This document shows positions 1 to 64,000 of a DNA stretch of 64,000 nucleotides, piece after piece. The notes under the pieces were generated by a model that was given only the letters and a program-made list of their open reading frames with translations, made no database searches and had not been told where the DNA came from. A program made the translations under genes and the position numbers. The stretch's first letter is position 1. Every line of letters starts with the position of its first letter. Source of the stretch: Bradyrhizobium sp. YR681 (GTDB lineage Bacteria > Pseudomonadota > Alphaproteobacteria > Rhizobiales > Xanthobacteraceae); contig NZ_AKIY01000214.1 in assembly GCF_000282615.1 (NCBI RefSeq), positions 1-64,000 on the forward strand. The letters are read 5' to 3'.

Positions 1-1
1 G

Positions 2-1126
2 TGGCGCCTGCCGCTCGACGGCGAAGCGCTCTCGCCGTCGGCCTCGCCCGAGGTGAAGCCGAACGCGGAGACCTGGCTCGACTTCACAGATCTCGTCTTC
101 ATCGATCCTGTCAGCACCGGCTACAGCCGCTTCGTTGCGAGCGGCGAGGATGCGCGCAAATCCTTCTATTCCGTCGACGGCGACGCCAATTCGATCGCGC
201 TGGTGATCCGCCGCTGGCTCGAGAAGCACGACCGGCTGACCTCGCCGAAATACGTCGCGGGCGAAAGCTATGGCGGCATTCGCGGGCCGAAGGTGGTGCG
301 CCAGTTGCAGCTCCAGCACGGCGTCGGCGTCAGGGGATTGATCCTGGTGTCGCCGCTGCTCGACTTCCGCGAGTTCACCGGCACCAGCCTCCTGCAATAT
401 GTCGCGACGCTGCCGAGCTATGTCGCGGTGGCGCGCGAAGCCAAAGGACCGGTCAAGCGCGCCGATCTCGCCGATGTCGAGGCTTATGCACGCGGCGAGT
501 TTCTGGCCGATCTCATCAAGGGCGAGGCCGATAAGGAGGCCACCAATCGTCTGGCCGACAAGGTCGCCGAGCTCACCGGGATCGACCAGCAGGTGAGCCG
601 CAGGCTCGCCGGCCGCTTCGACGTCGGCGAATTCCGCCGCGAGTTCGACCGCAGAAGCGGCAAGGTGACGGGGCGTTACGATGCCTCCGTGCGCGGCTTC
701 GATCCCTATCCGGATTCGGGCAGCTCCCGCTTCGGCGATCCCTCGGGCGATGCGCTCCAGGCGCCGCTGACGAGTGCGGCGGTCGATGTCCTGACACGCA
801 AGCTCAACTGGCGGCCGGACGGCTCCTATGAAGTCCTGAACGGTGCCATCGATTGGGATTACGGCCGCGGCATCAGCCCGCCGCAGTCGGTGTCGGAGCT
901 ACGCCAGATCATGGCCACTGACGCAAAGCTCAACGTGCTGGTGGGGCACGGCCTGTTCGATCTTGCCACGCCCTATTTCGGAACGAAGCGGGTGCTCGAC
1001 CAATTGCCGGCCTTCGCGACCCAGCGGGTGAAATTCGTCGTCTACCCCGGCGGCCACATGTTCTATTCGCGCGATGGCTCGCGTCAGGCATTCCGCAGCG
1101 AGGTCGAGGCGCTCATTCGGGAGTAG
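2..1126 (+). CDS. Serine carboxypeptidase-like protein (peptidase S10), 5' truncated
   Basis: The reading frame is open from base 2, so the N-terminus lies outside the window; 374 residues are visible. The S10 fold signature is clear: nucleophile serine in GESYGG (about nt 256-273), a candidate acid in GHGLFDLATPY and the histidine in YPGGHMFY near the C-terminus, in that order. S10 enzymes are usually exported and remove C-terminal residues; any signal peptide would be in the missing part. The substrate cannot be told. The stop overlaps the convergent hydrolase gene by 14 nt. Confidence 0.85.
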   Translation, partial: WRLPLDGEALSPSASPEVKPNAETWLDFTDLVFIDPVSTGYSRFVASGEDARKSFYSVDGDANSIALVIRRWLEKHDRLTSPKYVAGESYGGIRGPKVVRQLQLQHGVGVRGLILVSPLLDFREFTGTSLLQYVATLPSYVAVAREAKGPVKRADLADVEAYARGEFLADLIKGEADKEATNRLADKVAELTGIDQQVSRRLAGRFDVGEFRREFDRRSGKVTGRYDASVRGFDPYPDSGSSRFGDPSGDALQAPLTSAAVDVLTRKLNWRPDGSYEVLNGAIDWDYGRGISPPQSVSELRQIMATDAKLNVLVGHGLFDLATPYFGTKRVLDQLPAFATQRVKFVVYPGGHMFYSRDGSRQAFRSEVEALIRE

Positions 1127-2501
1127 GCCGGCGTTTCCGCGGCGGATATCTCTGCGCGATCTCGCGCGCAACGATTTTGGCCGGCTTCACATTGGCCCCC
1201 GCGATCCAGACGTCGCTGACCTTGCCGCGGGCGTCGCGGACGCGGCGCACCGGCTCGCCATGACTTGAATGGCCGGCGGCCCAGGCGAGCTTGCCGGTAT
1301 CGCGGCCGGTCACCTCGATCTCGGCGGCGTCCATGAACGGATTGTTGAACTGCGGATTGGCGACGAGCACGCGGTTGCCCATCGGTACGAGGTCCGTCGC
1401 GCCCCAGATCGTCCACCAGCGGCCGGTCCAGTCACGCACGCGACGGTCGGGTGCGCCGCGGGTCTTGAAAGCGCGCAGGATCTGCATCGCGCCGTCCATC
1501 CAGGACGGCGCGGCGCCGTCAATGGAGTTGCTGATGATGCTGATCGCGAGCTCACAAGCGGGGATGGCGCAGGTCCGCGAGATGTAGCCCTGAAAGTGGC
1601 CGCCGTGACCGAACCAGTCCCAGCCGTCGAGCTTGCCGGCGCCGATACCCAGGCCGTAATAAGCCTCGAAACTCTGCGGGATGCGCCAATGATGCCGCGT
1701 CATCTCGCGGCGGCTGGCGACCGACAGCACGCTCTTTCTGGCATTGGGCGCGAGCTGGGCGAAGAAACGGGCGGTGTCGGCGGCGGTGGCGGCGAAGCCG
1801 GTGGCAGACGCCATCGCGTGTGTGGGATTGTCGCCGGGGATCACGCAACGCTCGCCCAATGGCACTTTTCGCGTGTGGCCGCGCGCGAATGATGCGCCCT
1901 TCGGAAGTGGTGCGTCGGGCTCGGTCTCGCGCAGGCCTGCGGCCTCGATGATCTCGCGTTTGATCCAGACCGGAAAGGGCTCCTTCGTCACGGCCTCGAC
2001 CACAAGACCGAGCAGGCCAAAGCCGTGGTTGGAATATTTGAAGCGCGTGCCGGGCTCGATCACTGTCGGCAGTTTCAGCTCCGCGAGCAACTCCTTGGCA
2101 TTGAGATAGGAACGTCGGTCGATGAACTGGCCGGAATCGGCGCCGTCGCGCGTCAGCCCGGCGCTGTGCGAGAGCAGCTGCGCGATCGTCGTTTCGGCGA
2201 CGCGCGGATGCAGGCCGCCGACATGTTGGCCGACCGTGTCGTCGAGCCGGAGCTTGCGCTGCTCGCGCAGCTTCATGATGCCGGCCGAGGTAAAACTCTT
2301 CGAGTGCGAGGCGATGCGGCAGCGGTGGCGCGGGGTGAGCTTCTCGCCGGTATCGAGATTGGCGAGGCCGAAGGCGTGCTCGGCGACGATTTGGCCACGA
2401 TAGGCGAAGGCGACGATGACGCCGGGCTGCTGGATTGTGGTCTGCTGGAATTCGATCCAGGAGCTGATGTAGTCGATCGCGGATCTCAGCCAATTGTCCA
2501 T
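1113..2501 (-). CDS. Serine hydrolase, class C beta-lactamase / DD-peptidase fold
   Basis: A 462-residue protein with the three active-site motifs of the AmpC/esterase-type superfamily in order: SHSK (Ser65, Lys68), YSN (Tyr156) and HGG (His299). The C-terminal 100 residues form an extra domain, as in many stand-alone hydrolases of this family. No signal peptide is visible, so a cytoplasmic esterase or peptidase is more likely than a periplasmic beta-lactamase. ATG start at 2501. It may be read with the gene at 2609-3148, but a hairpin lies between them. Confidence 0.85.
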   Translation of the reverse strand: MDNWLRSAIDYISSWIEFQQTTIQQPGVIVAFAYRGQIVAEHAFGLANLDTGEKLTPRHRCRIASHSKSFTSAGIMKLREQRKLRLDDTVGQHVGGLHPRVAETTIAQLLSHSAGLTRDGADSGQFIDRRSYLNAKELLAELKLPTVIEPGTRFKYSNHGFGLLGLVVEAVTKEPFPVWIKREIIEAAGLRETEPDAPLPKGASFARGHTRKVPLGERCVIPGDNPTHAMASATGFAATAADTARFFAQLAPNARKSVLSVASRREMTRHHWRIPQSFEAYYGLGIGAGKLDGWDWFGHGGHFQGYISRTCAIPACELAISIISNSIDGAAPSWMDGAMQILRAFKTRGAPDRRVRDWTGRWWTIWGATDLVPMGNRVLVANPQFNNPFMDAAEIEVTGRDTGKLAWAAGHSSHGEPVRRVRDARGKVSDVWIAGANVKPAKIVAREIAQRYPPRKRRPTPE

Positions 2502-2553
2502 TACGCACCGATTTGCGAGGGGAGGATTGGTGCGAGGCTAGCCGAGAAAGTGG

Positions 2554-2583
2554 AGCGGGCACAACCCTGAGGTTGTGCCCGTT
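2554..2583 (-). terminator. Hairpin, likely terminator of the TPR gene
   Basis: An 11-bp perfect inverted repeat (CGGGCACAACC, loop CTGA) sits 26 nt past the stop of the 2609-3148 gene on the minus strand. The T-tract after it is weak, so termination efficiency is uncertain. Confidence 0.5.
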
Positions 2584-2608
2584 CGTTTCGTGCGAAGATG
2601 CGCAATCT

Positions 2609-3148
2609 TCAGTAGACGAGCGTCGCGCCGGTCGGCTTGTCGAGCGCCGCGGCGAGCGAGCGATATTCGGAGCTGTCGCTGCCGGCGAGCGAGGCGATCT
2701 TGTTGAGGTGATACTGCGCCTGCTCGCGGTTGCCCTGCTCGAGCTGCCAGAGGCCGTAATACTGCCAGGTGCGGACGTGGTTCGGATCGTCCTTCAGCGC
2801 CAGCTCGTAATAGACCTTGGACGACTGGTAGTCGCCGAGCTTGCGATAGGAGTAGCCGATCAGGTTCGCGACGTCGGCAACGTCGTCGCGCTTGAGCGAC
2901 TTCAACTGACCGATCGCGCCGGCATAGTCGTGGCTGTCGTAGATCGTGGTGTAGGCGGTGCGATAGGCCGCGAGGAATTTGGGATCGCTGACGGAGGAGC
3001 TCTTCTTCTTGCCCTTCTTGGTCGAGGAGTCCGATTTCGGCGGTGAGGGCTCGTCGCTGCCCGCGGCATAGGCACTGGTCAGGGCCGGCCCGGCCGCCAG
3101 CGTCATGGCGACGAGTCCCGGCACAAGAAGCGTAGAGAGTTTGCGCAT
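2609..3148 (-). CDS. Secreted TPR-repeat protein
   Basis: This 179-residue protein starts with a Sec signal peptide (MRKLSTLLVPGLVAMTLA, cleavage near Ala29). A Ser/Lys-rich linker (about 31-52) follows, then two or three tetratricopeptide-like helical pairs (about 55-165) with the typical Leu/Gly/Tyr/Ala spacing, for example LGDYQSSKVYYELAL. TPR proteins usually act as scaffolds in the periplasm or envelope. No partner is evident from neighbours. Confidence 0.75.
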   Translation of the reverse strand: MRKLSTLLVPGLVAMTLAAGPALTSAYAAGSDEPSPPKSDSSTKKGKKKSSSVSDPKFLAAYRTAYTTIYDSHDYAGAIGQLKSLKRDDVADVANLIGYSYRKLGDYQSSKVYYELALKDDPNHVRTWQYYGLWQLEQGNREQAQYHLNKIASLAGSDSSEYRSLAAALDKPTGATLVY

Positions 3149-3399
3149 CGAAGTTCTCCCGTATGGAACGTGGCGATCCTACACGATTGCCCGAAGACCG
3201 GAACACCCGGCGGGCAAAAACATTCCCGGCTGGCCCGGCCTGTTCGCCCTGAGCCAGATGACAAACTTGTCATCCAGATGAACGGCAGCCTGCATCCGGC
3301 TTCAGACTGGGTTCAGTGCGTGCCCCCTAGGCTCACACCTACGATCGAAGGGTCGGCGAGAGGGCGCCGTCTCAAGATCCTTCCAAGAGGAGACCAACC

Positions 3400-3798
3400 A
3401 TGTTGAAGACCATTTCCGCAGCCTTGCTCGCCGCCTCCGTGATCGCAGCTCCGGCTTTCGCCACCGAACCCGCCAAGACCACCACGACCGCACCGGTGAT
3501 CAAGGCGGACCAGAGCCAGACCAAGCTGCCGACCACCGCTGCGAAACCCGATGCCGCCGTCAAGGCCGATGCCAAGGCGTCCGAGACCAAGGCGTCCGAT
3601 ATCAAGGCCCCCGACGTCAAGGCGGACGCCAAGGTCGACACCAAGTCGAAGGCGATGAACGCCAACGCGGCCGTGACGCCCGACGAGCACAAGACCGTGC
3701 GCACGCATCGCCATCACCACAAGCATCTGTCGGCCAAGAAGTCGCTGAAGGCGCAGCCGGACGCGATCAAGCCGCTGACCACCGAGAAGCGCAGCTAA
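3400..3798 (+). CDS. Small secreted Lys/Ala-rich protein with His cluster
   Basis: A 132-residue protein with a clear signal peptide (residues 1-21, ending APAFA). A low-complexity region rich in Lys, Ala, Thr and Asp follows, with short repeats of the type KADAKASETKASDIK, then a His cluster (THRHHHKHL, about 105-113) that could bind metal. An AGGAG ribosome binding site lies 7 nt before the ATG. No enzymatic domain is visible; the function is unknown. Confidence 0.7.
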   Translation: MLKTISAALLAASVIAAPAFATEPAKTTTTAPVIKADQSQTKLPTTAAKPDAAVKADAKASETKASDIKAPDVKADAKVDTKSKAMNANAAVTPDEHKTVRTHRHHHKHLSAKKSLKAQPDAIKPLTTEKRS

Positions 3799-3993
3799 CG
3801 ACTGATCCCGCGCGCGGCGGCATCCCATTGCCCCGCCGTCGTGCGCGGACGTCAGGCCCGCCCCGCCGTTCCGGCGTCCTGCGCGAAAGCGCAAGGCATC
3901 GGCGGCGGGACGGTGCGCCTGCGCAAGCGAATTCCCTTCGTGCAACCTTGAGGCTAGAACGTCTCCCTGATCTGTGAGCGGAGAGCGTGGGCT

Positions 3994-4416
3994 GTGGGGC
4001 GATTGGCGAGATGTGCGGTGATTCTGGCCTTGCCGCTGGCGCTCGCGGCATGTTTCGGCAGCGACGGTGACCGTCCGTCGCTGATCGAGGGGGGCCAGGC
4101 CGGAGGGCCGCAGCCGTTTCCCGACAATTTTCGCAGCGACACGCTCGCTTTGATGCGTGCCTACCTCAACAATCCCGTCGGCGTTCGCGAGGCCAGCATG
4201 GCCGAGCCGGTGCTGCGCGAGATCGGCGGCCGGCAGTTCTATGTCGCCTGCCTGCACTTCACGCCACGCGAGAGCGACGGCAGCTACAAGGCCATGCGCG
4301 AACGGGCCGCCGTCTTCGTCAACGGGCGGGCCGACCGCGTCGTCGATCGCGCGGGCGAACTCTGCACCGGCGCGGTTTACGCACCCTTTCCGGAACTGGA
4401 AAAGATGACGCGGTAG
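3994..4416 (+). CDS. Putative lipoprotein
   Basis: The 140-residue product starts at GTG and has a short hydrophobic segment ending in a lipobox (LALAAC, Cys near residue 20), so it is probably lipidated and envelope-anchored. The mature part has no recognised catalytic motif and contains two cysteines (near residues 87 and 128). It stands alone between two non-coding stretches. Function unknown. Confidence 0.65.
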   Translation: MGRLARCAVILALPLALAACFGSDGDRPSLIEGGQAGGPQPFPDNFRSDTLALMRAYLNNPVGVREASMAEPVLREIGGRQFYVACLHFTPRESDGSYKAMRERAAVFVNGRADRVVDRAGELCTGAVYAPFPELEKMTR

Positions 4417-4702
4417 CGCAAAGCCGGCCTTCATCGCCCGCTGCTAGAAAGAAGCCGCCGGAGCCGCTGGATCACATTTTGGCGAGCTTTGAACGGGGCC
4501 GGTTTGCCTTGCGACAGATCGTTACGGCCAGCCTTGCGCAGACGACGAAAACAGTCGGTGCAAGCAGGTGTGACGGAACAAAATCGCGTTGTTGCCACCC
4601 CGTCACAGTAACGAACGATCAACGTTCCGGCATCGCCGCGAAGCAACCCAATTCACGCCACGTTGTTTCCTGAGTGTCGTAAATGAAAGAACGGGGATGA
4701 CC

Positions 4703-5413
4703 ATGAAGACGATTTTCCTGGGCGCAGCAGCCGCTCTGCTGGCGTTCGCCGCGCCGGCCGCAGCGGCCGACATGCAACCGCGCACCTATACCAAGGCGCC
4801 GGCCTATACCCCGCCGCAGGTGATCTACAACTGGACCGGTTTCTACATCGGCGGCCATGTCGGCGGCGCCTTTGCCGGCGACAGCAGCTTCCAGTCGAGC
4901 GACGCCCGCTTCCTTGGCGGCGTGCAGGGCGGCTTCGACTACCAGTTCGCGCCCAATTGGGTGGTGGGTATCGAGGCCCAGTATTCCTGGCTGCCGACCA
5001 ACAACAACGGTGTCACGTTCCCGCTGGGGACGCAGGTGACGTCCAATACCGACCAGCTCGGGTCGGTGACCGGCCGCATCGGCTACACCTGGGGACCGGC
5101 GCTGCTCTACGCCAAGGGCGGTTACGCCTGGCGCAACGGCGGTCTTGGCGTCAACGTCGCCGGCGTGCCGCAGGCCTTTACCGCGACCGGCAACAACAAG
5201 GACGGCTACACCGTCGGTGCCGGCCTCGAATACATGTTCGCCCCGAACTGGTCGGCCAAGGCCGAGTACCAGTATTACAATTTCGGCAGCACGACGATCA
5301 CCTCCGGTCCGGCCGACGTCGTCGGCGTCCGCGGCCGGGAGGACGAGCATACCGTCAAGGTCGGTGTGAACTACCGCTTTGGCTGGGGCGGTCCGTCAGC
5401 CTCGCGCTACTGA
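4703..5413 (+). CDS. Outer-membrane beta-barrel protein, Omp25/31-like
   Basis: This 236-residue protein has a signal peptide cut after AAPAAAA, then the hallmark segment YNWTGFYIGGHVGG and alternating beta-strands with a C-terminal aromatic (GVNYRFGW) strand. This is typical of the porin/Omp25-Omp31 family abundant in Rhizobiales. ATG 4703 was chosen because GGGG at 4693-4696 is correctly spaced; ATG 4697, two codons earlier, is possible. Likely role: envelope integrity or a small pore. A strong hairpin follows. Confidence 0.85.
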   Translation: MKTIFLGAAAALLAFAAPAAAADMQPRTYTKAPAYTPPQVIYNWTGFYIGGHVGGAFAGDSSFQSSDARFLGGVQGGFDYQFAPNWVVGIEAQYSWLPTNNNGVTFPLGTQVTSNTDQLGSVTGRIGYTWGPALLYAKGGYAWRNGGLGVNVAGVPQAFTATGNNKDGYTVGAGLEYMFAPNWSAKAEYQYYNFGSTTITSGPADVVGVRGREDEHTVKVGVNYRFGWGGPSASRY

Positions 5414-5442
5414 CCCGCGATCCAAGGCGATCCAGATCTGAC

Positions 5443-5467
5443 AAAGGCCGGCCTCCCGCCGGCCTTT
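5443..5467 (+). terminator. Rho-independent-like terminator
   Basis: A perfect 10-bp stem (AAAGGCCGGC) with loop CTCCC ends in TTT, 30 nt after the outer-membrane protein stop codon. Confidence 0.75.
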
Positions 5468-5664
5468 CGTTTGCCGGCCGTTTGTCCGCCCTTGTTTGCT
5501 TTGCGTGAACCATCTGGCGCGTCATTTGCAAGCAAACGTTCCGGCACGCGCTTTCTCGCGCGTGTCATGGGGCTGGCGTAAAGCAAAAATAATTTTTGCG
5601 ACTTACGGAACTCGCGCTCCGCAAGGCGTTATAAGACAATTACCGGGCTGGTGGGACGACGGAC

Positions 5665-5907
5665 ATGCGTATTTTGGTGTCGGCTGGTGTGCTCTCGTGC
5701 TTCATTTCCTTGCCGTGCGCTGCACAGACAATCCTCAAGTCCGAGCCTCTGATGCTGGCCCCCTATGAGGTAGCCTTCGTCAAGGACGCCTCGTGCCCGT
5801 CCGGGAGGGTGCTCAAGGTAACAGGCGCGATCCGCGGGCTGCACCGCCGCAAGGCCTGCGTGGTGCTGGCCGGCGAGCAGGCATCGCTGGCGACCGCGAC
5901 CCCCTGA
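5665..5907 (+). CDS. Small secreted protein (DUF6719-like)
   Basis: An 80-residue protein with a signal peptide (about 1-20, ending SLPCAAQ) and a compact domain containing two cysteines (SCPSGRVLKVTGA and KACVV). The layout resembles small exported proteins of unknown function common in Bradyrhizobium (the DUF6719 assignment is from memory and uncertain). Monocistronic. Confidence 0.6.
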   Translation: MRILVSAGVLSCFISLPCAAQTILKSEPLMLAPYEVAFVKDASCPSGRVLKVTGAIRGLHRRKACVVLAGEQASLATATP

Positions 5908-5935
5908 GATAGTCACCGGGGAGTCCGGCCGGACC

Positions 5936-6190
5936 TCACGAATTCAGCTGAAGCTCCATCCTCGACTGCCGTTCGGCCTCGGCCTTGTTCCCGGCGGGGT
6001 CCTCTCCCTGGGCGGCTTGGCACGGCTTGATCTTGTAGTCATTGTCGAGCACCCGGCGTGGGCCGTGCCGATCGTCGTCGGCCGAGACGTCCACGACGAG
6101 GCCGCTCCGCTGGGCGAGCTTCCAGACGTCGGACTCATCAGGATAGGCCTTGCTGATCTGGGCATCGTTGCAGAACAGGGCGTAGGGCAT
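5936..6190 (-). CDS. Hypothetical protein
   Basis: An 84-residue soluble protein beginning MPYALFCNDAQISKAYP, with charged central and C-terminal parts. The composition looks coding (no long low-complexity stretch), but no family is recognised. ATG start at 6190. Confidence 0.5.
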   Translation of the reverse strand: MPYALFCNDAQISKAYPDESDVWKLAQRSGLVVDVSADDDRHGPRRVLDNDYKIKPCQAAQGEDPAGNKAEAERQSRMELQLNS

Positions 6191-6344
6191 TCTTTCCGCT
6201 CCGGGAAAACGCGTTAACGACTTGATCGGGCGGGGGTTCCGAGGGGATCACGGGGCCGTGATCGAAGCTGCGGGCCCTGAGTCTTTAACGACTCCTGAAT
6301 CCCAAAAAAAAGAATCCTTGGGACTCATTTGCCGGAATCAGCGG

Positions 6345-6464
6345 ATGTTTTCGGCCATGACGACCGACCTCAAGACCTGCTGCGGGCACATGCTGTTGCC
6401 ACTGACGCTGGGATTGCTCAGCGCCTGTGTGGCCAATCTCTGGTTGGTTTGGTCCTGGCTGTAG
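6345..6464 (+). CDS. Possible small membrane protein
   Basis: A 39-residue reading frame with one hydrophobic stretch (MLLPLTLGLLSACVANLWLV). It has no clear ribosome binding site and no recognised family; it may be spurious. Confidence 0.25.
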   Translation: MFSAMTTDLKTCCGHMLLPLTLGLLSACVANLWLVWSWL

Positions 6465-6485
6465 GTGCCTGAACGACCGCCGGCC

Positions 6486-6866
6486 TCAATCTTCGGCCGG
6501 CCGGCGCAGGGAGGGGTCACGGATGGCGGCGCGGAGCTTTGTCAGCGTTGCCGCGCAATATTCCTCCCGCTCGCGCTCGAACCGCTCCTGGTGCTTGCGG
6601 AAGCTGGCGATCCTGCCCTGCATCTCGGATCGGAAATCGCCGCTGGCCCGGGGCGGCGCCATCGCGACGGCTGGGGGCGACGGCGCAATCGGCGGCGGCC
6701 CGATGTCCACAGCGAAGCTGTCGACGGTGACAGTCTCTGTCACCGCGGTTTCGACCCACACGGTCGGCCCAGCCAGCGGATGGAGGTCACCCTTCTTGCC
6801 GGTCACCGATTGAACGAAGGCCATTGTCTGCGCGATCAGAGCGTCGCGCTCCATGATCCACTTCAT
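6486..6866 (-). CDS. Hypothetical protein
   Basis: A 126-residue protein. A Pro/Ala-rich middle (PPPIAPSPPAVAMAPP, about 57-72) separates an N-terminal segment from a charged helical C-terminus (about 82-118, rich in Arg and Glu). AGGGGG is well placed upstream of the ATG at 6866. No function assigned. Confidence 0.55.
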   Translation of the reverse strand: MKWIMERDALIAQTMAFVQSVTGKKGDLHPLAGPTVWVETAVTETVTVDSFAVDIGPPPIAPSPPAVAMAPPRASGDFRSEMQGRIASFRKHQERFEREREEYCAATLTKLRAAIRDPSLRRPAED

Positions 6867-6970
6867 GGGCTACCCCCTGTTGCGGCCATTCCACCAAAGC
6901 TCGGGGGGCGAATCAAGAAGATATCCTGCAAGGGATTGCATATTTTTCCCGGGCGCCCGACAATGCCGGA

Positions 6971-7135
6971 ATGGATGCCGGAAAAGATCAGTCGGACGAA
7001 GCGCAGGGTTTGCGGCTCGTCCGTGCGTTCCTGTCGCTGTCGCCCGAAAAGCGGGCGGAGGTGATTGCGTTCGTGGAAGAACTGGCGCGCGTCCATGTCC
7101 GGCCCGGAGAGGGCGAGAGCCCATCGCCGCGATGA
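6971..7135 (+). CDS. Small hypothetical protein, 54 aa
   Basis: This short frame encodes an acidic/basic alternating helical peptide (core LRLVRAFLSLSPEKRAEVIA). The amphipathic pattern and codon use look genuine, but no family is recognised. The upstream Shine-Dalgarno is weak. Confidence 0.5.
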   Translation: MDAGKDQSDEAQGLRLVRAFLSLSPEKRAEVIAFVEELARVHVRPGEGESPSPR

Positions 7136-7138
7136 GCG

Positions 7139-7357
7139 CTATCGCTCGCGGGGTTTGACGTTCGGCATGAAGGGTGCGCCGACCACCCTGACTGGCTCGG
7201 CGGTGGTCGCTCGCGCCGGGCTGTTGTCGGTGGCGCGTCTCTCGGGCACCTGCCCGACAACCGGGTCGAGCAGCGCGAGCGTTCCTGCCACAACGGTGCA
7301 GCACAACGTCACCGCCCCCAGCAGAAACATGTTCCGATTTTCTTCTCTGATCCGCAT
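7139..7357 (-). CDS. Small membrane-anchored protein
   Basis: A 72-residue protein with one N-terminal membrane segment (about 10-32, FLLGAVTLCCTVVAGTLALL) and a short Pro/Arg-rich tail. Convergent with the 54-aa gene, 3 nt apart. Function unknown. Confidence 0.45.
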   Translation of the reverse strand: MRIREENRNMFLLGAVTLCCTVVAGTLALLDPVVGQVPERRATDNSPARATTAEPVRVVGAPFMPNVKPRER

Positions 7358-7584
7358 GGGCCGAGAACGATCGAGGCGAACGAATGGTTCCGGGCCGCCA
7401 AGGAGCGGACAATCGCGGCCAAGGCGGCTGAAGCTTACGCGAAGCTTACGGCCACGCCGAAATCAGTTAGTTTTCCGTAAGATTACCCGTGTCATTTGGT
7501 ATCAATTTTTAACGTCCGCTGGTTCCAATGGCGCGGCTGGGGCTGCTTCGGTTGCTGGACCGGAAAATCATTGGACGGGCTGAG

Positions 7585-9282
7585 ATGAGCTTTTTGAACA
7601 ATTTGAAAATCGTGTGGAAGGTTGCGCTGATCGTGACCGTGATGGGCTGTGCGATGGTCGCCGTTGCCGGCTTCGGCACGCGCGAACTGTCCGCGACGGT
7701 CGACGGGTTCGGCGAACTCTCCGCGGCGCAGTCGTCCGCGCTCAACCTGACGCGGGCCCAGCGCCGCGCCGAGACCTATCACGCAGCGCTCTATGCGGTC
7801 CTCACCGAGGCGACCGAGGCGGGCAACGCCAACCGTCTCAGGATCGCGACCCAGAACCGCGATGAAATCCGCCAATATCTCGACGCAGCCGAGCAGGACG
7901 ATCCGTCCCGCGCGAGCCAGATCAAGAGCATCGGCGACCAGTTGAAAGCGGTGTTCGCCGGCTGCGACCCGGTGCTGAAGGCCGGCTCGCAGGCCAGCAC
8001 GCCCGAGGAAAATGCCAAGGCCGCCGAGCGTGCGCACAAGGAGTGCGACCCGGTCATGGATGCGGCGCTGGCGCGCATTGCCCAGTTCGTCAGCGAGACC
8101 GCGCAGGCGGTCAGCAAGCGCAGGGACGCCATCAACCGCGATGCCCGGTCCGCCACCTGGACCGTGGTCGGGGTCAGCGGCGGCGGCCTGATCCTGGGGA
8201 TCGCGATCGCGCTGTTCATCGGCCTCAACGCCATGTCCCGGCCAATTGCCCGCCTCAAGCTCGCCATGGAAGGCCTTGCCCGCAACGACCTCAAGATCGA
8301 GGTGCCCGAAAAGGAGCGCCGCGACGAGATCGGCGACATGGCCAAGACGGTCGAGATCTTCAAGACCAACGGGCTCGAGGTCGAACGCCTCAAGGCGGCC
8401 CAGGCCGAAGCCGAGAAGCTGGCCGCCGAGCAGCGCAAGCGCGACATGATCAACCTCGCCGACGGCTTCGAACGTGCGGTCGGCGAGATCATCGAGACGG
8501 TGGGCTCGGCATCCACCGAGCTCGAAGCGTCGTCCTCGACGCTGGCCACCACCGCGCAGCGCGCGCAGGAGCTGACCTCGGTCGTGGTGACCGCGTCGGG
8601 CGAAGCCTCCGGCAACGTGCAGTCGGTTGCGACCGCCACCGAAGAGCTGTCCTCCTCGGTCAACGAAATCAGCCGGCAGGTGCAGGAATCCGCGCGGATG
8701 GCGGGTGAGGCCGTCACCCAGGCCCGCACCACGACCGAACGGGTCAGCGAGCTCTCGGTCGCGGCCACGCGGATCGGCGACGTCGTCGAGCTGATCAACA
8801 CCATCGCCGGCCAGACCAACCTGCTGGCGCTGAATGCCACGATCGAGGCGGCACGCGCAGGCGAAGCCGGCCGCGGCTTCGCGGTCGTCGCCTCCGAGGT
8901 GAAGACGCTGGCCGAGCAGACCGCGAAGGCGACCGGCGAGATCAGCCAGCAGATTTCCGGCATCCAGTCGGCGACCCAGGAATCGGTGAACGCGATCCGC
9001 GACATCTCCGCGACGATCGAGCGGTTGTCGGAAGTGTCGTCGACCATCGCCGCGGCCGTCGAGGAGCAGGGCGCCGCGACCCAGGAGATCTCGCGCAACG
9101 TGCAGCAGGCCGCGCACGGCACCCAGCAGGTCTCAACCAACATCACCGACGTGCAGCGCGGCGCGGCCGAGACCGGCTCGGCCTCCTCGCAAGTGCTCTC
9201 GACCGCGAAGATGCTGGCGACCGACAGCAACCGGCTGAAGGACGAAGTCGGAAAATTCCTCCGCACCGTGCGCGCCGCTTAA
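7585..9282 (+). CDS. Methyl-accepting chemotaxis protein
   Basis: A 565-residue chemoreceptor. An N-terminal membrane helix (about 9-30) is followed by a periplasmic helical ligand-binding region (about 35-188), a second membrane helix (about 191-213), HAMP (about 214-267) and a long signalling coiled coil. The conserved hairpin tip ([19 protein letters not shown], about 400-420) binds CheA/CheW. Start chosen at MSFLNNLKI; an in-frame codon at 7528 lacks a hydrophobic N-terminus. No other chemotaxis gene is adjacent, so it is an orphan receptor. Confidence 0.95.
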
Positions 9283-9321
9283 GCCCGGCGCGGCGGCATC
9301 CGCCCGCCGCGCTGACAGCGC

Positions 9322-9441
9322 CTATTGCATCAGGACTGCAAGCACGACGATAAACAGCACGGCCGTCATGATGACGGCCGTAGCCGCTCCGGCGACGATC
9401 TTGGCGTTCTCGTTGGCGGTGTTGGGGAGCATGGCCTGCAT
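9322..9441 (-). CDS. Small single-pass membrane peptide, 39 aa
   Basis: The frame encodes a short polar N-terminus (MQAMLPNTANENAK) and one long hydrophobic helix (VAGAATAVIMTAVLFIVVLA). GAGG lies just upstream of the ATG at 9441. It faces the chemoreceptor gene convergently. Function unknown. Confidence 0.5.
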   Translation of the reverse strand: MQAMLPNTANENAKIVAGAATAVIMTAVLFIVVLAVLMQ

Positions 9442-9529
9442 GCTACCTCATGTTGAACTTCGGTCCAATCTGTGGTCAGTGGCCGTCCCGCGGCGACGAG
9501 CGCCGGCGTCGACTGCCGAGTAACGCCCC

Positions 9530-10248
9530 ATGGATGAAGACGACAGCGACGGCTGGGCCGCGTCTGCGGCCGCCTGGATCATCGAGCAGGGTGACGACGG
9601 CGATTACGGCCGCCGCTTCGTGCTGGACGCGCCGATGCGGGCCCGCATCGAAGGGCGCGGTTTTCGCAATGCGCTCGACGTCGGCTGCGGGGAAGGGCGC
9701 TTCTGCCGCATCATGCAGCGCGCCGGTATCCGCACCACCGGCATCGATCCCACGGAAGCGCTGCTCGCGCGCGCCAGGGAGTTGGACCCGCATGGCGACT
9801 ATCGGCTCGGCCGGGCCGAGACGATGGAGGCTGCCGCGGAATTCGATCTGGTCGTGAGCTATCTCAGCCTGATCGACATGCCAGATCTCGGCGCCGCGAT
9901 CGCGAAGATGGCCGCGGCGCTGCGACCGGCGGCACGCTGCTGATCGCCAACCTGACCAGCTTCAACACGGCGGGGCAGCCCGACGGCTGGACGCCGGACG
10001 GCGAGGGCGCCTTGCGCTTTGCGATCGACCGTTACATGGACGAGCGGCCGATCTGGGTGAGCTGGCGCGGCATCCGGATTCAGAACTGGCACCGCCCGCT
10101 CAGCACCTACATGACGCTGCTGCTCGGCCACGGCCTCCAGCTGCGCCTGTTCGTCGAGCCGGAGCCCAGAGGCGGCGACCCCGACAGAAATGCGCTTCAT
10201 CGCCGGGTGCCTTACTTCCACATCATGGAGTGGCAGAAGCCGGCTTGA
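9530..10248 (+). pseudogene. SAM-dependent methyltransferase, broken by a 1-nt frameshift
   Basis: The first frame (9530-9943) encodes a class I methyltransferase with motif I DVGCGEGRF and the acidic loop GIDPTEALL, and stops early after ALRPAARC. The homologous continuation (TLLIANLTSFNTAGQ through FHIMEWQKPA, ending at 10248) is in another frame. One missing G in the run at about 9929-9934 would restore the expected RPGGTLL. It is either a real inactivating deletion or a sequencing error. Confidence 0.75.
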
Positions 10249-10329
10249 GGACGACGGGATGAAGATTTCGGCTGCCACGCCACGCCTGCTAAGGTGGTCG
10301 CGACGAACGCATGATGTGAGGATCGGCCG

Positions 10330-11043
10330 ATGATCGCAAACCGTCCGCCCGTGCTCGCCCACGAACGCTTCGCCGCCGACCGCGAGAACTTTGCGGGCCT
10401 CGATCTCGCCGCGCGGTTCGAGCGGATCGAGCGGACGAACCTGTGGGGCGCGACAACCTCGGTCTCGGGCCTCGGCTCGGAGGACCCCGCGACCGCTGCG
10501 ATCCGCGATGCGCTTCCTGCCCTGCTGCAAGAGCTCGGTGTGCGCTCGCTGCTCGATGCGCCCTGCGGCGATGCGGGCTGGATTGGCCGCATCAAGCTCG
10601 ATATCGACTACACCGGCATCGATATCGTGCCGTCGCTGATCGCAGCCAACGGAGCGCGTGCGGCCCGCGGCGAGCTCGCCGGCCGCTTCCGCGTTGCCGA
10701 CATCACGCGCGATGCTCTGCCGCAGGCCGACATGATCCTTTGCCGGGACTGTCTGGTGCATCTGAGCTTCGGCAACATCGCCCGTGCCGTCACCAACTTC
10801 CGCGCCAGCGGCGCGCGCTTCCTGCTGATCACGACCTTTCCCGAATGGGATGCCAATCGCGATTGCGAGGACGGCGACTGGCGCGCGCTGAACATGGAGG
10901 CCGCGCCGTTCAACTGGCCGGCGCCGCGCGAACTGATCAACGAGCGCTGCGAGGAGGGCGCTGGCGGCTGGCGCGACAAGAGCCTCGGGCTGTGGCGGCT
11001 CGATGAACTGCCGGAACCGCAGTTCCAGACGATTATCCGCTGA
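10330..11043 (+). CDS. Class I SAM-dependent methyltransferase
   Basis: A 237-residue protein with SAM-binding motif I as LLDAPCGDAGWIGRI (about 74-88) and the following acidic strand YTGIDIVP (about 96-103); CRDCLVHLS resembles the post-motif region. The substrate is unknown; it may modify a small molecule or glycan. It overlaps the convergent acyltransferase by 11 nt. The related but broken methyltransferase immediately upstream suggests a small methyltransferase cluster. Confidence 0.75.
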   Translation: MIANRPPVLAHERFAADRENFAGLDLAARFERIERTNLWGATTSVSGLGSEDPATAAIRDALPALLQELGVRSLLDAPCGDAGWIGRIKLDIDYTGIDIVPSLIAANGARAARGELAGRFRVADITRDALPQADMILCRDCLVHLSFGNIARAVTNFRASGARFLLITTFPEWDANRDCEDGDWRALNMEAAPFNWPAPRELINERCEEGAGGWRDKSLGLWRLDELPEPQFQTIIR

Positions 11044-12064
11044 CCGCGACGGCGGCGGCTGTCGCGCGACGCCGGTCGGCGAGCCGGTTTCCAACCGCGA
11101 TGAACGGCGTCTCGATCAGGCGCCAGGTGAGGCTCGATGTCACGCAGCACACCGCGAGCGCACTGAACCGCCAGACTTCGCACAGCCAGTTCGGCAAATG
11201 GCTGAACTGCTCGCCGAGCCACCAGCCATAGTACAGGATGATACCGTGCAGGAGATAGATCGAGTAGGAGGCGTCTCCAACCTTCACCAGCCAATGCAGG
11301 GAAGGGTGCGTCCAGGGCAGTTTGACATGGACCAGGCCCAGCAGCATGACGGTGAGGCACAGCGTCGTTGCGAACGCAAAGGATAGCGTCGGCGCCAGCC
11401 AGAGCGATATCAGCGCCAGCGTGCCGCCGCCGAGCGCGCACCATGCGGCGAGTGGTGCGATTCCCACATGCCGGCTCAGCATGAACACCAGCACGCCTCC
11501 GAGGAAATCGGCCTGATAGGTCGAGACCAGGTGGAACGACCACGGATTGCCGAAGACATATCCCGCCCAGGCGAGAGCAGCGAGCACCAGCGCAAGCCCG
11601 CGAACGCCGACCAGCGGGATCGTCAGCGCCGCCAGCGCGTAGAAGACGATCTCGCGCTCGAGCGTCCAGCTCACCGAGTAGGCGGGCGATCCCGCCTGGG
11701 GCAGCAATGTCAGGGAGTACAGATATTGCCCGAGCGTGACGGGATCGGGATGCTTGCCGGCCCAGATCATCAAGGCGATGACACCCATGACCGTCCAGTA
11801 CAGCGGATAGAGGCGGAAGGCGCGCTTGATGAAGAACGCGCGCAACGTGAAGGATGGTTTGGCGACGACCAGACAGATCACATAGCCGCTGATGGCGAAG
11901 AACAGATCGACGCCGAGATGACCCCAGTCGCTCAGGAACGGGATCGGGTGCTGGGCGAAAGACGGGAATGACCGGGTCGCGACATAGGAGTGATAATAGG
12001 CGACACTGAGCGCAGCGATCGCGCGGGCGGCCTGCAACCCCTCGAGCTTGTGTTCATTTGCCAT
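11033..12064 (-). CDS. Membrane acyltransferase, OafA/YrhL (acyltransferase-3) family
   Basis: A 343-residue multi-spanning protein (about ten hydrophobic helices). It has the family N-terminal signature GLQAARAIAALSVAYYH with the conserved His and the DLFFAISGYVI segment. These enzymes O-acylate surface polysaccharides, lipopolysaccharide or lipids at the inner membrane. Start taken at ATG 12064; a TTG two codons upstream is possible. Confidence 0.9.
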   Translation of the reverse strand: MANEHKLEGLQAARAIAALSVAYYHSYVATRSFPSFAQHPIPFLSDWGHLGVDLFFAISGYVICLVVAKPSFTLRAFFIKRAFRLYPLYWTVMGVIALMIWAGKHPDPVTLGQYLYSLTLLPQAGSPAYSVSWTLEREIVFYALAALTIPLVGVRGLALVLAALAWAGYVFGNPWSFHLVSTYQADFLGGVLVFMLSRHVGIAPLAAWCALGGGTLALISLWLAPTLSFAFATTLCLTVMLLGLVHVKLPWTHPSLHWLVKVGDASYSIYLLHGIILYYGWWLGEQFSHLPNWLCEVWRFSALAVCCVTSSLTWRLIETPFIAVGNRLADRRRATAAAVAVSG

Positions 12065-12178
12065 ATGCAACCAAGACTAGTTTGGGTCCTCAAGCCTGTC
12101 AAACCGCGGGCAATGCAGCCGGGCAGGGTGTGCGCCGTGCGTCCCGCAGGTGAGAAGCAAGGAGCAGGAGTGTCTTCG

Positions 12179-12598
12179 ATGATCGATGCCAGATGCGGTT
12201 GCGGTGCCGTTGCGCTTTCGCTCCCTGGGCCAACCAAACTGGTGGTGGCCTGTCATTGCATCGATTGCCAACGGCGGACCGGAGCGCCGTTCGGGGTCGG
12301 TGCGTTCTACCCGGTTGAGGCCGTCACGATCTCCGGGGCGCCGAAGGAATATGTTCGTGCCGCCGAAAGCGGGGGCAAGGTCCGCTTCTATTTTTGCTCC
12401 GCGTGCGGCTCGACGGTCTATTGGAAGGCCGACAATCTGCCAGCGATGATCGGCGTTGCTGTCGGCGCCATCGCAGATCCAGATTTTCCCGCGCCGATCA
12501 AATCGGTGTTCGAGCGATCGAAACATGCATGGGTTGACGTCGGCGGGGCAAGGGTCGAGCGCTCCCAGCAAAGCAGTGTGCCGAGGAGCCCAGGCTGA
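12179..12598 (+). CDS. GFA-family zinc protein (glutathione-dependent formaldehyde-activating-like)
   Basis: A 139-residue protein with the Cys-rich GFA/CENP-V signature: CGCGAV near the N-terminus, CHCIDCQRRTGAPFG and CSACGSTVYWK, giving two zinc sites. Members bind glutathione adducts or act in detoxification; the real substrate is often unknown. A GTG at 12170, three codons earlier and behind AAGGAG, is an equally credible start. Confidence 0.85.
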   Translation: MIDARCGCGAVALSLPGPTKLVVACHCIDCQRRTGAPFGVGAFYPVEAVTISGAPKEYVRAAESGGKVRFYFCSACGSTVYWKADNLPAMIGVAVGAIADPDFPAPIKSVFERSKHAWVDVGGARVERSQQSSVPRSPG

Positions 12599-12646
12599 GG
12601 ATCTCGCACGTCGCGGCAGGCCAGGCCCTGGCGCCGAGATATTGGA

Positions 12647-12922
12647 TCATTCCGTCAGCGATTGGCCGGAAGCCGCCTCGCGCGGTGAGATCGCATTGAG
12701 AGCGGCCGTCAATCCAATTCTTTCGGCGAGCTCGCGCTTTGTCCTCAAGGAGAGGTTGCGGCGAAGATGTCCGCCGTCACGCGAAAGAAACTCGCCGTTG
12801 ATGGCGACGTCACAGGCGTCAGCGCTGCACAATTTTTCTGTCGGTGTCAGCACGATGGTGTTGAGAACCGATGCCGCAACGTTTTTCAGCATTGTGTCGG
12901 TTTCGGTCGAAAAATTCCGGAC
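12647..12922 (-). pseudogene. C-terminal remnant of an SGNH-domain acyltransferase
   Basis: The frame matches the end of OafA-type acyltransferases that carry a C-terminal SGNH hydrolase domain: a Cys pair (LCSADACDV), then LSRDGGHLRRN with the conserved Asp-x-x-His. Upstream of about 12922 the similarity fades and no membrane domain is present, so most of the gene is lost. An ATG at 12892 could give an 81-residue peptide. The remnant lies about 390 bp from the prophage junction. Confidence 0.5.
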
Positions 12923-13309
12923 GGCGACGGCAGCGGCGCCGCCCCCAAGAATGAACTGGAGATGGTCACCGCAACAGCACGAAGACCATCGATATTGGAC
13001 CGATAGCCCGGCTTGACTGAAAGTTTCATTCCAAACGCAACCCAGTGTTTTTAATTGGTTGCTTGATAGCATTGCAACCCAAACTTGAGCAATGCCGACA
13101 TGCCTTGTCGGGCGCGCTATTCGCGCAGCGTCAGGCGAGCGAATGTTCGCGGATTTCGCCGATTGCGGTTGCGACTTTTGGACGCTCAAGCCTGGGCTCA
13201 GCGCGTGGGGCGGGGCGCGGTGCGATATGCCAGGCGAACGCCGATCAAAGCCGTCGGGGGTTGGCGTGCCTGCCGATACAAGCCGCCGTGGCGGCCGCGG
13301 GATCGAGCG
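12923..13309. other. Intergenic stretch before the prophage junction
   Basis: No gene, RNA or clear repeat could be supported here. Translations in all frames lack recognisable domains. Confidence 0.5.
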
Positions 13310-13358
13310 TGGTGCCGGCTGAGGGGATTGAACCCCCGACCTTCGGTTTACAAAACCC
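13310..13358 (-). other. attL: 3' half of a tRNA-Thr(TGT) gene
   Basis: On the minus strand this is the end of a tRNA: anticodon loop TTTGTAA (TGT at 13350-13352), variable loop, a T-arm with TTCAATC, acceptor strand AGCCGGC, discriminator A and encoded CCA. The 5' half (D-arm and start of the acceptor stem) is absent; unrelated DNA begins inside the anticodon stem. This is what a phage leaves when it integrates into a tRNA 3' end, and the integrase is only 54 bp away. Confidence 0.8.
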
Positions 13359-13411
13359 GGCGAACACACGGGATGTCGAATGTGAAAGCTACTGAAGCGC
13401 AGGGACTTCTT

Positions 13412-14611
13412 TTAAGGTTTGTGATCCTGAACCGAAGGTCGGTTTCCTGATTTCGATCCTGCTGCGGTCTTGCCGAGAGTGACCGTCTGCACCTCCTCCG
13501 GCGTCAGATAGGCTAGGTACATCTCGGTCGTCTTGATCGATGTATGGCCCAGCCGCTGCTGCAAAACATAGATGGACCGGCCGCTTTTCAGCCAGTTGAC
13601 GGCGTGAAGGTGGCGCAGATCGTGGAACGGGAAGGGCCGAAAATCCTGATCCTGTTTTTGGGCCTGTTCGGCAACGGCCTCGACGATGCGACCGAAGTTC
13701 GACGAGGCCTGGCGATACCGCTCCGCCCTCCGCTGTCCAAGCCGGCTCCGAGGGCCAGCCTCTGCCCGGTGCCAGAACAACGCCTTGGTCTCGATCGAGG
13801 CGGGCAGCGAACTCAGAACCTCGAATCCGAAGTCTTCTCCGGCGTCGATCAGGTCGATTACGCGCAGCTTGTTGCGCTTTCCAATGATCGTGAGCTGCCG
13901 GCGGTCCCGATCGAGATGGGCCCGGTCGGCTTTGACGAGCTCGTCCAGGCGCGCGCCGGTCTTGAGGGCGGCCCGGATCATGCCGGCGAACAGTGCCGGG
14001 GCGCGCTCGATCACCATCTCGACGTGGGCCATCAGCGGCAGGACGATCGGGTCGCGCCGTTCCTGCAGCCGCGATCGGCGCCGGCGGCCCGGCTTCAGCC
14101 ACGTGATGACAGGGTTATCGTCGCGCCAGCCCTCATCGACCATCCAGTCGCAGACGCTTGAGAGGGCCGTGAGGTCGCGTTTGATGGTGGCTATCGATGC
14201 GGTCACCGGATGCTTACGGCCCTTCGGCACGGCCGGCACGTCGCGGCGGCTCTCGACGATGCTTCCAATCAGGGCTTTGTCGATCTCGTCGACGTAGAGG
14301 CCTTGCAGATGCGGCGCCAGAACGTCCAGGGACGTCACATAGCGCTTGAAAGTGCTCTCGCTGATCTGCGTGGGGATGAACTTTCCCCAGCCCTGCAGCG
14401 CCTCCTCAAAGGTGCGGCGCTGGTCACCATAGCGCTGGGTGGCTACCGCGCGGTCGCGCTCCGCTTTGCGGCGGCTTCTCGCAACTGCCGGATCGTCTGT
14501 GCGTAGAGACCATTTGACGTCGAGTCCGCCGGTTTGAATGCGGCCGTAGAGGACGCCGTCACGCCAGAAACAGCCCTTTGGAGCCTTCCGGCCTCCCTTG
14601 CCCTTTGGCAT
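13412..14611 (-). CDS. int: Phage integrase, tyrosine recombinase
   Basis: A 399-residue recombinase with the catalytic set visible: Arg221 (TGARLDE), His330-x-x-Arg333 (FHDLRHLHA), His356 (QQRLGHTSIK) and nucleophile Tyr365 (TTEMYLAYL). The N-terminal part (about 60-150) is the usual SAM-like core-binding domain. It lies at the attachment site and is transcribed towards it, as the last gene of the leftward operon. Its start overlaps the upstream HTH gene by 169 nt. Confidence 0.95.
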   Translation of the reverse strand: MPKGKGGRKAPKGCFWRDGVLYGRIQTGGLDVKWSLRTDDPAVARSRRKAERDRAVATQRYGDQRRTFEEALQGWGKFIPTQISESTFKRYVTSLDVLAPHLQGLYVDEIDKALIGSIVESRRDVPAVPKGRKHPVTASIATIKRDLTALSSVCDWMVDEGWRDDNPVITWLKPGRRRRSRLQERRDPIVLPLMAHVEMVIERAPALFAGMIRAALKTGARLDELVKADRAHLDRDRRQLTIIGKRNKLRVIDLIDAGEDFGFEVLSSLPASIETKALFWHRAEAGPRSRLGQRRAERYRQASSNFGRIVEAVAEQAQKQDQDFRPFPFHDLRHLHAVNWLKSGRSIYVLQQRLGHTSIKTTEMYLAYLTPEEVQTVTLGKTAAGSKSGNRPSVQDHKP

Positions 14612-14802
14612 ATCTCGGTCTCACGCGCATGGTTGTACTGGTCGAGCAGGGCGGCATCAAAGGTCCAGATGCCGCGGGGTTTGGCGGCGCCGGGGATCTG
14701 GCCCCGGGCCGCCATGTCCCGCACTGTACGGGCCTCCAGGCCAAGGATCGAGACGGCCTGGGCGATTTTTACCCGCTTTCTTGGAAGGTCGGCAGTGCTC
14801 AT
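14443..14802 (-). CDS. Excisionase-like HTH DNA-binding protein
   Basis: A 119-residue protein with a MerR/excisionase-type winged HTH near the N-terminus (KRVKIAQAVSILGLEARTVR, then RGQIPGAAKPRGIWTF). The position directly upstream of the integrase suggests a recombination directionality factor. The start at 14802 overlaps the previous stop by 4 nt (ATGA). The C-terminal 55 residues are encoded in DNA that also encodes the integrase N-terminus in another frame, so that tail may be poorly constrained. Confidence 0.65.
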   Translation of the reverse strand: MSTADLPRKRVKIAQAVSILGLEARTVRDMAARGQIPGAAKPRGIWTFDAALLDQYNHARETEICQRAREAGRLQRAVSGVTASSTAAFKPADSTSNGLYAQTIRQLREAAAKRSATAR

Positions 14803-15059
14803 CGTAGACACCCCGGCTGCCGGCACACCTCCCCTTGGACCGCCCCGCACGCCAAGCAGCTGCCGTCAAGGTCCACCTCGTCGGTGGCGCATCGCTGTGG
14901 CAAATCCTCATCCTCGCGGGTGCCGCGCTCGATGGTGACGATGGAATGGAGCATGCCGGCGACCATGGCCTCGCAGGCGTCAAGGTCGAGATGGCGCACG
15001 CCGCGCGCCATCAGGTCGCGTTGCAGGGCGCAGGCCATGGAGATGCTGACGATGCTCAT
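14799..15059 (-). CDS. Small phage protein with C-terminal Cys cluster
   Basis: An 86-residue protein whose C-terminus carries CLACGAVQGEVCRQPGC, a probable zinc-binding knuckle. The N-terminal half is helical with many Met and Ala. It sits in a chain of 4-nt-overlapping genes of the leftward early operon. Function unknown. Confidence 0.65.
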   Translation of the reverse strand: MSIVSISMACALQRDLMARGVRHLDLDACEAMVAGMLHSIVTIERGTREDEDLPQRCATDEVDLDGSCLACGAVQGEVCRQPGCLR

Positions 15060-15259
15060 TGAGGCCGCTCCGAAAGGTCGTGGGGGCCGCTGGCGCGCAT
15101 CATGGCGAGCATGTCGTCATGGGCGTCCTGGCGCTCTGTTGGGGTCGCGAACGGGCCGAGTGCGGCCCAGTGACCGCGATCGACGTAGATGTCGAGCCAG
15201 TACTGGCCGATAGCCTGGCGGTGGACGTATTCGACGAGGCTGCCGAGCTTTTCGGTCAC
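15056..15259 (-). CDS. Small phage protein, 67 aa
   Basis: A soluble 67-residue protein (core GQYWLDIYVDRGHWAALGPF) coupled by ATGA overlaps to both neighbours. The conserved-looking aromatic core argues for a real gene; no family is recognised. Confidence 0.65.
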   Translation of the reverse strand: MTEKLGSLVEYVHRQAIGQYWLDIYVDRGHWAALGPFATPTERQDAHDDMLAMMRASGPHDLSERPQ

Positions 15260-17274
15260 TCTGCTGCCTCCATGAAAAGAGGCATGGGCGCCATCGGCCG
15301 GATGGGTCGTCGTACCTTGCGCGGGATGTAGTTCGCGCCGATCAGATCCTCGGCCTCAGGCGGGCAGACCGAGTTGCCGCACATATAGCCCTGCTGCTCG
15401 GCTGTAAACTTGATCTCGGTGCCGTCCTCGAGGACGCCTCGGTCGATGATGTAGTCGGACCGGAAGCCCTGCGCCGTGAAGCGCTCGCGCGCCGTCAGCA
15501 TCCGCATGCCGATGTCGACGATGACGAAGGTGATGCCCTCGATCTCGACGGTGACGAACTCGCGATCGTCCCAATAGCCGTGTGCCCTGAGGAAGTCGGC
15601 GACCTTGCGGGCCTTGTCCCAATGCTCGGGACCGAACGGCGGAAGCGCTGCGGTTGCCTCGACCAGGCCGAAGCGCGGTTTGGCCGTCACCGTGTGAAGC
15701 GGGTCATCGGCACTCTGGCTCGGTGTTCCTGTGCCGTAATATTTGGCGAGGAAACCCATGATGGCAGCGTGGTGCAGTCCGCCTGATGTCGTCGTGTGCA
15801 GCGGGACGTCAGCCGGTGCACCGCGGCGGTCCGTGCCGTGCATGTTGACCATGTGAACCGCAGCGAGGGACTGCTGGCTGCCGGCGGCGGTGATGGTCGA
15901 GACCGGTTCGTCGACGGGGTGGCCGGCGTTGCCATGGCCTGTGCGGCCGTCGATGTTGTGCTGCGCCATGAAGGCTGCGACGACGCTGAGGTTTGCACCG
16001 CCGGCGGTGAGCGTGTGGGCAGGCTTCTCGGCCTCGTTGAAGGGTTTTTGCGAGTTGCGCATCGTGGCGAGATGGACCGCGGCGACACGGCCTTCGTTCC
16101 CACCGGCCACGATCGTAGCCAGCGGCTCATTCGCAGGTCGGGTCCGGGGATCGTGTCCCGGCTTTTCCATGTAGCGAGGGACCATCATCGGCGCGACGAT
16201 GCAGAGGTCCGGCTTTCCTGTCTGCGTGATGATCGGTTCACCGGCGCCCTTCGCCTCGGTCTGCGCCGCGCGACCGCCGCAGCCAGCCAGCACCGGCGAG
16301 ACGATTGCGAGCTCGCCTCGTTTGGCTGTGGTGATGGTGCGCAGCGGCTCGTCTGCACTGTGTGTGCGCGGCGGTCCGCTATGGGTAATTGGCACGATGA
16401 AGGGCCGCGCGGCTTCGAGGACGTAACGATGCGTTCCCTTGGCGACGCGTGCCATGGTGTTCTCGACGAGCGGGCGAATGGCGCGGATGCCGTACTTCGC
16501 CTTGATCTCTTTGGCGGTGTCGAAGATCGACGGGCAGGGCAGCGACCAGTCGATGCAGTCGGCGGCCGTCTTCCATGGTGTGAGAAGTCCAGCCGCGATC
16601 TTGGCGGCGTCCTCGGCTTCGTTTGGATTGCCGCGCGTCGGTTCCGGCCAGACGATCGGCTCGCCGTCGCGGCGCATGATCATGTAGAGCCGCTTGCGGA
16701 TCGTGGCGGCCTGCATCTTCCGGCCGGCGCGCCAGGCGCGGCGCTCGCGCCATTCGACGACGTAGCCGAGCGCTTCCCATGAGGCGACGAATTGCTTGAA
16801 GATGACGCCCTTCTGGATCGGGCAGCGCTTCCCTCCTTCGAGCAGCGGCGACCAGTCCTGGAACTCCTCGACGTTCTCGAGGAAGACGATGCGGGGCCGC
16901 TGCCATACCGGCAAGGCCTTGACCCAGCCGAAGCAGGCCCAGGCGAGCCCGCGGATGTTCTTGTCGCGCGGCTTGCCGCCCTTCGCCTTGCTGTGGTCCT
17001 TGCAGTCCGGCGACATCCAGAGCATGCCGACCGGCCGGCCATCGCACATGCTGATGGCGTCGATCGTGACGACGTCTTCGACGTAGTGCTCTGTCTTGGG
17101 ATGGTTGATGCGGTGCATCGCCAGCGCGAACTTGTCGTGATTAACGGCGATCGTGGGCGAAAAGCCGAGAGCGGCTTCGTGGCCTTCCGACGTTCCGCCG
17201 CCGCCCGCGAAGCTATCGATCGTAATCTCGTCGAGAAGTTCAAAACCCGTCAGATCGAGGCCGGTCCTTATCAT
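15256..17274 (-). CDS. C5-cytosine DNA methyltransferase with tandem-repeat recognition region
   Basis: A 672-residue protein. Motif I is FAGGGGTSEG (about 22-31); the catalytic Cys91 lies in MSPDCKDHSKAKGG, a variant of the usual PCQ loop, and motif VI is FLENVEEF (Glu133). Residues about 300-560 hold roughly seven modules of the type (D/E)xPLxTITA, which fits an expanded target-recognition region. C-terminal motif IX/X-like residues follow. Likely role: modification of phage or host DNA against restriction. Start at ATG 17274, in a 4-nt overlap. Confidence 0.85.
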   Translation of the reverse strand: MIRTGLDLTGFELLDEITIDSFAGGGGTSEGHEAALGFSPTIAVNHDKFALAMHRINHPKTEHYVEDVVTIDAISMCDGRPVGMLWMSPDCKDHSKAKGGKPRDKNIRGLAWACFGWVKALPVWQRPRIVFLENVEEFQDWSPLLEGGKRCPIQKGVIFKQFVASWEALGYVVEWRERRAWRAGRKMQAATIRKRLYMIMRRDGEPIVWPEPTRGNPNEAEDAAKIAAGLLTPWKTAADCIDWSLPCPSIFDTAKEIKAKYGIRAIRPLVENTMARVAKGTHRYVLEAARPFIVPITHSGPPRTHSADEPLRTITTAKRGELAIVSPVLAGCGGRAAQTEAKGAGEPIITQTGKPDLCIVAPMMVPRYMEKPGHDPRTRPANEPLATIVAGGNEGRVAAVHLATMRNSQKPFNEAEKPAHTLTAGGANLSVVAAFMAQHNIDGRTGHGNAGHPVDEPVSTITAAGSQQSLAAVHMVNMHGTDRRGAPADVPLHTTTSGGLHHAAIMGFLAKYYGTGTPSQSADDPLHTVTAKPRFGLVEATAALPPFGPEHWDKARKVADFLRAHGYWDDREFVTVEIEGITFVIVDIGMRMLTARERFTAQGFRSDYIIDRGVLEDGTEIKFTAEQQGYMCGNSVCPPEAEDLIGANYIPRKVRRPIRPMAPMPLFMEAAE

Positions 17275-17534
17275 TGACCTGCCTCGCACATCTCCATCGC
17301 CACCACATGCTCGGTCGCAACCTGCCTTGCATCAGTGACCAGCGCGTGAACCTCGAAAGGCGCGTAGCCGAATGACGCCAGCACCATGATGGAATCGGAG
17401 TGGTCGACGAAGGCGCCGGTCTCGACAAGGCGCGAAGCCATTTCGGCGACCTTGGCGATGCGCTGGGCGCGGACGGCATCGAGGAAGAGGGAGCCGTCGA
17501 TCAAGGGATGTATGGTGATGACGCTCATCTGCAT
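17271..17534 (-). CDS. Small phage protein, 87 aa
   Basis: A mostly helical 87-residue protein (IHPLIDGSLFLDAVRAQRIA ... VATEHVVAMEM). The ATG at 17534 overlaps the preceding stop (TGATG); a second ATG two codons on is possible. No family recognised. Confidence 0.6.
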   Translation of the reverse strand: MQMSVITIHPLIDGSLFLDAVRAQRIAKVAEMASRLVETGAFVDHSDSIMVLASFGYAPFEVHALVTDARQVATEHVVAMEMCEAGQ

Positions 17535-17749
17535 CACGCCCAGAAGATTCGCGCGCAGTGGCAGCACACAACATCGCCGCAGGAGCCGATTGCATGGTGC
17601 CGCCCGTCCGGGCTGAGCGCGCAACGAGCGCTGGTGCCGAACGGATCCTCGATTGCGGCGATGACGTTGGCGATCTCGCGCTCGCCGACGAAACTGATGA
17701 TGCTGGCAGGTCGCTCGGCGTGGCGGGCCGGTGTGCGGGCGATTTGCAT
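17534..17749 (-). CDS. Small phage protein with CxxC/CxxH-like tail
   Basis: A 71-residue protein containing SIISFVGEREIANVIAAIE and a Cys-rich end (CGDVVCCHCARIFWA) that could bind zinc. It begins 84 nt after the stop of the upstream gene. Function unknown. Confidence 0.6.
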   Translation of the reverse strand: MQIARTPARHAERPASIISFVGEREIANVIAAIEDPFGTSARCALSPDGRHHAIGSCGDVVCCHCARIFWA

Positions 17750-17833
17750 GGTAGTCGTCCCTCTGGCGGTTGAAGATCGCGAGGAGGGCGGCGGCGATAC
17801 GCCACGTGCTGCCGCCCGGCCGCGCTGGTGAAC

Positions 17834-18292
17834 TCAAGCGAACTGGTTCCGGCTGTCGTGACGGGCATGGGCTGCGCGATACCCGCGATAGCCATTCCGC
17901 TTCGCGGCCGCGCGCTTGATGGCTTCGTCGAGCACGTCGCGTGTGGCCTGGTTGAAGAGATCAGGGTTGATGAAGCGTTCGCGCAGGCTCTTCTGCGCGG
18001 CGAAGGTTTTCGACATCGTCGCCACCAGGATGCTGCGATCGAACGCCTCGATCGTCAGCATCGCCTTCGGCACCCACAGGGCGCGGCTGTAGATTCCACA
18101 GTCGGAGACGAGCAGGGCCTTCTCCGTTTGCCCATGGCGCACCAGCACCAGGGCCGTCCTGCCGGGGCTGGTCGCCAGGACGGCCCTTCGGCCACAGCCG
18201 CGAGTTGCTATCCCCGCGGTGAAGGTGTCGATGGAATGGGCGATGTTACGCATGACGCTACTTTCCTTGCGCTTGTGATGAAGCTTGATCAT
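17834..18292 (-). CDS. Hypothetical phage protein
   Basis: A 152-residue basic protein. GGAGG lies 5 nt before the ATG at 18292 and the start overlaps the preceding stop by 4 nt. An internal ATG at 18253 also has an AAGGAAAG site. The middle (ALVLVRHGQTEKALLVSDCG) looks like a folded beta-rich core. No homologous family recognised. Confidence 0.6.
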   Translation of the reverse strand: MIKLHHKRKESSVMRNIAHSIDTFTAGIATRGCGRRAVLATSPGRTALVLVRHGQTEKALLVSDCGIYSRALWVPKAMLTIEAFDRSILVATMSKTFAAQKSLRERFINPDLFNQATRDVLDEAIKRAAAKRNGYRGYRAAHARHDSRNQFA

Positions 18293-18504
18293 GCGACCTC
18301 CAAGAGGTCGCGGCGCGCATGAAAGCCCGAAAGCTTGCAGGCGAGATCATGCAACGCTTGGGATTTGTCTTGATGCTTGGTGACGCACGCTGTCGTGTAT
18401 CGATCGGGGCGCGCCTCGTAATAGTCAGCCTGTGACTGGCGTCGGCTGATCGCCATGTCGAGGGCTTCGAGGAGCAGCTGAAGTTCGGCGACGGTCAGGG
18501 TCAT
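18289..18504 (-). CDS. Small helical phage protein, 71 aa
   Basis: A helical protein (LTVAELQLLLEALDMAISRR, then a charged second half) coupled by 4-nt overlaps on both sides. No domain recognised. Confidence 0.65.
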   Translation of the reverse strand: MTLTVAELQLLLEALDMAISRRQSQADYYEARPDRYTTACVTKHQDKSQALHDLACKLSGFHARRDLLEVA

Positions 18505-18989
18505 GCCGCCTCGTCCTGCAAAGCCGGCAGCGACCGCAGCTCGGCCGACGCGAGTAGCCAGTTAATGTGCAGCGCCTCGAAAATGGCGGGCTCAGACGCA
18601 GCGGCGCCGCGCCGGAAGGCGCTGAGCACTTCCTGCTCGATCGACGCGATGGTTTCGCGGGTTTCTTGATAGCGGCGCTGAGCGGCGCGCTGCGCGATGT
18701 CGGCCAGCCGGCATTTGTCGATCAGGTTGTCGCGCTGGACGACGGCCCAAATTTGATCCCAGATCGCCGATTGCGCCTTCGACGTCCGATCGAGCGCGCG
18801 GTGTTCGTCGCGGCGGGTATCTTTTTTGGCCGTGACGGGATTTGAGTGGATGACGTCCTCGGGCTGGCCGTGTCGATCAAGCCAGACGTGGAAACGGCGA
18901 TCGCCGATCGTCCAGTGAATCGTCGGCTGCCCGCCGATCCCGCCGGTATGGACGTGGATGTCCTCGATCTTCGGCTTGGCGGACGGCAT
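18501..18989 (-). CDS. First gene of the leftward early operon, hypothetical
   Basis: A 162-residue protein. A beta-rich N-terminus (PTIHWTIGDRRFHVWLDRHG) is followed by a long helical region (about 70-150). It is the gene nearest the leftward promoter at 19,022-19,050 and so should be the first expressed after derepression. Function unknown. Confidence 0.7.
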   Translation of the reverse strand: MPSAKPKIEDIHVHTGGIGGQPTIHWTIGDRRFHVWLDRHGQPEDVIHSNPVTAKKDTRRDEHRALDRTSKAQSAIWDQIWAVVQRDNLIDKCRLADIAQRAAQRRYQETRETIASIEQEVLSAFRRGAAASEPAIFEALHINWLLASAELRSLPALQDEAA

Positions 18990-19021
18990 GGAAGGCTCCC
19001 GTGAAGTGGTTCACGGGAAGA

Positions 19022-19072
19022 TATTTCCCACAGAAATAATCTGCCGTCAATAAAAACATTTCTGTGGGAAAT
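19022..19072 (-). promoter_or_regulatory. Leftward early promoter with two repressor operators
   Basis: On the minus strand TTGACG (19045-19050) and GAAATA (19022-19027) are 17 bp apart. Operator ATTTCCCACAGAAAT (19023-19037) covers the -10 region and an exact inverted copy lies at 19058-19072, just upstream of the -35. Binding would silence the 18989-to-13412 operon. Confidence 0.75.
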
Positions 19073-19118
19073 GTCATCGGGCGCACAGCGCCATCGAGCC
19101 GATTTTTGGCTGCGCAGG

Positions 19119-19424
19119 TTAGGCCCGCAGGCGCTGTTTCTGAAGGATCGCTTCCTGGGCTTTGGGCGAGAGCTTCTTGAGCGCGTCCAGCTCCGCCTTT
19201 CGCGGGAGCGGACGGTAGAAGTCGTTGATCGTGACCTTCAGGTGTTCGGAAATCCGCAGCAAATAAAGCACGTTAACGTTGGGCTTCCGGTTGGCGATGA
19301 TGTTGGAAACATAGCCTTGGCTGCATCCCGCGATCTTGGCCGCCTCCGTCACGTCCAACTCGAAAAAGTCGAGCCACTGGCCGAGAAACATCTGCGGAAG
19401 GTCTTCGTCATCATGCTTGCCCAT
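19119..19424 (-). CDS. XRE-family HTH repressor (CI-like)
   Basis: A 101-residue protein with a Cro/CI-type helix-turn-helix (about 24-60, VTEAAKIAGCSQGYVSNIIA, helix 3 with GYVSNII). A basic C-terminal tail lacks any peptidase domain, so induction would not be by classical LexA-type self-cleavage. The frame is open to 19829, but the part upstream of ATG 19424 is antisense to the Cro-like gene and looks spurious. It lies between the two operator pairs, as expected for the lysogeny regulator. Confidence 0.8.
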   Translation of the reverse strand: MGKHDDEDLPQMFLGQWLDFFELDVTEAAKIAGCSQGYVSNIIANRKPNVNVLYLLRISEHLKVTINDFYRPLPRKAELDALKKLSPKAQEAILQKQRLRA

Positions 19425-19458
19425 GAGCCATTTTAGGATGCTCGGCACCGGCGCCGAC

Positions 19459-19510
19459 GTTTCCCGGAGAAATATTGCGGCTTGACTGGAATCATTTCCG
19501 GGGGAAATAC
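19459..19510 (+). promoter_or_regulatory. Rightward early promoter with two operators
   Basis: TTGACT (19482-19487) and AAATAC (19505-19510) are 17 bp apart. ATTTCCGGGGGAAAT (19494-19508) overlaps the -10, and GTTTCCCGGAGAAAT (19459-19473) lies upstream. Both fit the operator found at the leftward promoter. The predicted transcript starts within a few bases of the 19519 ATG, so the Cro-like mRNA may be leaderless. Confidence 0.75.
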
Positions 19511-19518
19511 TCTCACCC

Positions 19519-19734
19519 ATGTCTGATTCGCACCCGATGCTCCGCTGGGCGGCCGAGAACGGCAAAACCGTCAAGGAATTGGCGGCCGCGGCGGGCTGTT
19601 CGGACTCGCACATGCGAAACATATTCGCGGGCCGCAAGGAAGCGTCTCTTCGGATGGCTGTGCGTCTGAGCGAGTTCTCGGGTGGGGTGGTGCCGGCTGA
19701 TGCCTTCTTGCGACCCGAAGGAGCCCGCGCATGA
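19519..19734 (+). CDS. Cro-like HTH regulator
   Basis: A 71-residue protein with a single HTH: KTVKELAAAAGCSDSHMRNI (about 16-35), then GRKEASLRMAVRLSEFSGG. It faces the repressor divergently and starts just after the rightward promoter. There is no Shine-Dalgarno, consistent with leaderless translation. Likely role: repression of the lysogeny gene during lytic growth. Confidence 0.8.
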   Translation: MSDSHPMLRWAAENGKTVKELAAAAGCSDSHMRNIFAGRKEASLRMAVRLSEFSGGVVPADAFLRPEGARA

Positions 19735-19895
19735 CGCCGCACGGGAAAGCGAACCACTGTACCCATACTCAACCCCCGCTTGTTCTTGCTTGTTTGTCCT
19801 ATCCTGATGGGGGCAACAGGAACCTTCAACAGAAATCTTCACATATCCGTCAAAGTGCGGAGGATGTGTCCCGGGACGAAACAGGTTTTGCGCGC

Positions 19896-19997
19896 TCAGG
19901 TTGCGCAGCCGCGCAGGAGCGTCAGGCCGAGCGCGACCACGATCAGCGCCGCCATGCAGATCAGCGTGCGATAGCCGGTACGGTTGATGCGCTTCAT
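19896..19997 (-). CDS. Small membrane protein, 33 aa
   Basis: A short basic N-terminus (MKRINRTGYRT) and one hydrophobic helix (ICMAALIVVALGLTLL) end in RGCAT. It is too short for routine gene finding but well formed. A weak GGAAA precedes the ATG at 19997. Possible roles such as superinfection exclusion are only guesses from position. Confidence 0.4.
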   Translation of the reverse strand: MKRINRTGYRTLICMAALIVVALGLTLLRGCAT

Positions 19998-20086
19998 GAG
20001 AATTTCCCGACAGGAACAGTGCAGCGTTGCGGAGCCGTGCTGCAAGTTCGATCGACAGCGTCGCGTTGCGTGAGAGGTGCGTCAGA

Positions 20087-20359
20087 ATGTCCATGGCCGA
20101 ATCGTGCACATTGCCGCCGGTGCGGCCAAGGAGAACACGAAGAAATCGATTTCTTCGAAACCTCCGGCAAGAAAATCTTCCTCCATTCGGACGCGTCTGC
20201 GTCGCGCTATTCGGCATCGACAAGCCCGGTCTCGCGCTCGCGCAGAAGGCCGGCTGCACAACGCGCCAGGCTGATCTGTACATCGACGGCAGCACGCCGC
20301 CTTCTTACGAAGCGCTCATGGTCGTGCTCGACGAGCTGCGGCCTCGGCGGCGCGGTTGA
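20087..20359 (+). CDS. Possible small HTH protein
   Basis: The C-terminal half (FGIDKPGLALAQKAGCTTRQ, then PPSYEALMVVLDEL) resembles a helix-turn-helix. The N-terminal 30 residues are Arg-rich and not convincing; coding-like sequence shifts between frames here, so the gene may be decayed or start later at a non-standard codon. Confidence 0.35.
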   Translation: MSMAESCTLPPVRPRRTRRNRFLRNLRQENLPPFGRVCVALFGIDKPGLALAQKAGCTTRQADLYIDGSTPPSYEALMVVLDELRPRRRG

Positions 20360-20749
20360 GATAATTGACGGCCGGCATGCCCGGGGGAATGCAAATGTCG
20401 GCGACCGGATCGGCCGTACCCGGCGTCCCGCCCATCCGATGGATACGATATCCGGAGGTCCGACAGGCCCGTCATTCGAATGCCGTAGCGAAAGCAACCA
20501 GAGGCAAGTCCGATCGGCTGGCAAGCCACATGGGCCCCGTAAGACCACGGTCAATCCCGGTCGGAAGGTTGTGAGTAGGCGCGACTGCCGCGCAGCAGTC
20601 TGCCCGCGGGGTGATGAGCCCCGCGGTTCAATTCGGGAATACCCCAGAGGCGTCAGGTACAGCTCGCAAGGCTCCCTGCGGAAAGGCCGTACGCACCTCG
20701 GTGCCGATGACCGATCCCTCGCGGCACTCAGTGCGCGCCTCGACCTTTT
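20360..20749. other. Non-coding stretch with decayed tRNA-like sequence
   Basis: No supported gene. It contains a 14-bp copy (20661-20674) of the D-arm/anticodon-stem sequence of the tRNA at 20750, with GGCCGT at the same downstream spacing. It also has an 8-bp hairpin CCGCGGGG/CCCCGCGG (20604-20626) and a 57-nt segment (about 20509-20565) with acceptor-like ends TCCGATC and GGTCGGA. This looks like the debris of a small tRNA array. Confidence 0.4.
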
Positions 20750-20826
20750 TGCAGGGTGGAGCAGCCCGGTAGCTCGCAAGGCTCATAACCTTGAGGCCGT
20801 CAGTTCGAATCTGACCCCTGCAACCA
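20750..20826 (+). tRNA. Phage tRNA with CAT anticodon (Met- or Ile2-type)
   Basis: A complete 77-nt cloverleaf: acceptor TGCAGGG/CCCTGCA (7 perfect pairs), D-stem GAGC/GCTC with GGTA in the loop, anticodon stem CAAGG/CCTTG around CTCATAA (CAT at 20784-20786), T-arm GTCAG/CTGAC with TTCGAAT, discriminator A and encoded CCA. It is not an initiator tRNA: the first pair is U1:A72 and the three G:C pairs of the anticodon stem are missing. CAT could be read as Met or, if lysidine-modified, as Ile. Confidence 0.92.
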
Positions 20827-20917
20827 ATTTTCGCGGTGAGGCGGGCGGCGACGCTCGCAAACAACCATCTATGGCAACGCGGCTGATGCCACCGCGCCCG
20901 CGGAGCGAGATTTCAGT

Positions 20918-20993
20918 TTGGGCCGCCGTAGCTACAGCAGGTGCACCACGCGGGACTGCTGCATCCCGGCTCGCTTCAGCGGGCGCGGCCCAA
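20918..20993. other. Structured tRNA-sized element
   Basis: A perfect 9-bp stem (TTGGGCCGC with GCGGCCCAA) closes a 76-nt element. Inside are CGGGA/TCCCG around an 8-nt loop and GCTCG/CGGGC around CTTCAG, positions similar to anticodon and T-arms. The D-arm is poor, so it is probably a degenerate tRNA; a different structured RNA is possible. The rest of 20,827-21,136 shows nothing clear. Confidence 0.35.
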
Positions 20994-21136
20994 TTCAGTT
21001 CGGACGACGGCCTTGGCATCCATCAGCCCGGGTCAATGACACGGGGTACCAGAGCAAAGGTTCAAACTCCGTCGGGAAGGGCGCGTGATCGCGCTATGTG
21101 CCCCGCCGTCGTCCGGAGCTTTGCGGGGAGGGCGGC

Positions 21137-21664
21137 ATGAGCGAGGCCGACGGCGATATCAAGTTCGAGCCGGCCAACATGGGTCAGGCACTCGGCGTCC
21201 TGGTCGATGTCGTCGGCTGCTACATCAGCGCCGCGCACACGGCGGCATTTGCCGACGATCGCAAGAAGTCCGCGCAGGTCAACCTTACACTGTTCCTGCA
21301 CGGCCTCTGCATGCGCTCGAAGTACAAGGCCGAGACGGCCGACATCCTGGACATGGTCAGCGCTGAGCTTCGCAGGTCGACGCAAGAGGAAGCGGGCGCC
21401 GATGCAATGACCGCTGATCTCTTGAAGCCAAACGGCAATGACGGCGTGGTCAATGCCGAGATCTGCTTCGGTTCACTCCTGCTCGTCGGCGACGTCGACG
21501 TCTCCCCGGAGATGGTCGCGACATGGGCGCAGGATCAGATGGACCTCGCCTATGACTGGGCGATGCGCGTTCATCTGCATGCCAGCGACAACAACGACGT
21601 CTTCGTCCCCGAGCGACCCGACTTCATTCCGAGATCCGTGAGGCCATCCAGCACCGATAGCTGA
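21137..21664 (+). CDS. Hypothetical phage protein, start of the rightward early operon
   Basis: A 175-residue soluble protein, helical in its first half (MGQALGVLVDVVGCYISAAH). ATG 21137 is chosen because GGGGAGGG sits 4 nt upstream. Later parts include DLAYDWAMRVHLHASDNNDV. No family recognised. Confidence 0.7.
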   Translation: MSEADGDIKFEPANMGQALGVLVDVVGCYISAAHTAAFADDRKKSAQVNLTLFLHGLCMRSKYKAETADILDMVSAELRRSTQEEAGADAMTADLLKPNGNDGVVNAEICFGSLLLVGDVDVSPEMVATWAQDQMDLAYDWAMRVHLHASDNNDVFVPERPDFIPRSVRPSSTDS

Positions 21665-21783
21665 AATCCTCGCGCCCAGTTCAAGTAAGCGTCACCAGCG
21701 TATCCCGACATCACCCGCAATTGCACCCGTCCGGTCACTTCCGGACGTGAGCCTCTGCGTCCCTGCAACAGGAGGGCATCTCG

Positions 21784-22023
21784 ATGCTTGCCGACCAGTC
21801 GTTGCTTCACGCCGCCATTACCGCGTGCCTGGTTCACGTCCAGGTCGGTTCGCTGGTGTGGTTCTGGGTCTATTGCCGCGGGCGCCTGGTGCACGTCTAC
21901 GCGACCGAGCTGACCGGCGCCGGCGACGTGCTCGACTTCATCGGCAACGCCCTGATCACGCTGGTGCTGATCTGTGGCTGGCCGTTCATGCTGATCGCGC
22001 TTCGCAAGGGCAAGCTGCAATGA
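21784..22023 (+). CDS. Small two-pass membrane protein
   Basis: A 79-residue protein with two hydrophobic segments (about 11-32 and 51-72). AGGAGGG is well placed upstream of the ATG. It opens a block of genes that overlap by 1-4 nt. Function unknown. Confidence 0.7.
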   Translation: MLADQSLLHAAITACLVHVQVGSLVWFWVYCRGRLVHVYATELTGAGDVLDFIGNALITLVLICGWPFMLIALRKGKLQ

Positions 22024-22181
22024 CGAGCGCCGAACACGAGCGGCGCAGGCTGATCGAGCGCAATGCCTTGCGCGGCTATCGCGCCATGCCATCGGGTCCG
22101 TCCAAGGCGGATATGCAGCGCGATCTTGAGCAGGCCGTCCGCAACACCGCAGCGACTCCTGCGAAGGAGGAGCAAACATGA
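22020..22181 (+). CDS. Small charged phage protein, 53 aa
   Basis: Highly charged and helical (MTSAEHERRRLIERNALRGY). It overlaps the upstream stop (ATGA) and the downstream start (ATGA). No domain recognised. Confidence 0.6.
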   Translation: MTSAEHERRRLIERNALRGYRAMPSGPSKADMQRDLEQAVRNTAATPAKEEQT

Positions 22182-22513
22182 TCCGCATCATCGACATCCT
22201 GGCGGCGCTGCTGCCCGTCATTCTCATCGTGATCGCGCTGCTGCTGGTATGCGCGGTACGGATCGTCCGCCGAGGGGCCGCGTCCAGGTCTTCGCTTTCC
22301 GCGGCAGCGGACGATCCGTTCTTCTTTCCGTTCGGCGAGGTGCCGACCCTACCGCGCGAGCGCCAGATGGTGGCGCGCGACTTCCGTGCGTGGGGCATTC
22401 CTCTGCGCACCAAGCCTTCCGCAGGCGCCCTCCGGCGGAACGAGAACGGCGGCCGTCCCTCCTCCCTCTCGAGGACGGCCGTCGTTCTCACTTTTCGCAA
22501 GAGAGGTGCGTGA
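22178..22513 (+). CDS. Membrane-anchored phage protein
   Basis: A 111-residue protein with one N-terminal transmembrane helix (about 5-28, ILAALLPVILIVIALLLVCA) and a soluble Arg/Pro-rich tail. Coupled to both neighbours. Function unknown. Confidence 0.65.
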   Translation: MIRIIDILAALLPVILIVIALLLVCAVRIVRRGAASRSSLSAAADDPFFFPFGEVPTLPRERQMVARDFRAWGIPLRTKPSAGALRRNENGGRPSSLSRTAVVLTFRKRGA

Positions 22514-22848
22514 TGCAGCAACACCTCACCCGCATCGAGCAGGCCAACCTCATCGCGGGCCACGCCGTCTCCTACGCCACCGCCTATCTCGACGGGCGCC
22601 ACAATGCGCAGCAGCTCGGCGACAACGCCGACCGGCTTTTCCTCGATCTCCTGGTGGTCGAGACACCCGAGACCAGCACCTTCCTCATCCCGGTGCAGCT
22701 TCTCGTCATCACCATGATGCGCACGGCGAAGTGCGCGCGCGATCTCTCGCAATGGCCGTCGCGGGAGGATCGTTGGCAGTCCGTCATCGCTTCCCTTGTC
22801 GAGCTCGTCACCCACGAAAGCCGCCATCTTACGAAGGACCGCGCATGA
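22513..22848 (+). CDS. Hypothetical phage protein, 111 aa
   Basis: A helical soluble protein (RIEQANLIAGHAVSYATAYL). The start lies in a TGATG overlap behind GAGAGG. Function unknown. Confidence 0.65.
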   Translation: MQQHLTRIEQANLIAGHAVSYATAYLDGRHNAQQLGDNADRLFLDLLVVETPETSTFLIPVQLLVITMMRTAKCARDLSQWPSREDRWQSVIASLVELVTHESRHLTKDRA

Positions 22849-23180
22849 AGCCGCTCTCTCAGTCGCTGACGGAGCTGATCGTCTTCACCGAGGAAGTGGT
22901 GACGAAGCCGGCGCGCCATCATGGCCTTGCCGCCGATTTGCGGTTCACTTCGCTCGCCCAGGAGATCCGCGCCGCCGACCGTCGCCCCGCCAGCGAAGGC
23001 GTCCGCTGCACCCATGCCGGCATGGCGATCGTGGCCAGTACCGAAGGCTTTTTCGCCGGCGACATGGACCCGGGCTCGCGCTGGCTCGCCGCGATCGGCG
23101 CGCTCCTGCCGGCGCTGCGCGTCGAGGCCTGGCAGCAGGTGAAGAACGAGAAGGCGGCGACGCAGGAGACGCGGCGATGA
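22845..23180 (+). CDS. Hypothetical phage protein, 111 aa
   Basis: The first part is helical (LTELIVFTEEVVTKPARHHG), followed by a compact Ala/Gly-rich region. Coupled by ATGA to both neighbours. No family recognised. Confidence 0.65.
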   Translation: MKPLSQSLTELIVFTEEVVTKPARHHGLAADLRFTSLAQEIRAADRRPASEGVRCTHAGMAIVASTEGFFAGDMDPGSRWLAAIGALLPALRVEAWQQVKNEKAATQETRR

Positions 23181-23602
23181 GCGTGCAGATCACCCACTAT
23201 TCCGGCATTGATGGTACGCCGGCGGTCGCCTTGGCGCTGCGCGGCCAATACGAAATGATCAATGACGGCGGCGAGCAGGCCGTCGGCTTGCATCACAGCT
23301 ACAATGGCATCTTGGCGTCTATCGATGGCAAGGCCGTTGGCGTCATCATCTGGTTCGAACAGAAGGACAGCCACCGGCTTTGGCTCCAGCTCGGCTATGT
23401 CCTGCCGGAGCATCGCCGGAACGGCATCTACAATATGCTTTGGGATCAGTTGGTCGACAAGGCGCGAAAGCTGGGGGCCTCTGCGATCTGGAGCGGCACG
23501 GCGATCGGCAACGATGCGATGCGGGCCGTCGCGCGCAAACAGGGCCGGAAGGAAATCGCGGTCAGCCTGAAGTTCGACGTGCCGGAGCTGGCTCGACAAT
23601 GA
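23177..23602 (+). CDS. GNAT-family N-acetyltransferase
   Basis: A 141-residue protein with the GNAT order: a beta core ending LWLQLGYVLPEHRRNGIY, where the Q/RxxGxG/A acetyl-CoA loop is the variant PEHRRNGIY, then a helix MLWDQLVDKARKLGA and a C-terminal strand. The loop differs from the textbook motif, so activity is not certain. It sits in the early operon, so it may acetylate a host or phage protein or a modified base. Confidence 0.7.
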   Translation: MSVQITHYSGIDGTPAVALALRGQYEMINDGGEQAVGLHHSYNGILASIDGKAVGVIIWFEQKDSHRLWLQLGYVLPEHRRNGIYNMLWDQLVDKARKLGASAIWSGTAIGNDAMRAVARKQGRKEIAVSLKFDVPELARQ

Positions 23603-24216
23603 GCCCGCAAGCCCAGCCGCAGGCACAGGCCTATCCCCTGAATTGGCCGTCCGGCTTCCCGCGCTGGAAGCACGGCCGCGGCGCCGGCACATTCAAGACC
23701 AACTTCGAGACGGCGCTTCGCAACGTCAAGAAGAGCCTCGAGCTGTTCGCCAAGGACAGCGGCAAGAAGATCGAAAATCCGATTCTGTCGAGCAACATCG
23801 ACTTCAACCCGCTAACCCACAACACCGGCACCCGCCCGGCTGATCCCGGCGTCGCGGTCTGGTTTGCCTGGGACGGTCTTCAGGTCTGCATCGCGGTCGA
23901 CCGCTATGACAGCCCGGCGGCGAATCTGCAGGCAATCCACCACATCATCGAAGCCCGCCGCGTTGAGCTGCGCCACGGCACGCTCGCGCTGGTGCGCGCG
24001 ACCTTCTCCGGCTTCCAGGCGCTGCCGGCGCCGAAGGGCAAGCACTGGCGGGATATTCTGGAGATCGGCCATGGCGTGCTCGTCACCAAGGGCGCGATCG
24101 AGGGCAACTACAAGCGCCTGGCGCAGGCCTATCACCCCGACCGCGAAGGCGGATCGATCGACAAGATGTCCGAGCTCAACGCCGCGCGCGATGCGGCCAT
24201 CGCGGAGATCGGGTGA
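23599..24216 (+). CDS. J-domain (DnaJ-like) phage protein
   Basis: A 205-residue protein whose C-terminus carries a J-domain with the HPD motif (NYKRLAQAYHPDREGG, about 178-193), needed to stimulate Hsp70/DnaK ATPase. The N-terminal 150 residues are a separate domain of unknown role (LNWPSGFPRWKHGRG). C-terminal J-domains of this type occur in phage early regions and could recruit host DnaK for replication or assembly. Confidence 0.8.
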   Translation: MSPQAQPQAQAYPLNWPSGFPRWKHGRGAGTFKTNFETALRNVKKSLELFAKDSGKKIENPILSSNIDFNPLTHNTGTRPADPGVAVWFAWDGLQVCIAVDRYDSPAANLQAIHHIIEARRVELRHGTLALVRATFSGFQALPAPKGKHWRDILEIGHGVLVTKGAIEGNYKRLAQAYHPDREGGSIDKMSELNAARDAAIAEIG

Positions 24217-24428
24217 TGCGCCAGGATCCCGACGAAGTCGCCCCGCTGGTCGACGCCCGCCTCGCCGAAGCGCTGCGGCAGGTCGGCCAGAGCCCGCTCG
24301 GCATGCCCGCAACCGTCGATACCTTCCGCGCCATGCTCGATCGCGCGGGGCTGGCTCTGGTGCTCAAGCACAATCCCGATTTTCGTCATTCCGGCCTGGA
24401 GCCGGTGAACATGGAGCATGACACATGA
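24216..24428 (+). CDS. Small phage protein before the DGR target
   Basis: A 70-residue helical protein (LVDARLAEALRQVGQSPLG). It overlaps the J-domain stop (TGATG) and the DGR target start (ATGA), so it may help couple translation into the target gene. Function unknown. Confidence 0.6.
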   Translation: MRQDPDEVAPLVDARLAEALRQVGQSPLGMPATVDTFRAMLDRAGLALVLKHNPDFRHSGLEPVNMEHDT

Positions 24429-25318
24429 ACGCAACTGCGAAGATTGAGGACGCCACACCGCTGCTCGCCAAGATCGACCCGGCGGCGCCGGTGCTCAAGG
24501 TCGAGGGCCTTGGCCGGTTGCAGATCAAGGCCGGCACGTTCTTCAACGGCGGCGGTTTCTCGGCCGACACCGAGGTGAAGATCACCTCGCTCGAGCCCGG
24601 GACCGACTATGTGGTGCGGATCTCGGGCGACGGCCCGGTCGCCGTGCCCTATGCCAATCGAGGCGATGATCCGTTCATCGGTGGCTTTCACTTTGCACCA
24701 GGCGGCAATGCCGAGGCGCGCAAGGGCGGCGACACCGTGCCGGCGATCAACCCGTACTCGCTCTGGGATCACAATTTCCGCCCCGCGTGCCTGGACCCGC
24801 GCGGCATGGTGCTGGTCGAAGCGCCCGGCCATCGCTTCTGGTGCGATATCTACCTGACCGGCGCCGAGCATTTGGAGAACGGCACCAGCGCCTTCGACGC
24901 GCTGATCGCCGATGGCCGCGATTGCCCGACCGATCCGGCCACCGGGAGGCGGTTCAAGCGCTTCGACTACGCCGCGGCCTGCGCCGTGATGAAGCACCAC
25001 GGCAAGCAGCTGCTGTCGTTCGAAGAGTTCGCCGCCGCAGCATTCGGCGTCACCGAGCGCACCGCGACGAACAGCGATCCGGTGCGAACCAACCTCGACG
25101 CCCCGCGCACCAGCAAGTTCGGCCTGATGCAGGCGGCCGGCAACATGTGGGTGTGGGGCCACGATGGCGATCCCGACGAGCCGCGCGCTTCGATCCTCGG
25201 CGGGTCCTGGTGGGTCGAGGGCGACGCGGGCTCGCGCCTCGCGGGCCTCGGCGACTGGGCGGACGACTCGGGCGAGAGCATCGGCGCCCGCGGCCGCAGT
25301 GACCACCTGCAAACCTGA
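24425..25318 (+). CDS. DGR target protein, C-type-lectin / FGE-like fold with variable C-terminus
   Basis: A 297-residue protein. The C-terminal domain has the formylglycine-generating-enzyme/C-lectin signature: FGLMQAAGNMWVWGHDG, then SILGGSWW and a final GARGRSD strand. Residues about 253-293 are the variable region, copied from the template at 25,791. The fold displays variable side chains on a rigid surface, as in the Bordetella phage protein Mtd. Nine residues differ from the template, all through adenine changes. The N-terminus (about 20-110) is an unassigned beta-rich domain. Likely role: ligand or receptor binding. Unusually, the gene lies among early genes rather than tail genes. Confidence 0.9.
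   Translation: MNATAKIEDATPLLAKIDPAAPVLKVEGLGRLQIKAGTFFNGGGFSADTEVKITSLEPGTDYVVRISGDGPVAVPYANRGDDPFIGGFHFAPGGNAEARKGGDTVPAINPYSLWDHNFRPACLDPRGMVLVEAPGHRFWCDIYLTGAEHLENGTSAFDALIADGRDCPTDPATGRRFKRFDYAAACAVMKHHGKQLLSFEEFAAAAFGVTERTATNSDPVRTNLDAPRTSKFGLMQAAGNMWVWGHDGDPDEPRASILGGSWWVEGDAGSRLAGLGDWADDSGESIGARGRSDHLQT
25181..25303 (+). repeat. DGR variable repeat (VR)
   Basis: The 123-bp segment aligns without gaps to 25,791-25,913 (offset 610). Twelve mismatches occur, all opposite template adenines: ten A-to-G and two A-to-T. The last 25 bp (25,279-25,303) are identical to the template and GC-rich, as expected of the initiation-of-mutagenic-homology (IMH) end. Confidence 0.93.
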
Positions 25319-25321
25319 TCC

Positions 25322-25341
25322 CGCGTCGCGACAGCGACGCG
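25322..25341. promoter_or_regulatory. DGR target-recognition hairpin, 8-bp stem with GACA loop
   Basis: CGCGTCGC-GACA-GCGACGCG starts 3 nt after the target stop and 18 bp after VR. In characterised DGRs a hairpin/cruciform of similar stem length with a GRNA tetraloop just downstream of VR promotes retrohoming; stem, loop and position all fit here. Confidence 0.8.
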
Positions 25342-25365
25342 TCTCCTCGAGGTGAAGCGGATTCG

Positions 25366-25785
25366 ATGATCGTCAGGGACGACAATTCGGCGACGGAAGC
25401 CCTGGCGATCGTCGAGAAGTACGAGGCTTTCGTGACCTATCTCTATCCGATCCTGCAAAACAGTCCGCGCAAGCATGGCGTCCTCAGGGACACCGTGCTT
25501 GCCCAGATGTTCACGCCGATCGGAGGTCTCTACCACGCGGCGAAGTCGCGGCAGATCTCGAGGCTGTTTGCGATCGATGCCGAGTTCGCCACGCTGCGCG
25601 CGCTGCTGCGTTTCCTGGCGCGCGGCGAGATCAAGATCCTGACGCCGCATCAGCATGTCACCGCACTCGCGCTCCTGGCGCAGCCGGGCGGCATGCTGAA
25701 CGCATGGCAGAAGAAGCTTGCGGCATCGGGCACGAACAGGGTTCCGCACGCCGCCGGCGTGCGGAAGGGGGAGGCGGGGCAATGA
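25366..25785 (+). CDS. avd: Accessory variability determinant (Avd-like) protein
   Basis: A 139-residue basic, all-helical protein (ALAIVEKYEAFVTYLYPILQ; QISRLFAIDAEFATLRALLR; LTPHQHVTALALLAQPGGML). It has the length and four-helix pattern of Avd, the pentameric partner that binds DGR RT and template RNA for cDNA synthesis. The position between target/VR and TR/RT is the canonical order. It begins 47 nt after the target stop. The last residues are encoded by a 25-nt perfect hairpin (25,742-25,766). Confidence 0.85.
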   Translation: MIVRDDNSATEALAIVEKYEAFVTYLYPILQNSPRKHGVLRDTVLAQMFTPIGGLYHAAKSRQISRLFAIDAEFATLRALLRFLARGEIKILTPHQHVTALALLAQPGGMLNAWQKKLAASGTNRVPHAAGVRKGEAGQ

Positions 25786-25790
25786 TGTCG

Positions 25791-25913
25791 CCGCGCGCTT
25801 CGATCCTCGGCGGGTCCTGGTGGAACGAGGGCAACGCGGGCTCGCGCCACGCGAACCTCGACAACTGGGCGGACAACTCGAACGAGAACATCGGCGCCCG
25901 CGGCCGCAGTGAC
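25791..25913 (+). repeat. DGR template repeat (TR)
   Basis: The invariant donor copy of VR. It has 23 adenines, 14 of them in seven AAC codons that would read Asn; all seven corresponding VR codons are altered. AAC-rich templates maximise amino-acid diversity when adenines are randomised. A spacer of about 195 nt separates it from the RT start, matching the requirement in studied systems for RNA downstream of TR to prime cDNA. Confidence 0.93.
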
Positions 25914-26108
25914 GACGGCTCCGTGACTATCGCTCGGCACAGGCCACGGCCTCGCCGGCCGGTCACAGCACAACTGTGGTCAGCTCGACTCTCCTGCTTC
26001 GGCAAACACACTGCGCGGTCCGGCAGAGCGGGGCGTAGCGGCGGTTCAGCGCAGAACTGCCGTCGAGACCCGCGGCCGGCTTCAGCTGCAATTGGAATGG
26101 GGCTCGCA

Positions 26109-27107
26109 ATGACGCGACGCTACCGCAACCTCATCGGCAAGATCACCTCGCCCCGCAACATGGAGGCGGCGCTTCGCCTGACCGCCGCCGGCAAGCGGCT
26201 GACGCCTGACTATCTCGACTTCAAGGAATTCTCCGCGCTCAACCTCGCCGACCTCGGCCGGGACATGGCGAGCGGTCGTTATCGGGCCGGTGCGCCGCAC
26301 GAATTCTTCATTCTCGACCCCAAGCGCCGGCTGATCCAGGCGCTGCCGTTCCGGGACCGGATCGCCCAGCAGGCGCTCTGCCTGGTCATCGGCCCGATCT
26401 TCGATGCTGCCATGCTGCCGCGCGCCTATGCCTGCCGGACCGGCAAGGGCACTCATGCCGGCGTCGTCCAGTTGCAAAGCGATCTGCGGCGGGAAGCGCG
26501 CGGCGGCGAGCTCCACTTCCTCAAGACCGACTTTTCGCGCTACTTCGCCTCGATCGAGCGGGGCGTGCTGTGGCGGCTCATCGAGGCGAAGATCTCCTGC
26601 CGGGCGACGCTTGAGCTGATCGAGGCAATGGTGCCTCGGACGGGAACGGGACTGCCGATCGGCAGCCTGACCTCGCAAATTTTCGCCAACGTCTACGCCG
26701 GCGCCACGCTCGACCGTCATTTGCAGCAGCATCTCGGCGAACGGCTCTGGTACCGCTACATGGACGATCTCGTCGTGCTCGGCCGCGAACCTGCGCATTT
26801 GCGCAGGTTGAAGGATGAGATCGAATCCTACGCCGCGCGCGAGCTGGGCCTGCGCTTCTCCAAATGGCAGGTCTCCAGCGTCTCCCGCGGCATCAACTTC
26901 CTCGGCTACCGGATCTGGGCCAACCACAAGCTCTTGCGCCGAGACAGCGTCATCCGCGCCCGCCGCACCATCGCGGCCCTTCGAGCCCGCGGCGATGACG
27001 AGCGCCTGCGCGAATTCCTGGCCGCGTGGCTTGGTCACGCCAGCTGGGCCGACAGCGGCAATCTGATCAGGAGCCTCGGGTTGCCACAACAACGGGAGAA
27101 CCGGTGA
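26109..27107 (+). CDS. DGR reverse transcriptase
   Basis: A 332-residue RT with DGR hallmarks: LPIGSLTSQ (about 182-190), where other RTs have QG-type residues, and catalytic YMDD (about 217-220) in LWYRYMDDLVVLG. FLGYRIW and the C-terminal thumb-like region follow. It copies TR RNA with errors at adenines. ATG 26109 gives the canonical N-terminus (MTRRYRNLIGKITS); ATG 26097 is possible, and the frame is in fact open back through the TR to ATG 25782. It overlaps the next gene by TGATG. Confidence 0.95.
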   Translation: MTRRYRNLIGKITSPRNMEAALRLTAAGKRLTPDYLDFKEFSALNLADLGRDMASGRYRAGAPHEFFILDPKRRLIQALPFRDRIAQQALCLVIGPIFDAAMLPRAYACRTGKGTHAGVVQLQSDLRREARGGELHFLKTDFSRYFASIERGVLWRLIEAKISCRATLELIEAMVPRTGTGLPIGSLTSQIFANVYAGATLDRHLQQHLGERLWYRYMDDLVVLGREPAHLRRLKDEIESYAARELGLRFSKWQVSSVSRGINFLGYRIWANHKLLRRDSVIRARRTIAALRARGDDERLREFLAAWLGHASWADSGNLIRSLGLPQQRENR

Positions 27108-28429
27108 TGGCCGATCGGTCGGCAATCGAATGGACGGATGCCAGTTGGAATCCGATCCGCGCCCGCGTCATGGAGATCCAGAACGACGGCTCCGGTAGAG
27201 AGCGCATCGGATGGCACTGCGAGCACGTCAGCGACGGTTGCCGCAACTGTTATGCGGAGGGCTTCAACCGGAGACTTGGCACTGGCCGGGACTTTAAACC
27301 GGGGGAGATGTTTCGTGAGGAACACAAAGGCTTCAACAACGGCGAGGTGAAGCTGTTCCTCGATGAGCAGATGTTGACCCAGCCGCTTCGCTGGAAGAAG
27401 CCTCGCAAGATCTTCGTTTGCTCAATGACGGACGCCTTCGCGGACTTCGTCACCGACGAGATGCTCGACAAGATGTTCGCCGTCATGGCGCTGTGCCCGC
27501 AGCATACGTTCCAGGTGCTGACGAAGCGCGCGAAGCGGATGCGGGCATATATGGAACGGCTGTTCGGCTCGAAGGTCGCGCCGCGAGGCATTGCCTGTTC
27601 GCCGTGGAGCGCGCTGCTAAACCGCGCCGAACGAAGCTGGATGGTGGCTAACCCGAACTACATGACCGACATCCGGCCGTTACTGCTTGCGGGCTTGCAG
27701 GGCCGCACGCTTCCTTCCGGGCCCCTCCCGAACGCCTGGCTCGGCATCTCGGCCGAGCGGCAGCAGGAAGCAAATGAGCGGATTCCGGAGCTGCAGAAGA
27801 CGCCGGCTGCGGTCCGCTTCGTCTCGCTTGAGCCGCTGCTGGGCCCGATCGACCTCGAGGACATCGTTCGCCACGGCGACGGGTGCGAGGACCACCACAG
27901 CGCGCTCGAATGCGACGTCGCCATCGAGGACGACCAGGAATTCCACGGCGCCGTACTCGACTGGGTCATTGTCGGTGGCGAGAGCGGCAACCGCGCTCGC
28001 CCGATGCACCCGGATTGGGTGCGGGGCCTTCGCGATCAGTGCGACCGAAACGACACGGCGTTTTTCTTCAAGCAGTGGGGCGAATGGGGTATGCCGACCG
28101 ATGATCTCGGCAACCTCGACTGGCCCTATCATCCCGATCACGATCGCACGCACTGGTTTGACCGTCGCAGCTGTGTTCGACCGATCGAGAGCGGATGGTC
28201 AGATAAGTACCAATGTGGTGGCGGAGCGTATCCGCCGCCGCCATTCGATCTTTTCCAGACGCCCGACTACCTCGACCAGGTCGCGCGCTGTCCGCAGTGC
28301 GGCTGCGGTGAAGCCAAGAAGTGTCAGGGAAACGCCGCTCGCGCGGCAGTCACATGGGTAGGCAAGAAAAAGGCCGGTCGCCTCCTCGACGGAGCCGAGC
28401 ATAACGCATTCCCGAAGGTGCCGGGATGA
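27107..28429 (+). CDS. Phage Gp37/Gp68-family protein (DUF5131)
   Basis: A 440-residue protein with the family N-terminus IEWTDASWNPI and a radical-SAM-like cysteine cluster (CEHVSDGCRNCYAE), then KIFVCSMTDAFADF, FVSLEPLLGPI and VIVGGESGNRARPMHPDWV. The family is common in phages; its reaction is not established, and an iron-sulfur/SAM enzyme is plausible from the cysteines. About 40 extra residues between SLEPLLGPI and VIVGGESG and a Cys-containing tail (CPQCGC) are notable. Coupled to the DGR RT by a 1-nt overlap. Confidence 0.85.
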   Translation: MADRSAIEWTDASWNPIRARVMEIQNDGSGRERIGWHCEHVSDGCRNCYAEGFNRRLGTGRDFKPGEMFREEHKGFNNGEVKLFLDEQMLTQPLRWKKPRKIFVCSMTDAFADFVTDEMLDKMFAVMALCPQHTFQVLTKRAKRMRAYMERLFGSKVAPRGIACSPWSALLNRAERSWMVANPNYMTDIRPLLLAGLQGRTLPSGPLPNAWLGISAERQQEANERIPELQKTPAAVRFVSLEPLLGPIDLEDIVRHGDGCEDHHSALECDVAIEDDQEFHGAVLDWVIVGGESGNRARPMHPDWVRGLRDQCDRNDTAFFFKQWGEWGMPTDDLGNLDWPYHPDHDRTHWFDRRSCVRPIESGWSDKYQCGGGAYPPPPFDLFQTPDYLDQVARCPQCGCGEAKKCQGNAARAAVTWVGKKKAGRLLDGAEHNAFPKVPG

Positions 28430-29661
28430 GCGACCTTCGCCGCATCGATCCAAAACCGTTCCTGCCGCGCATCCCGAAGGGCCCGAAGCCCGACGTCGGC
28501 GAGCGTCCGGAACTGCAATGGCTCAAGATCGACCGCTTGCGCATCGATCCGCGCTATCAGCGCGAGATCGGCCGACGCGGTGCCGACAACATCGTCGCGA
28601 TCGTGCCGAAGTTCAAATGGGCCAAGTTCACGCCCGTGGTGGTGGCGCCGATCGGCGAGGGCCTGTTCGCCGTCATCGACGGCCAGCATCGCGCCACGGC
28701 CGCCGCTGCGTGCGAATTCGAGAGCGTGCCCTGCGTCATCATCCAGGTCGACCAGGCCGATCAGGCCGATGCCTTCGTCGCCATCAACGCCAACGTCACT
28801 GCGATGTCGCCGCTGCAACTGCATGCTGCGCGCCTGGCTGCCGGCGATAAAATCGCCGACGAACTGACGCAAGCCTGCGAGGCGGCCGGCGTCAGCATCT
28901 GCCGCTATCCGGTGCCGGCGAACAAGATGAAGCCGGGCGAGACGCTGGCGGTCGGCATGCTGCAATCGGCGCTGGCCAAATATGGACGCGACGTCCTGGT
29001 CGCCGCGCTGTCCTGCGTCACCAAGACCCGCAAGGGCAATCCCGGCATGATCCGCAAGGCGATTGTGCAGGCGTTGTGCTCCGTGATCGAGGCTGACCGG
29101 GAATGGCTCGGCGATCTGCCGCGACTGATTTTCGCCATGCAGACCTTCGACTTCGCCGCGCAGTTCAACCGCGCGTCGGCGGCGGCGATCGAAAGCGGCG
29201 AGGGCGTTGCCGCGCTGCTGATCGACGCGATCGCCGCCCATCTTGATGGCAAGTTCGAAGCTTCAGTCCCTGCGGAGGCGGCCGAAGAGGTCACGACGCC
29301 TCGCAGGGACGGAAAGGCTCCGGTGCGGGCGGCAAAATCAGCGCCGATCGAGCCTCCGGTGGCCAAGGCTCCCGGCCGTCCATCCGCCACCGGTCCGGTC
29401 ACGATCGGGCGCGACTTCATCAGCCGCGGCGGCCGGCGCATCGAGGTCGCTCCGCGCGCTGCGCTGCTCTTCGCCGCCGTGCACAAGGCGATGCCGAATT
29501 GCGTCGGTGACGAATGGCTGGTCTCTAAACTCTGGACGGTACGTCCGCCGAATGCCGGCGATCTGATCGACCAGATCGTCCGCAATCTCGACCTTGCCAG
29601 TCTCGGGCTCGAGATCCGCACCCACCGCGGCGTCGGCCGCCAACTGGTCGAGGTGGCATGA
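28426..29661 (+). CDS. ParB/Srx-like nuclease-domain protein
   Basis: A 411-residue protein. The N-terminal third has ParB-fold motifs (LKIDRLRIDPRYQRE; FAVIDGQHRATAAAA; VPCVIIQ), with the GQHR box replacing the GERR/GHRR of true ParB. A Pro/Ala-rich linker (about 285-330) leads to a C-terminal winged-helix-like part (VGDEWLVSKLW). No ParA is present, so a role in replication or regulation is more likely than partition. ATGA overlap upstream. Confidence 0.75.
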   Translation: MSDLRRIDPKPFLPRIPKGPKPDVGERPELQWLKIDRLRIDPRYQREIGRRGADNIVAIVPKFKWAKFTPVVVAPIGEGLFAVIDGQHRATAAAACEFESVPCVIIQVDQADQADAFVAINANVTAMSPLQLHAARLAAGDKIADELTQACEAAGVSICRYPVPANKMKPGETLAVGMLQSALAKYGRDVLVAALSCVTKTRKGNPGMIRKAIVQALCSVIEADREWLGDLPRLIFAMQTFDFAAQFNRASAAAIESGEGVAALLIDAIAAHLDGKFEASVPAEAAEEVTTPRRDGKAPVRAAKSAPIEPPVAKAPGRPSATGPVTIGRDFISRGGRRIEVAPRAALLFAAVHKAMPNCVGDEWLVSKLWTVRPPNAGDLIDQIVRNLDLASLGLEIRTHRGVGRQLVEVA

Positions 29662-30734
29662 CGCTGCTCGCCGCCTACGATCGCGCATGCCGGTCTCTCG
29701 CCGAGGTCAAGGACGCCGGCGAAGTCGTGCAGATCCACGACCTTTTCGAGCACGTCAAGCTCTATGCCAGACAGATCCAGGACAAGGCGCTGCTCGAAGA
29801 AGCCGTCGTTGCGCAGATGCGAGCCGACAGGCGCCTGGGCGAGATCATCGGTGCGCTCAAGGAAGCCGGCAGGATCTCGGACGGTCGCAAGCCGAAAGAC
29901 GATGGCTCCGACCGCGTCACCCTGAAGGACATCGGCGTCAAGGACTGGAAGCTCTCGTCACGGGCCCAGAAGGCGGCCGCGCTGTCCCCGGACGCATTCA
30001 AGCAGATCGAGGAGGCCGCGCGCCAGAAGGTTCGCGGCGGCGGCGCCATCCTGGTCGATCCGATTCAATCGGCTGCGAAGGAGGCCGAGATCGCCGGCCG
30101 CCGCGCCGCGCATGCGGCGCGCGCCGAGACCGGCGGCTGTGTCGCGGACCTGGAAGCTCTTGTCGCATCGGGCTTCCGCGCAGGCTTCGTCGGCATGGAC
30201 CCCCAATGGCATTTCAAGACCCGTTCCGATGCAGGCGAGGGGCGGTCCGCCGGAATCCACTACAAGACGGAAGAGATCGAGAAGATCAAGAATATTCCAG
30301 TCGGCGCGATAGGCGCGGACGATTCGGCGATCGGCATGTGGACGGTCGACTGGTGCCTCGAGGCCGCCTTCGCGCTGATGCGCCATTACGGCTATGAGCC
30401 CGTCACCAAGCTCTACACCTGGGCCAAGACCAATAACGATGGCAAGTTGCTCGCCCACGATGATTCCAGCTGGCACCTCGGCATGGGGTATTGGACGCGT
30501 GCCAACCCGGAGGATTGCTGGCTCGGAATCCGCGGCAAACCGAAGCGGCTCTATGCCGACGTCCGTCAGCTGATCGTTGCGCCTTTGATGGAGCACTCTC
30601 GCAAGCCCGATGAGTGGCTCGCGCGCTCCGAGCGCCTGGTCGAGGGCCCCTATATCGAATTGAACGCGCGGCGTCCTCGGAAAGGCTGGTTCAGCTGGGG
30701 GGACGAGCTCGAATGGACGGGGGTGGCAGCATGA
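29658..30734 (+). CDS. MT-A70-family DNA adenine methyltransferase
   Basis: A 358-residue protein. The C-terminal half is MT-A70: MDPQWHFKTRS replaces the usual DPPW with DPQW, then HYKTEEIEKIKNIPV, AIGMWTVDWCL, GMGYWTRANPEDCWLGIRG, EHSRKPDEW and GPYIELNARR. The first 150 residues are a helical, charged domain. The family methylates N6 of adenine in DNA or RNA. The DPQW change could reduce or alter activity. Coupled by ATGA. Confidence 0.85.
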   Translation: MTLLAAYDRACRSLAEVKDAGEVVQIHDLFEHVKLYARQIQDKALLEEAVVAQMRADRRLGEIIGALKEAGRISDGRKPKDDGSDRVTLKDIGVKDWKLSSRAQKAAALSPDAFKQIEEAARQKVRGGGAILVDPIQSAAKEAEIAGRRAAHAARAETGGCVADLEALVASGFRAGFVGMDPQWHFKTRSDAGEGRSAGIHYKTEEIEKIKNIPVGAIGADDSAIGMWTVDWCLEAAFALMRHYGYEPVTKLYTWAKTNNDGKLLAHDDSSWHLGMGYWTRANPEDCWLGIRGKPKRLYADVRQLIVAPLMEHSRKPDEWLARSERLVEGPYIELNARRPRKGWFSWGDELEWTGVAA

Positions 30735-31042
30735 CGTCTCGCTCCAGGGAAGAAAACCGCGACTACATGCGCGACTACATGCGTGGGCATCGGAAGCGCA
30801 GCCGCGAGGCCGATCGCGCCCGCAAGCGCGCCGAGTACAAGTCCGAGGCGCCCGACATCTGGAGCAAGGCCGACTTCGTCGACCGCAGGCCCGCACTCTA
30901 CGACCCGCTACGTGATGGCCCATTGCATCACGCCGACCTCACGGCGTGGTTGATGCGAGACCCGCCGATCGGGCGCCGTGCGATCGACCAGCACCAGGCG
31001 CGCACGTCCGTTCGCTCGATATCGCTGGCCGGAGAGAGGTAA
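30731..31042 (+). CDS. Basic phage protein, 103 aa
   Basis: The Arg-rich N-terminus contains a near-repeat (NRDYMRDYMRGHRKRSREAD) and may bind nucleic acid. The C-terminal half is less charged. Coupled by ATGA to the MT-A70 gene. Function unknown. Confidence 0.6.
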   Translation: MTSRSREENRDYMRDYMRGHRKRSREADRARKRAEYKSEAPDIWSKADFVDRRPALYDPLRDGPLHHADLTAWLMRDPPIGRRAIDQHQARTSVRSISLAGER

Positions 31043-31046
31043 AGCC

Positions 31047-31130
31047 ATGAGGTTCTACGGCTGGATCTGCGCTCTTCTCGTCATCTTCGCCGCCGGCGTC
31101 GGCCTCGCGTATCTGCTCGGAGCCATCTAG
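31047..31130 (+). CDS. Tiny membrane protein, 27 aa
   Basis: MRFYGWICALLVIFAAGVGL followed by AYLLGAI: almost the whole peptide is one membrane helix. GGAGAGAGG lies 7 nt upstream. Function unknown. Confidence 0.55.
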   Translation: MRFYGWICALLVIFAAGVGLAYLLGAI

Positions 31131-31132
31131 CC

Positions 31133-31249
31133 ATGATCCGGGCTCTTCTCCTCGCTCTCCTCTTCGCGGCAGGCCTGACGAGCCTGATGGCCGGCCATCC
31201 GCGATCCGGTTTCAACTGGAGTCATTCATGTCAGGGGTGCGCGCGATGA
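31133..31249 (+). CDS. Tiny exported or membrane peptide, 38 aa
   Basis: An N-terminal hydrophobic segment (ALLLALLFAAGLTSLMAG) looks like a signal peptide or anchor; a short tail with two cysteines (SCQGC) follows. It starts 2 nt after the previous stop. Confidence 0.5.
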   Translation: MIRALLLALLFAAGLTSLMAGHPRSGFNWSHSCQGCAR

Positions 31250-31277
31250 CCGGGCAGCAGCTGGCTGGAGTGCGGCC

Positions 31278-31499
31278 ATGACGCGAAGACTTCCGTTCTT
31301 CAACGCGCACAGCATCTCCATCGGAACGTGCTCCGATCCGTTATGCAGGGCCGTCCATGTTCATCTGCTCGACGAAGACGAGCGCCCGCATGCACAGCTC
31401 ACGCTGAACTGCGACAAGCTCGAAGACGTGATCGCCGACCTGCGCTCCGTTCGCGACCGCATTGTCATGGGCGGCGCAAAGAAGGGGCTCGACAATTGA
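31278..31499 (+). CDS. Small phage protein, 73 aa
   Basis: A compact alpha/beta-like sequence (FFNAHSISIGTCSDPLCRAV, then VHVHLLDEDERPHAQLTL). No family recognised. Its stop overlaps a TTG start downstream. Confidence 0.6.
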   Translation: MTRRLPFFNAHSISIGTCSDPLCRAVHVHLLDEDERPHAQLTLNCDKLEDVIADLRSVRDRIVMGGAKKGLDN

Positions 31500-31846
31500 T
31501 CCGACGCCACCGCCTCGCCAATCGCCGTCGCCATGAAACCATCGCGATCGAGCACGAAGGCCAGCGCTACAAGGTCGGGCTCGGCAGGGAACTGCTCTGC
31601 GACGGCAGCTGCGGCGGGTCGGTGCGCTACGGTCCGATCGCAGAAGTCTTTATCACGGCGCAGAAGGTCAACACGCAGGCCGACGTTCTGGCGAAAGATG
31701 GCGCCATCCTGATGTCGCTGGCCCTGCAATTCGGCTGTCCGCTGGACGTCATTGCCCACGCCATGAAGCGCAACCCCGATGGCTCGCCGGCCTCGCCGCT
31801 GGGGCGGGCTGCGGCTTACCTGGTCGAGGAGAACTCGAATGTCTGA
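31496..31846 (+). CDS. TSCPD-domain-like protein
   Basis: A 116-residue protein starting at TTG (TTGA overlap, GAAGGGG upstream). The core IAEVFITAQKVNTQADVLAK, then MSLALQFGCPLDVIAHAM resembles the TSCPD domain found at the C-terminus of some ribonucleotide reductases, here stand-alone. This suggests a link to nucleotide supply or its control, but no reductase is nearby. Confidence 0.6.
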   Translation: MIRRHRLANRRRHETIAIEHEGQRYKVGLGRELLCDGSCGGSVRYGPIAEVFITAQKVNTQADVLAKDGAILMSLALQFGCPLDVIAHAMKRNPDGSPASPLGRAAAYLVEENSNV

Positions 31847-32363
31847 CACCGAATGGTATCCGGCCGATTGGGTTGACGAGACATGCCCGCCGGCGAAGAA
31901 AGCACCTGCCGAATATATTGTGCCGATCGAGACTGGCTTCGAGCTCGGATATGTCCGCACCGGCGATGCCGCAGCGGCGAAGTTCGCCGCGCACTACAAC
32001 ACGATCTACAATCAGCCCCTGTCGCTCGGCGACGTCGTGGATTTCATCAGCTGCGAGCGCCTCGGCGACGTGGATGTGACGCTGCGGCGCGACGGGACCT
32101 ATGTCCTGCATGGGACGCTTCCGCGCGTTTACAACGCCCTGATCGTCGACGGCGATATCGATACGCTTTGCGACAGCTTCGAGGAGATGACGCGGCGCAT
32201 CCAGGGTCGCGGGTGGGACGAACTCGGTACACTCCTTCTGACCGACGTCGACGAACGCCGTATGAGCATGAGCTTTGCGAATTGGTCGGACCCCGTGCCG
32301 TACCTCTTCGAGATTGTCGACGGCAAACCCGTGTTCACTCCTGTGCCGGTGGCGAAGCAATGA
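31839..32363 (+). CDS. Hypothetical phage protein, 174 aa
   Basis: A soluble, acidic protein (MSDTEWYPADWVDETCPPAK; DVDVTLRRDGTYVLHGTLPR). It overlaps the TSCPD-like gene by 8 nt. No family recognised. Confidence 0.6.
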   Translation: MSDTEWYPADWVDETCPPAKKAPAEYIVPIETGFELGYVRTGDAAAAKFAAHYNTIYNQPLSLGDVVDFISCERLGDVDVTLRRDGTYVLHGTLPRVYNALIVDGDIDTLCDSFEEMTRRIQGRGWDELGTLLLTDVDERRMSMSFANWSDPVPYLFEIVDGKPVFTPVPVAKQ

Positions 32364-32524
32364 CCGACATCGAGCGCCAGATACTCCTCAACCAGATCGC
32401 CATCCTCGAGGCGCTGATGCCGCACGGCTCGGCCGGCCCTGAAGGTACGCGCGAGATCCTGCGCAAGCGCTACCGCGAGAGCGCCGAACTCGTCCGCCAA
32501 CACTCACCCAACCCGCAACGCTGA
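32360..32524 (+). CDS. Small helical phage protein, 54 aa
   Basis: MTDIERQILLNQIAILEALM followed by a charged tail. The start is in an ATGA overlap. Function unknown. Confidence 0.6.
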   Translation: MTDIERQILLNQIAILEALMPHGSAGPEGTREILRKRYRESAELVRQHSPNPQR

Positions 32525-32539
32525 AGGGAATCCGCCGCC

Positions 32540-34519
32540 ATGGATATCAAGGTCCCGCTGAAGATGCTCAAGTTCGGCCACGAGGACGGCGAGGGCATCA
32601 ACGCCCGCGTCGCCGGCCGGGAAGACGGCATCGCCGCGCTCGCCGCGAACATCTTCGCCAACCGGTCGGACGATAACCCCTCCGGCCTGATCGAGAACCT
32701 GATCGTCAAGGACGCAGGCGAGGGCTTCTATTCGGTCGCCAACGGCAACCGCCGTCTCGCAGCGCTGCGCATGATCGAGGCCGAAGGCTCGGAGATGCCG
32801 GTCCCCTGCACCATGCACCAGGTCGACGAGACCAAGGCCTTCGAATATTCGCTAACCACGGCGATCACCGCCGAGCAGCTCCACCCGGTCGACCAGTACG
32901 AGGCTTTCGCCCGCCTCGAGGAGCACGGCAAGACGCAGGAGGAGATCGCCCAGCAATACGGCATGGCGGGAAAGCAGGTCCGCCAGGCGCTGGCGCTGGG
33001 GCGGCTCAGCCCGAGGATCCGCGACGCCTGGCGCAAGGGCGATATCAAGGCGGAAGTTGCCCAGGCCTTCACGCTCGCGCTCGACCACGGCACGCAGGAC
33101 AAGCTGTTTGCCCAGCTCGACAAGGCCCATGCCGTCACCGTGCACAACGTCAAGCGCGAGCTCGGCGCCTACGCCACGGACGAAGAGATCACGCAGCTGC
33201 TCGATGTCATTGGCGCCGAGGCGTACCAGTCTGCCGGCGGCATTGTCACCGTCGACCTCTTCGGTAAATCCCACATCATCAGCGACGAGGCGCTGCTGAA
33301 GCATCTGGCGCGGCAGCTGCTGATCTCGAAGTGCGAGGAGCTGACCTCGGCAGGCTGGGGCTGGGCGGAAATCCTGGCCGATCTGCCCTCCGGCGCGCGG
33401 CACTGGCCCATCTCGGAGGTCAAGACGAAGATCTTCGAGGGCGACGAAGAGCAGCGGCTCGAACAGATCCGGGCCCGGTTGACCGCGATCGACGAAGAAG
33501 ACGAGGCCAGCGATACTATCATCTCCGAAGAGACCGAGCAGGAGCAGGATCGCCTCGCGAGCGAGGCCGATACGATCGACCAGGCGGTCAAGCTCCGCAG
33601 CTACCCCGACAAGAAGCGCAAAACGCTCGGCTGCATCGTCACGATCGAGGACGGCCGGCTGATCGTGCTCGCCGGCATCAAGCGCCCTGAGGAAGCCAGG
33701 GCGCCGCAGTCCCGGAACGACGACGACATCGGCCCGGCAGGACCTGCCGCGACGTCCGCACCAGCTGCGAAAGCCGCTCCCGAAGAGCCGGAGATCTCCA
33801 ATGCGCTGCTGCATCGTCTCTCGGTCCAGCTCACCCAGGCGGCCTCGACCGCATTGATCCAGGACACGCCCCTGGCGCTCGCGGTCCTGCTCGCCGGCTT
33901 CGACACCTACGGCGGCAAGGGCGTCAAGGTTTCCGTCAGCGGCCTCGGCATGGGCGGCGCGCCCGGCAAGCTGTTCGGGCAGCCCGACGACCTTCCGCGC
34001 ACGCTGGCCCTCGCCAGCAAGCTCAAGCCCGCCGAGAAGCTGGACCTCCTGGTCCAGGTCGCCGCCGGCGCGCTCGACTTCCAGAACAAGAGCCTCGACG
34101 GCGGCGCCGACCAGCACGATTCCATCGTCTCGATCTGCAACGCGATCGAGCCCAAGGCCTTGAACGCGGCGCTGCGCGGCGCCTTCGACGCCAAGGACTA
34201 TTTCGCCGGCGTCAACAAGGCGCTGTGCCTCAAGGCGATCGAGGAAGCCCTGGGCCCCGACCTTGCCCGCCAGCAGGCCAAGAATCCGAAAGCGGAGATC
34301 GCTGCGTTCGCATTCGAGAATGTCCCCACCACCGGCTGGCTGCCGCTTCAGCTGCGGGCGAAGGGCTATGACGGGCCGCCGGTGAAGAAGCCGGCCGGCA
34401 AGCTGGCAGCGGCGCCGGCGAAGGCGAAGAAGTTCGCCAAGGCTGCGGCCAAGTCCGCGCCGAAGAAGCCCGCGAAGAAGCCCGCCAAAAAGCCGGCAAA
34501 GAAGCGAAAGGCCGCGTGA
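32540..34519 (+). CDS. ParB/RepB/Spo0J-like protein with basic C-terminal tail
   Basis: A 659-residue protein. The N-terminal ParB fold includes GLIENLIVKDAG and YSVANGNRRLAALRMIE (NGNRR in place of GERR). An HTH-like region follows (GKTQEEIAQQYGMAGKQVRQ, about 131-150), then DHGTQDKLFAQLD. The C-terminus (about 610-659) is a Lys/Ala/Pro tail of KKPAKKPAKK type likely to bind DNA. No ParA is present. It may act in replication, regulation or nucleoid-like packaging. Confidence 0.8.
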   Translation: MDIKVPLKMLKFGHEDGEGINARVAGREDGIAALAANIFANRSDDNPSGLIENLIVKDAGEGFYSVANGNRRLAALRMIEAEGSEMPVPCTMHQVDETKAFEYSLTTAITAEQLHPVDQYEAFARLEEHGKTQEEIAQQYGMAGKQVRQALALGRLSPRIRDAWRKGDIKAEVAQAFTLALDHGTQDKLFAQLDKAHAVTVHNVKRELGAYATDEEITQLLDVIGAEAYQSAGGIVTVDLFGKSHIISDEALLKHLARQLLISKCEELTSAGWGWAEILADLPSGARHWPISEVKTKIFEGDEEQRLEQIRARLTAIDEEDEASDTIISEETEQEQDRLASEADTIDQAVKLRSYPDKKRKTLGCIVTIEDGRLIVLAGIKRPEEARAPQSRNDDDIGPAGPAATSAPAAKAAPEEPEISNALLHRLSVQLTQAASTALIQDTPLALAVLLAGFDTYGGKGVKVSVSGLGMGGAPGKLFGQPDDLPRTLALASKLKPAEKLDLLVQVAAGALDFQNKSLDGGADQHDSIVSICNAIEPKALNAALRGAFDAKDYFAGVNKALCLKAIEEALGPDLARQQAKNPKAEIAAFAFENVPTTGWLPLQLRAKGYDGPPVKKPAGKLAAAPAKAKKFAKAAAKSAPKKPAKKPAKKPAKKRKAA

Positions 34520-34731
34520 TGACCTGCCGTCACCTGCACAGATCGGCAGAGGCCTATCGCGTCGCGCCCGATGGTGCCGAGGCGCCGGCCATCGTGCTGC
34601 TGTGTGGCTGGGCCGAAAGCGCGCCGCCCCAGCTGGTCGACGTTCCCAGATGGATGCAGCGCGAAGCCCTCGGCGGCCATCTATGGCGCGAGGGCGATTG
34701 CGAGAAGTGCCCATGCTTCGAGGCTGCGTGA
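34519..34731 (+). CDS. Small Cys/His-containing phage protein
   Basis: A 70-residue protein with MTCRHLH near the N-terminus and a CEKCPC tail, possibly one zinc site. 1-nt overlaps (TGATG) on both sides. Function unknown. Confidence 0.6.
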   Translation: MTCRHLHRSAEAYRVAPDGAEAPAIVLLCGWAESAPPQLVDVPRWMQREALGGHLWREGDCEKCPCFEAA

Positions 34732-35009
34732 TGGACCAGCTGCACAGCGCTCATGAGGGCGTCGTGACCTTCGAGCCGCTGACGCTCGGCCGCGAGGCTG
34801 TGATGCTCGGCAAGGTGCGCGTTGGCGAGATCCATGCGATCGAGGGCGATCGGCACCAGGCCTGCTTCCGCCTGCACCTGCCTGAGGCGTCGGCCTCGAC
34901 CAGTTTCCGCCCGGCCAGCGACGTCGACGAAGCCAAGCGCCTCACCCTGGTCAAGATCAACGATTGGCTCAATGCGGCCGGCCTGGTGCCGGCGGGAGGG
35001 GTGACATGA
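34731..35009 (+). CDS. Hypothetical phage protein, 92 aa
   Basis: A beta-rich N-terminus (VVTFEPLTLGREAVMLGKVR) precedes a helix (DEAKRLTLVKINDWLNAAG). Coupled on both sides. No family recognised. Confidence 0.6.
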   Translation: MDQLHSAHEGVVTFEPLTLGREAVMLGKVRVGEIHAIEGDRHQACFRLHLPEASASTSFRPASDVDEAKRLTLVKINDWLNAAGLVPAGGVT

Positions 35010-35509
35010 GCGACGACCGAAAGTTTCATGACCAGCAGAAATATGACCTCCTGCAAGCAGCTGAGGCTTTCCGCCGCGCGATGATCGAGAGCGGTGCAGT
35101 CAATCACGTTTCCCAAGACTCCTACATTGAGCAGCTCCGCGCCCTTGAGCGGGTGCTCAACCCGCTGAACTATCGAGCGCTGCCGCCTGAAGATCCCGAT
35201 CACCGCGCGGAGTGCGATCGCTACATGAAGTCCGGCGGCATCCGCCGCGCCTTCGTCACCATCCTCGAACCCGGCAAGATTCCGGACGGTAAAGGGCCGT
35301 TCTTAACCGTCGAGCATCTCGATCGGTTCGTTAAATCGGCGATTGAACGTCATCCGGACCCCGCGACCCACATCATGATCCATCAGCTCACCTGGGATGG
35401 TGAACTTTGGACGGGGTGCGCGCGGGAGAGAGCGGCAATCGATGCCGCGCTAGATGGAGTTGACCCCGCGGCCATGGAAGCGGCCGGTGATGAGGAGGGC
35501 GAGCATTGA
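35006..35509 (+). CDS. Hypothetical phage protein, 167 aa
   Basis: An acidic soluble protein (QQKYDLLQAAEAFRRAMIES; GPFLTVEHLDRFVKSAIERH). ATGA overlap upstream and TTGA overlap downstream. Function unknown. Confidence 0.6.
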   Translation: MSDDRKFHDQQKYDLLQAAEAFRRAMIESGAVNHVSQDSYIEQLRALERVLNPLNYRALPPEDPDHRAECDRYMKSGGIRRAFVTILEPGKIPDGKGPFLTVEHLDRFVKSAIERHPDPATHIMIHQLTWDGELWTGCARERAAIDAALDGVDPAAMEAAGDEEGEH

Positions 35510-35820
35510 ATATCGTGTCCTCGCAGTCTTCGAATGTTCCAACAGCCAGCGAGCGGTTCAACCTTGCGCAGCTGAGCGAAGTGATGCTCCGCAGAGACCG
35601 GCCGGCGGTGGGCTTCTTCATATCGCAGGCACTGTGGGATGCGATGGTGGCGCGCTGGAATCAGGAGAACTTCATCCGTAGTCTGGACCCTCCACCGACA
35701 ACACTTCACGGCATCCGGATCATGGTTGATCCCGATCTGCCCGATCAAGAGTTTGACGTCGCTCTGACTGAGGAAGCTTGGTCGTCGCGGCTGGCCGAGA
35801 TCAATCGGGGCGAATCCTGA
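35506..35820 (+). CDS. Hypothetical phage protein, 104 aa
   Basis: Starts at TTG (TTGA overlap with GAGGAGGG upstream). It contains PAVGFFISQALWDAMVARWN and a C-terminal acidic region. No family recognised. Confidence 0.55.
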   Translation: MNIVSSQSSNVPTASERFNLAQLSEVMLRRDRPAVGFFISQALWDAMVARWNQENFIRSLDPPPTTLHGIRIMVDPDLPDQEFDVALTEEAWSSRLAEINRGES

Positions 35821-36287
35821 TGGTCGCCTATTCCTACAAGGGCCGCTTCGTCGCCCCGATCCGCGTCGGTCTCGGCCTGCCGATCCAGGACGAGCACCGC
35901 GAACTCGGCGGCTACCAGCCCGGCCAGATCATCAGGCCGAAGACGCAGACGATTCGGGCCATCGGCAAGCGGCGTCATGCCCGGCCGGGAGAAACCATTC
36001 AGCATTACCACGCCCAGCGCTCGCCGAAGTGTTTCAAGGTCGGCGAGGCAAAATGTATGGGCGCCAGCGCAATCCGGGTCTTTGTTCATAGCGAGCGGGT
36101 CGAGATCAGGCCGGACGGATCATCCAGTGATCTGGTCTACAAGGGCGTCGCACTTGATGCATTCGCACGGATGGACGGCTTCGGCGATTGGGCCGACATG
36201 CGCGCCTTCTGGCTCGAGGAGCATGGTCACGAGCTCAAGCATCTCGGGCCGTTCATCGGCGTGCTGATTCAGTGGGGGCCGTTGTGA
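35820..36287 (+). CDS. ASCH/PUA-like domain protein
   Basis: A 155-residue protein whose pattern fits the ASCH/PUA-like fold: KGRFVAPIRVG, then QTIRAIGKRRHARPGETIQHY, a Cys pair, ALDAFARMDGF and MRAFWLEEHG. ASCH domains bind RNA or modified nucleotides. The assignment rests on motif spacing only. Confidence 0.55.
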   Translation: MVAYSYKGRFVAPIRVGLGLPIQDEHRELGGYQPGQIIRPKTQTIRAIGKRRHARPGETIQHYHAQRSPKCFKVGEAKCMGASAIRVFVHSERVEIRPDGSSSDLVYKGVALDAFARMDGFGDWADMRAFWLEEHGHELKHLGPFIGVLIQWGPL

Positions 36288-36604
36288 AACTGCCCGGAAA
36301 AACCTCAGTCGCCCGCATGCAGCGCACCGCCATGCTCGAAGCCGAGCGCATCGAGATCGTCCAGGACCACTGGGTCAAGGAAGGCGCGATCACCGAGCCC
36401 GTGCCTTACATGGTGCAGCGCCGTGACGATCTCATGGGTGTGGTGCGCATGATCGATGCCATCAACAGCGATCCGGACCTGCTCGATCGGGTCAAGAAGC
36501 GCATGGCTGCGCTGGCATCGGCCGCGGACGCGGCAATGGCTGCACCGGCGACCACGGTAGGGGGTGAAGACGCCACTATCGATGACAGTGAGGTCGCCGA
36601 CTGA
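36284..36604 (+). CDS. Hypothetical phage protein before primase
   Basis: A 106-residue helical protein starting at GTG (GTGA overlap). Sequence such as MQRTAMLEAERIEIVQDHWV suggests a coiled or HTH-like segment. It may be a replication accessory by position. Confidence 0.55.
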   Translation: MKLPGKTSVARMQRTAMLEAERIEIVQDHWVKEGAITEPVPYMVQRRDDLMGVVRMIDAINSDPDLLDRVKKRMAALASAADAAMAAPATTVGGEDATIDDSEVAD

Positions 36605-37851
36605 TGGCGCGCATCTCCGAGGACGAACTCGACGACATCCGGGCGCGCAACCCGATCGCCGATATCGCGATGGGCTACACCAAGCTGCGTCGCGTCGGCG
36701 GCCGGCTGGTCGGCCCGTGTCCGATCTGCGGCGGTCGGGCGAGTTCGCAGCGTTTCGAAGTGATCGAAAAGGATGGCAACTGGGTATGTGCCGTGTGTCC
36801 AGATGGCGGCGACGTCATCAGGCTGGTCGAGAAGGTCGAGGGCTGCGACTTCCGCGCCGCGATCGAGAAGCTCGGCGGCCGCACGGCGATCGACGCGGCC
36901 CGCGCCAAGGAACTTTTCGAGGAACGCGAGCGCAAGCGCATGGCGCGGGAAAAGACGTCGGCCGACTATCGGGAGGCCGAGCGCAAGCGGCTGCACCGGA
37001 CGTGGAAGCAGACGCTGCCGATTCATGACACGATCGCGGCCCGCTACCTCGAGGGGCGAGGCCTGCAATTGCCGGAACGCTGTCCGGGCCTTCGCTTCGC
37101 GCCGGCGATACCCTACTGGCACGGCGAGACCGTCGACGAGCACGGCCGCAAAGCGGGCCCGCGCAAGATCCACGAAGGCCCGGCGATGGTCGGGGCCTTC
37201 ATCCGGCCGGACGGCAAGTTCGGCGGGCTGCATCTGACCTGGCTTCGCGAATTCCCTGCACACGTAGGTTCGGCCGCCACACTGCAGGGCGCATCTCCTC
37301 AGGGTTCCGGCCATGAGGAGCGACCATCCTTTACCAAAGCCGAGATCCTCGACCCCGACACCGGCGAGATCCTCAACGCCAAGAAAATGCGCGGCTCCAA
37401 GACCGGCGCGTACATCGCCATCGTGATGCACGACGCGCCGAAGCGCCTGGTGATCGGCGAAGGCATCGAGACCGTGCTCTCGGTCTGGACCGCGATGCAC
37501 CAGGCCGGACGTCCGGTAGACGGCATGGCCTTCTGGGCCGCCGGCGACCTCGGCAATCTCGCCGGCCGGGCGAACAGGACGATCAACCACCCGACCTTGA
37601 AGCGGCCGAACGGCCAGTCCCAGAAGGTGCCGGATCGATTCCCCGATCTCGACGATCCCGGCCTGTCGATTCCGGATTCCGTCGAGGAACTGATCCTGCT
37701 CGGCGATGGCGACAGCGAAGCCGTGCTGACCGAATACGCCATGGAACGCGCAGCGCGACGCTACGCACGGGTAGGGCGCGTGATCAGGATTGCGTTCGCG
37801 CCGGCGGGACTGGATTTCAACGATTTGCTCAAGGCTGAGGTGGCGGCTTGA
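36604..37851 (+). CDS. DNA primase, CHC2 zinc finger plus Toprim
   Basis: A 415-residue protein. The N-terminal zinc finger shows CPICGG and CAVCPDGGD, followed by the primase-type IRLVEKVEGCDFRAAIEKLG. A Toprim-like domain follows: LVIGEGIETVLS (about 285-296) and ILLGDGDSEA with the paired acidic residues. It makes RNA primers for phage replication. TGATG overlap upstream. Confidence 0.85.
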   Translation: MARISEDELDDIRARNPIADIAMGYTKLRRVGGRLVGPCPICGGRASSQRFEVIEKDGNWVCAVCPDGGDVIRLVEKVEGCDFRAAIEKLGGRTAIDAARAKELFEERERKRMAREKTSADYREAERKRLHRTWKQTLPIHDTIAARYLEGRGLQLPERCPGLRFAPAIPYWHGETVDEHGRKAGPRKIHEGPAMVGAFIRPDGKFGGLHLTWLREFPAHVGSAATLQGASPQGSGHEERPSFTKAEILDPDTGEILNAKKMRGSKTGAYIAIVMHDAPKRLVIGEGIETVLSVWTAMHQAGRPVDGMAFWAAGDLGNLAGRANRTINHPTLKRPNGQSQKVPDRFPDLDDPGLSIPDSVEELILLGDGDSEAVLTEYAMERAARRYARVGRVIRIAFAPAGLDFNDLLKAEVAA

Positions 37852-38588
37852 CCAAGACATCCCGTTACGCCGGAATTGGTGGCCACCATTCCAACCGTCC
37901 GCAGACGGTCGAGTGGCTGACTCCGCCATCGATCATCGCCGCGCTTGGCCCGTTCGATCTCGATCCCTGTGCGCCTGTCGACCAGCCGTATCCAACGGCC
38001 GCGCGCACCTTCACGCGACGGGAAAACGGTTTGTTGCAGCGCTGGGAAGGGCGCGTGCGGCTCAATCCGCCCTATACCAACGGTGAAATCGAGAAGTGGC
38101 TCGGTCGTATGGGCGAGCACGGCTGCGGCTCGGCGCTGATTTTCGCGCGCACCGAGACGGAGGCATTCTTTCGGCACGTCTGGGAGCGAGCATCCGCGCT
38201 GCTGTTCATGCGCGGGCGGATCAACTTCCACCTGCCGGACGGACGTCGCGCGGACGGTAACGCCGGCGCGCCGACGGTGTTGTGCGCCTACGGCATGCAT
38301 GACGCCGACGTGCTCGCCGCGTGTGAGATCGATGGCCAATTCGTTCCGCTCCGCTTTCCGCGTTCTGTTCTGGTCGCTGTGCTCGCCGATGCGACCTGGA
38401 TGGAGATCGTGCGCGAGGCAGTTGCCTCCGCCGGCGCTGACGGGCCCGTGCGCGTCGCGGATATCTGGGACGTGGTCCGCACGGACCCCAAAGCCGCAGG
38501 CAAGGAACACGCTCGCGCAAAGGTTCGACAGGTTTTGCAGCGCGGCGCCGGCATGAGCATCGGCCGCGATCAGTGGATTCCAGCATGA
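37848..38588 (+). CDS. Phage N6-adenine methyltransferase (Dam-like family)
   Basis: A 246-residue protein with N-terminal VEWLTPPSIIAALGPFDLDP and the catalytic motif LNPPYTNGEIEKWL (about 73-86), typical of small phage Dam-type enzymes. The C-terminal about 50 residues (IWDVVRTDPKAAGKEHARAK) form an additional basic HTH-like region. It starts at TTG in a TTGA overlap with the primase stop. Role: adenine methylation of phage DNA, probably antirestriction. Confidence 0.85.
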   Translation: MTKTSRYAGIGGHHSNRPQTVEWLTPPSIIAALGPFDLDPCAPVDQPYPTAARTFTRRENGLLQRWEGRVRLNPPYTNGEIEKWLGRMGEHGCGSALIFARTETEAFFRHVWERASALLFMRGRINFHLPDGRRADGNAGAPTVLCAYGMHDADVLAACEIDGQFVPLRFPRSVLVAVLADATWMEIVREAVASAGADGPVRVADIWDVVRTDPKAAGKEHARAKVRQVLQRGAGMSIGRDQWIPA

Positions 38589-39472
38589 TGAGTGGGATCA
38601 CCCGTCCGCCCGTGCGCTGGCATGGCGCAAAGTTCCTGATGTCGCGCCAGATCCTGCCGCATCTGCCGTCGCACCGGCTCTATACCGAGGTCTATGGGGG
38701 GGGCGCCGGCGTGTTGCTCCATAAGCCCCGCTCGCATGCCGAGGTCTATAACGACCTCGACGAGGACATCGTCAACCTGTTCCGCGTGTTGCAGGACACG
38801 AGCGCCGCGGCGCGGCTGATCGAGCTGCTGCGCCTGACGCCGTTCGCGCGGGCGGAATTCGAGCTGGCCTATGAATGGTCGCCGGAGCCGGTCGAGCGCG
38901 CGCGCCGGCTAGTCATCCGCTCGTTCATGGGGTTCGGCAGCAATGCGCATTCCTCGACGCAGCGCGGCCATCAATCGACCGGCTTTCGCTCCAACTCCAA
39001 CCGCAGCGGCACCACGCCCGCGCACGATTGGGCCAATTTGCCGGAGGCCTATCCGGCGATCGTCGCGCGCTTTCGGGGTGTCGTGATCGAGCATCGCGAC
39101 GCGGTCGAGGTGCTCCAGCGCCACGACGGCGAGCGCGCGCTGCACTACGTCGATCCGCCCTACGTCCACGACACGCGCTCGATGTTCAAGGGCGGCAAGT
39201 CTGCCTACAAGCACGAAATGGACCTGGCGGCCCATAAATGCCTGCTCGGCGTGCTGCGCGGCCTCAAGGGCATGGTGGTGCTGTCCGGCTATGCACACCC
39301 GCTCTATGACGCCGCGCTCGACGACTGGCGCCGCATCGAATTCGAGGCCTATGCCGACGGAGCTCGGCCGCGCATTGAAGTCCTCTGGATCAATCCGTCA
39401 GCTGCCGCTGCGCTCGATCGCGAGCATGCCGGCATTGGCGTGACGCCGCTGTTTTGCGGAGGCGCCGCTTGA
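38585..39472 (+). CDS. D12-class DNA adenine methylase (Dam)
   Basis: A 295-residue protein. Motif I-like WHGAKFLMSRQILPHLPSH is followed by YTEVYGGGAGVLLHK (FxGxG region), NDLDEDIVNLFRVL and catalytic YVDPPY (about 192-197). It transfers methyl to N6 of adenine. ATG 38585 overlaps the previous stop; ATG 38588 is equally possible. The third adenine methyltransferase of this prophage. Confidence 0.9.
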   Translation: MMSGITRPPVRWHGAKFLMSRQILPHLPSHRLYTEVYGGGAGVLLHKPRSHAEVYNDLDEDIVNLFRVLQDTSAAARLIELLRLTPFARAEFELAYEWSPEPVERARRLVIRSFMGFGSNAHSSTQRGHQSTGFRSNSNRSGTTPAHDWANLPEAYPAIVARFRGVVIEHRDAVEVLQRHDGERALHYVDPPYVHDTRSMFKGGKSAYKHEMDLAAHKCLLGVLRGLKGMVVLSGYAHPLYDAALDDWRRIEFEAYADGARPRIEVLWINPSAAAALDREHAGIGVTPLFCGGAA

Positions 39473-41781
39473 CCATCGAAGCCGTTCTCGACCTGGTCGA
39501 CAACGCTCCCGCGTTCGTCGACGTCGACCCTGCAACCCTCGCCCAGGCCGAGCGCAAGTTCGGCAACGAGCAGATGGCCGCAGGCCTGGCGCATTTGCGC
39601 GCCACCGAGGGCGACGATCGCCTGCCGGCGCTGTCAGATCTCGCCGAGCAGCTCGGAGCGCTTGCGGCCGCCGGCGCGATCGCCGAGGCGCTCGCCAAGG
39701 CCTCGCTCGAGGCGGCTGTGGTCGAGATCGGCCTGATCCGTGACCTCGGCGCCAAGGCCGTCAAGGCTGCGGTCGCCGCCGGCCTCAAGCTCGGCAGAAA
39801 GACTCCTGCGGATCTATCGGAGGTGCGACGCGCCGCTTCAGCGGCGCTTGGAGCACCTCACATCAATGGGCGCCCGCGAGAGGCGGGCGACGATGTGATC
39901 TCTTCCACGGCTCTGGCTGCCCCGCCTTCCTCGCCTTCCGGCGACGCAGACGATTCCGGTCAAACCCTCGCATCTCTTTTTGCGTCTTCCCCTTCGTCTT
40001 CCCCCCGCACCCCCTCAGGGGAAGAGAAGGAGGAAGCCGAAACCCTCGAAAACGAGGACGAGGGCGAAAGCCCGCCGGACGAAACGATCAGCGATGAGAC
40101 GTTCCGGGAATGCGCTGACCTCGATCAGTCCGACGTCGACAACGGCAAGCGCCTGATCGCCTATTTCGGGCGCGACCTCATGGTGCGGCAGGAAGACGAC
40201 GTCGCGGCGGGCCAGATGCTCGCCTGGACCGGCACGCATTGGGACCTTGCCGGCGGCGAAGCGCTGGCGCACCTGATCGGACAGCGCGTCGGCGACCTGA
40301 TCAAGCTCGAAGCGGCCTATATTGAGTTCTCCAATTCGGAGGCGCGCGCGGTCAATGCGGCCGAAGCGGCGGCCAGGGAGCTGAAAGACATCGTTCCCGA
40401 CGACACGCCTGAACAATTTGCGAGGGTTGAGGAGCTTCTCGCGCTTGTCGCGGCGGGGAAAAAGGCGCGGACAGCGCTCTCGACGCGGCGCGCCAACCGC
40501 AAGAAATGGGGTATCTCGACCAAGAATGCCGGCCGCATCGCCGCGATGATCAAATGCGCCGCGCCGCATCTGCGCCGGCATCCCGACGCGTTCAACGCGG
40601 ATCCGCTGAAGGTCGCCACGCTGACGCACACGCTCTCCTTAGTGCCGGTGATGGACCCGGAAAACCCTGATCCTGACGGCAAGCGGCCGCTCGTCGTTGA
40701 TGGCCGCGTCCAGTACGAACTCGTCGCCAAGCGTGGCCACGACCGCGAGGATTTGCTGACCGCCGTCATCCCCTTCGCCTACATCAAGGGCGCAACGGCG
40801 CGCGAGTTCGCCAACTTCCTCGACCTGTTCCAGCCGGAGCCGGACAAGCGCCGCACGGTGCAGCAATATTCGGGCATGAGCCTGACGGCGCAGCCCGTGC
40901 AGCGCGTGATGTTCCATACCGGTACGGGCGGCAACGGCAAGAGCGTCTTCCTCGAGGTGCTGGCGCGCGTCTTTGGCGATGGGCTGTCGGTCGGCGTGCC
41001 GGCGGAAACCGTCTCTGGCGTCGTCGCCAACAATCCCAGCGCACCGACGCCGGATATCGCGCGCTGCTATGCCAAACGCTACTTGAGAATCGCCGAGCTT
41101 CCGAAGGATGCTCCGCTCAAGATGGAAACGATCAAGAAGCTCACCGGCGGCGAGCGCTGGCCGGTGCGCACGATGTACAAGGGTTATTTCGAGTTCAAGC
41201 CGACGGCCAAGCCCCACATGAGCGGCAACGGCGAGCCGAAATTCGACGGCTCCGACGGCGGCATGAAGCGGCGCCTGGCGATCGTGGAATGGTCCGTGAC
41301 GCTGCCGCCGGAACGACACCGCGACTTCGAGGACGTCGTCTCCGAGATCGTCGCCGAAGGCTCCGGCATCCTCAACTGGCTCATCGCCGGCGCACTCGAT
41401 TTCCTCAACAACGGCTTCATCCTTTCCGACGACGTACTCCAGACCACGGCCGAGCACTTCGCCGAGATGGATCCCGTCGGCCAGTTTGCCGATGCTCATG
41501 TGAAGCCCGACGTTGGCGGACCAGGCGTGCCCGCTCGCGCGATGTTCCTGGCTTACAAGGCCTGGAGCGAAGCCAACGGCAAGGCACATATGCACGAAAC
41601 GCGCTTCGGCCGCACGATGAAGAAGAAGTTCAAGCGCGACGACAGTGGCCGCATTCATCGGTACGTCGACGTTGCCTTGCACGACGTGCCGGAGGCGCCA
41701 AGCCAACCCGGCGCGCAGGCTTCACCGCCGAATGACGGCTATGAGCCGCCCGACAAATATCCGGGCGACGAGGAAATCTGA
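39469..41781 (+). CDS. D5/P4-type primase-helicase
   Basis: A 770-residue protein starting at TTG (TTGA overlap). The N-terminal 210 residues are acidic and low in complexity. Then come a D5_N-like domain and an SF3 helicase with Walker A GTGGNGKSVF (about 485-494), RIAELPKDAPL with Walker B character, and MSGNGEPKF. It resembles P4-type phage/plasmid helicases that unwind the origin. It directly precedes the repeat-rich origin candidate. Confidence 0.88.
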   Translation: MTIEAVLDLVDNAPAFVDVDPATLAQAERKFGNEQMAAGLAHLRATEGDDRLPALSDLAEQLGALAAAGAIAEALAKASLEAAVVEIGLIRDLGAKAVKAAVAAGLKLGRKTPADLSEVRRAASAALGAPHINGRPREAGDDVISSTALAAPPSSPSGDADDSGQTLASLFASSPSSSPRTPSGEEKEEAETLENEDEGESPPDETISDETFRECADLDQSDVDNGKRLIAYFGRDLMVRQEDDVAAGQMLAWTGTHWDLAGGEALAHLIGQRVGDLIKLEAAYIEFSNSEARAVNAAEAAARELKDIVPDDTPEQFARVEELLALVAAGKKARTALSTRRANRKKWGISTKNAGRIAAMIKCAAPHLRRHPDAFNADPLKVATLTHTLSLVPVMDPENPDPDGKRPLVVDGRVQYELVAKRGHDREDLLTAVIPFAYIKGATAREFANFLDLFQPEPDKRRTVQQYSGMSLTAQPVQRVMFHTGTGGNGKSVFLEVLARVFGDGLSVGVPAETVSGVVANNPSAPTPDIARCYAKRYLRIAELPKDAPLKMETIKKLTGGERWPVRTMYKGYFEFKPTAKPHMSGNGEPKFDGSDGGMKRRLAIVEWSVTLPPERHRDFEDVVSEIVAEGSGILNWLIAGALDFLNNGFILSDDVLQTTAEHFAEMDPVGQFADAHVKPDVGGPGVPARAMFLAYKAWSEANGKAHMHETRFGRTMKKKFKRDDSGRIHRYVDVALHDVPEAPSQPGAQASPPNDGYEPPDKYPGDEEI

Positions 41782-41814
41782 CCATAGAGGGACTCACCTG
41801 TTGCAGATAGGTCA

Positions 41815-42135
41815 CCGAGGGTCGTGGATTTTGCGAGGGTTCGGCGAGGGTTTGTCAAAAACCCTCGACGTTCGACATGTGCCTGTGCCGCAAGGGCTTT
41901 TGCAATCGTGTCGAGGGTTGCGAGGGTCTCGCGCGCGCATACACATGCGAGAAGGGAAGCGGACGCACAGGGCGCGGAGAGGCAACAGCAGGATGGAAAG
42001 GATAAGATGACTCAGGCGTTACACGGAAAAACCCTCTCTACCCTCGCACCCCCTCTCTAACCATCGAAGATCATTTGTTATTCTGCGTTCTAGACCCTCT
42101 ACCAAACCCTCTCTCAACCCTCGCAAACCCTCGAA
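41815..42135. repeat. CGAGGGTT iteron-like repeats, candidate replication origin
   Basis: At least 13 copies of a GAGGG core (mostly CGAGGGTT) occur: five on the + strand between 41,816 and 41,926, eight inverted (AACCCTCG/AACCCTCT) from 41,860 to 42,132. They lie in a 539-bp gene-free stretch (41,782-42,320) right after the helicase gene; the 3' part (42,060-42,170) is AT-richer. Iterons plus an AT-rich flank suggest initiator binding and melting. Confidence 0.6.
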
Positions 42136-42320
42136 AGAATAAAAGTGAATTAGAATCTAGACGTTTTTGACTGTTCGGAGCTCTGGGCAAGCGTTCGAAG
42201 TGATGTCCGCGAAATTGGACCCACAGGGGACAGTTTCGTGGACGAAAAACCCTTCCAGATCGGAAGGGTTTCTGACGGCCAGCAAATCGAGAGGGAAAAT
42301 CGAGATGTTGGAGCTATCGA

Positions 42321-42983
42321 ATGAAACCGATCGCAGAGGCGTTGGAGAAGCTTTCGCCTGAAGTCCGCGCCGAGCTAGCGAGGCCGCACGAACGGCGAGA
42401 TCCCCGCCATGCGGAGATCGTCGTCGGAAATGACCCGCGATGGTATGTGATTGAGGTGTTCGTGTCGGCGCAGTCGGAGGTCGCCGAAGTGCTCGCTGGC
42501 CATCGTTTCGGCGTGTACATGCCCGAAGTGGAGGAAGAGATCATTAGACGCGGGCGCAAGGTCGAGCGACGCGTGCCGATGTTCTCCGGCTATCTGTTCG
42601 TCTTCATGTGGTACAGCGACCAGCACTGGCAGTGCATCAGCGGCATTCCTGGCGTCGTCGAGATCGTCGGCAGCTTGACCGATGCAGAGATCGACATCGT
42701 GCGCGCCATGGAGAACATGAAGCGTCCTGTGGTCATCGATATCGAGCCGGAGCCCGAACCAGAGCCGGTCATCCCGACGGCGAAGTCCAAAAAGAAGCGC
42801 CGATGGAAGGATCGCAAGAAAGCCAAGGCCAAGGCGAAAGCGGCGAAGCCGAAGGTGATCACGGAAGCCGATCTCCGGGCGCAAATCATAACTACCCGTG
42901 CATGGTCGGCGTTCGACGACGTACTACAGCTTGACAGCGAGGGACGGAATCAGACCTTGATGCGCGCCTTGGGCCTGTCCTAG
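42321..42983 (+). CDS. NusG/RfaH-like transcription antiterminator
   Basis: A 220-residue protein. Residues about 40-118 match the NusG N-terminal domain: WYVIEVFVSAQSEVAEVLAG, FGVYMPEVEEEIIRRGRKVE, RVPMFSGYLFVFMW and IPGVVEIVG. A KOW domain is not evident; instead there is an EPEPEPEP stretch and a very basic linker (KKKRRWKDRKKAKAKAKAAK). It lies between the early and late regions, so it probably binds RNA polymerase and allows read-through into the late operon. Confidence 0.82.
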   Translation: MKPIAEALEKLSPEVRAELARPHERRDPRHAEIVVGNDPRWYVIEVFVSAQSEVAEVLAGHRFGVYMPEVEEEIIRRGRKVERRVPMFSGYLFVFMWYSDQHWQCISGIPGVVEIVGSLTDAEIDIVRAMENMKRPVVIDIEPEPEPEPVIPTAKSKKKRRWKDRKKAKAKAKAAKPKVITEADLRAQIITTRAWSAFDDVLQLDSEGRNQTLMRALGLS

Positions 42984-43086
42984 TACCGACCGCATCACAA
43001 CGGAACGCCGGAACGGACCCCATCGAAGCAGAGTTGATGCTTCACACATCCGGCATTGTGCCCAAAGCATGCTATATCGGAACGGC

Positions 43087-43207
43087 GCTGCGGTGGCGGA
43101 AAACGCACCTAACTGACAGACGCGAAAGTCGGCTTCGGCCGGCGAGCCGAGCGGAATGGTGATATCCGAAGGATCGGCGTATTGCAGGTTTGAGTCCTGC
43201 CCGCAGC
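43087..43207 (+). other. tRNA-like element with long insert
   Basis: GCTGCGG (43087-43093) pairs perfectly with CCGCAGC (43201-43207), and a T-arm GCAGG-TTTGAGT-CCTGC (43184-43200) sits directly before the 3' strand, as in a tRNA. The span (121 nt) is too long for a normal tRNA. GCGGAA occurs twice (about 43,096 and 43,151), and removing the DNA between the copies gives a near tRNA-length element. Degenerate tRNA or an unusual structured RNA. Confidence 0.35.
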
Positions 43208-43214
43208 GTTACCA

Positions 43215-43245
43215 AAAGCCCGGACACGGAAACGTGCCGGGCTTT
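43215..43245 (+). terminator. Strong hairpin terminator before the late operon
   Basis: AAAGCCCGG pairs with CCGGGCTTT, extended by CACG/CGTG across a bulged A with a GAAA tetraloop. It lies between the NusG-like gene and the structural genes, where antitermination would act. Confidence 0.7.
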
Positions 43246-43360
43246 CGCGTTTGCATAGGGTGTGCGGTAGCGCGGTTCGTTGCCGCTGCCCTCCTTGGGC
43301 GTTTCCTCCCTAGACTTGGGGCGCCTCTTCGGAAGCGGCCTGATCTTTCCCCGGTGATCG

Positions 43361-43723
43361 ATGGCTGGCAGACTGCGCGTCCTTGGTCAGAAGCTGAAGC
43401 CGCCGGCACGCAACCCGCGCATCTCGGTCAGGCCGAAGGAAGCAAAGCCGTTCTATCTGTCTCCAGAGTGGAAGGCCTTGATGCGCCAGATCATCAAGGT
43501 CCGTGGCCGTAGTTGCGAAGATCAGGATCATGACTCGGCACAGCCGCGTCATGGCGTCAGGCTCTACGGTGACCACATCGTCGAGATCGAGGATGGCGGC
43601 GCCAAGCTCGATCCATCCAACGTGCTCTTGCGTTGTGGTCCGTGCCATGGGCGCAAGACGGCAGCGGCCCGCGCGGCCCGCGCACACACCGGGGTAGGGG
43701 GGAGGTCAATCTCTGGGCCGTAG
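43361..43723 (+). CDS. HNH endonuclease
   Basis: A 120-residue protein with an HNH core: GDHIVEIEDGGAKLDPSNV then LRCGPCHGRKTA, supplying the DH, N and H residues and a Cys pair for zinc. Next to the terminase genes, such HNH nucleases assist DNA packaging in HK97-type phages. Pro/Lys-rich N-terminus. Confidence 0.82.
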   Translation: MAGRLRVLGQKLKPPARNPRISVRPKEAKPFYLSPEWKALMRQIIKVRGRSCEDQDHDSAQPRHGVRLYGDHIVEIEDGGAKLDPSNVLLRCGPCHGRKTAAARAARAHTGVGGRSISGP

Positions 43724-43734
43724 GGAGCCGGAAC

Positions 43735-43765
43735 CGCATGGGTAGTCATGCGCAAAACTTTTTTT
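43735..43765 (+). terminator. Weak terminator-like hairpin with T7 tract
   Basis: CGCATG/CATGCG (loop GGTAGT) is followed after 6 nt by seven T (43759-43765), between the HNH and small terminase genes. The stem is short. Confidence 0.4.
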
Positions 43766-43818
43766 CTGGCCCAGAGCTTTGAATCAATCGAACGACAATC
43801 AAAGAAATCAAACCGCCC

Positions 43819-44448
43819 ATGAGTTCCGGCGACGAGACGGCTCCGAAGTCCAAGCGCGGCGGTAAACGCCCTGGCGCTGGTCGGAAGCCGAAGGGACACA
43901 AGGCGACCTCAGCGTTGCCGGCGCTCGACCTCGAGGCCGCCCTGGCGGCGCCGGCGCCCGATGACATCGAGTCGACAGCGCAGGCCTATTCCCGCGGTGC
44001 GATCGCCTCGCTGGTGAAGCAGCTCTGCCACGGCAAGAGCGAGAGCTCGAAAGTCAATGCGGCGAACGCGATCCTTGATCGCGGCTACGGCAAGCCCTCG
44101 GTCGACGTCGGGGGTCTCTCGCAGCTCTCGCTGTTCGGCGGCATCCGGCCCGCGGCGGTCGTCGGCGACGAAATCCGGGTCGAGGCGCGCAAGTACGCCA
44201 ACCTGGCCATCGAGGTGCTCGGCTCGATCGCCACCCGCGGCGAAACCGAGAGCGCGAGGGTTTCGGCGGCGAAGTCGCTGCTTGATCGCGGCGTCGGAAC
44301 GGTCCAGGTCGCGAAGGTGCCGGAAGGGCTGCAGCCGAAGACGCTGGGCAAGAAGGAAGAGGCCGCAGTGGCCGCCCGCAATGCCGCCGCTGGCAAATAC
44401 GCGCCGCCGCCGGCGCCCGGCGCAAGAAGGATTGAGACCGTCCAGTGA
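43819..44448 (+). CDS. Putative terminase small subunit
   Basis: A 209-residue protein. The basic N-terminus GGKRPGAGRKPKGHK is typical of phage small terminases; helical repeats follow (KVNAANAILDRGYGKP; RVSAAKSLLDRG). It precedes TerL with a 4-nt overlap. It recognises phage DNA and starts packaging. Confidence 0.72.
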   Translation: MSSGDETAPKSKRGGKRPGAGRKPKGHKATSALPALDLEAALAAPAPDDIESTAQAYSRGAIASLVKQLCHGKSESSKVNAANAILDRGYGKPSVDVGGLSQLSLFGGIRPAAVVGDEIRVEARKYANLAIEVLGSIATRGETESARVSAAKSLLDRGVGTVQVAKVPEGLQPKTLGKKEEAAVAARNAAAGKYAPPPAPGARRIETVQ

Positions 44449-46388
44449 ACATGATGCCGACGTGGTCGACGGCGTGCCTGGATTGGAAGCAGCGCATCGT
44501 CAACCGGCAATCGCTGGTGACATTCGACGCGCTCTTTCCGGCAGAGGCTGAAGCGGCGCTGTCGATATTCCGAGACCTTCGGATCATCGACGTGCCCGGA
44601 CGCCCGACGATCGAGCAATGTTGCCTGCCGTGGGTCTACGATCTTCCGCGTGCACTCTTCGGCTCATTCGACGCCGACGGGATCTCGGGAGATGACAACC
44701 TCGGGCGCCGGCTTATCCGGTATTTCTTCCTCTGCGTAGCGAAGAAGAACACCAAGTCCACGCTTGCCGCCGGCATCATGGTTACTGCGCTCTTGCGCAA
44801 TTGGCGCGAGAGCGGCGAGTTCTACATCCTGGCGCCGACCAAGGAGGTCGCCGACAATTCGTTCTTCCCCGCGCGCGATATGATCCGCGCCGATGAGGAG
44901 CTGCTGAAACTGCTGCACGTCCAGGACAGCCAGCGCCTGATCACGCATCGGACGACCGGTGCCTTCCTGAAGGTCGCCGCCGCCGACAGCGAAACGGTGT
45001 CGGGCAAGAAGACGATTGGGCTCCTGATCGACGAGCTCTGGCTGTTTGGCCAGCGCGCCAACGCGGAGTCGATGATCCGCGAAGCCGAGGGCGGTCTGAA
45101 CTCTCGTCCGGAAGGGTTCGTGATCTACGCGACGACGCAATCGAACAAACCGCCGTCGGGCATCTTCGATCAGAAGCTGAAGGACTTTCGCGATATCCGG
45201 GACGGCAAGCTGGTCGATCCACAGAGTCTGCCGATCATCTACGAATTCCCGGAGGAGATGATCAAGTCGAAGGCTTATGAGAAGCCGGAAAACTGGTTCA
45301 TCCCCAACCCCAACTGGGGCAAGTCGGTCGATCCGAACTTCCTGATCGGAAAGCGTGCTGAGGCCGCGCGCGGCGGCAAGGCCTCGCTGATTGACTGGGA
45401 CGCGAAGTTTCTCAACGTTCAGGCCGGCATGTCGCAGCGTGCCGACGGTTGGGCCGGTGCCGAGCTCTGGGATCGCGGCATCGACACGTCGCTCACGCTC
45501 GACGCGGTGCTCGATCGGAGCGAAGTCGTGACGATGGGCCTTGACGGCGGCGGTCTCGATGATCTTCTCGGCGCCGGGGTGGTTGGCCGCGAGAAGGTAA
45601 CGAAGCGCTGGCTTGGCTGGGCATGTGCGCTCATCTCAACGATCGGGCTTTATCGTCGAAAGGCGAACCTGACCGAGTACAGGAAGTTCATCGCGTCCGG
45701 CGATCTGATCGTGTTTCGCTTTCACAGCAAGGATGCCGAGGAGGCCGAAAGCGACCCGGATGTTGCTGCGCTGCTGGCTGAATTTCCGCCGGCCATTAGC
45801 GTCGAGGGCGAGCTTCCATTCGACATCAAGTTCGTTGTCGACCTGGTGGCGAAGATCCGGGACATTGGCTTGCTTGCCCAGGTCGGGGTCGACGCTGCCG
45901 GCATCGGCGCCATCGTCGACGCGCTGGCCGGCATCGATATTACCCAGGATGCCGAGACGCTCGATGCGGTGCGGCAGGGCATCGGCCTGATGGGTGCTTA
46001 CAAGACGGTCGAGCGCAAGCTCGGCGACCGGACCTTCCTCCACTGCGGTTCGGAGCTGCTCAACTGGTGCGTCGGCAATGCGCGCGTCGTGCTAACGACG
46101 ACCGCTTCGCGGATCGCCCGCGAAGAAGCCGGCTTTGGAAAGATCGACCCCTTGATCGCGCTCTTCAATGCAGCCCATCTGATGACCCTCAATCCGGAAG
46201 CTGGCGGACTGTCGGTTTTCGACACCATGGGCGACGACCAAGACCCGCAATCGGATGCTGAATCGGCGGCATCACTCGCCGAAGAGGCGGCGATCCTCGG
46301 CGATCCGCAGCATCCGCGCTTCGAAGAGATGCGCGAACGAGTCAACGCCCGTCTCGCTGCCAACGATACGGATGAATTCTATGCGTAA
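44445..46388 (+). CDS. terL: Terminase large subunit
   Basis: A 647-residue packaging motor. The ATPase has a Walker-A-like loop in FLCVAKKNTKSTLAAG (about 92-107) and Walker B IGLLIDELWLF (about 189-199). The nuclease half includes MGLDGGGLDDL and later acidic residues (VGVDAAGIGAIVD). HK97/lambdoid type. Starts at GTG 44445 (GTGA overlap); ATG 44451 is possible. Confidence 0.93.
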   Translation: MNMMPTWSTACLDWKQRIVNRQSLVTFDALFPAEAEAALSIFRDLRIIDVPGRPTIEQCCLPWVYDLPRALFGSFDADGISGDDNLGRRLIRYFFLCVAKKNTKSTLAAGIMVTALLRNWRESGEFYILAPTKEVADNSFFPARDMIRADEELLKLLHVQDSQRLITHRTTGAFLKVAAADSETVSGKKTIGLLIDELWLFGQRANAESMIREAEGGLNSRPEGFVIYATTQSNKPPSGIFDQKLKDFRDIRDGKLVDPQSLPIIYEFPEEMIKSKAYEKPENWFIPNPNWGKSVDPNFLIGKRAEAARGGKASLIDWDAKFLNVQAGMSQRADGWAGAELWDRGIDTSLTLDAVLDRSEVVTMGLDGGGLDDLLGAGVVGREKVTKRWLGWACALISTIGLYRRKANLTEYRKFIASGDLIVFRFHSKDAEEAESDPDVAALLAEFPPAISVEGELPFDIKFVVDLVAKIRDIGLLAQVGVDAAGIGAIVDALAGIDITQDAETLDAVRQGIGLMGAYKTVERKLGDRTFLHCGSELLNWCVGNARVVLTTTASRIAREEAGFGKIDPLIALFNAAHLMTLNPEAGGLSVFDTMGDDQDPQSDAESAASLAEEAAILGDPQHPRFEEMRERVNARLAANDTDEFYA

Positions 46389-46584
46389 CGCCCTTGTTTC
46401 GATTGGCAGCTGGCTGGCGCGGACTTTCGACGTCCGCGACGTCATGCTGACGATCGGACTTCTGCTGCTGGCGGGCGGGTTCTACCTGGTCTGGCCGCCG
46501 GCCGCGCTGATCGTGCCCGGCGCGATCGTCACGGCCGTTGCCGTGTTCGCGAGCCGCATCAACAGCCACGCGGAGGAGGGCTGA
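46381..46584 (+). CDS. Small two-helix membrane protein in the head module
   Basis: A 67-residue protein with two hydrophobic segments (about 22-40 and 43-58). It overlaps the TerL end by 8 nt and precedes the portal. Function unknown. Confidence 0.6.
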
Positions 46585-46585
46585 C

Positions 46586-47968
46586 ATGGGAATCCTCAAC
46601 CGCATGACCTCCGACCAGCGCTATCCGGGCGCTGCGAGGGTTTCCAATCCTGGCCGCACGCTCGCCGGCGTCGCGATCACGCCGGATTCGGCAATGATGC
46701 TGTCGGCTGTCTGGGCCGCCTTCCGCTATCTGTCGCAGACCGTCGCGGTGCTGCCCTGGCACGTCAAGAAGGACGGCAAGACCGGCCCGGAGATCCAGTC
46801 GTCGCACGGCGTCGACTATCTGTTGTGGAAGCGGCCGAGCAAGGAATGGTCGTCCTTTCAGTTTCGCGAGACGCTGACGCATTGGGCGTTGCGCTGGGGC
46901 AACGGCTATGCCGAGATCGAGCAGGATCAGCTCGGCCGCCCCTTCGCCATGTGGCCGATCCATCCGGAGCGCGTGCGGGTCTGTCGCGCAACCGACCATG
47001 AAGTCGACGCGTACGGCGATCCGATCGAGCCGGGCGATCTCTATTACGAGATCGACCAGCGCGGTACGACGATGGGTGGGGCGACCATCCTCGCGGCGAA
47101 GAACATGTTCCACATTCGCGGATTCGGCGAAGGACCGGTCGGCGTCAACGTGATTGCATATGCCGCCCAGTCGCTGGGCTGGGCGCGTGCCGCGCAATTG
47201 TTCGGCGCGGCCTTCTTCGGCAACGGCATGAATCCTGCCGGTGTCGTCATCAACAAGAAGCCGTTGAAGCCGGATGGGCTGAAGCGCCAGAAGGCTGAGT
47301 TCGATCAGCTCTACAAAGGGCCGAACAACGCCAACCGGACCGCATTCCTGGACAATGAAGCCGACTGGAAGCCGATCGGCTTCAATGCCCAGAACTCGCA
47401 GCTGATCGAGGTGCACCAGTTCCTGATCGAGGAGCAGTGTCGGTGGACCGGCGCACCGCCGCACAAGGTCATGCACCTGCTGCGGGCGACGTTCACCAAC
47501 ATCGAATCCCAGGGCATCGAAGTCGTCGTCGACAGCATCTCGCCTTGGGTGAAGCGCTTCGAGGATGAGGCCGAGTTCAAGCTGTTCGGCCAGAACCGCC
47601 AGAAGCTCTACACCAAGATCGACATGCGCGCCCTGATGCGCGGCGACATGGCGGCGCGCATCGCATACTACAAGGGTATGACGTCGATCGGCGCCTATTC
47701 GCCGAACCGGGTGCTCGAGCTCGAGGACGAGAACACGCTCGGCCCCGAGGGTGACATCCACACCATGCAGGGTCAGAACGTCACGTTGAAGCAGATCGCA
47801 GAGGGCAAGGTTGAGACCGCGCCTGGCGCGCCGCCGGCGCCGACCGAGAGCGACGACGCCGAGCCGGCCACGCCGCCAGAAGTCGGTGAGGACGAAGAGA
47901 CCCAAGCGCGTATCGCCCGACGGCTTTACGCGATCGAGCAGCTGATGGGCGAGCCGGCACATGTCTAA
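46586..47968 (+). CDS. Portal protein, HK97 family
   Basis: A 460-residue protein with portal features: [20 protein letters not shown] near the start, [40 protein letters not shown] and [12 protein letters not shown]. The portal forms the 12-subunit DNA channel. GGAGGAGGG lies 4 nt before the ATG at 46586. The Pro/Glu-rich C-terminus ends with [12 protein letters not shown]. Confidence 0.93.
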
Positions 47969-48929
47969 ATCCCCCGTGATGCTCGCGCGCAGCGAAGCCT
48001 CGCCGCCGGAAAAGCCGGTGTCGCTGCTGGAGCGGACCGTTGCGCTGGTCGAGCGTCTCGTCGGTCGCGTCAGCGCGCTCGAGCAGAAGCCGCTCGGCCG
48101 TGACGGTCGCGATGGTATCCAGGGCGAGCGCGGTCCTGTCGGAGAAGCCGGGCCGCGCGGTGAGGTGGGTCCGGTCGGCGAGCGCGGTGAACAAGGCATG
48201 CCCGGCGAGGTTGGCCCTTCCGGCCCGCGCGGCGAGGCGGGCGAGCGCGGTCCGGTGGGGGAAACCGGACCACGTGGCGAGGCAGGCCCGGTTGGCGAGC
48301 GCGGTGAACAAGGCGTCCCCGGCGAGGTTGGCGAACGCGGTGAGCGCGGTCCACAGGGAGAGGCTGGCCCGCGCGGCGAAGCGGGTCCGCAGGGCGAACG
48401 CGGCGAGCGCGGTGAGCAAGGTTTGCGCGGTGAAGGCGGCCCTGTCGGCGAGCGCGGTCCGGCTGGCGAGGCCGGCCCGCGCGGTGAAGCCGGTCCGGCT
48501 GGTCCGATCGGCCGCGATGGGCGCGATGGTTTGCCGGGTGTCCAAGGCGAACGCGGTCCGCAGGGTGAAGCCGGCCCGACGGGCGAGGTCGGTCCGCAGG
48601 GCGAACCGGGTCTACGCGGCGAAGCCGGCGAGCCGGGTCCGCGCGGCGAGGGTGGTCCGATGGGCCCGCAGGGCGATGCCGGGCCGCAAGGGCCGCGGGG
48701 CGAGCCAGGCGAGCCTGGCCCCCGTGGTGAGCAGGGACTGCCGGGCCCGATGGGCAAGCAGGGCCCGCGCGGCGAGGTCGGTCCCGTCGGCCCGCGCGGC
48801 GAGCCTGGTGTCAGCATCGAGATCGGCGATGTCTTCCGAGCCGGCATCACGGCAAAGGACCTCGACCGCGTCATGGTCCGGGAGATCACCATCAATGGCG
48901 AGACCTTCCAGGTTCTCGTTCCGAATTGA
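47961..48929 (+). CDS. Collagen-like (Gly-X-Y) phage structural protein
   Basis: A 322-residue protein. A short helical N-terminus ([20 protein letters not shown], about 22-41) that may trimerise is followed by about 78 near-uninterrupted Gly-X-Y triplets (about 45-283), rich in GER, GEA, GPQ and GPR, and a small C-terminal cap ([20 protein letters not shown]). It overlaps the portal by 8 nt. Probably a trimeric rod on the capsid or portal. The DNA is itself repetitive, so copy number could vary by slippage. Confidence 0.88.
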
Positions 48930-48936
48930 GGGCAGC

Positions 48937-49677
48937 ATGAGCAAGCATCTCTTTCCGATCTTCAACGCCGTGGTGCCGATCAAGGCCAAGCCCGCCGCGG
49001 GCGCCAAGCCGAGCGGCTATCGCGTCGTCGTCAACAAGGCAAAGGACAGCGCCGAGATCTACGTCTATGGCGTGATCGGCGGCGACTGGTTCGGCGAGGG
49101 CGTCACAGCGAAGCAATTCGCCGACGACCTCAAGGCGCTCGGCAGCGTCAAGACGATCGACCTGCGGATCAATTCCGAAGGCGGCTCGGTGTTCGACGGC
49201 AAGGCGATGTATTCGCTGCTCAACGAGCACAAGGCGAGGAAGATCGTGCACATCGACGGGCTGGCCGCCTCGGCCGCCTCGTTCTTGGCGATGGCCGGCG
49301 ACGAGATCGAGATCGCCGAGGGCGCCTTCGTGATGATCCACAACGCCTATACCATCGCGATGGGCGATGCGCGCGAGCTGCGCCGCTCGGCCGAGATGCT
49401 GGACACTGTCAACAACACAATCATCGACGTCTATGCCGCGCGCACCAAGGCCGAGCGCAAGAAGATCGTGCAGTGGATGGACGACGAGACATGGATGACC
49501 GGCGCCGAAGCCGTCGAGAACGGTTTTGCCGATCGCATGGTTGAGAACCTGAAGGTCGCGGCCTGCGTCAGCAATCCGAAGGCACTGGAAACCTTCAAGA
49601 AGGTTCCGTCAGCGCTGAAGCCGAACAACCGCCGCGCCGCTGCCGCTTTCGCGCGCATCGCGGCGCTGAAGGCCTGA
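48937..49677 (+). CDS. ClpP-like head maturation protease
   Basis: A 246-residue S14/SppA-type protease: [15 protein letters not shown], then [15 protein letters not shown] with the catalytic Ser, and FVMIHNAY with the His. It should trim capsid precursors. It lies before the major capsid gene, the usual order in HK97-type phages. Confidence 0.9.
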
Positions 49678-49805
49678 CACCGAGATTCCGTCTGCAGACG
49701 GATACGCGCCGCAGTGATGCGCCGCGTCAATCGCGACCGATGTGAGATCGGCCGCATCACAGGTCCCGCCGTGAGGCGAGACAGCCCATAGAAGGACAGA
49801 ATTCT

Positions 49806-51254
49806 ATGACCATGAAGAGCGCCCTTCTGGGCGATTACTCGCGTCTCGCCGCTCTCGCTGCGCTTGGCGCTGTCTCCCTCGGTGCGATCCGCATGGACGC
49901 GCCGGTGCTCGCTGACCTCGAGGCGCGCGTCGTCGAGATCAACGCCGCACTCGATGCCTTCCGCGTCCGCGCCGAAGCCGGCGAGGATCTCACGGACGAA
50001 GAGACCGCTGAAATCGAGGAGAGCGCCGGCGAGCTCGAAAAGCTCACCAAGAAGATCAAGGCGCTGAAGCTGCTGCAGCCCACCGGCCAGGGCCGCCGCA
50101 GCGCGCCGGAAGCGCGGACCGAGCCTGCGGGCGGCGGCCAGCGCCGCACCGTCCCGGCCGAACCGCGTCAGGACAACCAGCGCCATGGCTTCCGCTCGTT
50201 CGGCAGCTTTGCCCAGTCGGTGCTCAACCACTACCGTGGCAACGTCACGGAAGAGGTCGGACGGCTCCGCAACATCGCCACCACCTATGGCGGCGAGGGT
50301 GTCGGTGCGGACGGCGGCTTCCTGATCCCGCCGACCTTCTCTCAGGAGATCTGGCAGAAGGTGATGGCGGAGGAGAACCTGCTCAGCCGCTGTACCCCGC
50401 TGACGACCGACGGCAACAGCATGATGATCCCGAAGGACGAGACTACGCCGTGGCAGACGTCCGGCGGCGTCCAGGTCTATTGGGAAGGCGAGGCGCAAGT
50501 CCCGTCCGCATCCAAGCCGCTGCTCGAGCTTGGCAACTTCCGGCTTTGCAAGCTGATGGGCATCGTGCCCATCAGCGAGGAGATGATGCAGGATGCCTCG
50601 GGCCTCGAATCCTGGTTGCGTGCCAAGGCGCCGAGCAAGATGGTGGCCAAGATCAACACCGCCATCATCGCCGGCACCGGTGTCGGCCAGCCGCTCGGCA
50701 TCATCCCGGGCTACGGCGCGGTCGGCGCGTCCGTCGTCCAGGTCAGCAAGGCCACCTCGCAGCCGGCCGACACGCTCTGGATGGCCAACGTCGAAGACAT
50801 GTATTCCCGCATGTACTCCGGCTGGCGGCGCAACGGGATCTGGCTGATCAACCAGGATCTCGAGCCGCAGCTCAACCGCATGGCGTTCCAGGCAGCCGGT
50901 GCGTCGTCTCTGTTGCCGGGCACCAATCCGGTGCCCGCCTACATGCCGGCCGGCGGGCTGTCGAACTCGCCCTATGCGACGCTGAAGGGACGCCCGGTGG
51001 TGCCGCTCGAGGCCTGCGCCGCGATCGGCGATCTCGGCGACATCATCTTTGCCGATCTCAGCCAGTATTGGGCGCTGACCAAGGCTAATGGCGGCGTTCA
51101 GACCGACAGTTCAATCCATCTCTATTTCGACCAGGCGCTGACCGCGTTCCGGTTCATTTTCCGGGTCAACGGCCAGCCGGCATGGTCTTCGACCATCGCC
51201 CGTCAGAACGGCAGCAACACGCTGTCCTGGGCCGTCGCGCTGCAAGCGCGCTGA
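49806..51254 (+). CDS. Major capsid protein, HK97 fold
   Basis: A 482-residue protein. The N-terminal about 120 residues are helical and charged (ETAEIEESAGELEKLTKKIK), like the scaffolding delta-domain removed by the protease. The mature part starts near GGEGVGADGGFLIPPTF, typical of phage_capsid proteins, with LCKLMGIVPISEEMMQDA and NTAIIAGTGVGQPLGI. AAGGA is upstream of ATG 49806; ATG 49812 is possible. The 128-bp gap before it holds a 16-bp palindrome (49,687-49,702). Confidence 0.93.
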   Translation: MTMKSALLGDYSRLAALAALGAVSLGAIRMDAPVLADLEARVVEINAALDAFRVRAEAGEDLTDEETAEIEESAGELEKLTKKIKALKLLQPTGQGRRSAPEARTEPAGGGQRRTVPAEPRQDNQRHGFRSFGSFAQSVLNHYRGNVTEEVGRLRNIATTYGGEGVGADGGFLIPPTFSQEIWQKVMAEENLLSRCTPLTTDGNSMMIPKDETTPWQTSGGVQVYWEGEAQVPSASKPLLELGNFRLCKLMGIVPISEEMMQDASGLESWLRAKAPSKMVAKINTAIIAGTGVGQPLGIIPGYGAVGASVVQVSKATSQPADTLWMANVEDMYSRMYSGWRRNGIWLINQDLEPQLNRMAFQAAGASSLLPGTNPVPAYMPAGGLSNSPYATLKGRPVVPLEACAAIGDLGDIIFADLSQYWALTKANGGVQTDSSIHLYFDQALTAFRFIFRVNGQPAWSSTIARQNGSNTLSWAVALQAR

Positions 51255-51382
51255 TCGAACCAATGACGATGCCGCGCGCCGCCTGACCGCTGGCGCGCGG
51301 CCCATCTCTTCCCCGAATTGCTCCGGCGCCGGCGCGGATGTTGCCAGAGGCGCTCTCCTCATTCCCAAAAGGGAAATCTGCC

Positions 51383-51922
51383 ATGAAGAACGCTCACTTC
51401 GTCGAGAAGAACCAGGTGGTGCTCGGCTTCAAGCCGGTCGCAATGAACACCGCGGCCAACAATGGCGACTATGTCAGCCTGAAAGGCTATGCCCGCTGCG
51501 CCGTGATCTTCATCAAGGCGGTCGGCACCGCCGGCGACGATCCGACCCTGTCGTTCAAGCAGGCGACCGACGTGTCCGGTACCGGCGTCAAGGCGCTCGG
51601 CGTCACCCGCATCGACAAGAAGCAGGCAGCGACCGACCTGACCGCGGTCGGCACGTTCACCAAGTCGACGACGGACTCGCCGGCGACCAATGACACCTTC
51701 AACACCACGAATGGCACCTGGACCAATTCGGACCTTGCCGAGCAGGCGGCGATCGTCGTCGCCGACATCAAGGCCGAGGATCTCGACATCGCCAACGGCT
51801 TCGACTGCATCACCTGCAACGTCGGCGACGTCGGCACCAATGCCCAGCTCGGCACGCTGATCTTCGTGCTGCATGAGCCGCGCAACATGAAGGAAACGCT
51901 GGATTCGGCGATCGTCGACTGA
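51383..51922 (+). CDS. Head-associated hypothetical protein
   Basis: A 179-residue beta-rich protein (GDYVSLKGYARCAVIFIKAV; FNTTNGTWTNSDLAEQAAIV). The position after the capsid gene and a Thr/Asn-rich composition suggest a decoration or minor head protein. AAAGGG precedes the ATG at 51383. Confidence 0.65.
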   Translation: MKNAHFVEKNQVVLGFKPVAMNTAANNGDYVSLKGYARCAVIFIKAVGTAGDDPTLSFKQATDVSGTGVKALGVTRIDKKQAATDLTAVGTFTKSTTDSPATNDTFNTTNGTWTNSDLAEQAAIVVADIKAEDLDIANGFDCITCNVGDVGTNAQLGTLIFVLHEPRNMKETLDSAIVD

Positions 51923-51945
51923 CGGCGTTCGAACCCCGATGAGAT

Positions 51946-51971
51946 GAGGCTCCGGCATTTGCCGGAGCCTC
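51946..51971 (+). terminator. Hairpin after the head genes
   Basis: A perfect 11-bp stem GAGGCTCCGGC/GCCGGAGCCTC with a 4-nt loop. No long T-run, so partial termination or mRNA protection is possible. Confidence 0.5.
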
Positions 51972-52005
51972 TTCACCGCCAACTCAAGAACCAGCGAGTC
52001 CTGTC

Positions 52006-52404
52006 ATGAAAGTCAAGATGCTCGTCACCCCGCCCGGTGGCCGCCGCGAATTCGAGAAGGGCGAGACCTACGATCTCGAGGAGAGCTACGCGAAGAAGTT
52101 CATCTCGCGCAGCTGGGCCGAGCCCGCCGACAAGGCGGCGGAACGGGCCGCGAAGGAAGAGCAGGAGCGTTCTGCTGCGACAGCCAAGGCCAAGACCGAG
52201 CAGGAGGCCAGGGACAAGGCGGCGGCGCAACTCGCGGCCAGGCTCGAAGCCCGCGGGAAGATCATGATCCCGGCCGACATCTCGAATTTGTCCGCCGGCG
52301 ATGTCATCAAGCTCGCCCAGTCGCTGAGCGATGACCAGATCAAGACTCCTGACGACGCGATGAAGGCGATCGAGACCGAAAAGGCTCGCCGCAACCCTAC
52401 GTGA
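52006..52404 (+). CDS. Hypothetical phage protein, charged coiled coil
   Basis: A 132-residue protein. A short N-terminal beta unit (MKVKMLVTPPGGRREFEKGE) is followed by a long Ala/Glu/Lys helix (about 40-85) and a C-terminal helical part. Function unknown. Confidence 0.65.
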   Translation: MKVKMLVTPPGGRREFEKGETYDLEESYAKKFISRSWAEPADKAAERAAKEEQERSAATAKAKTEQEARDKAAAQLAARLEARGKIMIPADISNLSAGDVIKLAQSLSDDQIKTPDDAMKAIETEKARRNPT

Positions 52405-52724
52405 CGCCGGAAGGCGATCGTCTCGATCGCCATCTCCGCACCTCGATCTTCGAGCTCTCGAAACCAGACGAGCAAGCCACCATGCGCGGACTCCAGCGGC
52501 TGGCCAACGTGACCGGCAATTTGATGAAGCAAGCGGACGCCGAGGCCGATGCCGCGGCGTCCGAGCTCGAGGCCGCCTATGCCGAGCAGGTGAGCGTCGC
52601 GAAGCGCTACTCGGCCTTCGCCAAGCAGGTCTCGCAGGCCTCGAAAGAGGCGATCGATAACCTCAACCAGATCAGCAACATCCCTTTGCCGGAGTCCGAA
52701 GGCTCCGGGAATTCGCAGGGCTGA
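52401..52724 (+). CDS. Hypothetical coiled-coil phage protein
   Basis: A 107-residue helical protein (LMKQADAEADAAASELEAAY) starting at GTG in a GTGA overlap. No family recognised. Confidence 0.6.
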   Translation: MTPEGDRLDRHLRTSIFELSKPDEQATMRGLQRLANVTGNLMKQADAEADAAASELEAAYAEQVSVAKRYSAFAKQVSQASKEAIDNLNQISNIPLPESEGSGNSQG

Positions 52725-52727
52725 CCG

Positions 52728-53267
52728 GTGATCGACCCGTCTGCGCAAATCCACCGGCTTGCGCTGGTTGAGGATTCCGAGATCGGTCCGCGGAGCCGCG
52801 TCTGGCAGTTCGCCAGCGTGATCCGGGGGACCGTTCTCGGCGCCGACTGCAACGTCGCATCCTGCGCGACGCTCGACGGGCCCGTCTTCGGCGACCGCTG
52901 TATCATTTCGCAGGGCGCTGCGATGGGACCCGGGTTTCGGTTCGGCAGCGACATCTTCGTCGGGCCGAACGTCACGATCTGCAATGACCGCTGGCCGCGT
53001 GTGAGCAAGTCCGGATTCGACGCAGAGGCGTTCCGGCGCGGCGACTTCACCGTAGTGGTGAAGGATGGCGCCACGATCGGGGCGAACGCCGTGGTGTTGC
53101 CGGGCGTGATCATCGGCAAGCGGGTCATGGTCGCCGCCGGCGCGGTGGTCGATCGCGATATTCCGGACGACCACCTGTTCCGGCGCGACGGCCGGATAAC
53201 ACCTTTCAACCCGCGACGCAGTCCGCAGCGCATGCGCATCGTGCTGATGCGGCAGGAGGTGGCGTAA
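52728..53267 (+). CDS. Hexapeptide-repeat acyltransferase (left-handed beta-helix)
   Basis: A 179-residue protein with repeated hexapeptides (IGPRSRVWQFASVIRGTVLG; IGANAVVLPGVIIGKRVMVA), the LbetaH fold of sugar O/N-acetyltransferases; the His at DCNVASC/ISQGAA positions is not obvious. Starts at GTG 52728. It is the first of a three-gene block with glycan-type enzymes inside the structural region. Confidence 0.82.
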   Translation: MIDPSAQIHRLALVEDSEIGPRSRVWQFASVIRGTVLGADCNVASCATLDGPVFGDRCIISQGAAMGPGFRFGSDIFVGPNVTICNDRWPRVSKSGFDAEAFRRGDFTVVVKDGATIGANAVVLPGVIIGKRVMVAAGAVVDRDIPDDHLFRRDGRITPFNPRRSPQRMRIVLMRQEVA

Positions 53268-53881
53268 TGCTGACGGTCGCCACGCTGCTTTGGGACCCGA
53301 ACGAGGCCTCGCTGCCGTTCTCGCGCTGCTATGACGAGTCCTGGGTGCGCAAGCTCCACGACGGCTTCGACCGGCACCTGAAGCAACCGTTCCGGTTCGT
53401 GTTGTTCACCGATCGTGACCGGCGGCTGCCGGCGCATATCGAGCAGGTCCGGATGAAGGCGAAGCCCCCGGACTATTCGTCCTGCATCGAGCCGTATCGG
53501 TTCGGCGTGCCGATGATCCTGGTCGGTCTCGACACGATCATCACGGGTCCCATCGACCATCTGGCCAATTACTGCTTGAACGCCTCGACCATCGCTTTGC
53601 CGCGCGATCCCTTCATGCCATCGCGCGCATGCAACGGCGTGGCGCTGATTCCGGAAGGGCAGCAGCACGTCTGGCGCAACCACCGCGGCGAAAACGATAT
53701 GGAATGGATGAGGGCGCAGGATCACGTCTTCATCGACGATTTGTTTCCCGGGCAGGTGCAGAGCTTCAAGGGCCATGTCCGTGACCGTGGGCTGGCCGAT
53801 ACCCGGATTTGCTACTTTCACGGTGAGCAGAAGCCGCACCAGCTGCCACACGTGCCGTGGATCGCGGAGCATTGGCGATGA
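53267..53881 (+). CDS. Glycosyltransferase-like protein
   Basis: A 204-residue protein reminiscent of GT-A glycosyltransferases: VATLLWDPNE at the N-terminus, FRFVLFTDRDRRLPAHIEQV, then VGLDTIITGPIDHL with a DxD-like spacing (LDTII) and CNGVALIP. Such proteins could transfer a sugar to a virion protein or host surface. Overlaps the acyltransferase by TAATG. Confidence 0.6.
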   Translation: MLTVATLLWDPNEASLPFSRCYDESWVRKLHDGFDRHLKQPFRFVLFTDRDRRLPAHIEQVRMKAKPPDYSSCIEPYRFGVPMILVGLDTIITGPIDHLANYCLNASTIALPRDPFMPSRACNGVALIPEGQQHVWRNHRGENDMEWMRAQDHVFIDDLFPGQVQSFKGHVRDRGLADTRICYFHGEQKPHQLPHVPWIAEHWR

Positions 53882-54069
53882 AGGTTGAAGATTGCTTCGT
53901 CAATGAGCGCGGGAATGCGATCAGAATGGTCGTAACCGGCGGGGGATCGTTGTCGACTTCGGTGAAGATATTCATGGCTGGCCCAACTAGCACGGTGACC
54001 AACGAAATCACCTTGATGGAAGCGCGGCGCTTGCGTGATCTTCTTAATGAGGTTGTCGGACAGCAATGA
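53878..54069 (+). CDS. Small phage protein, 63 aa
   Basis: A short beta/alpha protein (KVEDCFVNERGNAIRMVVTG; LMEARRLRDLLNEVV). 4-nt overlaps on both sides. Function unknown. Confidence 0.55.
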   Translation: MKVEDCFVNERGNAIRMVVTGGGSLSTSVKIFMAGPTSTVTNEITLMEARRLRDLLNEVVGQQ

Positions 54070-54707
54070 CCTCACGGGAGCTCGAATACTGGTCGCCCGA
54101 ACCCCTGTTCAAGGGCGAGACGATCTTCTGCCTGGCGTCGGGTCCGAGCCTGACCGCGGACATCTGCGCGCGCATCCGTGGGCGCAGGACGATCGCGATC
54201 AACTCCAGCGCCGTGTTGGCGCCATGGGCCAGCGTCCTCTTCTTCACCGATTCCAGCTGGTATGAGGCGCGGCGCGATCTGGTGGCGAACTGGTGCGGCC
54301 TCGTGATCTCGATGTCGCGCACCGCCAAGCGAGAATTGCCGGACAAGGTCAAGCGGGTGCAGGGCGAGGGCGACCCGCAGGCACTGCCGGGCTTCAGCCG
54401 CGGCCCGCATGTGATCCAGCAGGGCCGGTCCAGCGGGCACACGGCGGTGAGCCTTGCGATCGCGCTCGGCGCTTCGCGGGTGGTTCTACTCGGCTACGAC
54501 ATGCGTTTCGTCGCCGGCCGCGAGCACTGCCATGACGAGTACAAGGGCTCAGCGCGCGATGCCGAGATCTACAGCCGCGAGTTTGTGCCGGGCTTCGCTG
54601 GCTGGGATGAGGCCGCGCGCGCGGTCGGCGTCGAGGTCGTCAACGCGACCGAGGGCAGCGCGGTGAAGGAATTCCGGTTCGCGCCACTGGACGATGTGCT
54701 GAGGTGA
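54066..54707 (+). CDS. DUF115/MptE-like or sialyltransferase-like protein
   Basis: A 213-residue protein with a Rossmann-like start FKGETIFCLASGPSLTADIC, then RTIAINSSAVLAPWASVLFF and SRVVLLGYDMRFVAGREH. This pattern matches proteins related to the 6-hydroxymethylpterin-kinase-like/DUF115 group seen in glycan and flagellin modification clusters. It fits with the neighbouring acyltransferase and glycosyltransferase. Confidence 0.6.
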   Translation: MTSRELEYWSPEPLFKGETIFCLASGPSLTADICARIRGRRTIAINSSAVLAPWASVLFFTDSSWYEARRDLVANWCGLVISMSRTAKRELPDKVKRVQGEGDPQALPGFSRGPHVIQQGRSSGHTAVSLAIALGASRVVLLGYDMRFVAGREHCHDEYKGSARDAEIYSREFVPGFAGWDEAARAVGVEVVNATEGSAVKEFRFAPLDDVLR

Positions 54708-54717
54708 GATTGGTCGC

Positions 54718-56376
54718 ATGACCCAGCAGAATATCAATACAGGGCTGTTTCCGGAGCAACTTCGCCGTGTCGCCCAAGATAACTTCGTCGATCTCTATGC
54801 GCAGTTGAACTCGGTTTACGCTCTGAGCCTCCAACCCCGCAATCTTAACGCGGGAATGTCCTCAGATCAGCTTCGCGCCGCCGCGCAGGCAAATTTCAGC
54901 GAGATCTATGCTGCTTTGCAAGCGCGCGGCGTCAACGGATCGCAGCAGCATCTCAATGCGGGCCTCGCGGTCGATCGCCTGCGATCTTTCGCGCAGCTCA
55001 ACTTCACAGATCTGTATACGCTTCTTGCCGGAGCGAGCGCTGCGGTCAGAGTTGTTGCCGACACGACCAACAGCTTCTACGTCATGGCCCGCAGTCTGCG
55101 CGGGACGGCCTTTGCCTATCACTTTATCAGGAATTCCGGCGGCAACACCGCAACGGATCTCGGCGGCTCATGGCCAAACTGGCGTTATGCCGGCTGTGCC
55201 GAATTCCTCAGTGTCTCGCTGGCGCCGACAGGAACGCCCTTGCGGACGTTTTCGAACGACACCGGCGCGCAGGACTACGCCTTCGTGCTTCCGACTTCGT
55301 CCGTCAAGTTTGCCGGCTCCTATCACGGTGTTGGTGCAGGAGGCTCCCTGACCGCCGAGACCCTTACGATCGACGGGCAGGCGTTCGACCCGACGTCGAG
55401 CGCCGCCGTAGGCAGCCAGGTCATCCTGACGCATAGCGTATCGATCACCGATGGTTCCAGTACAGTCACCGTGACCGGCTTCACTGTGACGATCGATGCG
55501 AGCGGAATCGTATTCAATCCAGGCACGATTTCGTCCAGCGCGGTTCTGTCGACCGCGTTCGTTGGTATGGCCATCGCTACGGGCTCGTTTGATGAGGGCA
55601 CGCTCACCCTGACCAGCGGCACCACGGAGTACAAGACGCCGATCTCGACAGGCACGACGACCTATGGCCGCACCTATATGCAGAAGGCCAATATGGTGAG
55701 CTTGCGCAAGACGTCGGATGGTCTGACTGTCCGCGTTTCCCATGGAGGAACGGCGCTTGCGGGTTATCGTCGGACTTCTGTGGTACGCGACACCGTCCTC
55801 AACCGGGCGAAGCTCTATTTCGATTTCGGCAATTCCGGGGGTGCATTCGGGTCATTGTCCGGATTTACGTGGTCGCAGAGCTACGAGCTCGGCGCCGCCG
55901 GTGCGACATCGTTCGCCGCCAACCTGATCACCAATGGCGCCTTTGCGGCGAACATCAACAACTGGACGACGACCTCTGGCAGCGTCGCATGGAACGCGGC
56001 GGGCGTGATGCGGCATTCGAGATCCGCAACGGGAACGGACGATCGGAGCTTGCAGGCGATCACGACGGTCGTGGGCGCGCCCTACCTGCTCGCGGCAGAG
56101 AACACGTACACGCCGGTCGGGCCCGGTAATGCCGGGACCTACGTCAATCCCGGCTCTATTGCGCTCGGCAGTGCATCGAACGGCAGCCTGATCACGCCCG
56201 CGCCGGCCTATGCCAAGGTGGCGTTCGACCAGAACGGGTACAACGCTCATGTCGTTATCCCGACCCAGACGACACAGTACCCCATGCTGATCCTGGAGGC
56301 ACAGGGCGCAGCAAACACACTGGTTGGCGACACCTCGGACTTCGACAACGTGTCGATGTTCGCACTGGCGGCTTAG
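54718..56376 (+). CDS. Virion protein with N-terminal triplicate repeat and CBM-like C-terminus
   Basis: A 552-residue protein. Three tandem units of about 42 residues begin it (LNAGMSSDQLRAAAQANFSE is the second; units near 5, 46 and 84). A Thr/Ser/Gly-rich beta region (about 110-400) follows, then NLITNGAFAANINNWTTTSG, the start of a carbohydrate-binding-module-like jelly roll (about 400-552). A fibre or decoration protein is likely; the gene follows the glycan enzymes. Confidence 0.7.
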   Translation: MTQQNINTGLFPEQLRRVAQDNFVDLYAQLNSVYALSLQPRNLNAGMSSDQLRAAAQANFSEIYAALQARGVNGSQQHLNAGLAVDRLRSFAQLNFTDLYTLLAGASAAVRVVADTTNSFYVMARSLRGTAFAYHFIRNSGGNTATDLGGSWPNWRYAGCAEFLSVSLAPTGTPLRTFSNDTGAQDYAFVLPTSSVKFAGSYHGVGAGGSLTAETLTIDGQAFDPTSSAAVGSQVILTHSVSITDGSSTVTVTGFTVTIDASGIVFNPGTISSSAVLSTAFVGMAIATGSFDEGTLTLTSGTTEYKTPISTGTTTYGRTYMQKANMVSLRKTSDGLTVRVSHGGTALAGYRRTSVVRDTVLNRAKLYFDFGNSGGAFGSLSGFTWSQSYELGAAGATSFAANLITNGAFAANINNWTTTSGSVAWNAAGVMRHSRSATGTDDRSLQAITTVVGAPYLLAAENTYTPVGPGNAGTYVNPGSIALGSASNGSLITPAPAYAKVAFDQNGYNAHVVIPTQTTQYPMLILEAQGAANTLVGDTSDFDNVSMFALAA

Positions 56377-56430
56377 GTCGCGCTGCTTGGCGGCTGTGAT
56401 GTTGCAATGCCAAAAGGTTGAAATGTCGTC

Positions 56431-57075
56431 ATGAGATCGATCGTCATAGTCGCATCGCCTGCCTCGGATACGGCACTGACGACCCTGGAGCGCGTCAAGC
56501 TCGAACTCGACATTTCCTCCGGCGACACCAGCAACGACACGGTTCTCCAGGAGAAGATCGACGAGGCTTCGGACGACATCGAGGCGTCGCTCGGCTTTCG
56601 CCTGGTGCGGGAGAGCGCGGTCGAGACCTTCTGGCATGAGCAATATGACAACGCGCCGGAGAAGCTGGTCCTGGACCGGACGCCGGTGGCGTCGATCGCG
56701 AGCGTGATCGTCGATGGGGTCACGGTTGATCCGTCGGCCTATCGCTATGATCCCAACACGGGCGAGCTGTTCGCGCTCTGCAATGGCTATCCGCATGTCT
56801 GGATCTTCTGCCAGAGCGTCGTCGTGACCTATGACGGGGGCTACATCCTGCCGGGCGCGAGCAACCGGACCTTGCCCAAGGGCATCGAGGGCGCCTGCGT
56901 TGCGCTGGTGTCGAGCTTCTGGGCGGCGAAGGGGCGGGATCCGACGAAGAAGTCGGAGGATGTGCCCGGGGTCGGACGCGTCGAATATTGGGTGGGAACT
57001 GTCGGCGAGGCCGGCGAGCTGCCGCCCGATATTGTTGCCAGGCTTGCGCCCTTTCGAAGGCCGGTGGTGGCATGA
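56431..57075 (+). CDS. Head-tail connector protein (gp6-like)
   Basis: A 214-residue protein. The N-terminal LERVKLELDISSGDTSNDTV and IDEASDDIEASLGF fit the gp6-type connector with paired helices; a central insert (FWHEQYDNAPEKLVLDRTPV) precedes a helical C-terminus. It caps the portal. It begins the head-completion block. Confidence 0.75.
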   Translation: MRSIVIVASPASDTALTTLERVKLELDISSGDTSNDTVLQEKIDEASDDIEASLGFRLVRESAVETFWHEQYDNAPEKLVLDRTPVASIASVIVDGVTVDPSAYRYDPNTGELFALCNGYPHVWIFCQSVVVTYDGGYILPGASNRTLPKGIEGACVALVSSFWAAKGRDPTKKSEDVPGVGRVEYWVGTVGEAGELPPDIVARLAPFRRPVVA

Positions 57076-57446
57076 CCGCAGACCAGGCCATTGCGATGCT
57101 CGATCGCATGCTGTTGACGCAGGAGGGGGAAGACATCGTTCTTACGCGCGAGGACGACGACAACAACGTCATCGCATCTGTCACATGCCGTGCTCGCGTC
57201 GACCGCACCAAGGCAGACGACGCTCCCGCCGGCATTGCGCGGTCAGGATTTACTCTCATCCTGTCACCGACTCCGTTGCTCGCAGCCGGATGGCCGGATG
57301 GCGATCCGGCCAACATCGTCCCAGTCGAGAACGAGGGCGACAAGGTCGCGCTCGATAGTTCTGATCGCCGCCAAACCGTGGTGTGGGTCGATGCACCAAA
57401 AATCGGTAATAGGGTGGTTCGGATCAATCTGAGGATTTCGGGCTGA
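57072..57446 (+). CDS. Putative head-tail joining protein
   Basis: A 124-residue beta-rich protein (EDIVLTREDDDNNVIASVTC; RQTVVWVDAPKIGNRVVRIN). Position between gp6-like and tail-completion genes suggests a stopper or adaptor. ATGA overlap upstream. Confidence 0.6.
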   Translation: MTADQAIAMLDRMLLTQEGEDIVLTREDDDNNVIASVTCRARVDRTKADDAPAGIARSGFTLILSPTPLLAAGWPDGDPANIVPVENEGDKVALDSSDRRQTVVWVDAPKIGNRVVRINLRISG

Positions 57447-57862
57447 TGGCGCTGACGGACCCAGCTGCGGATCTTCGCGCTGCGATCGAGGCAAAGCTGT
57501 TGGCGACGCCGGCGCTGTTCGCGTTGATCGAGAAACGCATCTTCGATCGCGTTCCGGCAAAACCGGATTATCCGCTGGTGACCATCGGCAACATCCAGGT
57601 CTTGCCGGAGTCTGCCGACGGCGTCGATGCGGCAGAGTCCATCGTCACGGTGCACGTCTGGGATCAGTACAAGCGCGCCGACAAGGCTAAGCCGGTTGGC
57701 GCGCTCGTCATCAGCGCGTTGCATGAGGAAGAGTTGCAGACCGACGGCGTCGGCACACAGTCAATACTGCTCGAAAGCGCGAACTATCTGCGCGACCCCG
57801 ACGGCGTCACCAACCACGGCATCCTCACCTTCAGCATCCTCACGGATGCGAACACCGATTGA
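57446..57862 (+). CDS. Tail completion protein (DUF3168-like)
   Basis: A 138-residue protein: ADLRAAIEAKLLATPALFAL, FDRVPAKPDYPLVTIGN and ESIVTVHVWDQYKRADKA match the DUF3168/gp17 pattern. It joins tail to head. Overlaps the previous stop by 1 nt. Confidence 0.75.
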   Translation: MALTDPAADLRAAIEAKLLATPALFALIEKRIFDRVPAKPDYPLVTIGNIQVLPESADGVDAAESIVTVHVWDQYKRADKAKPVGALVISALHEEELQTDGVGTQSILLESANYLRDPDGVTNHGILTFSILTDANTD

Positions 57863-57903
57863 TTTAGTTTCCGCGTCTCAACCTCAGCAGGAGCTCAAGA
57901 GCC

Positions 57904-58404
57904 ATGACTTCGCTCTCCACCAACGTGCGCGCGTCGATTTCCGCAGTGAACAAGAAGAGCCTCGACGGACGCGACGTCGTCGACAAGATGCCGGAGTCTG
58001 CCGACGTGCTGATCGCGAGCGGGACCGGCTACGGCAAGGCCGACATTGCGTTCATGGACATCCGTACGCTCGCATCGAACACCAGCGAAAACCTCGATCT
58101 CGCCGGCAGCCTGACCGACGCCTTCGGCGCCACTATCACCTTTGCCAAGCTCAAGGCGATCGAGATCGAGAACCCGGAAGCCTCGACCACAAACCTGACG
58201 GTCGGTGCGGCGGGCTCGAACACGTTCGTCGGCCCGTTCGCCGACGCGACCGACGCGATCATCCTGAAGCCTGGCGACAAGTTCGTCGCCGTTAGCCGGA
58301 CCGGATGGACGGTCACCGCAAGCACCGGCGACATCTTGAAGGTGGCCAACGCTTCGGGCGCGGCTGTCAGCTACACCGTCAAGCTGATCGGCGCATCAGC
58401 CTAG
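57904..58404 (+). CDS. Tail-region structural protein, unassigned
   Basis: A 166-residue beta-rich, Thr/Ala-rich protein (VNKKSLDGRDVVDKMPESAD; AIILKPGDKFVAVSRTGW). AGGAGC lies before the ATG. It may be a minor tail or decoration protein; no family is recognised. Confidence 0.6.
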   Translation: MTSLSTNVRASISAVNKKSLDGRDVVDKMPESADVLIASGTGYGKADIAFMDIRTLASNTSENLDLAGSLTDAFGATITFAKLKAIEIENPEASTTNLTVGAAGSNTFVGPFADATDAIILKPGDKFVAVSRTGWTVTASTGDILKVANASGAAVSYTVKLIGASA

Positions 58405-58438
58405 CCCGCCAGCGACTTTCGGACAGGGGATCTTCGCT

Positions 58439-58924
58439 GTGGGCAACAATCCCAGTGTCAAGCAGTTCAAGACGGACATGCTGTCACTGAAAAACCAGGT
58501 GGCGAAGAAGTTTCGCAACCAGTTCCTCGCGCAGGCCGCAGAGCTGCGCGAGAACATTCAGGTAGCGATCCAGCACAATATCACTGGGCATCTGCACGAT
58601 TCGGTGCGCGTTAAAGACGTGTCCACCGATACCAAGCCGTCCGTCCTGGTCCTCGCCGGCGGCCCGTTGACGACAAAGCGCACCGATGCAGGCGCATTTG
58701 ACTATGCGCTCGCCGAGGAATTCGGGACGGTCAAGGAAGAAGCACTTCCATTCTTCTATCCGACCGTTCGCGGTTACAAGAACGCCTTCCGCGAGGGCGC
58801 TCGCGAGACTTTCCAAGAGACGATCGAAGAGAGCAACAAGATCCGCGCTGCGAGAGCCAGCAATAGCGGTGCTGCCGGTCAGACGGCGGCCTATCGCGGC
58901 GCCCTGACGCTGCGGCGTTCGTAA
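58439..58924 (+). CDS. HK97-gp10-like tail component
   Basis: A 161-residue protein: LKNQVAKKFRNQFLAQAAEL, VAIQHNITGHLHDSVRVKD, YALAEEFGTVKEEALPFFYP match the gp10 pattern (helix, TGxLxxSV, EFGT, PFxxP). GTG start. Acts in head-tail joining. Confidence 0.75.
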   Translation: MGNNPSVKQFKTDMLSLKNQVAKKFRNQFLAQAAELRENIQVAIQHNITGHLHDSVRVKDVSTDTKPSVLVLAGGPLTTKRTDAGAFDYALAEEFGTVKEEALPFFYPTVRGYKNAFREGARETFQETIEESNKIRAARASNSGAAGQTAAYRGALTLRRS

Positions 58925-58953
58925 AGAAGTCAACTCGAAAGGAGATCGCCGCC

Positions 58954-59370
58954 ATGGCGCAAGCCCAGACGCTGAAATATTCGACGTTTCTGATCCAGCT
59001 CGGCAGCGGTTCGCCGACTGTCTACGCTTCGCCTTGCGGCCTCAACTCAAAGGGCTTCTCGCGTACGGCTGCAACCAACGACACCAACGTGCCGGATTGC
59101 GATGATCCGGATGCGCCGTCCTGGCTCGAGCGCGACGTCGTTTCGCTGTCGGGACAGATGACCGGGGCCGGCGTGGTAGCGGACGAAGATTTCGACGTCT
59201 GGAACGACTGGTTCGAATCCGGCGCATCCCTGCCTGTACAGATCAAGCTCGGCACGCGGACATGGCAAGGAAATGCGATCCTGTCCAAGCTCGATGTCAC
59301 CGCCAGCCGTGGCCAGCGCGTCAATTTTTCTGCAACGATCGACAGTGACGGCGAGATCCTCAAGCTGTGA
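58954..59370 (+). CDS. Phage tail tube protein
   Basis: A 138-residue protein: TFLIQLGSGSPTVYASPCGL, RDVVSLSGQMTGAGVVADED and DVWNDWFESG are typical of TP901-1/GTA-type major tail proteins. Polymerises into the tail tube. AAAGGAG precedes the ATG. Confidence 0.82.
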   Translation: MAQAQTLKYSTFLIQLGSGSPTVYASPCGLNSKGFSRTAATNDTNVPDCDDPDAPSWLERDVVSLSGQMTGAGVVADEDFDVWNDWFESGASLPVQIKLGTRTWQGNAILSKLDVTASRGQRVNFSATIDSDGEILKL

Positions 59371-59765
59371 GCGAGATCGATCTGATCTGGGGAAGCGGTC
59401 AGCACGCATTCAAGTTCGGGCTGGGGCAGTTCCGCGCGCTCCAGGAGAACGTCAACCGGCGGCGCCTGGCGATCGGGGCGCCGCTGGTAGGTCCGATGGA
59501 CCTGGTCGAGCAGCTCAGGGCCAAGAACCTCTGGCCGGACGATTTGCGCGATATCCTGCGCCTCGGCCTGATCGGCGGCGGTATGACGCCGCGCGATGCG
59601 CACATCGAGATGACGCAGAGTTTCGATGACACGCCGCCGCTCGAGCACGTGAAGCCTGCGCTGTCGGTCCTGCTCGCCGGACTGGTCGGGCCGCCGTCCG
59701 CGGCGGTGCCTGACGACGCAAAAAAAAAGACGATGACGAAGGCGGCCCCGTCGATTTTGCCGTGA
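59367..59765 (+). CDS. Tail assembly chaperone, upstream frame (G-like)
   Basis: A 132-residue protein of the gene-transfer-agent gp10 type: IDLIWGSGQHAFKFGLGQFR, VGPMDLVEQLRAKNLWPDDL, LRLGLIGGGMTPRDAHIEM. Near the end nine adenines (59720-59728) and a G create the slippery heptamer A-AAA-AAG (59723-59729). Normal decoding ends with TMTKAAPSILP; a -1 shift joins the next frame. Confidence 0.85.
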   Translation: MSEIDLIWGSGQHAFKFGLGQFRALQENVNRRRLAIGAPLVGPMDLVEQLRAKNLWPDDLRDILRLGLIGGGMTPRDAHIEMTQSFDDTPPLEHVKPALSVLLAGLVGPPSAAVPDDAKKKTMTKAAPSILP

Positions 59766-59947
59766 TCTACGGCAACGGCGCGGCGATGGGCTTTGCGCCC
59801 GACCAGGTCGACCGCATGTCGTTCTGGCAGTTCCGCGCCTGCATCGATGGTTTCAACAAGGCCAACGGCGGCGAGGAAACCATTCCGCCACCGACCGATG
59901 CCGAATTTGACGCGCTCCTGCAAGGGAAGCCCCTGAATGTCGACTGA
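59762..59947 (+). CDS. Tail assembly chaperone, -1 frame extension (T-like)
   Basis: The frame encodes YGNGAAMGFAPDQVDRMSFW and continues to PLNVD. It is open upstream to the slippery site, where a -1 shift gives a 193-residue fusion with an acidic junction (KKKDDDEGGPVDFAV). A GTG at 59762 could start a separate 61-residue protein, but fusion by frameshift is the rule for this gene pair. It overlaps the tape measure start by 11 nt. Confidence 0.75.
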   Translation: MIYGNGAAMGFAPDQVDRMSFWQFRACIDGFNKANGGEETIPPPTDAEFDALLQGKPLNVD

Positions 59948-61907
59948 TCTCGTCGCCGTGCTCGGCGCTCGTCTCGACCAGTTCTCATCTGATCTCGATC
60001 AGGCGGGCAACATGGCCGATGACGCGATCTCGCGCATCGAGTCCGCATTCGACGGGCTCAATCCGGGCTTTGCCGGACTGTCAGGCCTCGGCGCCGTGAT
60101 CGGCGGCGCGACTGCGGCCGCCGGCGCCTTGCTGGCGGCGATGACCAGCATCAATTCCGAGGTCGCCAGCATCGGCAAGAACGCCGAATTCGTCGGTCAG
60201 AGCGTGGCGGATTTCCAGCGCACGTTGTTCGCGGCCGGGCAGGGCGGCGTCTCCAGCGAACAGGCGACCAAGGACCTGCGCGGTCTCGCAACGCTGCTGG
60301 CCGATGCCAAGGAAAACGAGAACTCGCTGACCAAGCTGCTCGACGCCAACAACGTCAAATACAAGGACCGTACCGGGCAGGTCATCAACACCAGTCAGGC
60401 GCTGAAGGTCGCGGAGGATCTGATCGGCCGCTTCCAGTCATTGCCGGAAAAAACCAAGGCAGCCGAGATGCTCGGCCTGTCCGAGGGTTGGGTACGTGCG
60501 CTGACCGAAGCCGCGGGCGGCTTTCAGGCGGTCGCGGCTCGCGCCGACGCCGCCGGCGTCGTGATTGACGCGGCCACGGTCGCCAAGGCCGAGCTGTTCG
60601 AGCGCGCATGGCAGCAGTCGACCGACGCATGGGGGAAGCAGTTCAAGTCGGTCGCCGGGGATGTTGCCGTCTATCTCGGCGGCCTGATCGACCAGGCCGG
60701 CGAGTTTCTTCAAAAGTCATTAGCGGCGAATGGAATCAAGCCCGGCGACAATAACGAAAAGTTCAACGCGACGATGGACGCGCTCGACATCGCCCGCAAG
60801 GATGCGCTGGGTCTGGCGCAGGATGTCGACCAGCTCACGCGCGTCATCGATCGCATGGCCCGGACTGGCGGCGATCCCGACATCATCGCGGGGCTCGAAG
60901 CAGCGCGCTTCAAGGCGCAGGTTTTCCGCATGGAATTGGAGAAAGCGCAGGCCGCGGCGGCCAAGGCCGAGTTTCCGGACGGCGTGCCGCTCCCGGCGGC
61001 AAGGCCTGCCTCGGCCAATGATCCTGATCCGAATGCAGCCAGGCTGCCGGTCCGCAAGAAGGGCAGCGACAAGCGCGATCAGTTCGATATCGCGGTTGAC
61101 GACATCACCAAGCGCACCGCGACCATCAAGGCCGACACGGCTGCGATGTTCCAGAACAACGTGGCGCAGGCGCAGATGCGCGCCGAGTTCCGCGAGCTGA
61201 CCGCGATCATGCGCGACAATGGCGAGGTGACGCAGGAGCGGATCGACAAATACGAGGATCTTCGCAAGACGATGTCAGCACAGCAGGCGCTCGAAGCGGC
61301 CGGCATCACGCTGACCGCCGATCACGCGCAGAAATTTCTCAGTTCGTCGCAGGCAATCGCCTCGGCAACAGCGTCTTATGACGCGGCCAAAAAATCGCTG
61401 ACCGAGATCAACGGCGCCAGCGCGCAGCTCGGCGGCGCTCTCTCGACCGCATTCTCGGACGCGATTTTCGAAGCCAAAAGCCTCGACCAGGTCGTATCCA
61501 ACCTCGCCAAGACGATCGGCAAAGCCGGCATCAACTCGCTTGCTGCCTCGTTCTTCAATGCGCCGGCCTCCGGCGGCCTGTCGCCGTTTGCCTCGATCTT
61601 CAAAAGCTTCATTCCGGGCTTCGCCGGCGGCACGGATTCAGCGCCAGGCGGGCTGGCGTGGGTCGGTGAAAGCGGCAGGGAATTGGTCAACCTGCCGCGC
61701 GGCTCTCAGGTTATCCCGAACGACGTCGCTCGCCAGATGACCGGCGGTTCGACCATCCAGAACGTGTTCCATGTCGCTGGCGACGTCACGCCGGGAACGG
61801 TCGACCGGCTGCACGCCATGGTGATCGCCGCCAACCAGAAGGCGGACCGGGTGACGCGGATCGTCTCCTCGGCGCAGAGCTACAACGCGACTGGGGTAGG
61901 CCGGTGA
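59937..61907 (+). CDS. Tail tape measure protein
   Basis: A 656-residue protein. A helical N-terminus (LDQFSSDLDQAGNMADDAIS) is followed by a Gly/Ala hydrophobic segment (about 45-66), long coiled regions (about 120-490) and a C-terminus with GGLAWVGESGRELVNLPRG, a motif typical of tape measures and GTA-like tails. It sets tail length; at 656 residues a tail of roughly 100 nm is expected. Confidence 0.88.
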   Translation: MSTDLVAVLGARLDQFSSDLDQAGNMADDAISRIESAFDGLNPGFAGLSGLGAVIGGATAAAGALLAAMTSINSEVASIGKNAEFVGQSVADFQRTLFAAGQGGVSSEQATKDLRGLATLLADAKENENSLTKLLDANNVKYKDRTGQVINTSQALKVAEDLIGRFQSLPEKTKAAEMLGLSEGWVRALTEAAGGFQAVAARADAAGVVIDAATVAKAELFERAWQQSTDAWGKQFKSVAGDVAVYLGGLIDQAGEFLQKSLAANGIKPGDNNEKFNATMDALDIARKDALGLAQDVDQLTRVIDRMARTGGDPDIIAGLEAARFKAQVFRMELEKAQAAAAKAEFPDGVPLPAARPASANDPDPNAARLPVRKKGSDKRDQFDIAVDDITKRTATIKADTAAMFQNNVAQAQMRAEFRELTAIMRDNGEVTQERIDKYEDLRKTMSAQQALEAAGITLTADHAQKFLSSSQAIASATASYDAAKKSLTEINGASAQLGGALSTAFSDAIFEAKSLDQVVSNLAKTIGKAGINSLAASFFNAPASGGLSPFASIFKSFIPGFAGGTDSAPGGLAWVGESGRELVNLPRGSQVIPNDVARQMTGGSTIQNVFHVAGDVTPGTVDRLHAMVIAANQKADRVTRIVSSAQSYNATGVGR

Positions 61908-62020
61908 TCGACTATGCGCTCGCGCATCCTCAACTGATGGCTTTGGCGGTCGCCGCTTGGGCTCTCGCGCGTCTCCTGCGCTGGATGCTGACGCCGGCAC
62001 CGCGTGACTGGCTGGACTGA
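61904..62020 (+). CDS. Small membrane peptide after tape measure
   Basis: A 38-residue peptide starting at GTG (GTGA overlap), with LMALAVAAWALARLLRWMLT as one membrane-like helix. Small genes at this place occur in GTA-like tail modules. Function unknown. Confidence 0.5.
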   Translation: MIDYALAHPQLMALAVAAWALARLLRWMLTPAPRDWLD

Positions 62021-62766
62021 TGACCTTCGCCCCCGAATTCCCCCGCGCGCTGCTGCGCGAAAAGTCCCATGCGTGGAACCTCGCCGGCAACGCCGTGTCG
62101 GGTGGCCAGACCTCCGTCGGTCAATCCTATGCGACCTCGGACGGTGGCGGCTTCTGGACCTGCAAGATGTCGGACGTCTCGCTCTCAGGCGGCCGCAAGG
62201 GCATCGACAGGGGCCGCGACCGCCAGAAGGTGTCCACGCAGCTCTGGCGGGCCGTGCAGATGCTCGCCGACGGCGGGGCGGGGCAGCTGGTGGTGCCGCG
62301 CAATGACGCGCTGGTGCGGCCCTGGCCGCCGGGGTTCGCGGCAAGCTTCGGTGACGGCGTCCCGCATGACGACGACAGCCTGCTCGATGACGGCTCGGAC
62401 TATTACCAGCAGGTGATCGACATCGTTGCCGCGGCCGCGGACCTGCGCGCCACCTCGCTCGACATCTCGATCGCGCTCGCCGGCGAGCTGCTCGGCGGCG
62501 AGGAGTTCTCGATCCGGCATCCGACCAAGGGCCCGCGGCTCTACCGCATTCGGACCGTCGAGATGATCTCGGTCGATGAGGCCACCATCACCATCCGCCC
62601 GCCGCTGCGCGAGGCGATCGAGGACGACACGCCGCTGGAATTCGACCGGCCGGTCTGCCTGATGCGGCTGGTCTCGCCGTCGTCGATGGACCTGACCGAG
62701 CAGCCTTGGACCTTCAACTCGGCGAGCGTCGATTTCGTTGAGGATCTGCGGGACGTCGTGACGTGA
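62020..62766 (+). CDS. Minor tail protein (distal tail-like)
   Basis: A 248-residue protein: FAPEFPRALLREKSHAWNLA near the start, then WTCKMSDVSLSGGRKGIDRG, IALAGELLGGEEFSIRHPTK and SASVDFVEDL at the end. This resembles the gp12/gp13 position of GTA-like tails. TGATG overlap. Confidence 0.65.
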   Translation: MTFAPEFPRALLREKSHAWNLAGNAVSGGQTSVGQSYATSDGGGFWTCKMSDVSLSGGRKGIDRGRDRQKVSTQLWRAVQMLADGGAGQLVVPRNDALVRPWPPGFAASFGDGVPHDDDSLLDDGSDYYQQVIDIVAAAADLRATSLDISIALAGELLGGEEFSIRHPTKGPRLYRIRTVEMISVDEATITIRPPLREAIEDDTPLEFDRPVCLMRLVSPSSMDLTEQPWTFNSASVDFVEDLRDVVT

Positions 62767-63371
62767 CCTTCAACGAAGCGGAGCTCGCCGCGCTCGACAG
62801 CGGCGTCGCGCGGTTCGGCGACCTGTTCCGGCTGGAGGTCGACCCGGTGGCGCGGCTCTGGCTCGGCGCCGGCGATCTCGACGTCGGCACCAACGTCTAT
62901 GACACCGCCGGCGGCATCTACAAGGGCCTCGGTCAGATCGGCCCCATCCCGGAATTCGACGCCATGATCAACGGCGCCGCCAGCCGGATCGAGGTGGTTT
63001 TGAGCGGCGTGTCCGGACAGATCGCCGAAGTCGCGCAGGGCGACGATACCGACCAGATCAAGAACAAGCGCGCCGCCTTCGGCTTCGTGCTGTTCGGCGA
63101 CGATTTGCAGCCGCTCGGCTCTGCGCATTGGTATGCGCATTACCGCGCCGACGTGCTGTCCTCCGGCAGCGAGCCGGTGCTCGAGCCGACCGGCGTGCCG
63201 GTGCGCTGGATCAAGCTGTCCTGTGGCTCTCAGCTGACACGGCGGCGCAGGCCGGCGCGCAGCTACTTTTCGGACAAGGACCAGCAGGCCCGTTTCCCCG
63301 GCGATCTCTTCTGCTCGCTGACGCCGCGTTACGTGACCGGATTCAACAAGCCATGGCCGGTGCTGGTGTGA
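62763..63371 (+). CDS. Minor tail protein
   Basis: A 202-residue protein starting at GTG: ELAALDSGVARFGDLFRLEV, RLWLGAGDLDVGTNVYDTAG, IEVVLSGVSGQIAEVAQGDD and a C-terminus with RYVTGFNKPWPV. By position it is a baseplate-hub component of a siphovirus or GTA-like tail tip. Confidence 0.65.
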   Translation: MTFNEAELAALDSGVARFGDLFRLEVDPVARLWLGAGDLDVGTNVYDTAGGIYKGLGQIGPIPEFDAMINGAASRIEVVLSGVSGQIAEVAQGDDTDQIKNKRAAFGFVLFGDDLQPLGSAHWYAHYRADVLSSGSEPVLEPTGVPVRWIKLSCGSQLTRRRRPARSYFSDKDQQARFPGDLFCSLTPRYVTGFNKPWPVLV

Positions 63372-63793
63372 GCCTTGCCGATTATCTCGACCGCGCGGCC
63401 GCGGGCCGCTTTCGCTATGGCGTGCTGGATTGCTGCACGCTGATGGCCGACTGGCTGTGCGCGCAGGGGCTTTGCGACGTGATGGCGGACCGCCGCGGCA
63501 CCTACGCGACCATGGCCGCCTACAAGACGGCAATCCGCAGCGAGGGCGGCATGCTGGCATCCTGTCGCGCGCGCTTTGCGGCAGCCGGCCTTGTGGAGAC
63601 CTGCGATCCGCAGCCCGGCGATGTCGCGCTGGTGCTGGCGCCGATCGGCCGGCGGCGTGACGGCCGCCTGGTCTCGGCGCCGACCGGGGCGATCTGCCTT
63701 GCCGGCGGCCTGCGCGCGATCGTCACCAGCGACCAGGGCGTGATGGCCTTCGCCCTCCCGGTGGTCGCGGCCTGGAGCCTGCCGCATGGCTGA
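63368..63793 (+). CDS. NlpC/P60-like tail-tip protein (DUF6950-like)
   Basis: A 141-residue protein: FRYGVLDCCTLMADWLCAQG carries the cysteine of the NlpC/P60-type fold (near residue 22), and PQPGDVALVLAP fits the region before the catalytic His. In this position such proteins cut peptidoglycan during entry. GTG start. The missing clear His-x-Gly motif weakens the enzymatic claim. Confidence 0.65.
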   Translation: MSLADYLDRAAAGRFRYGVLDCCTLMADWLCAQGLCDVMADRRGTYATMAAYKTAIRSEGGMLASCRARFAAAGLVETCDPQPGDVALVLAPIGRRRDGRLVSAPTGAICLAGGLRAIVTSDQGVMAFALPVVAAWSLPHG

Positions 63794-64000
63794 GACGGTC
63801 GGACTTCTGATCCTCTCGGCCGCGGGCGCGACCGAGGCCGCCAGCGGCTTTGGCGCCGCGGCGGTGACGCTGGAGATCGCCGGCACGACCATCAGCGCGG
63901 CCTCGATCGTCGGGGCGGCTGCGATCACGGCGGCCTCGATCGGGCTGTCCTATGCGCTTGCGCCGTCGCCCGACGTGCCCAAGCCGGAAAACGGCTCGCA
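63786..64000 (+). CDS. Tail hub / host-specificity protein, 3' truncated by the window
   Basis: Only 71 residues are visible: Gly/Ala-rich hydrophobic helices (GAAAITAASIGLSYALAPSP) followed by DVPKPENGS. The VPKPENG segment is typical of the N-terminus of phage J-type/GTA gp15-type tail proteins. It overlaps the NlpC/P60-like gene by 8 nt. Confidence 0.7.
   Translation, partial: MAETVGLLILSAAGATEAASGFGAAAVTLEIAGTTISAASIVGAAAITAASIGLSYALAPSPDVPKPENGS

Follow-up and report, generated by a model that had tools for sequence, protein, structure and literature searches.

A BPP-1-type diversity-generating retroelement among non-structural genes of a Bradyrhizobium prophage

A prophage of Bradyrhizobium sp. 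YR681 carries two repeats that differ only at adenines of one copy, which raises the questions of whether they belong to a complete diversity-generating retroelement (DGR), whether this element is or was recently active, and what its target protein does. The window analysed here is a stretch of 64,000 nucleotides, and the host element is a 65-kb tailed-phage prophage. The locus within it is almost certainly a complete DGR of the BPP-1 type, with a variable protein (VP) of the Mtd family, an accessory variability determinant (Avd) and a reverse transcriptase (RT) of the DGR clade (Table 1). The machine itself is of a known kind, and the sole unusual point is its place among phage non-structural genes.

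Table 1. Features of the DGR and of the surrounding prophage (window positions unless indicated)
Feature	Position	Strand	Evidence or remark
Probable left attachment site, 47-bp direct repeat	13311..13357	+	
Prophage integrase gene	13412..14611	-	PHROG 1 integrase, 9.6e-39
71-aa ORF	24213..24428	+	Stop overlaps VP start (ATGA)
VP gene (297 aa), Mtd family	24425..25318	+	C-terminal end holds VR
Variable repeat (VR)	25181..25303	+	TR/VR recount, repeat finder
16-base G/C run near VR 3' end	25282..25297	+	Counterpart of BPP-1 IMH G/C run
Post-VR DNA hairpin	25322..25341	+	8-bp stem, GACA loop (GRNA); just 3' of VP stop codon
avd (139 aa)	25366..25785	+	NF033474, bAvd, PDB 8ub7 chain B, 4dwl
Template repeat (TR)	25791..25913	+	TR/VR recount, repeat finder
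DGR spacer RNA, Rfam RF03022 Phage_DGR	25932..26080	+	Model positions 1-127 of 127
Adenine aligned with BPP-1 Sp position 56	25982	+	Spacer alignment
RT gene (332 aa), GSLTSQ and YMDD	26109..27107	+	Profiles, PDB 8ub7, tree
DUF5131 gene	27107..28429	+	Start overlaps RT stop (TGATG)
ParB-like gene	28426..29661	+	Start overlaps DUF5131 stop
MT-A70 DNA methyltransferase gene	29658..30734	+	Start overlaps ParB-like stop
Right copy of 47-bp repeat	Contig 78,553-78,599, outside window		3' part of tRNA-Thr gene

A recount from the sequence agreed with the initial annotation on the coordinates of the repeats, their offset of 610 and their ungapped length of 123 bases, as well as on the 12 mismatches, each of which lies at a TR adenine (12/23 adenines and 0/100 other bases; ten A>G and two A>T). 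Given the TR composition of 23 A, 44 C, 43 G and 13 T, the probability of all 12 mismatches landing on 23 of 123 positions by chance is 9.4e-11. As had also been claimed, all seven AAC codons of TR are altered in VR, with nine codons and nine residues changed in total; a stop codon can be reached neither from these AAC codons nor from the nine other adenine-bearing codons. A repeat finder without adenine weighting recovered the same pair (127 nt, 90%), and TR and VR are the sole matches of the repeat in the 7.83-Mb assembly. A strong A>G bias was considered as a special feature (10/12 in the window versus 167/305 in the other 26 pairs described below), but it is not taken as a finding because its one-sided P of 0.04 was chosen after inspection.

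The pattern was also followed in relatives, in a pooled count of 27 TR/VR pairs from 21 loci. This count leaves out L001-L005 (own genome), L006 and L025 (the window's prophage), the duplicates L026 (same record as L012), L020 (of L019), L034 (of L022) and L027 (of L033), L008 (2-base insertion in VR), and L014 and L017 (no pair in the available stretch). VR changes off TR adenines, which the initial annotation had named as evidence that would speak against a DGR, proved rare but not nil, with 12/2,703 non-adenine positions changed versus 317/645 adenines, in a scan that charged non-adenine mismatches 10 times as much as adenine mismatches, so that the pair ends lean towards adenine-only differences. 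An ordinary duplication whose adenine bias came from chance or from another mutator, for which no supporting point was found, is practically out of the question in view of the chance probability from the window alone, these pooled counts, and the RT, Avd and spacer RNA that all lie beside the pair.

The view that an Avd-like gene and an RT complete the cassette is borne out by profile, structure and tree. Avd matched NF033474 (6.4e-29, 100.3 bits, cut-off 80) and bAvd (2.4e-25), and structure matches were obtained with PDB 8ub7 chain B and 4dwl. The best RT start is 26,109, while the long ORF from 25,704 passes through TR; the RT is the single RVT_1 match in the whole assembly, matches structure 8ub7 (E 2.3e-106), and carries both GxxxSQ and YMDD, the motifs of DGR-clade RTs. 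In the phylogeny that had been proposed as a check, it groups with 15 other DGR RTs (99/97) and shares a branch with BPP-1 brt (100/99). Group II intron and retron RTs resemble it by distant RT homology but fall into separate branches, by which both identities are ruled out. The outgroups were five group II rows, all passing their own model cut-off, and six retron-like rows, of which only L051 passed the retron model cut-off and for which the tree carries a long-branch warning (L040, L055 and L056 are also among the outgroup rows). The curated group II intron and retron models score the RT far below their cut-offs (87.5 versus 300 and 42.9 versus 235).

Three further parts had been absent from the initial list, namely the G/C run at the VR end, the post-VR hairpin, and the spacer RNA between TR and RT. 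The spacer RNA scored 83.5 bits against RF03022 (gathering 50, E 1.3e-13), and an alignment of the window, 17 relatives and BPP-1 placed a window adenine at BPP-1 Sp position 56, the priming adenine of that phage. VR and TR diverge at 25,304/25,914, after GTGAC, so the difference between their 3' ends, called IMH and IMH* in PMC3240598, is present. The hairpin, 18 bp from the VR end, fits the DGR consensus given in the same paper, a GC-rich stem of 7-10 bp with a GRNA loop, 4-34 bp 3' of VR. A perfect stem of at least 7 bp with a GRNA loop follows 17/27 VRs versus 0.05% of base shuffles, and with at most one mismatch 24/27 versus 0.07%; after TR, a GRNA hairpin was found in 0/21. The same test found none at three of the 27 VRs, those of L007, L011 and the upstream VP of L013. 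In a separate scan, L007, the nearest relative, again lacked the hairpin, L011 had a 6-bp stem, and the upstream VP of L013 had a 7-bp stem farther from VR.

The closest known system is the DGR of Bordetella phage BPP-1, a short-tailed phage, which has the same order (mtd-avd-TR-brt) and strand as the window, Avd and Mtd homologues, and an RT 52% identical to that of the window. Also shared are adenine-only TR/VR changes inside the repeat, a G/C run and an 8-bp GRNA-loop hairpin after VR, and a GGTCAGC core plus adenine in the spacer RNA. Within the BPP-1/Mtd subtype, the window shows both the RT of the brt branch and the gene order, while a full-length Mtd with its N-terminal beta-prism was not found in the window VP, nor was a VP placed with tail genes. 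Mtd has 381 aa and VP 297 aa, and mtd lies directly 3' of the putative tail-fibre gene bbp9, whereas the window VP is more than 30 kb from tail genes, which begin at 57,446 and include a tape measure, a distal tail protein and fibre J, as in long-tailed phages. Related DGRs from Afipia sp. 64-13 and IMG/VR contigs (RT 69-89%) share the cassette and spacer RNA, most of them the GRNA hairpin, and, as in the window, non-structural neighbours; their VPs have about 294-316 aa (335 in L018 as called, with VPs cut by locus ends excluded). Unlike the window with its one VP, some have two VPs per TR, in at least 6/21 loci, a lower bound because several loci include little upstream DNA. The Parvibaculum indicum DGR (L022/L034) and metagenome DGRs L023 and L024 are more distant (RT 54-56%), with the VP-Avd-TR-RT order of the window, 36/37 VR changes at TR adenines, and the GRNA hairpin (one mismatch in L022); unlike the window, L022 and L024 adjoin terminase, protease or major head genes.

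As for the claim of present or recent activity, concerted evolution of TR and VR supports it at the level of the lineage: VRs share the non-adenine changes of their own TR in 3,735/3,765 comparisons; therefore, homing continued after the lineages split. At six loci with two VPs, the genes differ by 29-42% upstream of VR and by 0-2 non-adenine bases within it. It is improbable that the DGR is a fossil, its parts intact but homing ended in this lysogen lineage. Such a reading can draw on the one VR state seen for the strain, on IMG/VR copy L006, the one other record of this prophage found, identical over its available 10,996 bases and probably from the same strain, and on one relative, L031, with an in-frame TGA within its RT match. 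Against it, the VP, Avd and RT ORFs are all open, the spacer RNA and hairpin are still present, and TR and VR lack non-adenine mismatches, yet comparison with L007 shows 186/755 differing bases in VP upstream of VR, and the VRs mirror all four differences between the two TRs.

The sequences show how the element is built, that its repeats differ only at adenines, which family each part belongs to, and that VRs evolve with their own TRs; the biochemical steps of retrohoming may be added by analogy with BPP-1. A complex of RT and Avd would bind the TR-spacer RNA, the spacer adenine would prime cDNA synthesis into TR, and the RT would misread template adenines. The mutated cDNA would then take the place of VR in the 3'-terminal part of the VP gene, with the G/C run and hairpin marking the site, and the adenine-bearing TR codons, seven AAC and nine others, would let the lectin face vary without stop codons.

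The placement of VR in a lectin-like C-terminus, as initially annotated, agrees with homology to Mtd, by which the gene with VR at its 3' end would encode a C-type lectin. VP matched Pfam mtd_2nd (4.8e-8), the tail-protein family PHROG 11262 (1.1e-109, profile positions 63-392 of 393), and, among Mtd structures, 1yu3 best (E 7.2e-48). The latter alignment starts at Mtd residue 58, so a counterpart of residues 1-57 is absent, and columns 8-68 of a VP alignment contain only gaps for the window as well as for the six relatives included. The predicted lectin fold rests on this homology because the AlphaFold model (22-row alignment) was poor, with a mean pLDDT of 55.5 and values below 40 from about residue 211 onward. 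A viral-contig scan with VP as query returned only two loci, both already in the set. Loss of the N-terminal part was considered as a mark of a relocated DGR and rejected, because L022 and L024, which adjoin structural genes, also lack it.

The DGR lies upstream of terminase, and the 71-aa ORF preceding VP had no PHROG match. The overlapping genes suggest a transcript shared by the DGR and non-structural genes, in which case RT and TR-RNA would appear before or during phage DNA replication; a scan of 19,000-33,000 was uninformative, because its promoter-like (1) and terminator-like (9) sites were close to the shuffle means (1.5 and 9.7). By analogy with BPP-1, VP may bind a receptor on the host surface. 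It is unlikely that VP, rather than serving in the virion as a receptor-binding protein, is produced early or during lysogeny, for instance as a variable binder within the cell or at its surface that the same machine diversifies. Such a role might be read from both cassette ends overlapping the start or stop codon of a neighbouring gene, from the row that the cassette forms with the DUF5131, ParB-like and MT-A70 genes, and from the non-structural neighbours of the nearest relatives' DGRs. A virion role is favoured by its PHROG family and best phage homologues, which are tail proteins. The VPs of L022 and L024, from DGRs that adjoin terminase, protease or head genes, also lack the N-terminal part, so its absence is not tied to the place; the early place is itself compatible with a tail role.

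With this element, the BPP-1 branch gains an intact DGR of near-textbook form, whose relatives vary in place and target number. As an unlikely conjecture, one alphaproteobacterial prophage clade may hold its DGR in a translationally coupled non-structural row (DNA methyltransferase, ParB-like, DUF5131), with a short, prism-less Mtd-like target made early or in lysogeny whose binding partner is not, or not solely, the surface of the next host; the loci with two targets per template would then encode two independently variable binders. Members of this clade lend themselves to asking if a target whose gene lies among non-structural ones still acts in receptor binding, and if retrohoming is tied to phage DNA replication through early expression.

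A recount from the sequence returned the template repeat (TR) and variable repeat (VR) of the diversity-generating retroelement (DGR) as the initial annotation had described them: 123 bases at an offset of 610, with 12 mismatches (10 A>G, 2 A>T), every one at a TR adenine; each of the seven AAC codons of TR is altered, and nine residues change. The probability that 12 randomly dealt mismatches would all land on the 23 TR adenines is 9.4e-11. In the frame of the variable protein (VP), ten of these adenines occupy first and 13 second codon positions, with none elsewhere, and an A-to-N change creates a stop in 0 TR codons. A search of the host's own genome found the repeat in these two copies only, together with one reverse transcriptase (RT) and one VP, the second match of the VP search being the TR itself.

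VP matches the second domain of Mtd in a profile search; its alignment to the solved structures of Mtd begins at residue 58 and reaches almost to the end (best E 7.2e-48), and its match to a tail-protein family (PHROG) starts at profile position 63. The gene 17 product of two records named Escherichia phage T7 (LR745707.1 and LR745708.1), perhaps engineered, also matches VP at 36-38%. Avd matches the NCBI equivalog model and solved Avd/Bbp7. The best solved relative of RT is 8ub7 chain A (E 2.3e-106), an entry deposited together with Avd, and its best phage relative is brt of Bordetella phage BPP-1 (52%). In a midpoint-rooted tree of 27 RTs (16 DGR, plus five group II and six retron-like RTs drawn from the host's bacterial family), a branch with support 99/97 separates all DGR rows from the group II and retron-like RTs, in agreement with the original assignment of this RT to a DGR. 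The window RT pairs with that of the related locus L007 (100/99), and BPP-1 brt joins their branch (100/99).

Coordinates of prophage and DGR features on contig NZ_AKIY01000214.1
Feature	Position
47-bp direct repeat	13,311 and 78,553
Integrase	13,412
tRNA-Met	20,750-20,826
VP (+)	24,425-25,318
VR	25,181-25,303
Hairpin	25,322-25,341
Avd	25,366-25,785
TR	25,791-25,913
GGTCAGC-core adenine of spacer	25,982
RT	26,109-27,107
Primases	36,604 and 39,454
Terminase	44,445
Head maturation protease	48,040-49,677
Glycosyltransferase and alpha-2,3-sialyltransferase PHROG matches	53,267-54,707
Tail genes	from 57,446 on
Fibre J	63,786
Endolysin	72 kb

Relatives were found at 19 loci in viral contigs, three in a scan of one genome per species and six in 391 host-family genomes (E <= 1e-60, window included), and the pooled sample comprised 27 pairs from 21 distinct loci, window included, at which the pair was readable. 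The initial annotation had named VR variation at non-adenine TR positions in relatives as a refuting observation; such variation is rare, though not nil (12/2,703 non-A vs 317/645 A positions changed), in pairs whose ends lean towards A-only, the scan that set them having charged non-A mismatches ten times A mismatches. The pooled A changes were A>G 177, A>T 83 and A>C 57. At L008 (4046-4205), VR carries a 2-base insertion relative to TR that shifts the VP frame, with flanking in-repeat substitutions at TR adenines; this may reflect slippage during homing or, alternatively, a misassembly. At L031 (G039:C16:709,592-710,239), the RT match runs from residue 114 on with an in-frame TGA inside, and the TR/VR changes are still A-only (9/9); this is a probable decayed DGR.

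Across 210 locus pairs (first VR each), 3,765 positions distinguish the two TRs without an A in either, and at 3,735 of these each VR matches its own TR; these comparisons are mutually dependent (49 columns are polymorphic without A) and also dependent on the low non-A count. The window and L007 have 186/755 differing bases in the part of VP upstream of VR, and each of the four differences between their TRs recurs in the VRs. At six loci one TR serves two VPs, which differ by 29-42% upstream of VR; non-A differences between the paired VRs number 0 in L010, L012, L013 and L032, one in L015 and two in L016. DGRs with several VRs are described in parts of PMC6642488 and PMC3521204, the former also reporting a DGR of Bradyrhizobium whose TRs are highly repetitive. 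Judged from these sequences, the VR-follows-TR pattern is best read as concerted evolution by homing, which would mean that the element was still homing once these lineages had separated. The proposal that it is or was recently active is thus supported for the lineage, while the pattern gives no date for the latest event in this lysogen. One other record of the prophage is identical across the 10,996 bases compared.

Beyond the features noted initially, a hairpin with an 8-bp perfect stem and a GACA loop lies directly past the VP stop. According to sections of Guo et al. (PMC3240598), GC-rich stems of 7-10 bp with GRNA loops occur 4-34 bp beyond VR, and efficient BPP-1 homing requires the hairpin. 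Mismatch-free stems of 7 bp or more with a GRNA loop follow 17/27 VRs vs 0.05% of base-shuffled flanks, and with at most one mismatch allowed the figures are 24/27 vs 0.07%; the same test after TR found 0/21. Stem sequences vary across VRs, the loops being GACA, GGCA, GAAA or GGAA, and the nearest relative, L007, has no hairpin by the stem/GRNA-loop test. The spacer between TR and RT scores 83.5 bits (gathering 50) against Rfam RF03022 (Phage_DGR), with the full model covered. It aligns to the BPP-1 spacer, the GGTCAGC-core adenine corresponding to Sp position 56 in BPP-1, which we take to be the priming adenine; this column holds A in 18/19 alignment rows and G in L021. Priming of cDNA by an internal spacer adenine is stated in part of PMC12875486. 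Near the 3' end of VR is a 16-base G/C run, and VR and TR diverge after GTGAC, features resembling the IMH and IMH* at the 3' ends of BPP-1 VR and TR.

The direct repeat, whose downstream copy forms the 3' portion of a tRNA-Thr gene, bounds a 65-kb prophage that also carries portal, protease and head genes; the DGR falls between the integrase and primase genes. Overlapping start and stop codons join ORF71 to VP, RT to DUF5131, DUF5131 to the ParB-like gene and the latter to MT-A70, so the DGR probably belongs to one operon with its neighbours. L007 and L012 have DNA upstream of their DGRs that aligns with the tRNA-Met stretch. The glycosyltransferase and sialyltransferase matches fall between head and tail genes, and the head maturation protease gene has ~310 residues ahead of its protease match.

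Neighbours were surveyed, by comparison with the window's genes or PHROG matches of selected ORFs, at 14 loci with RT identity of at least 69% (window, L007, L008, L010, L011, L012, L013, L015, L016, L018, L019, L021, L032 and L033; L009, L014, L017, L028, L029 and L031 were left out). A neighbour of early sort, non-structural or unassigned, is present at 14/14 (methyltransferase, helicase, ParB-like, processivity factor, replication initiation, integrase or DUF5131), with DUF5131, of no known function, as the sole basis in L021; in L010 a minor tail gene additionally lies 3 kb past RT. A terminase match lies on the same strand 5-18 kb downstream of RT in L008, L012, L013 and L033, likewise in the window (17 kb), and on the opposite strand in L016, L019 (weak match) and L021. 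In contrast, at L022 (the same as L034, from Parvibaculum indicum) and L024, which branch outside this clade, the DGR adjoins terminase, protease or major head genes, and mtd of BPP-1 comes after a putative tail-fibre gene, unlike the window's non-structural setting.

Among open-licence literature, judged by title or abstract start, no paper dealt with this prophage or with the location of DGRs in early gene regions. The DGR machine itself is already known; the sole unusual point is its clade-wide place among non-structural genes, together with the short VP. According to a portion of PMC10743442, the Mtd N-terminal prism presumably attaches Mtd to the tail fibre. The VPs of L022 and L024 are also without this prism in the alignment, so that a missing prism alone is no sign that VP has left the virion, and VP is most likely a virion receptor-binding protein.
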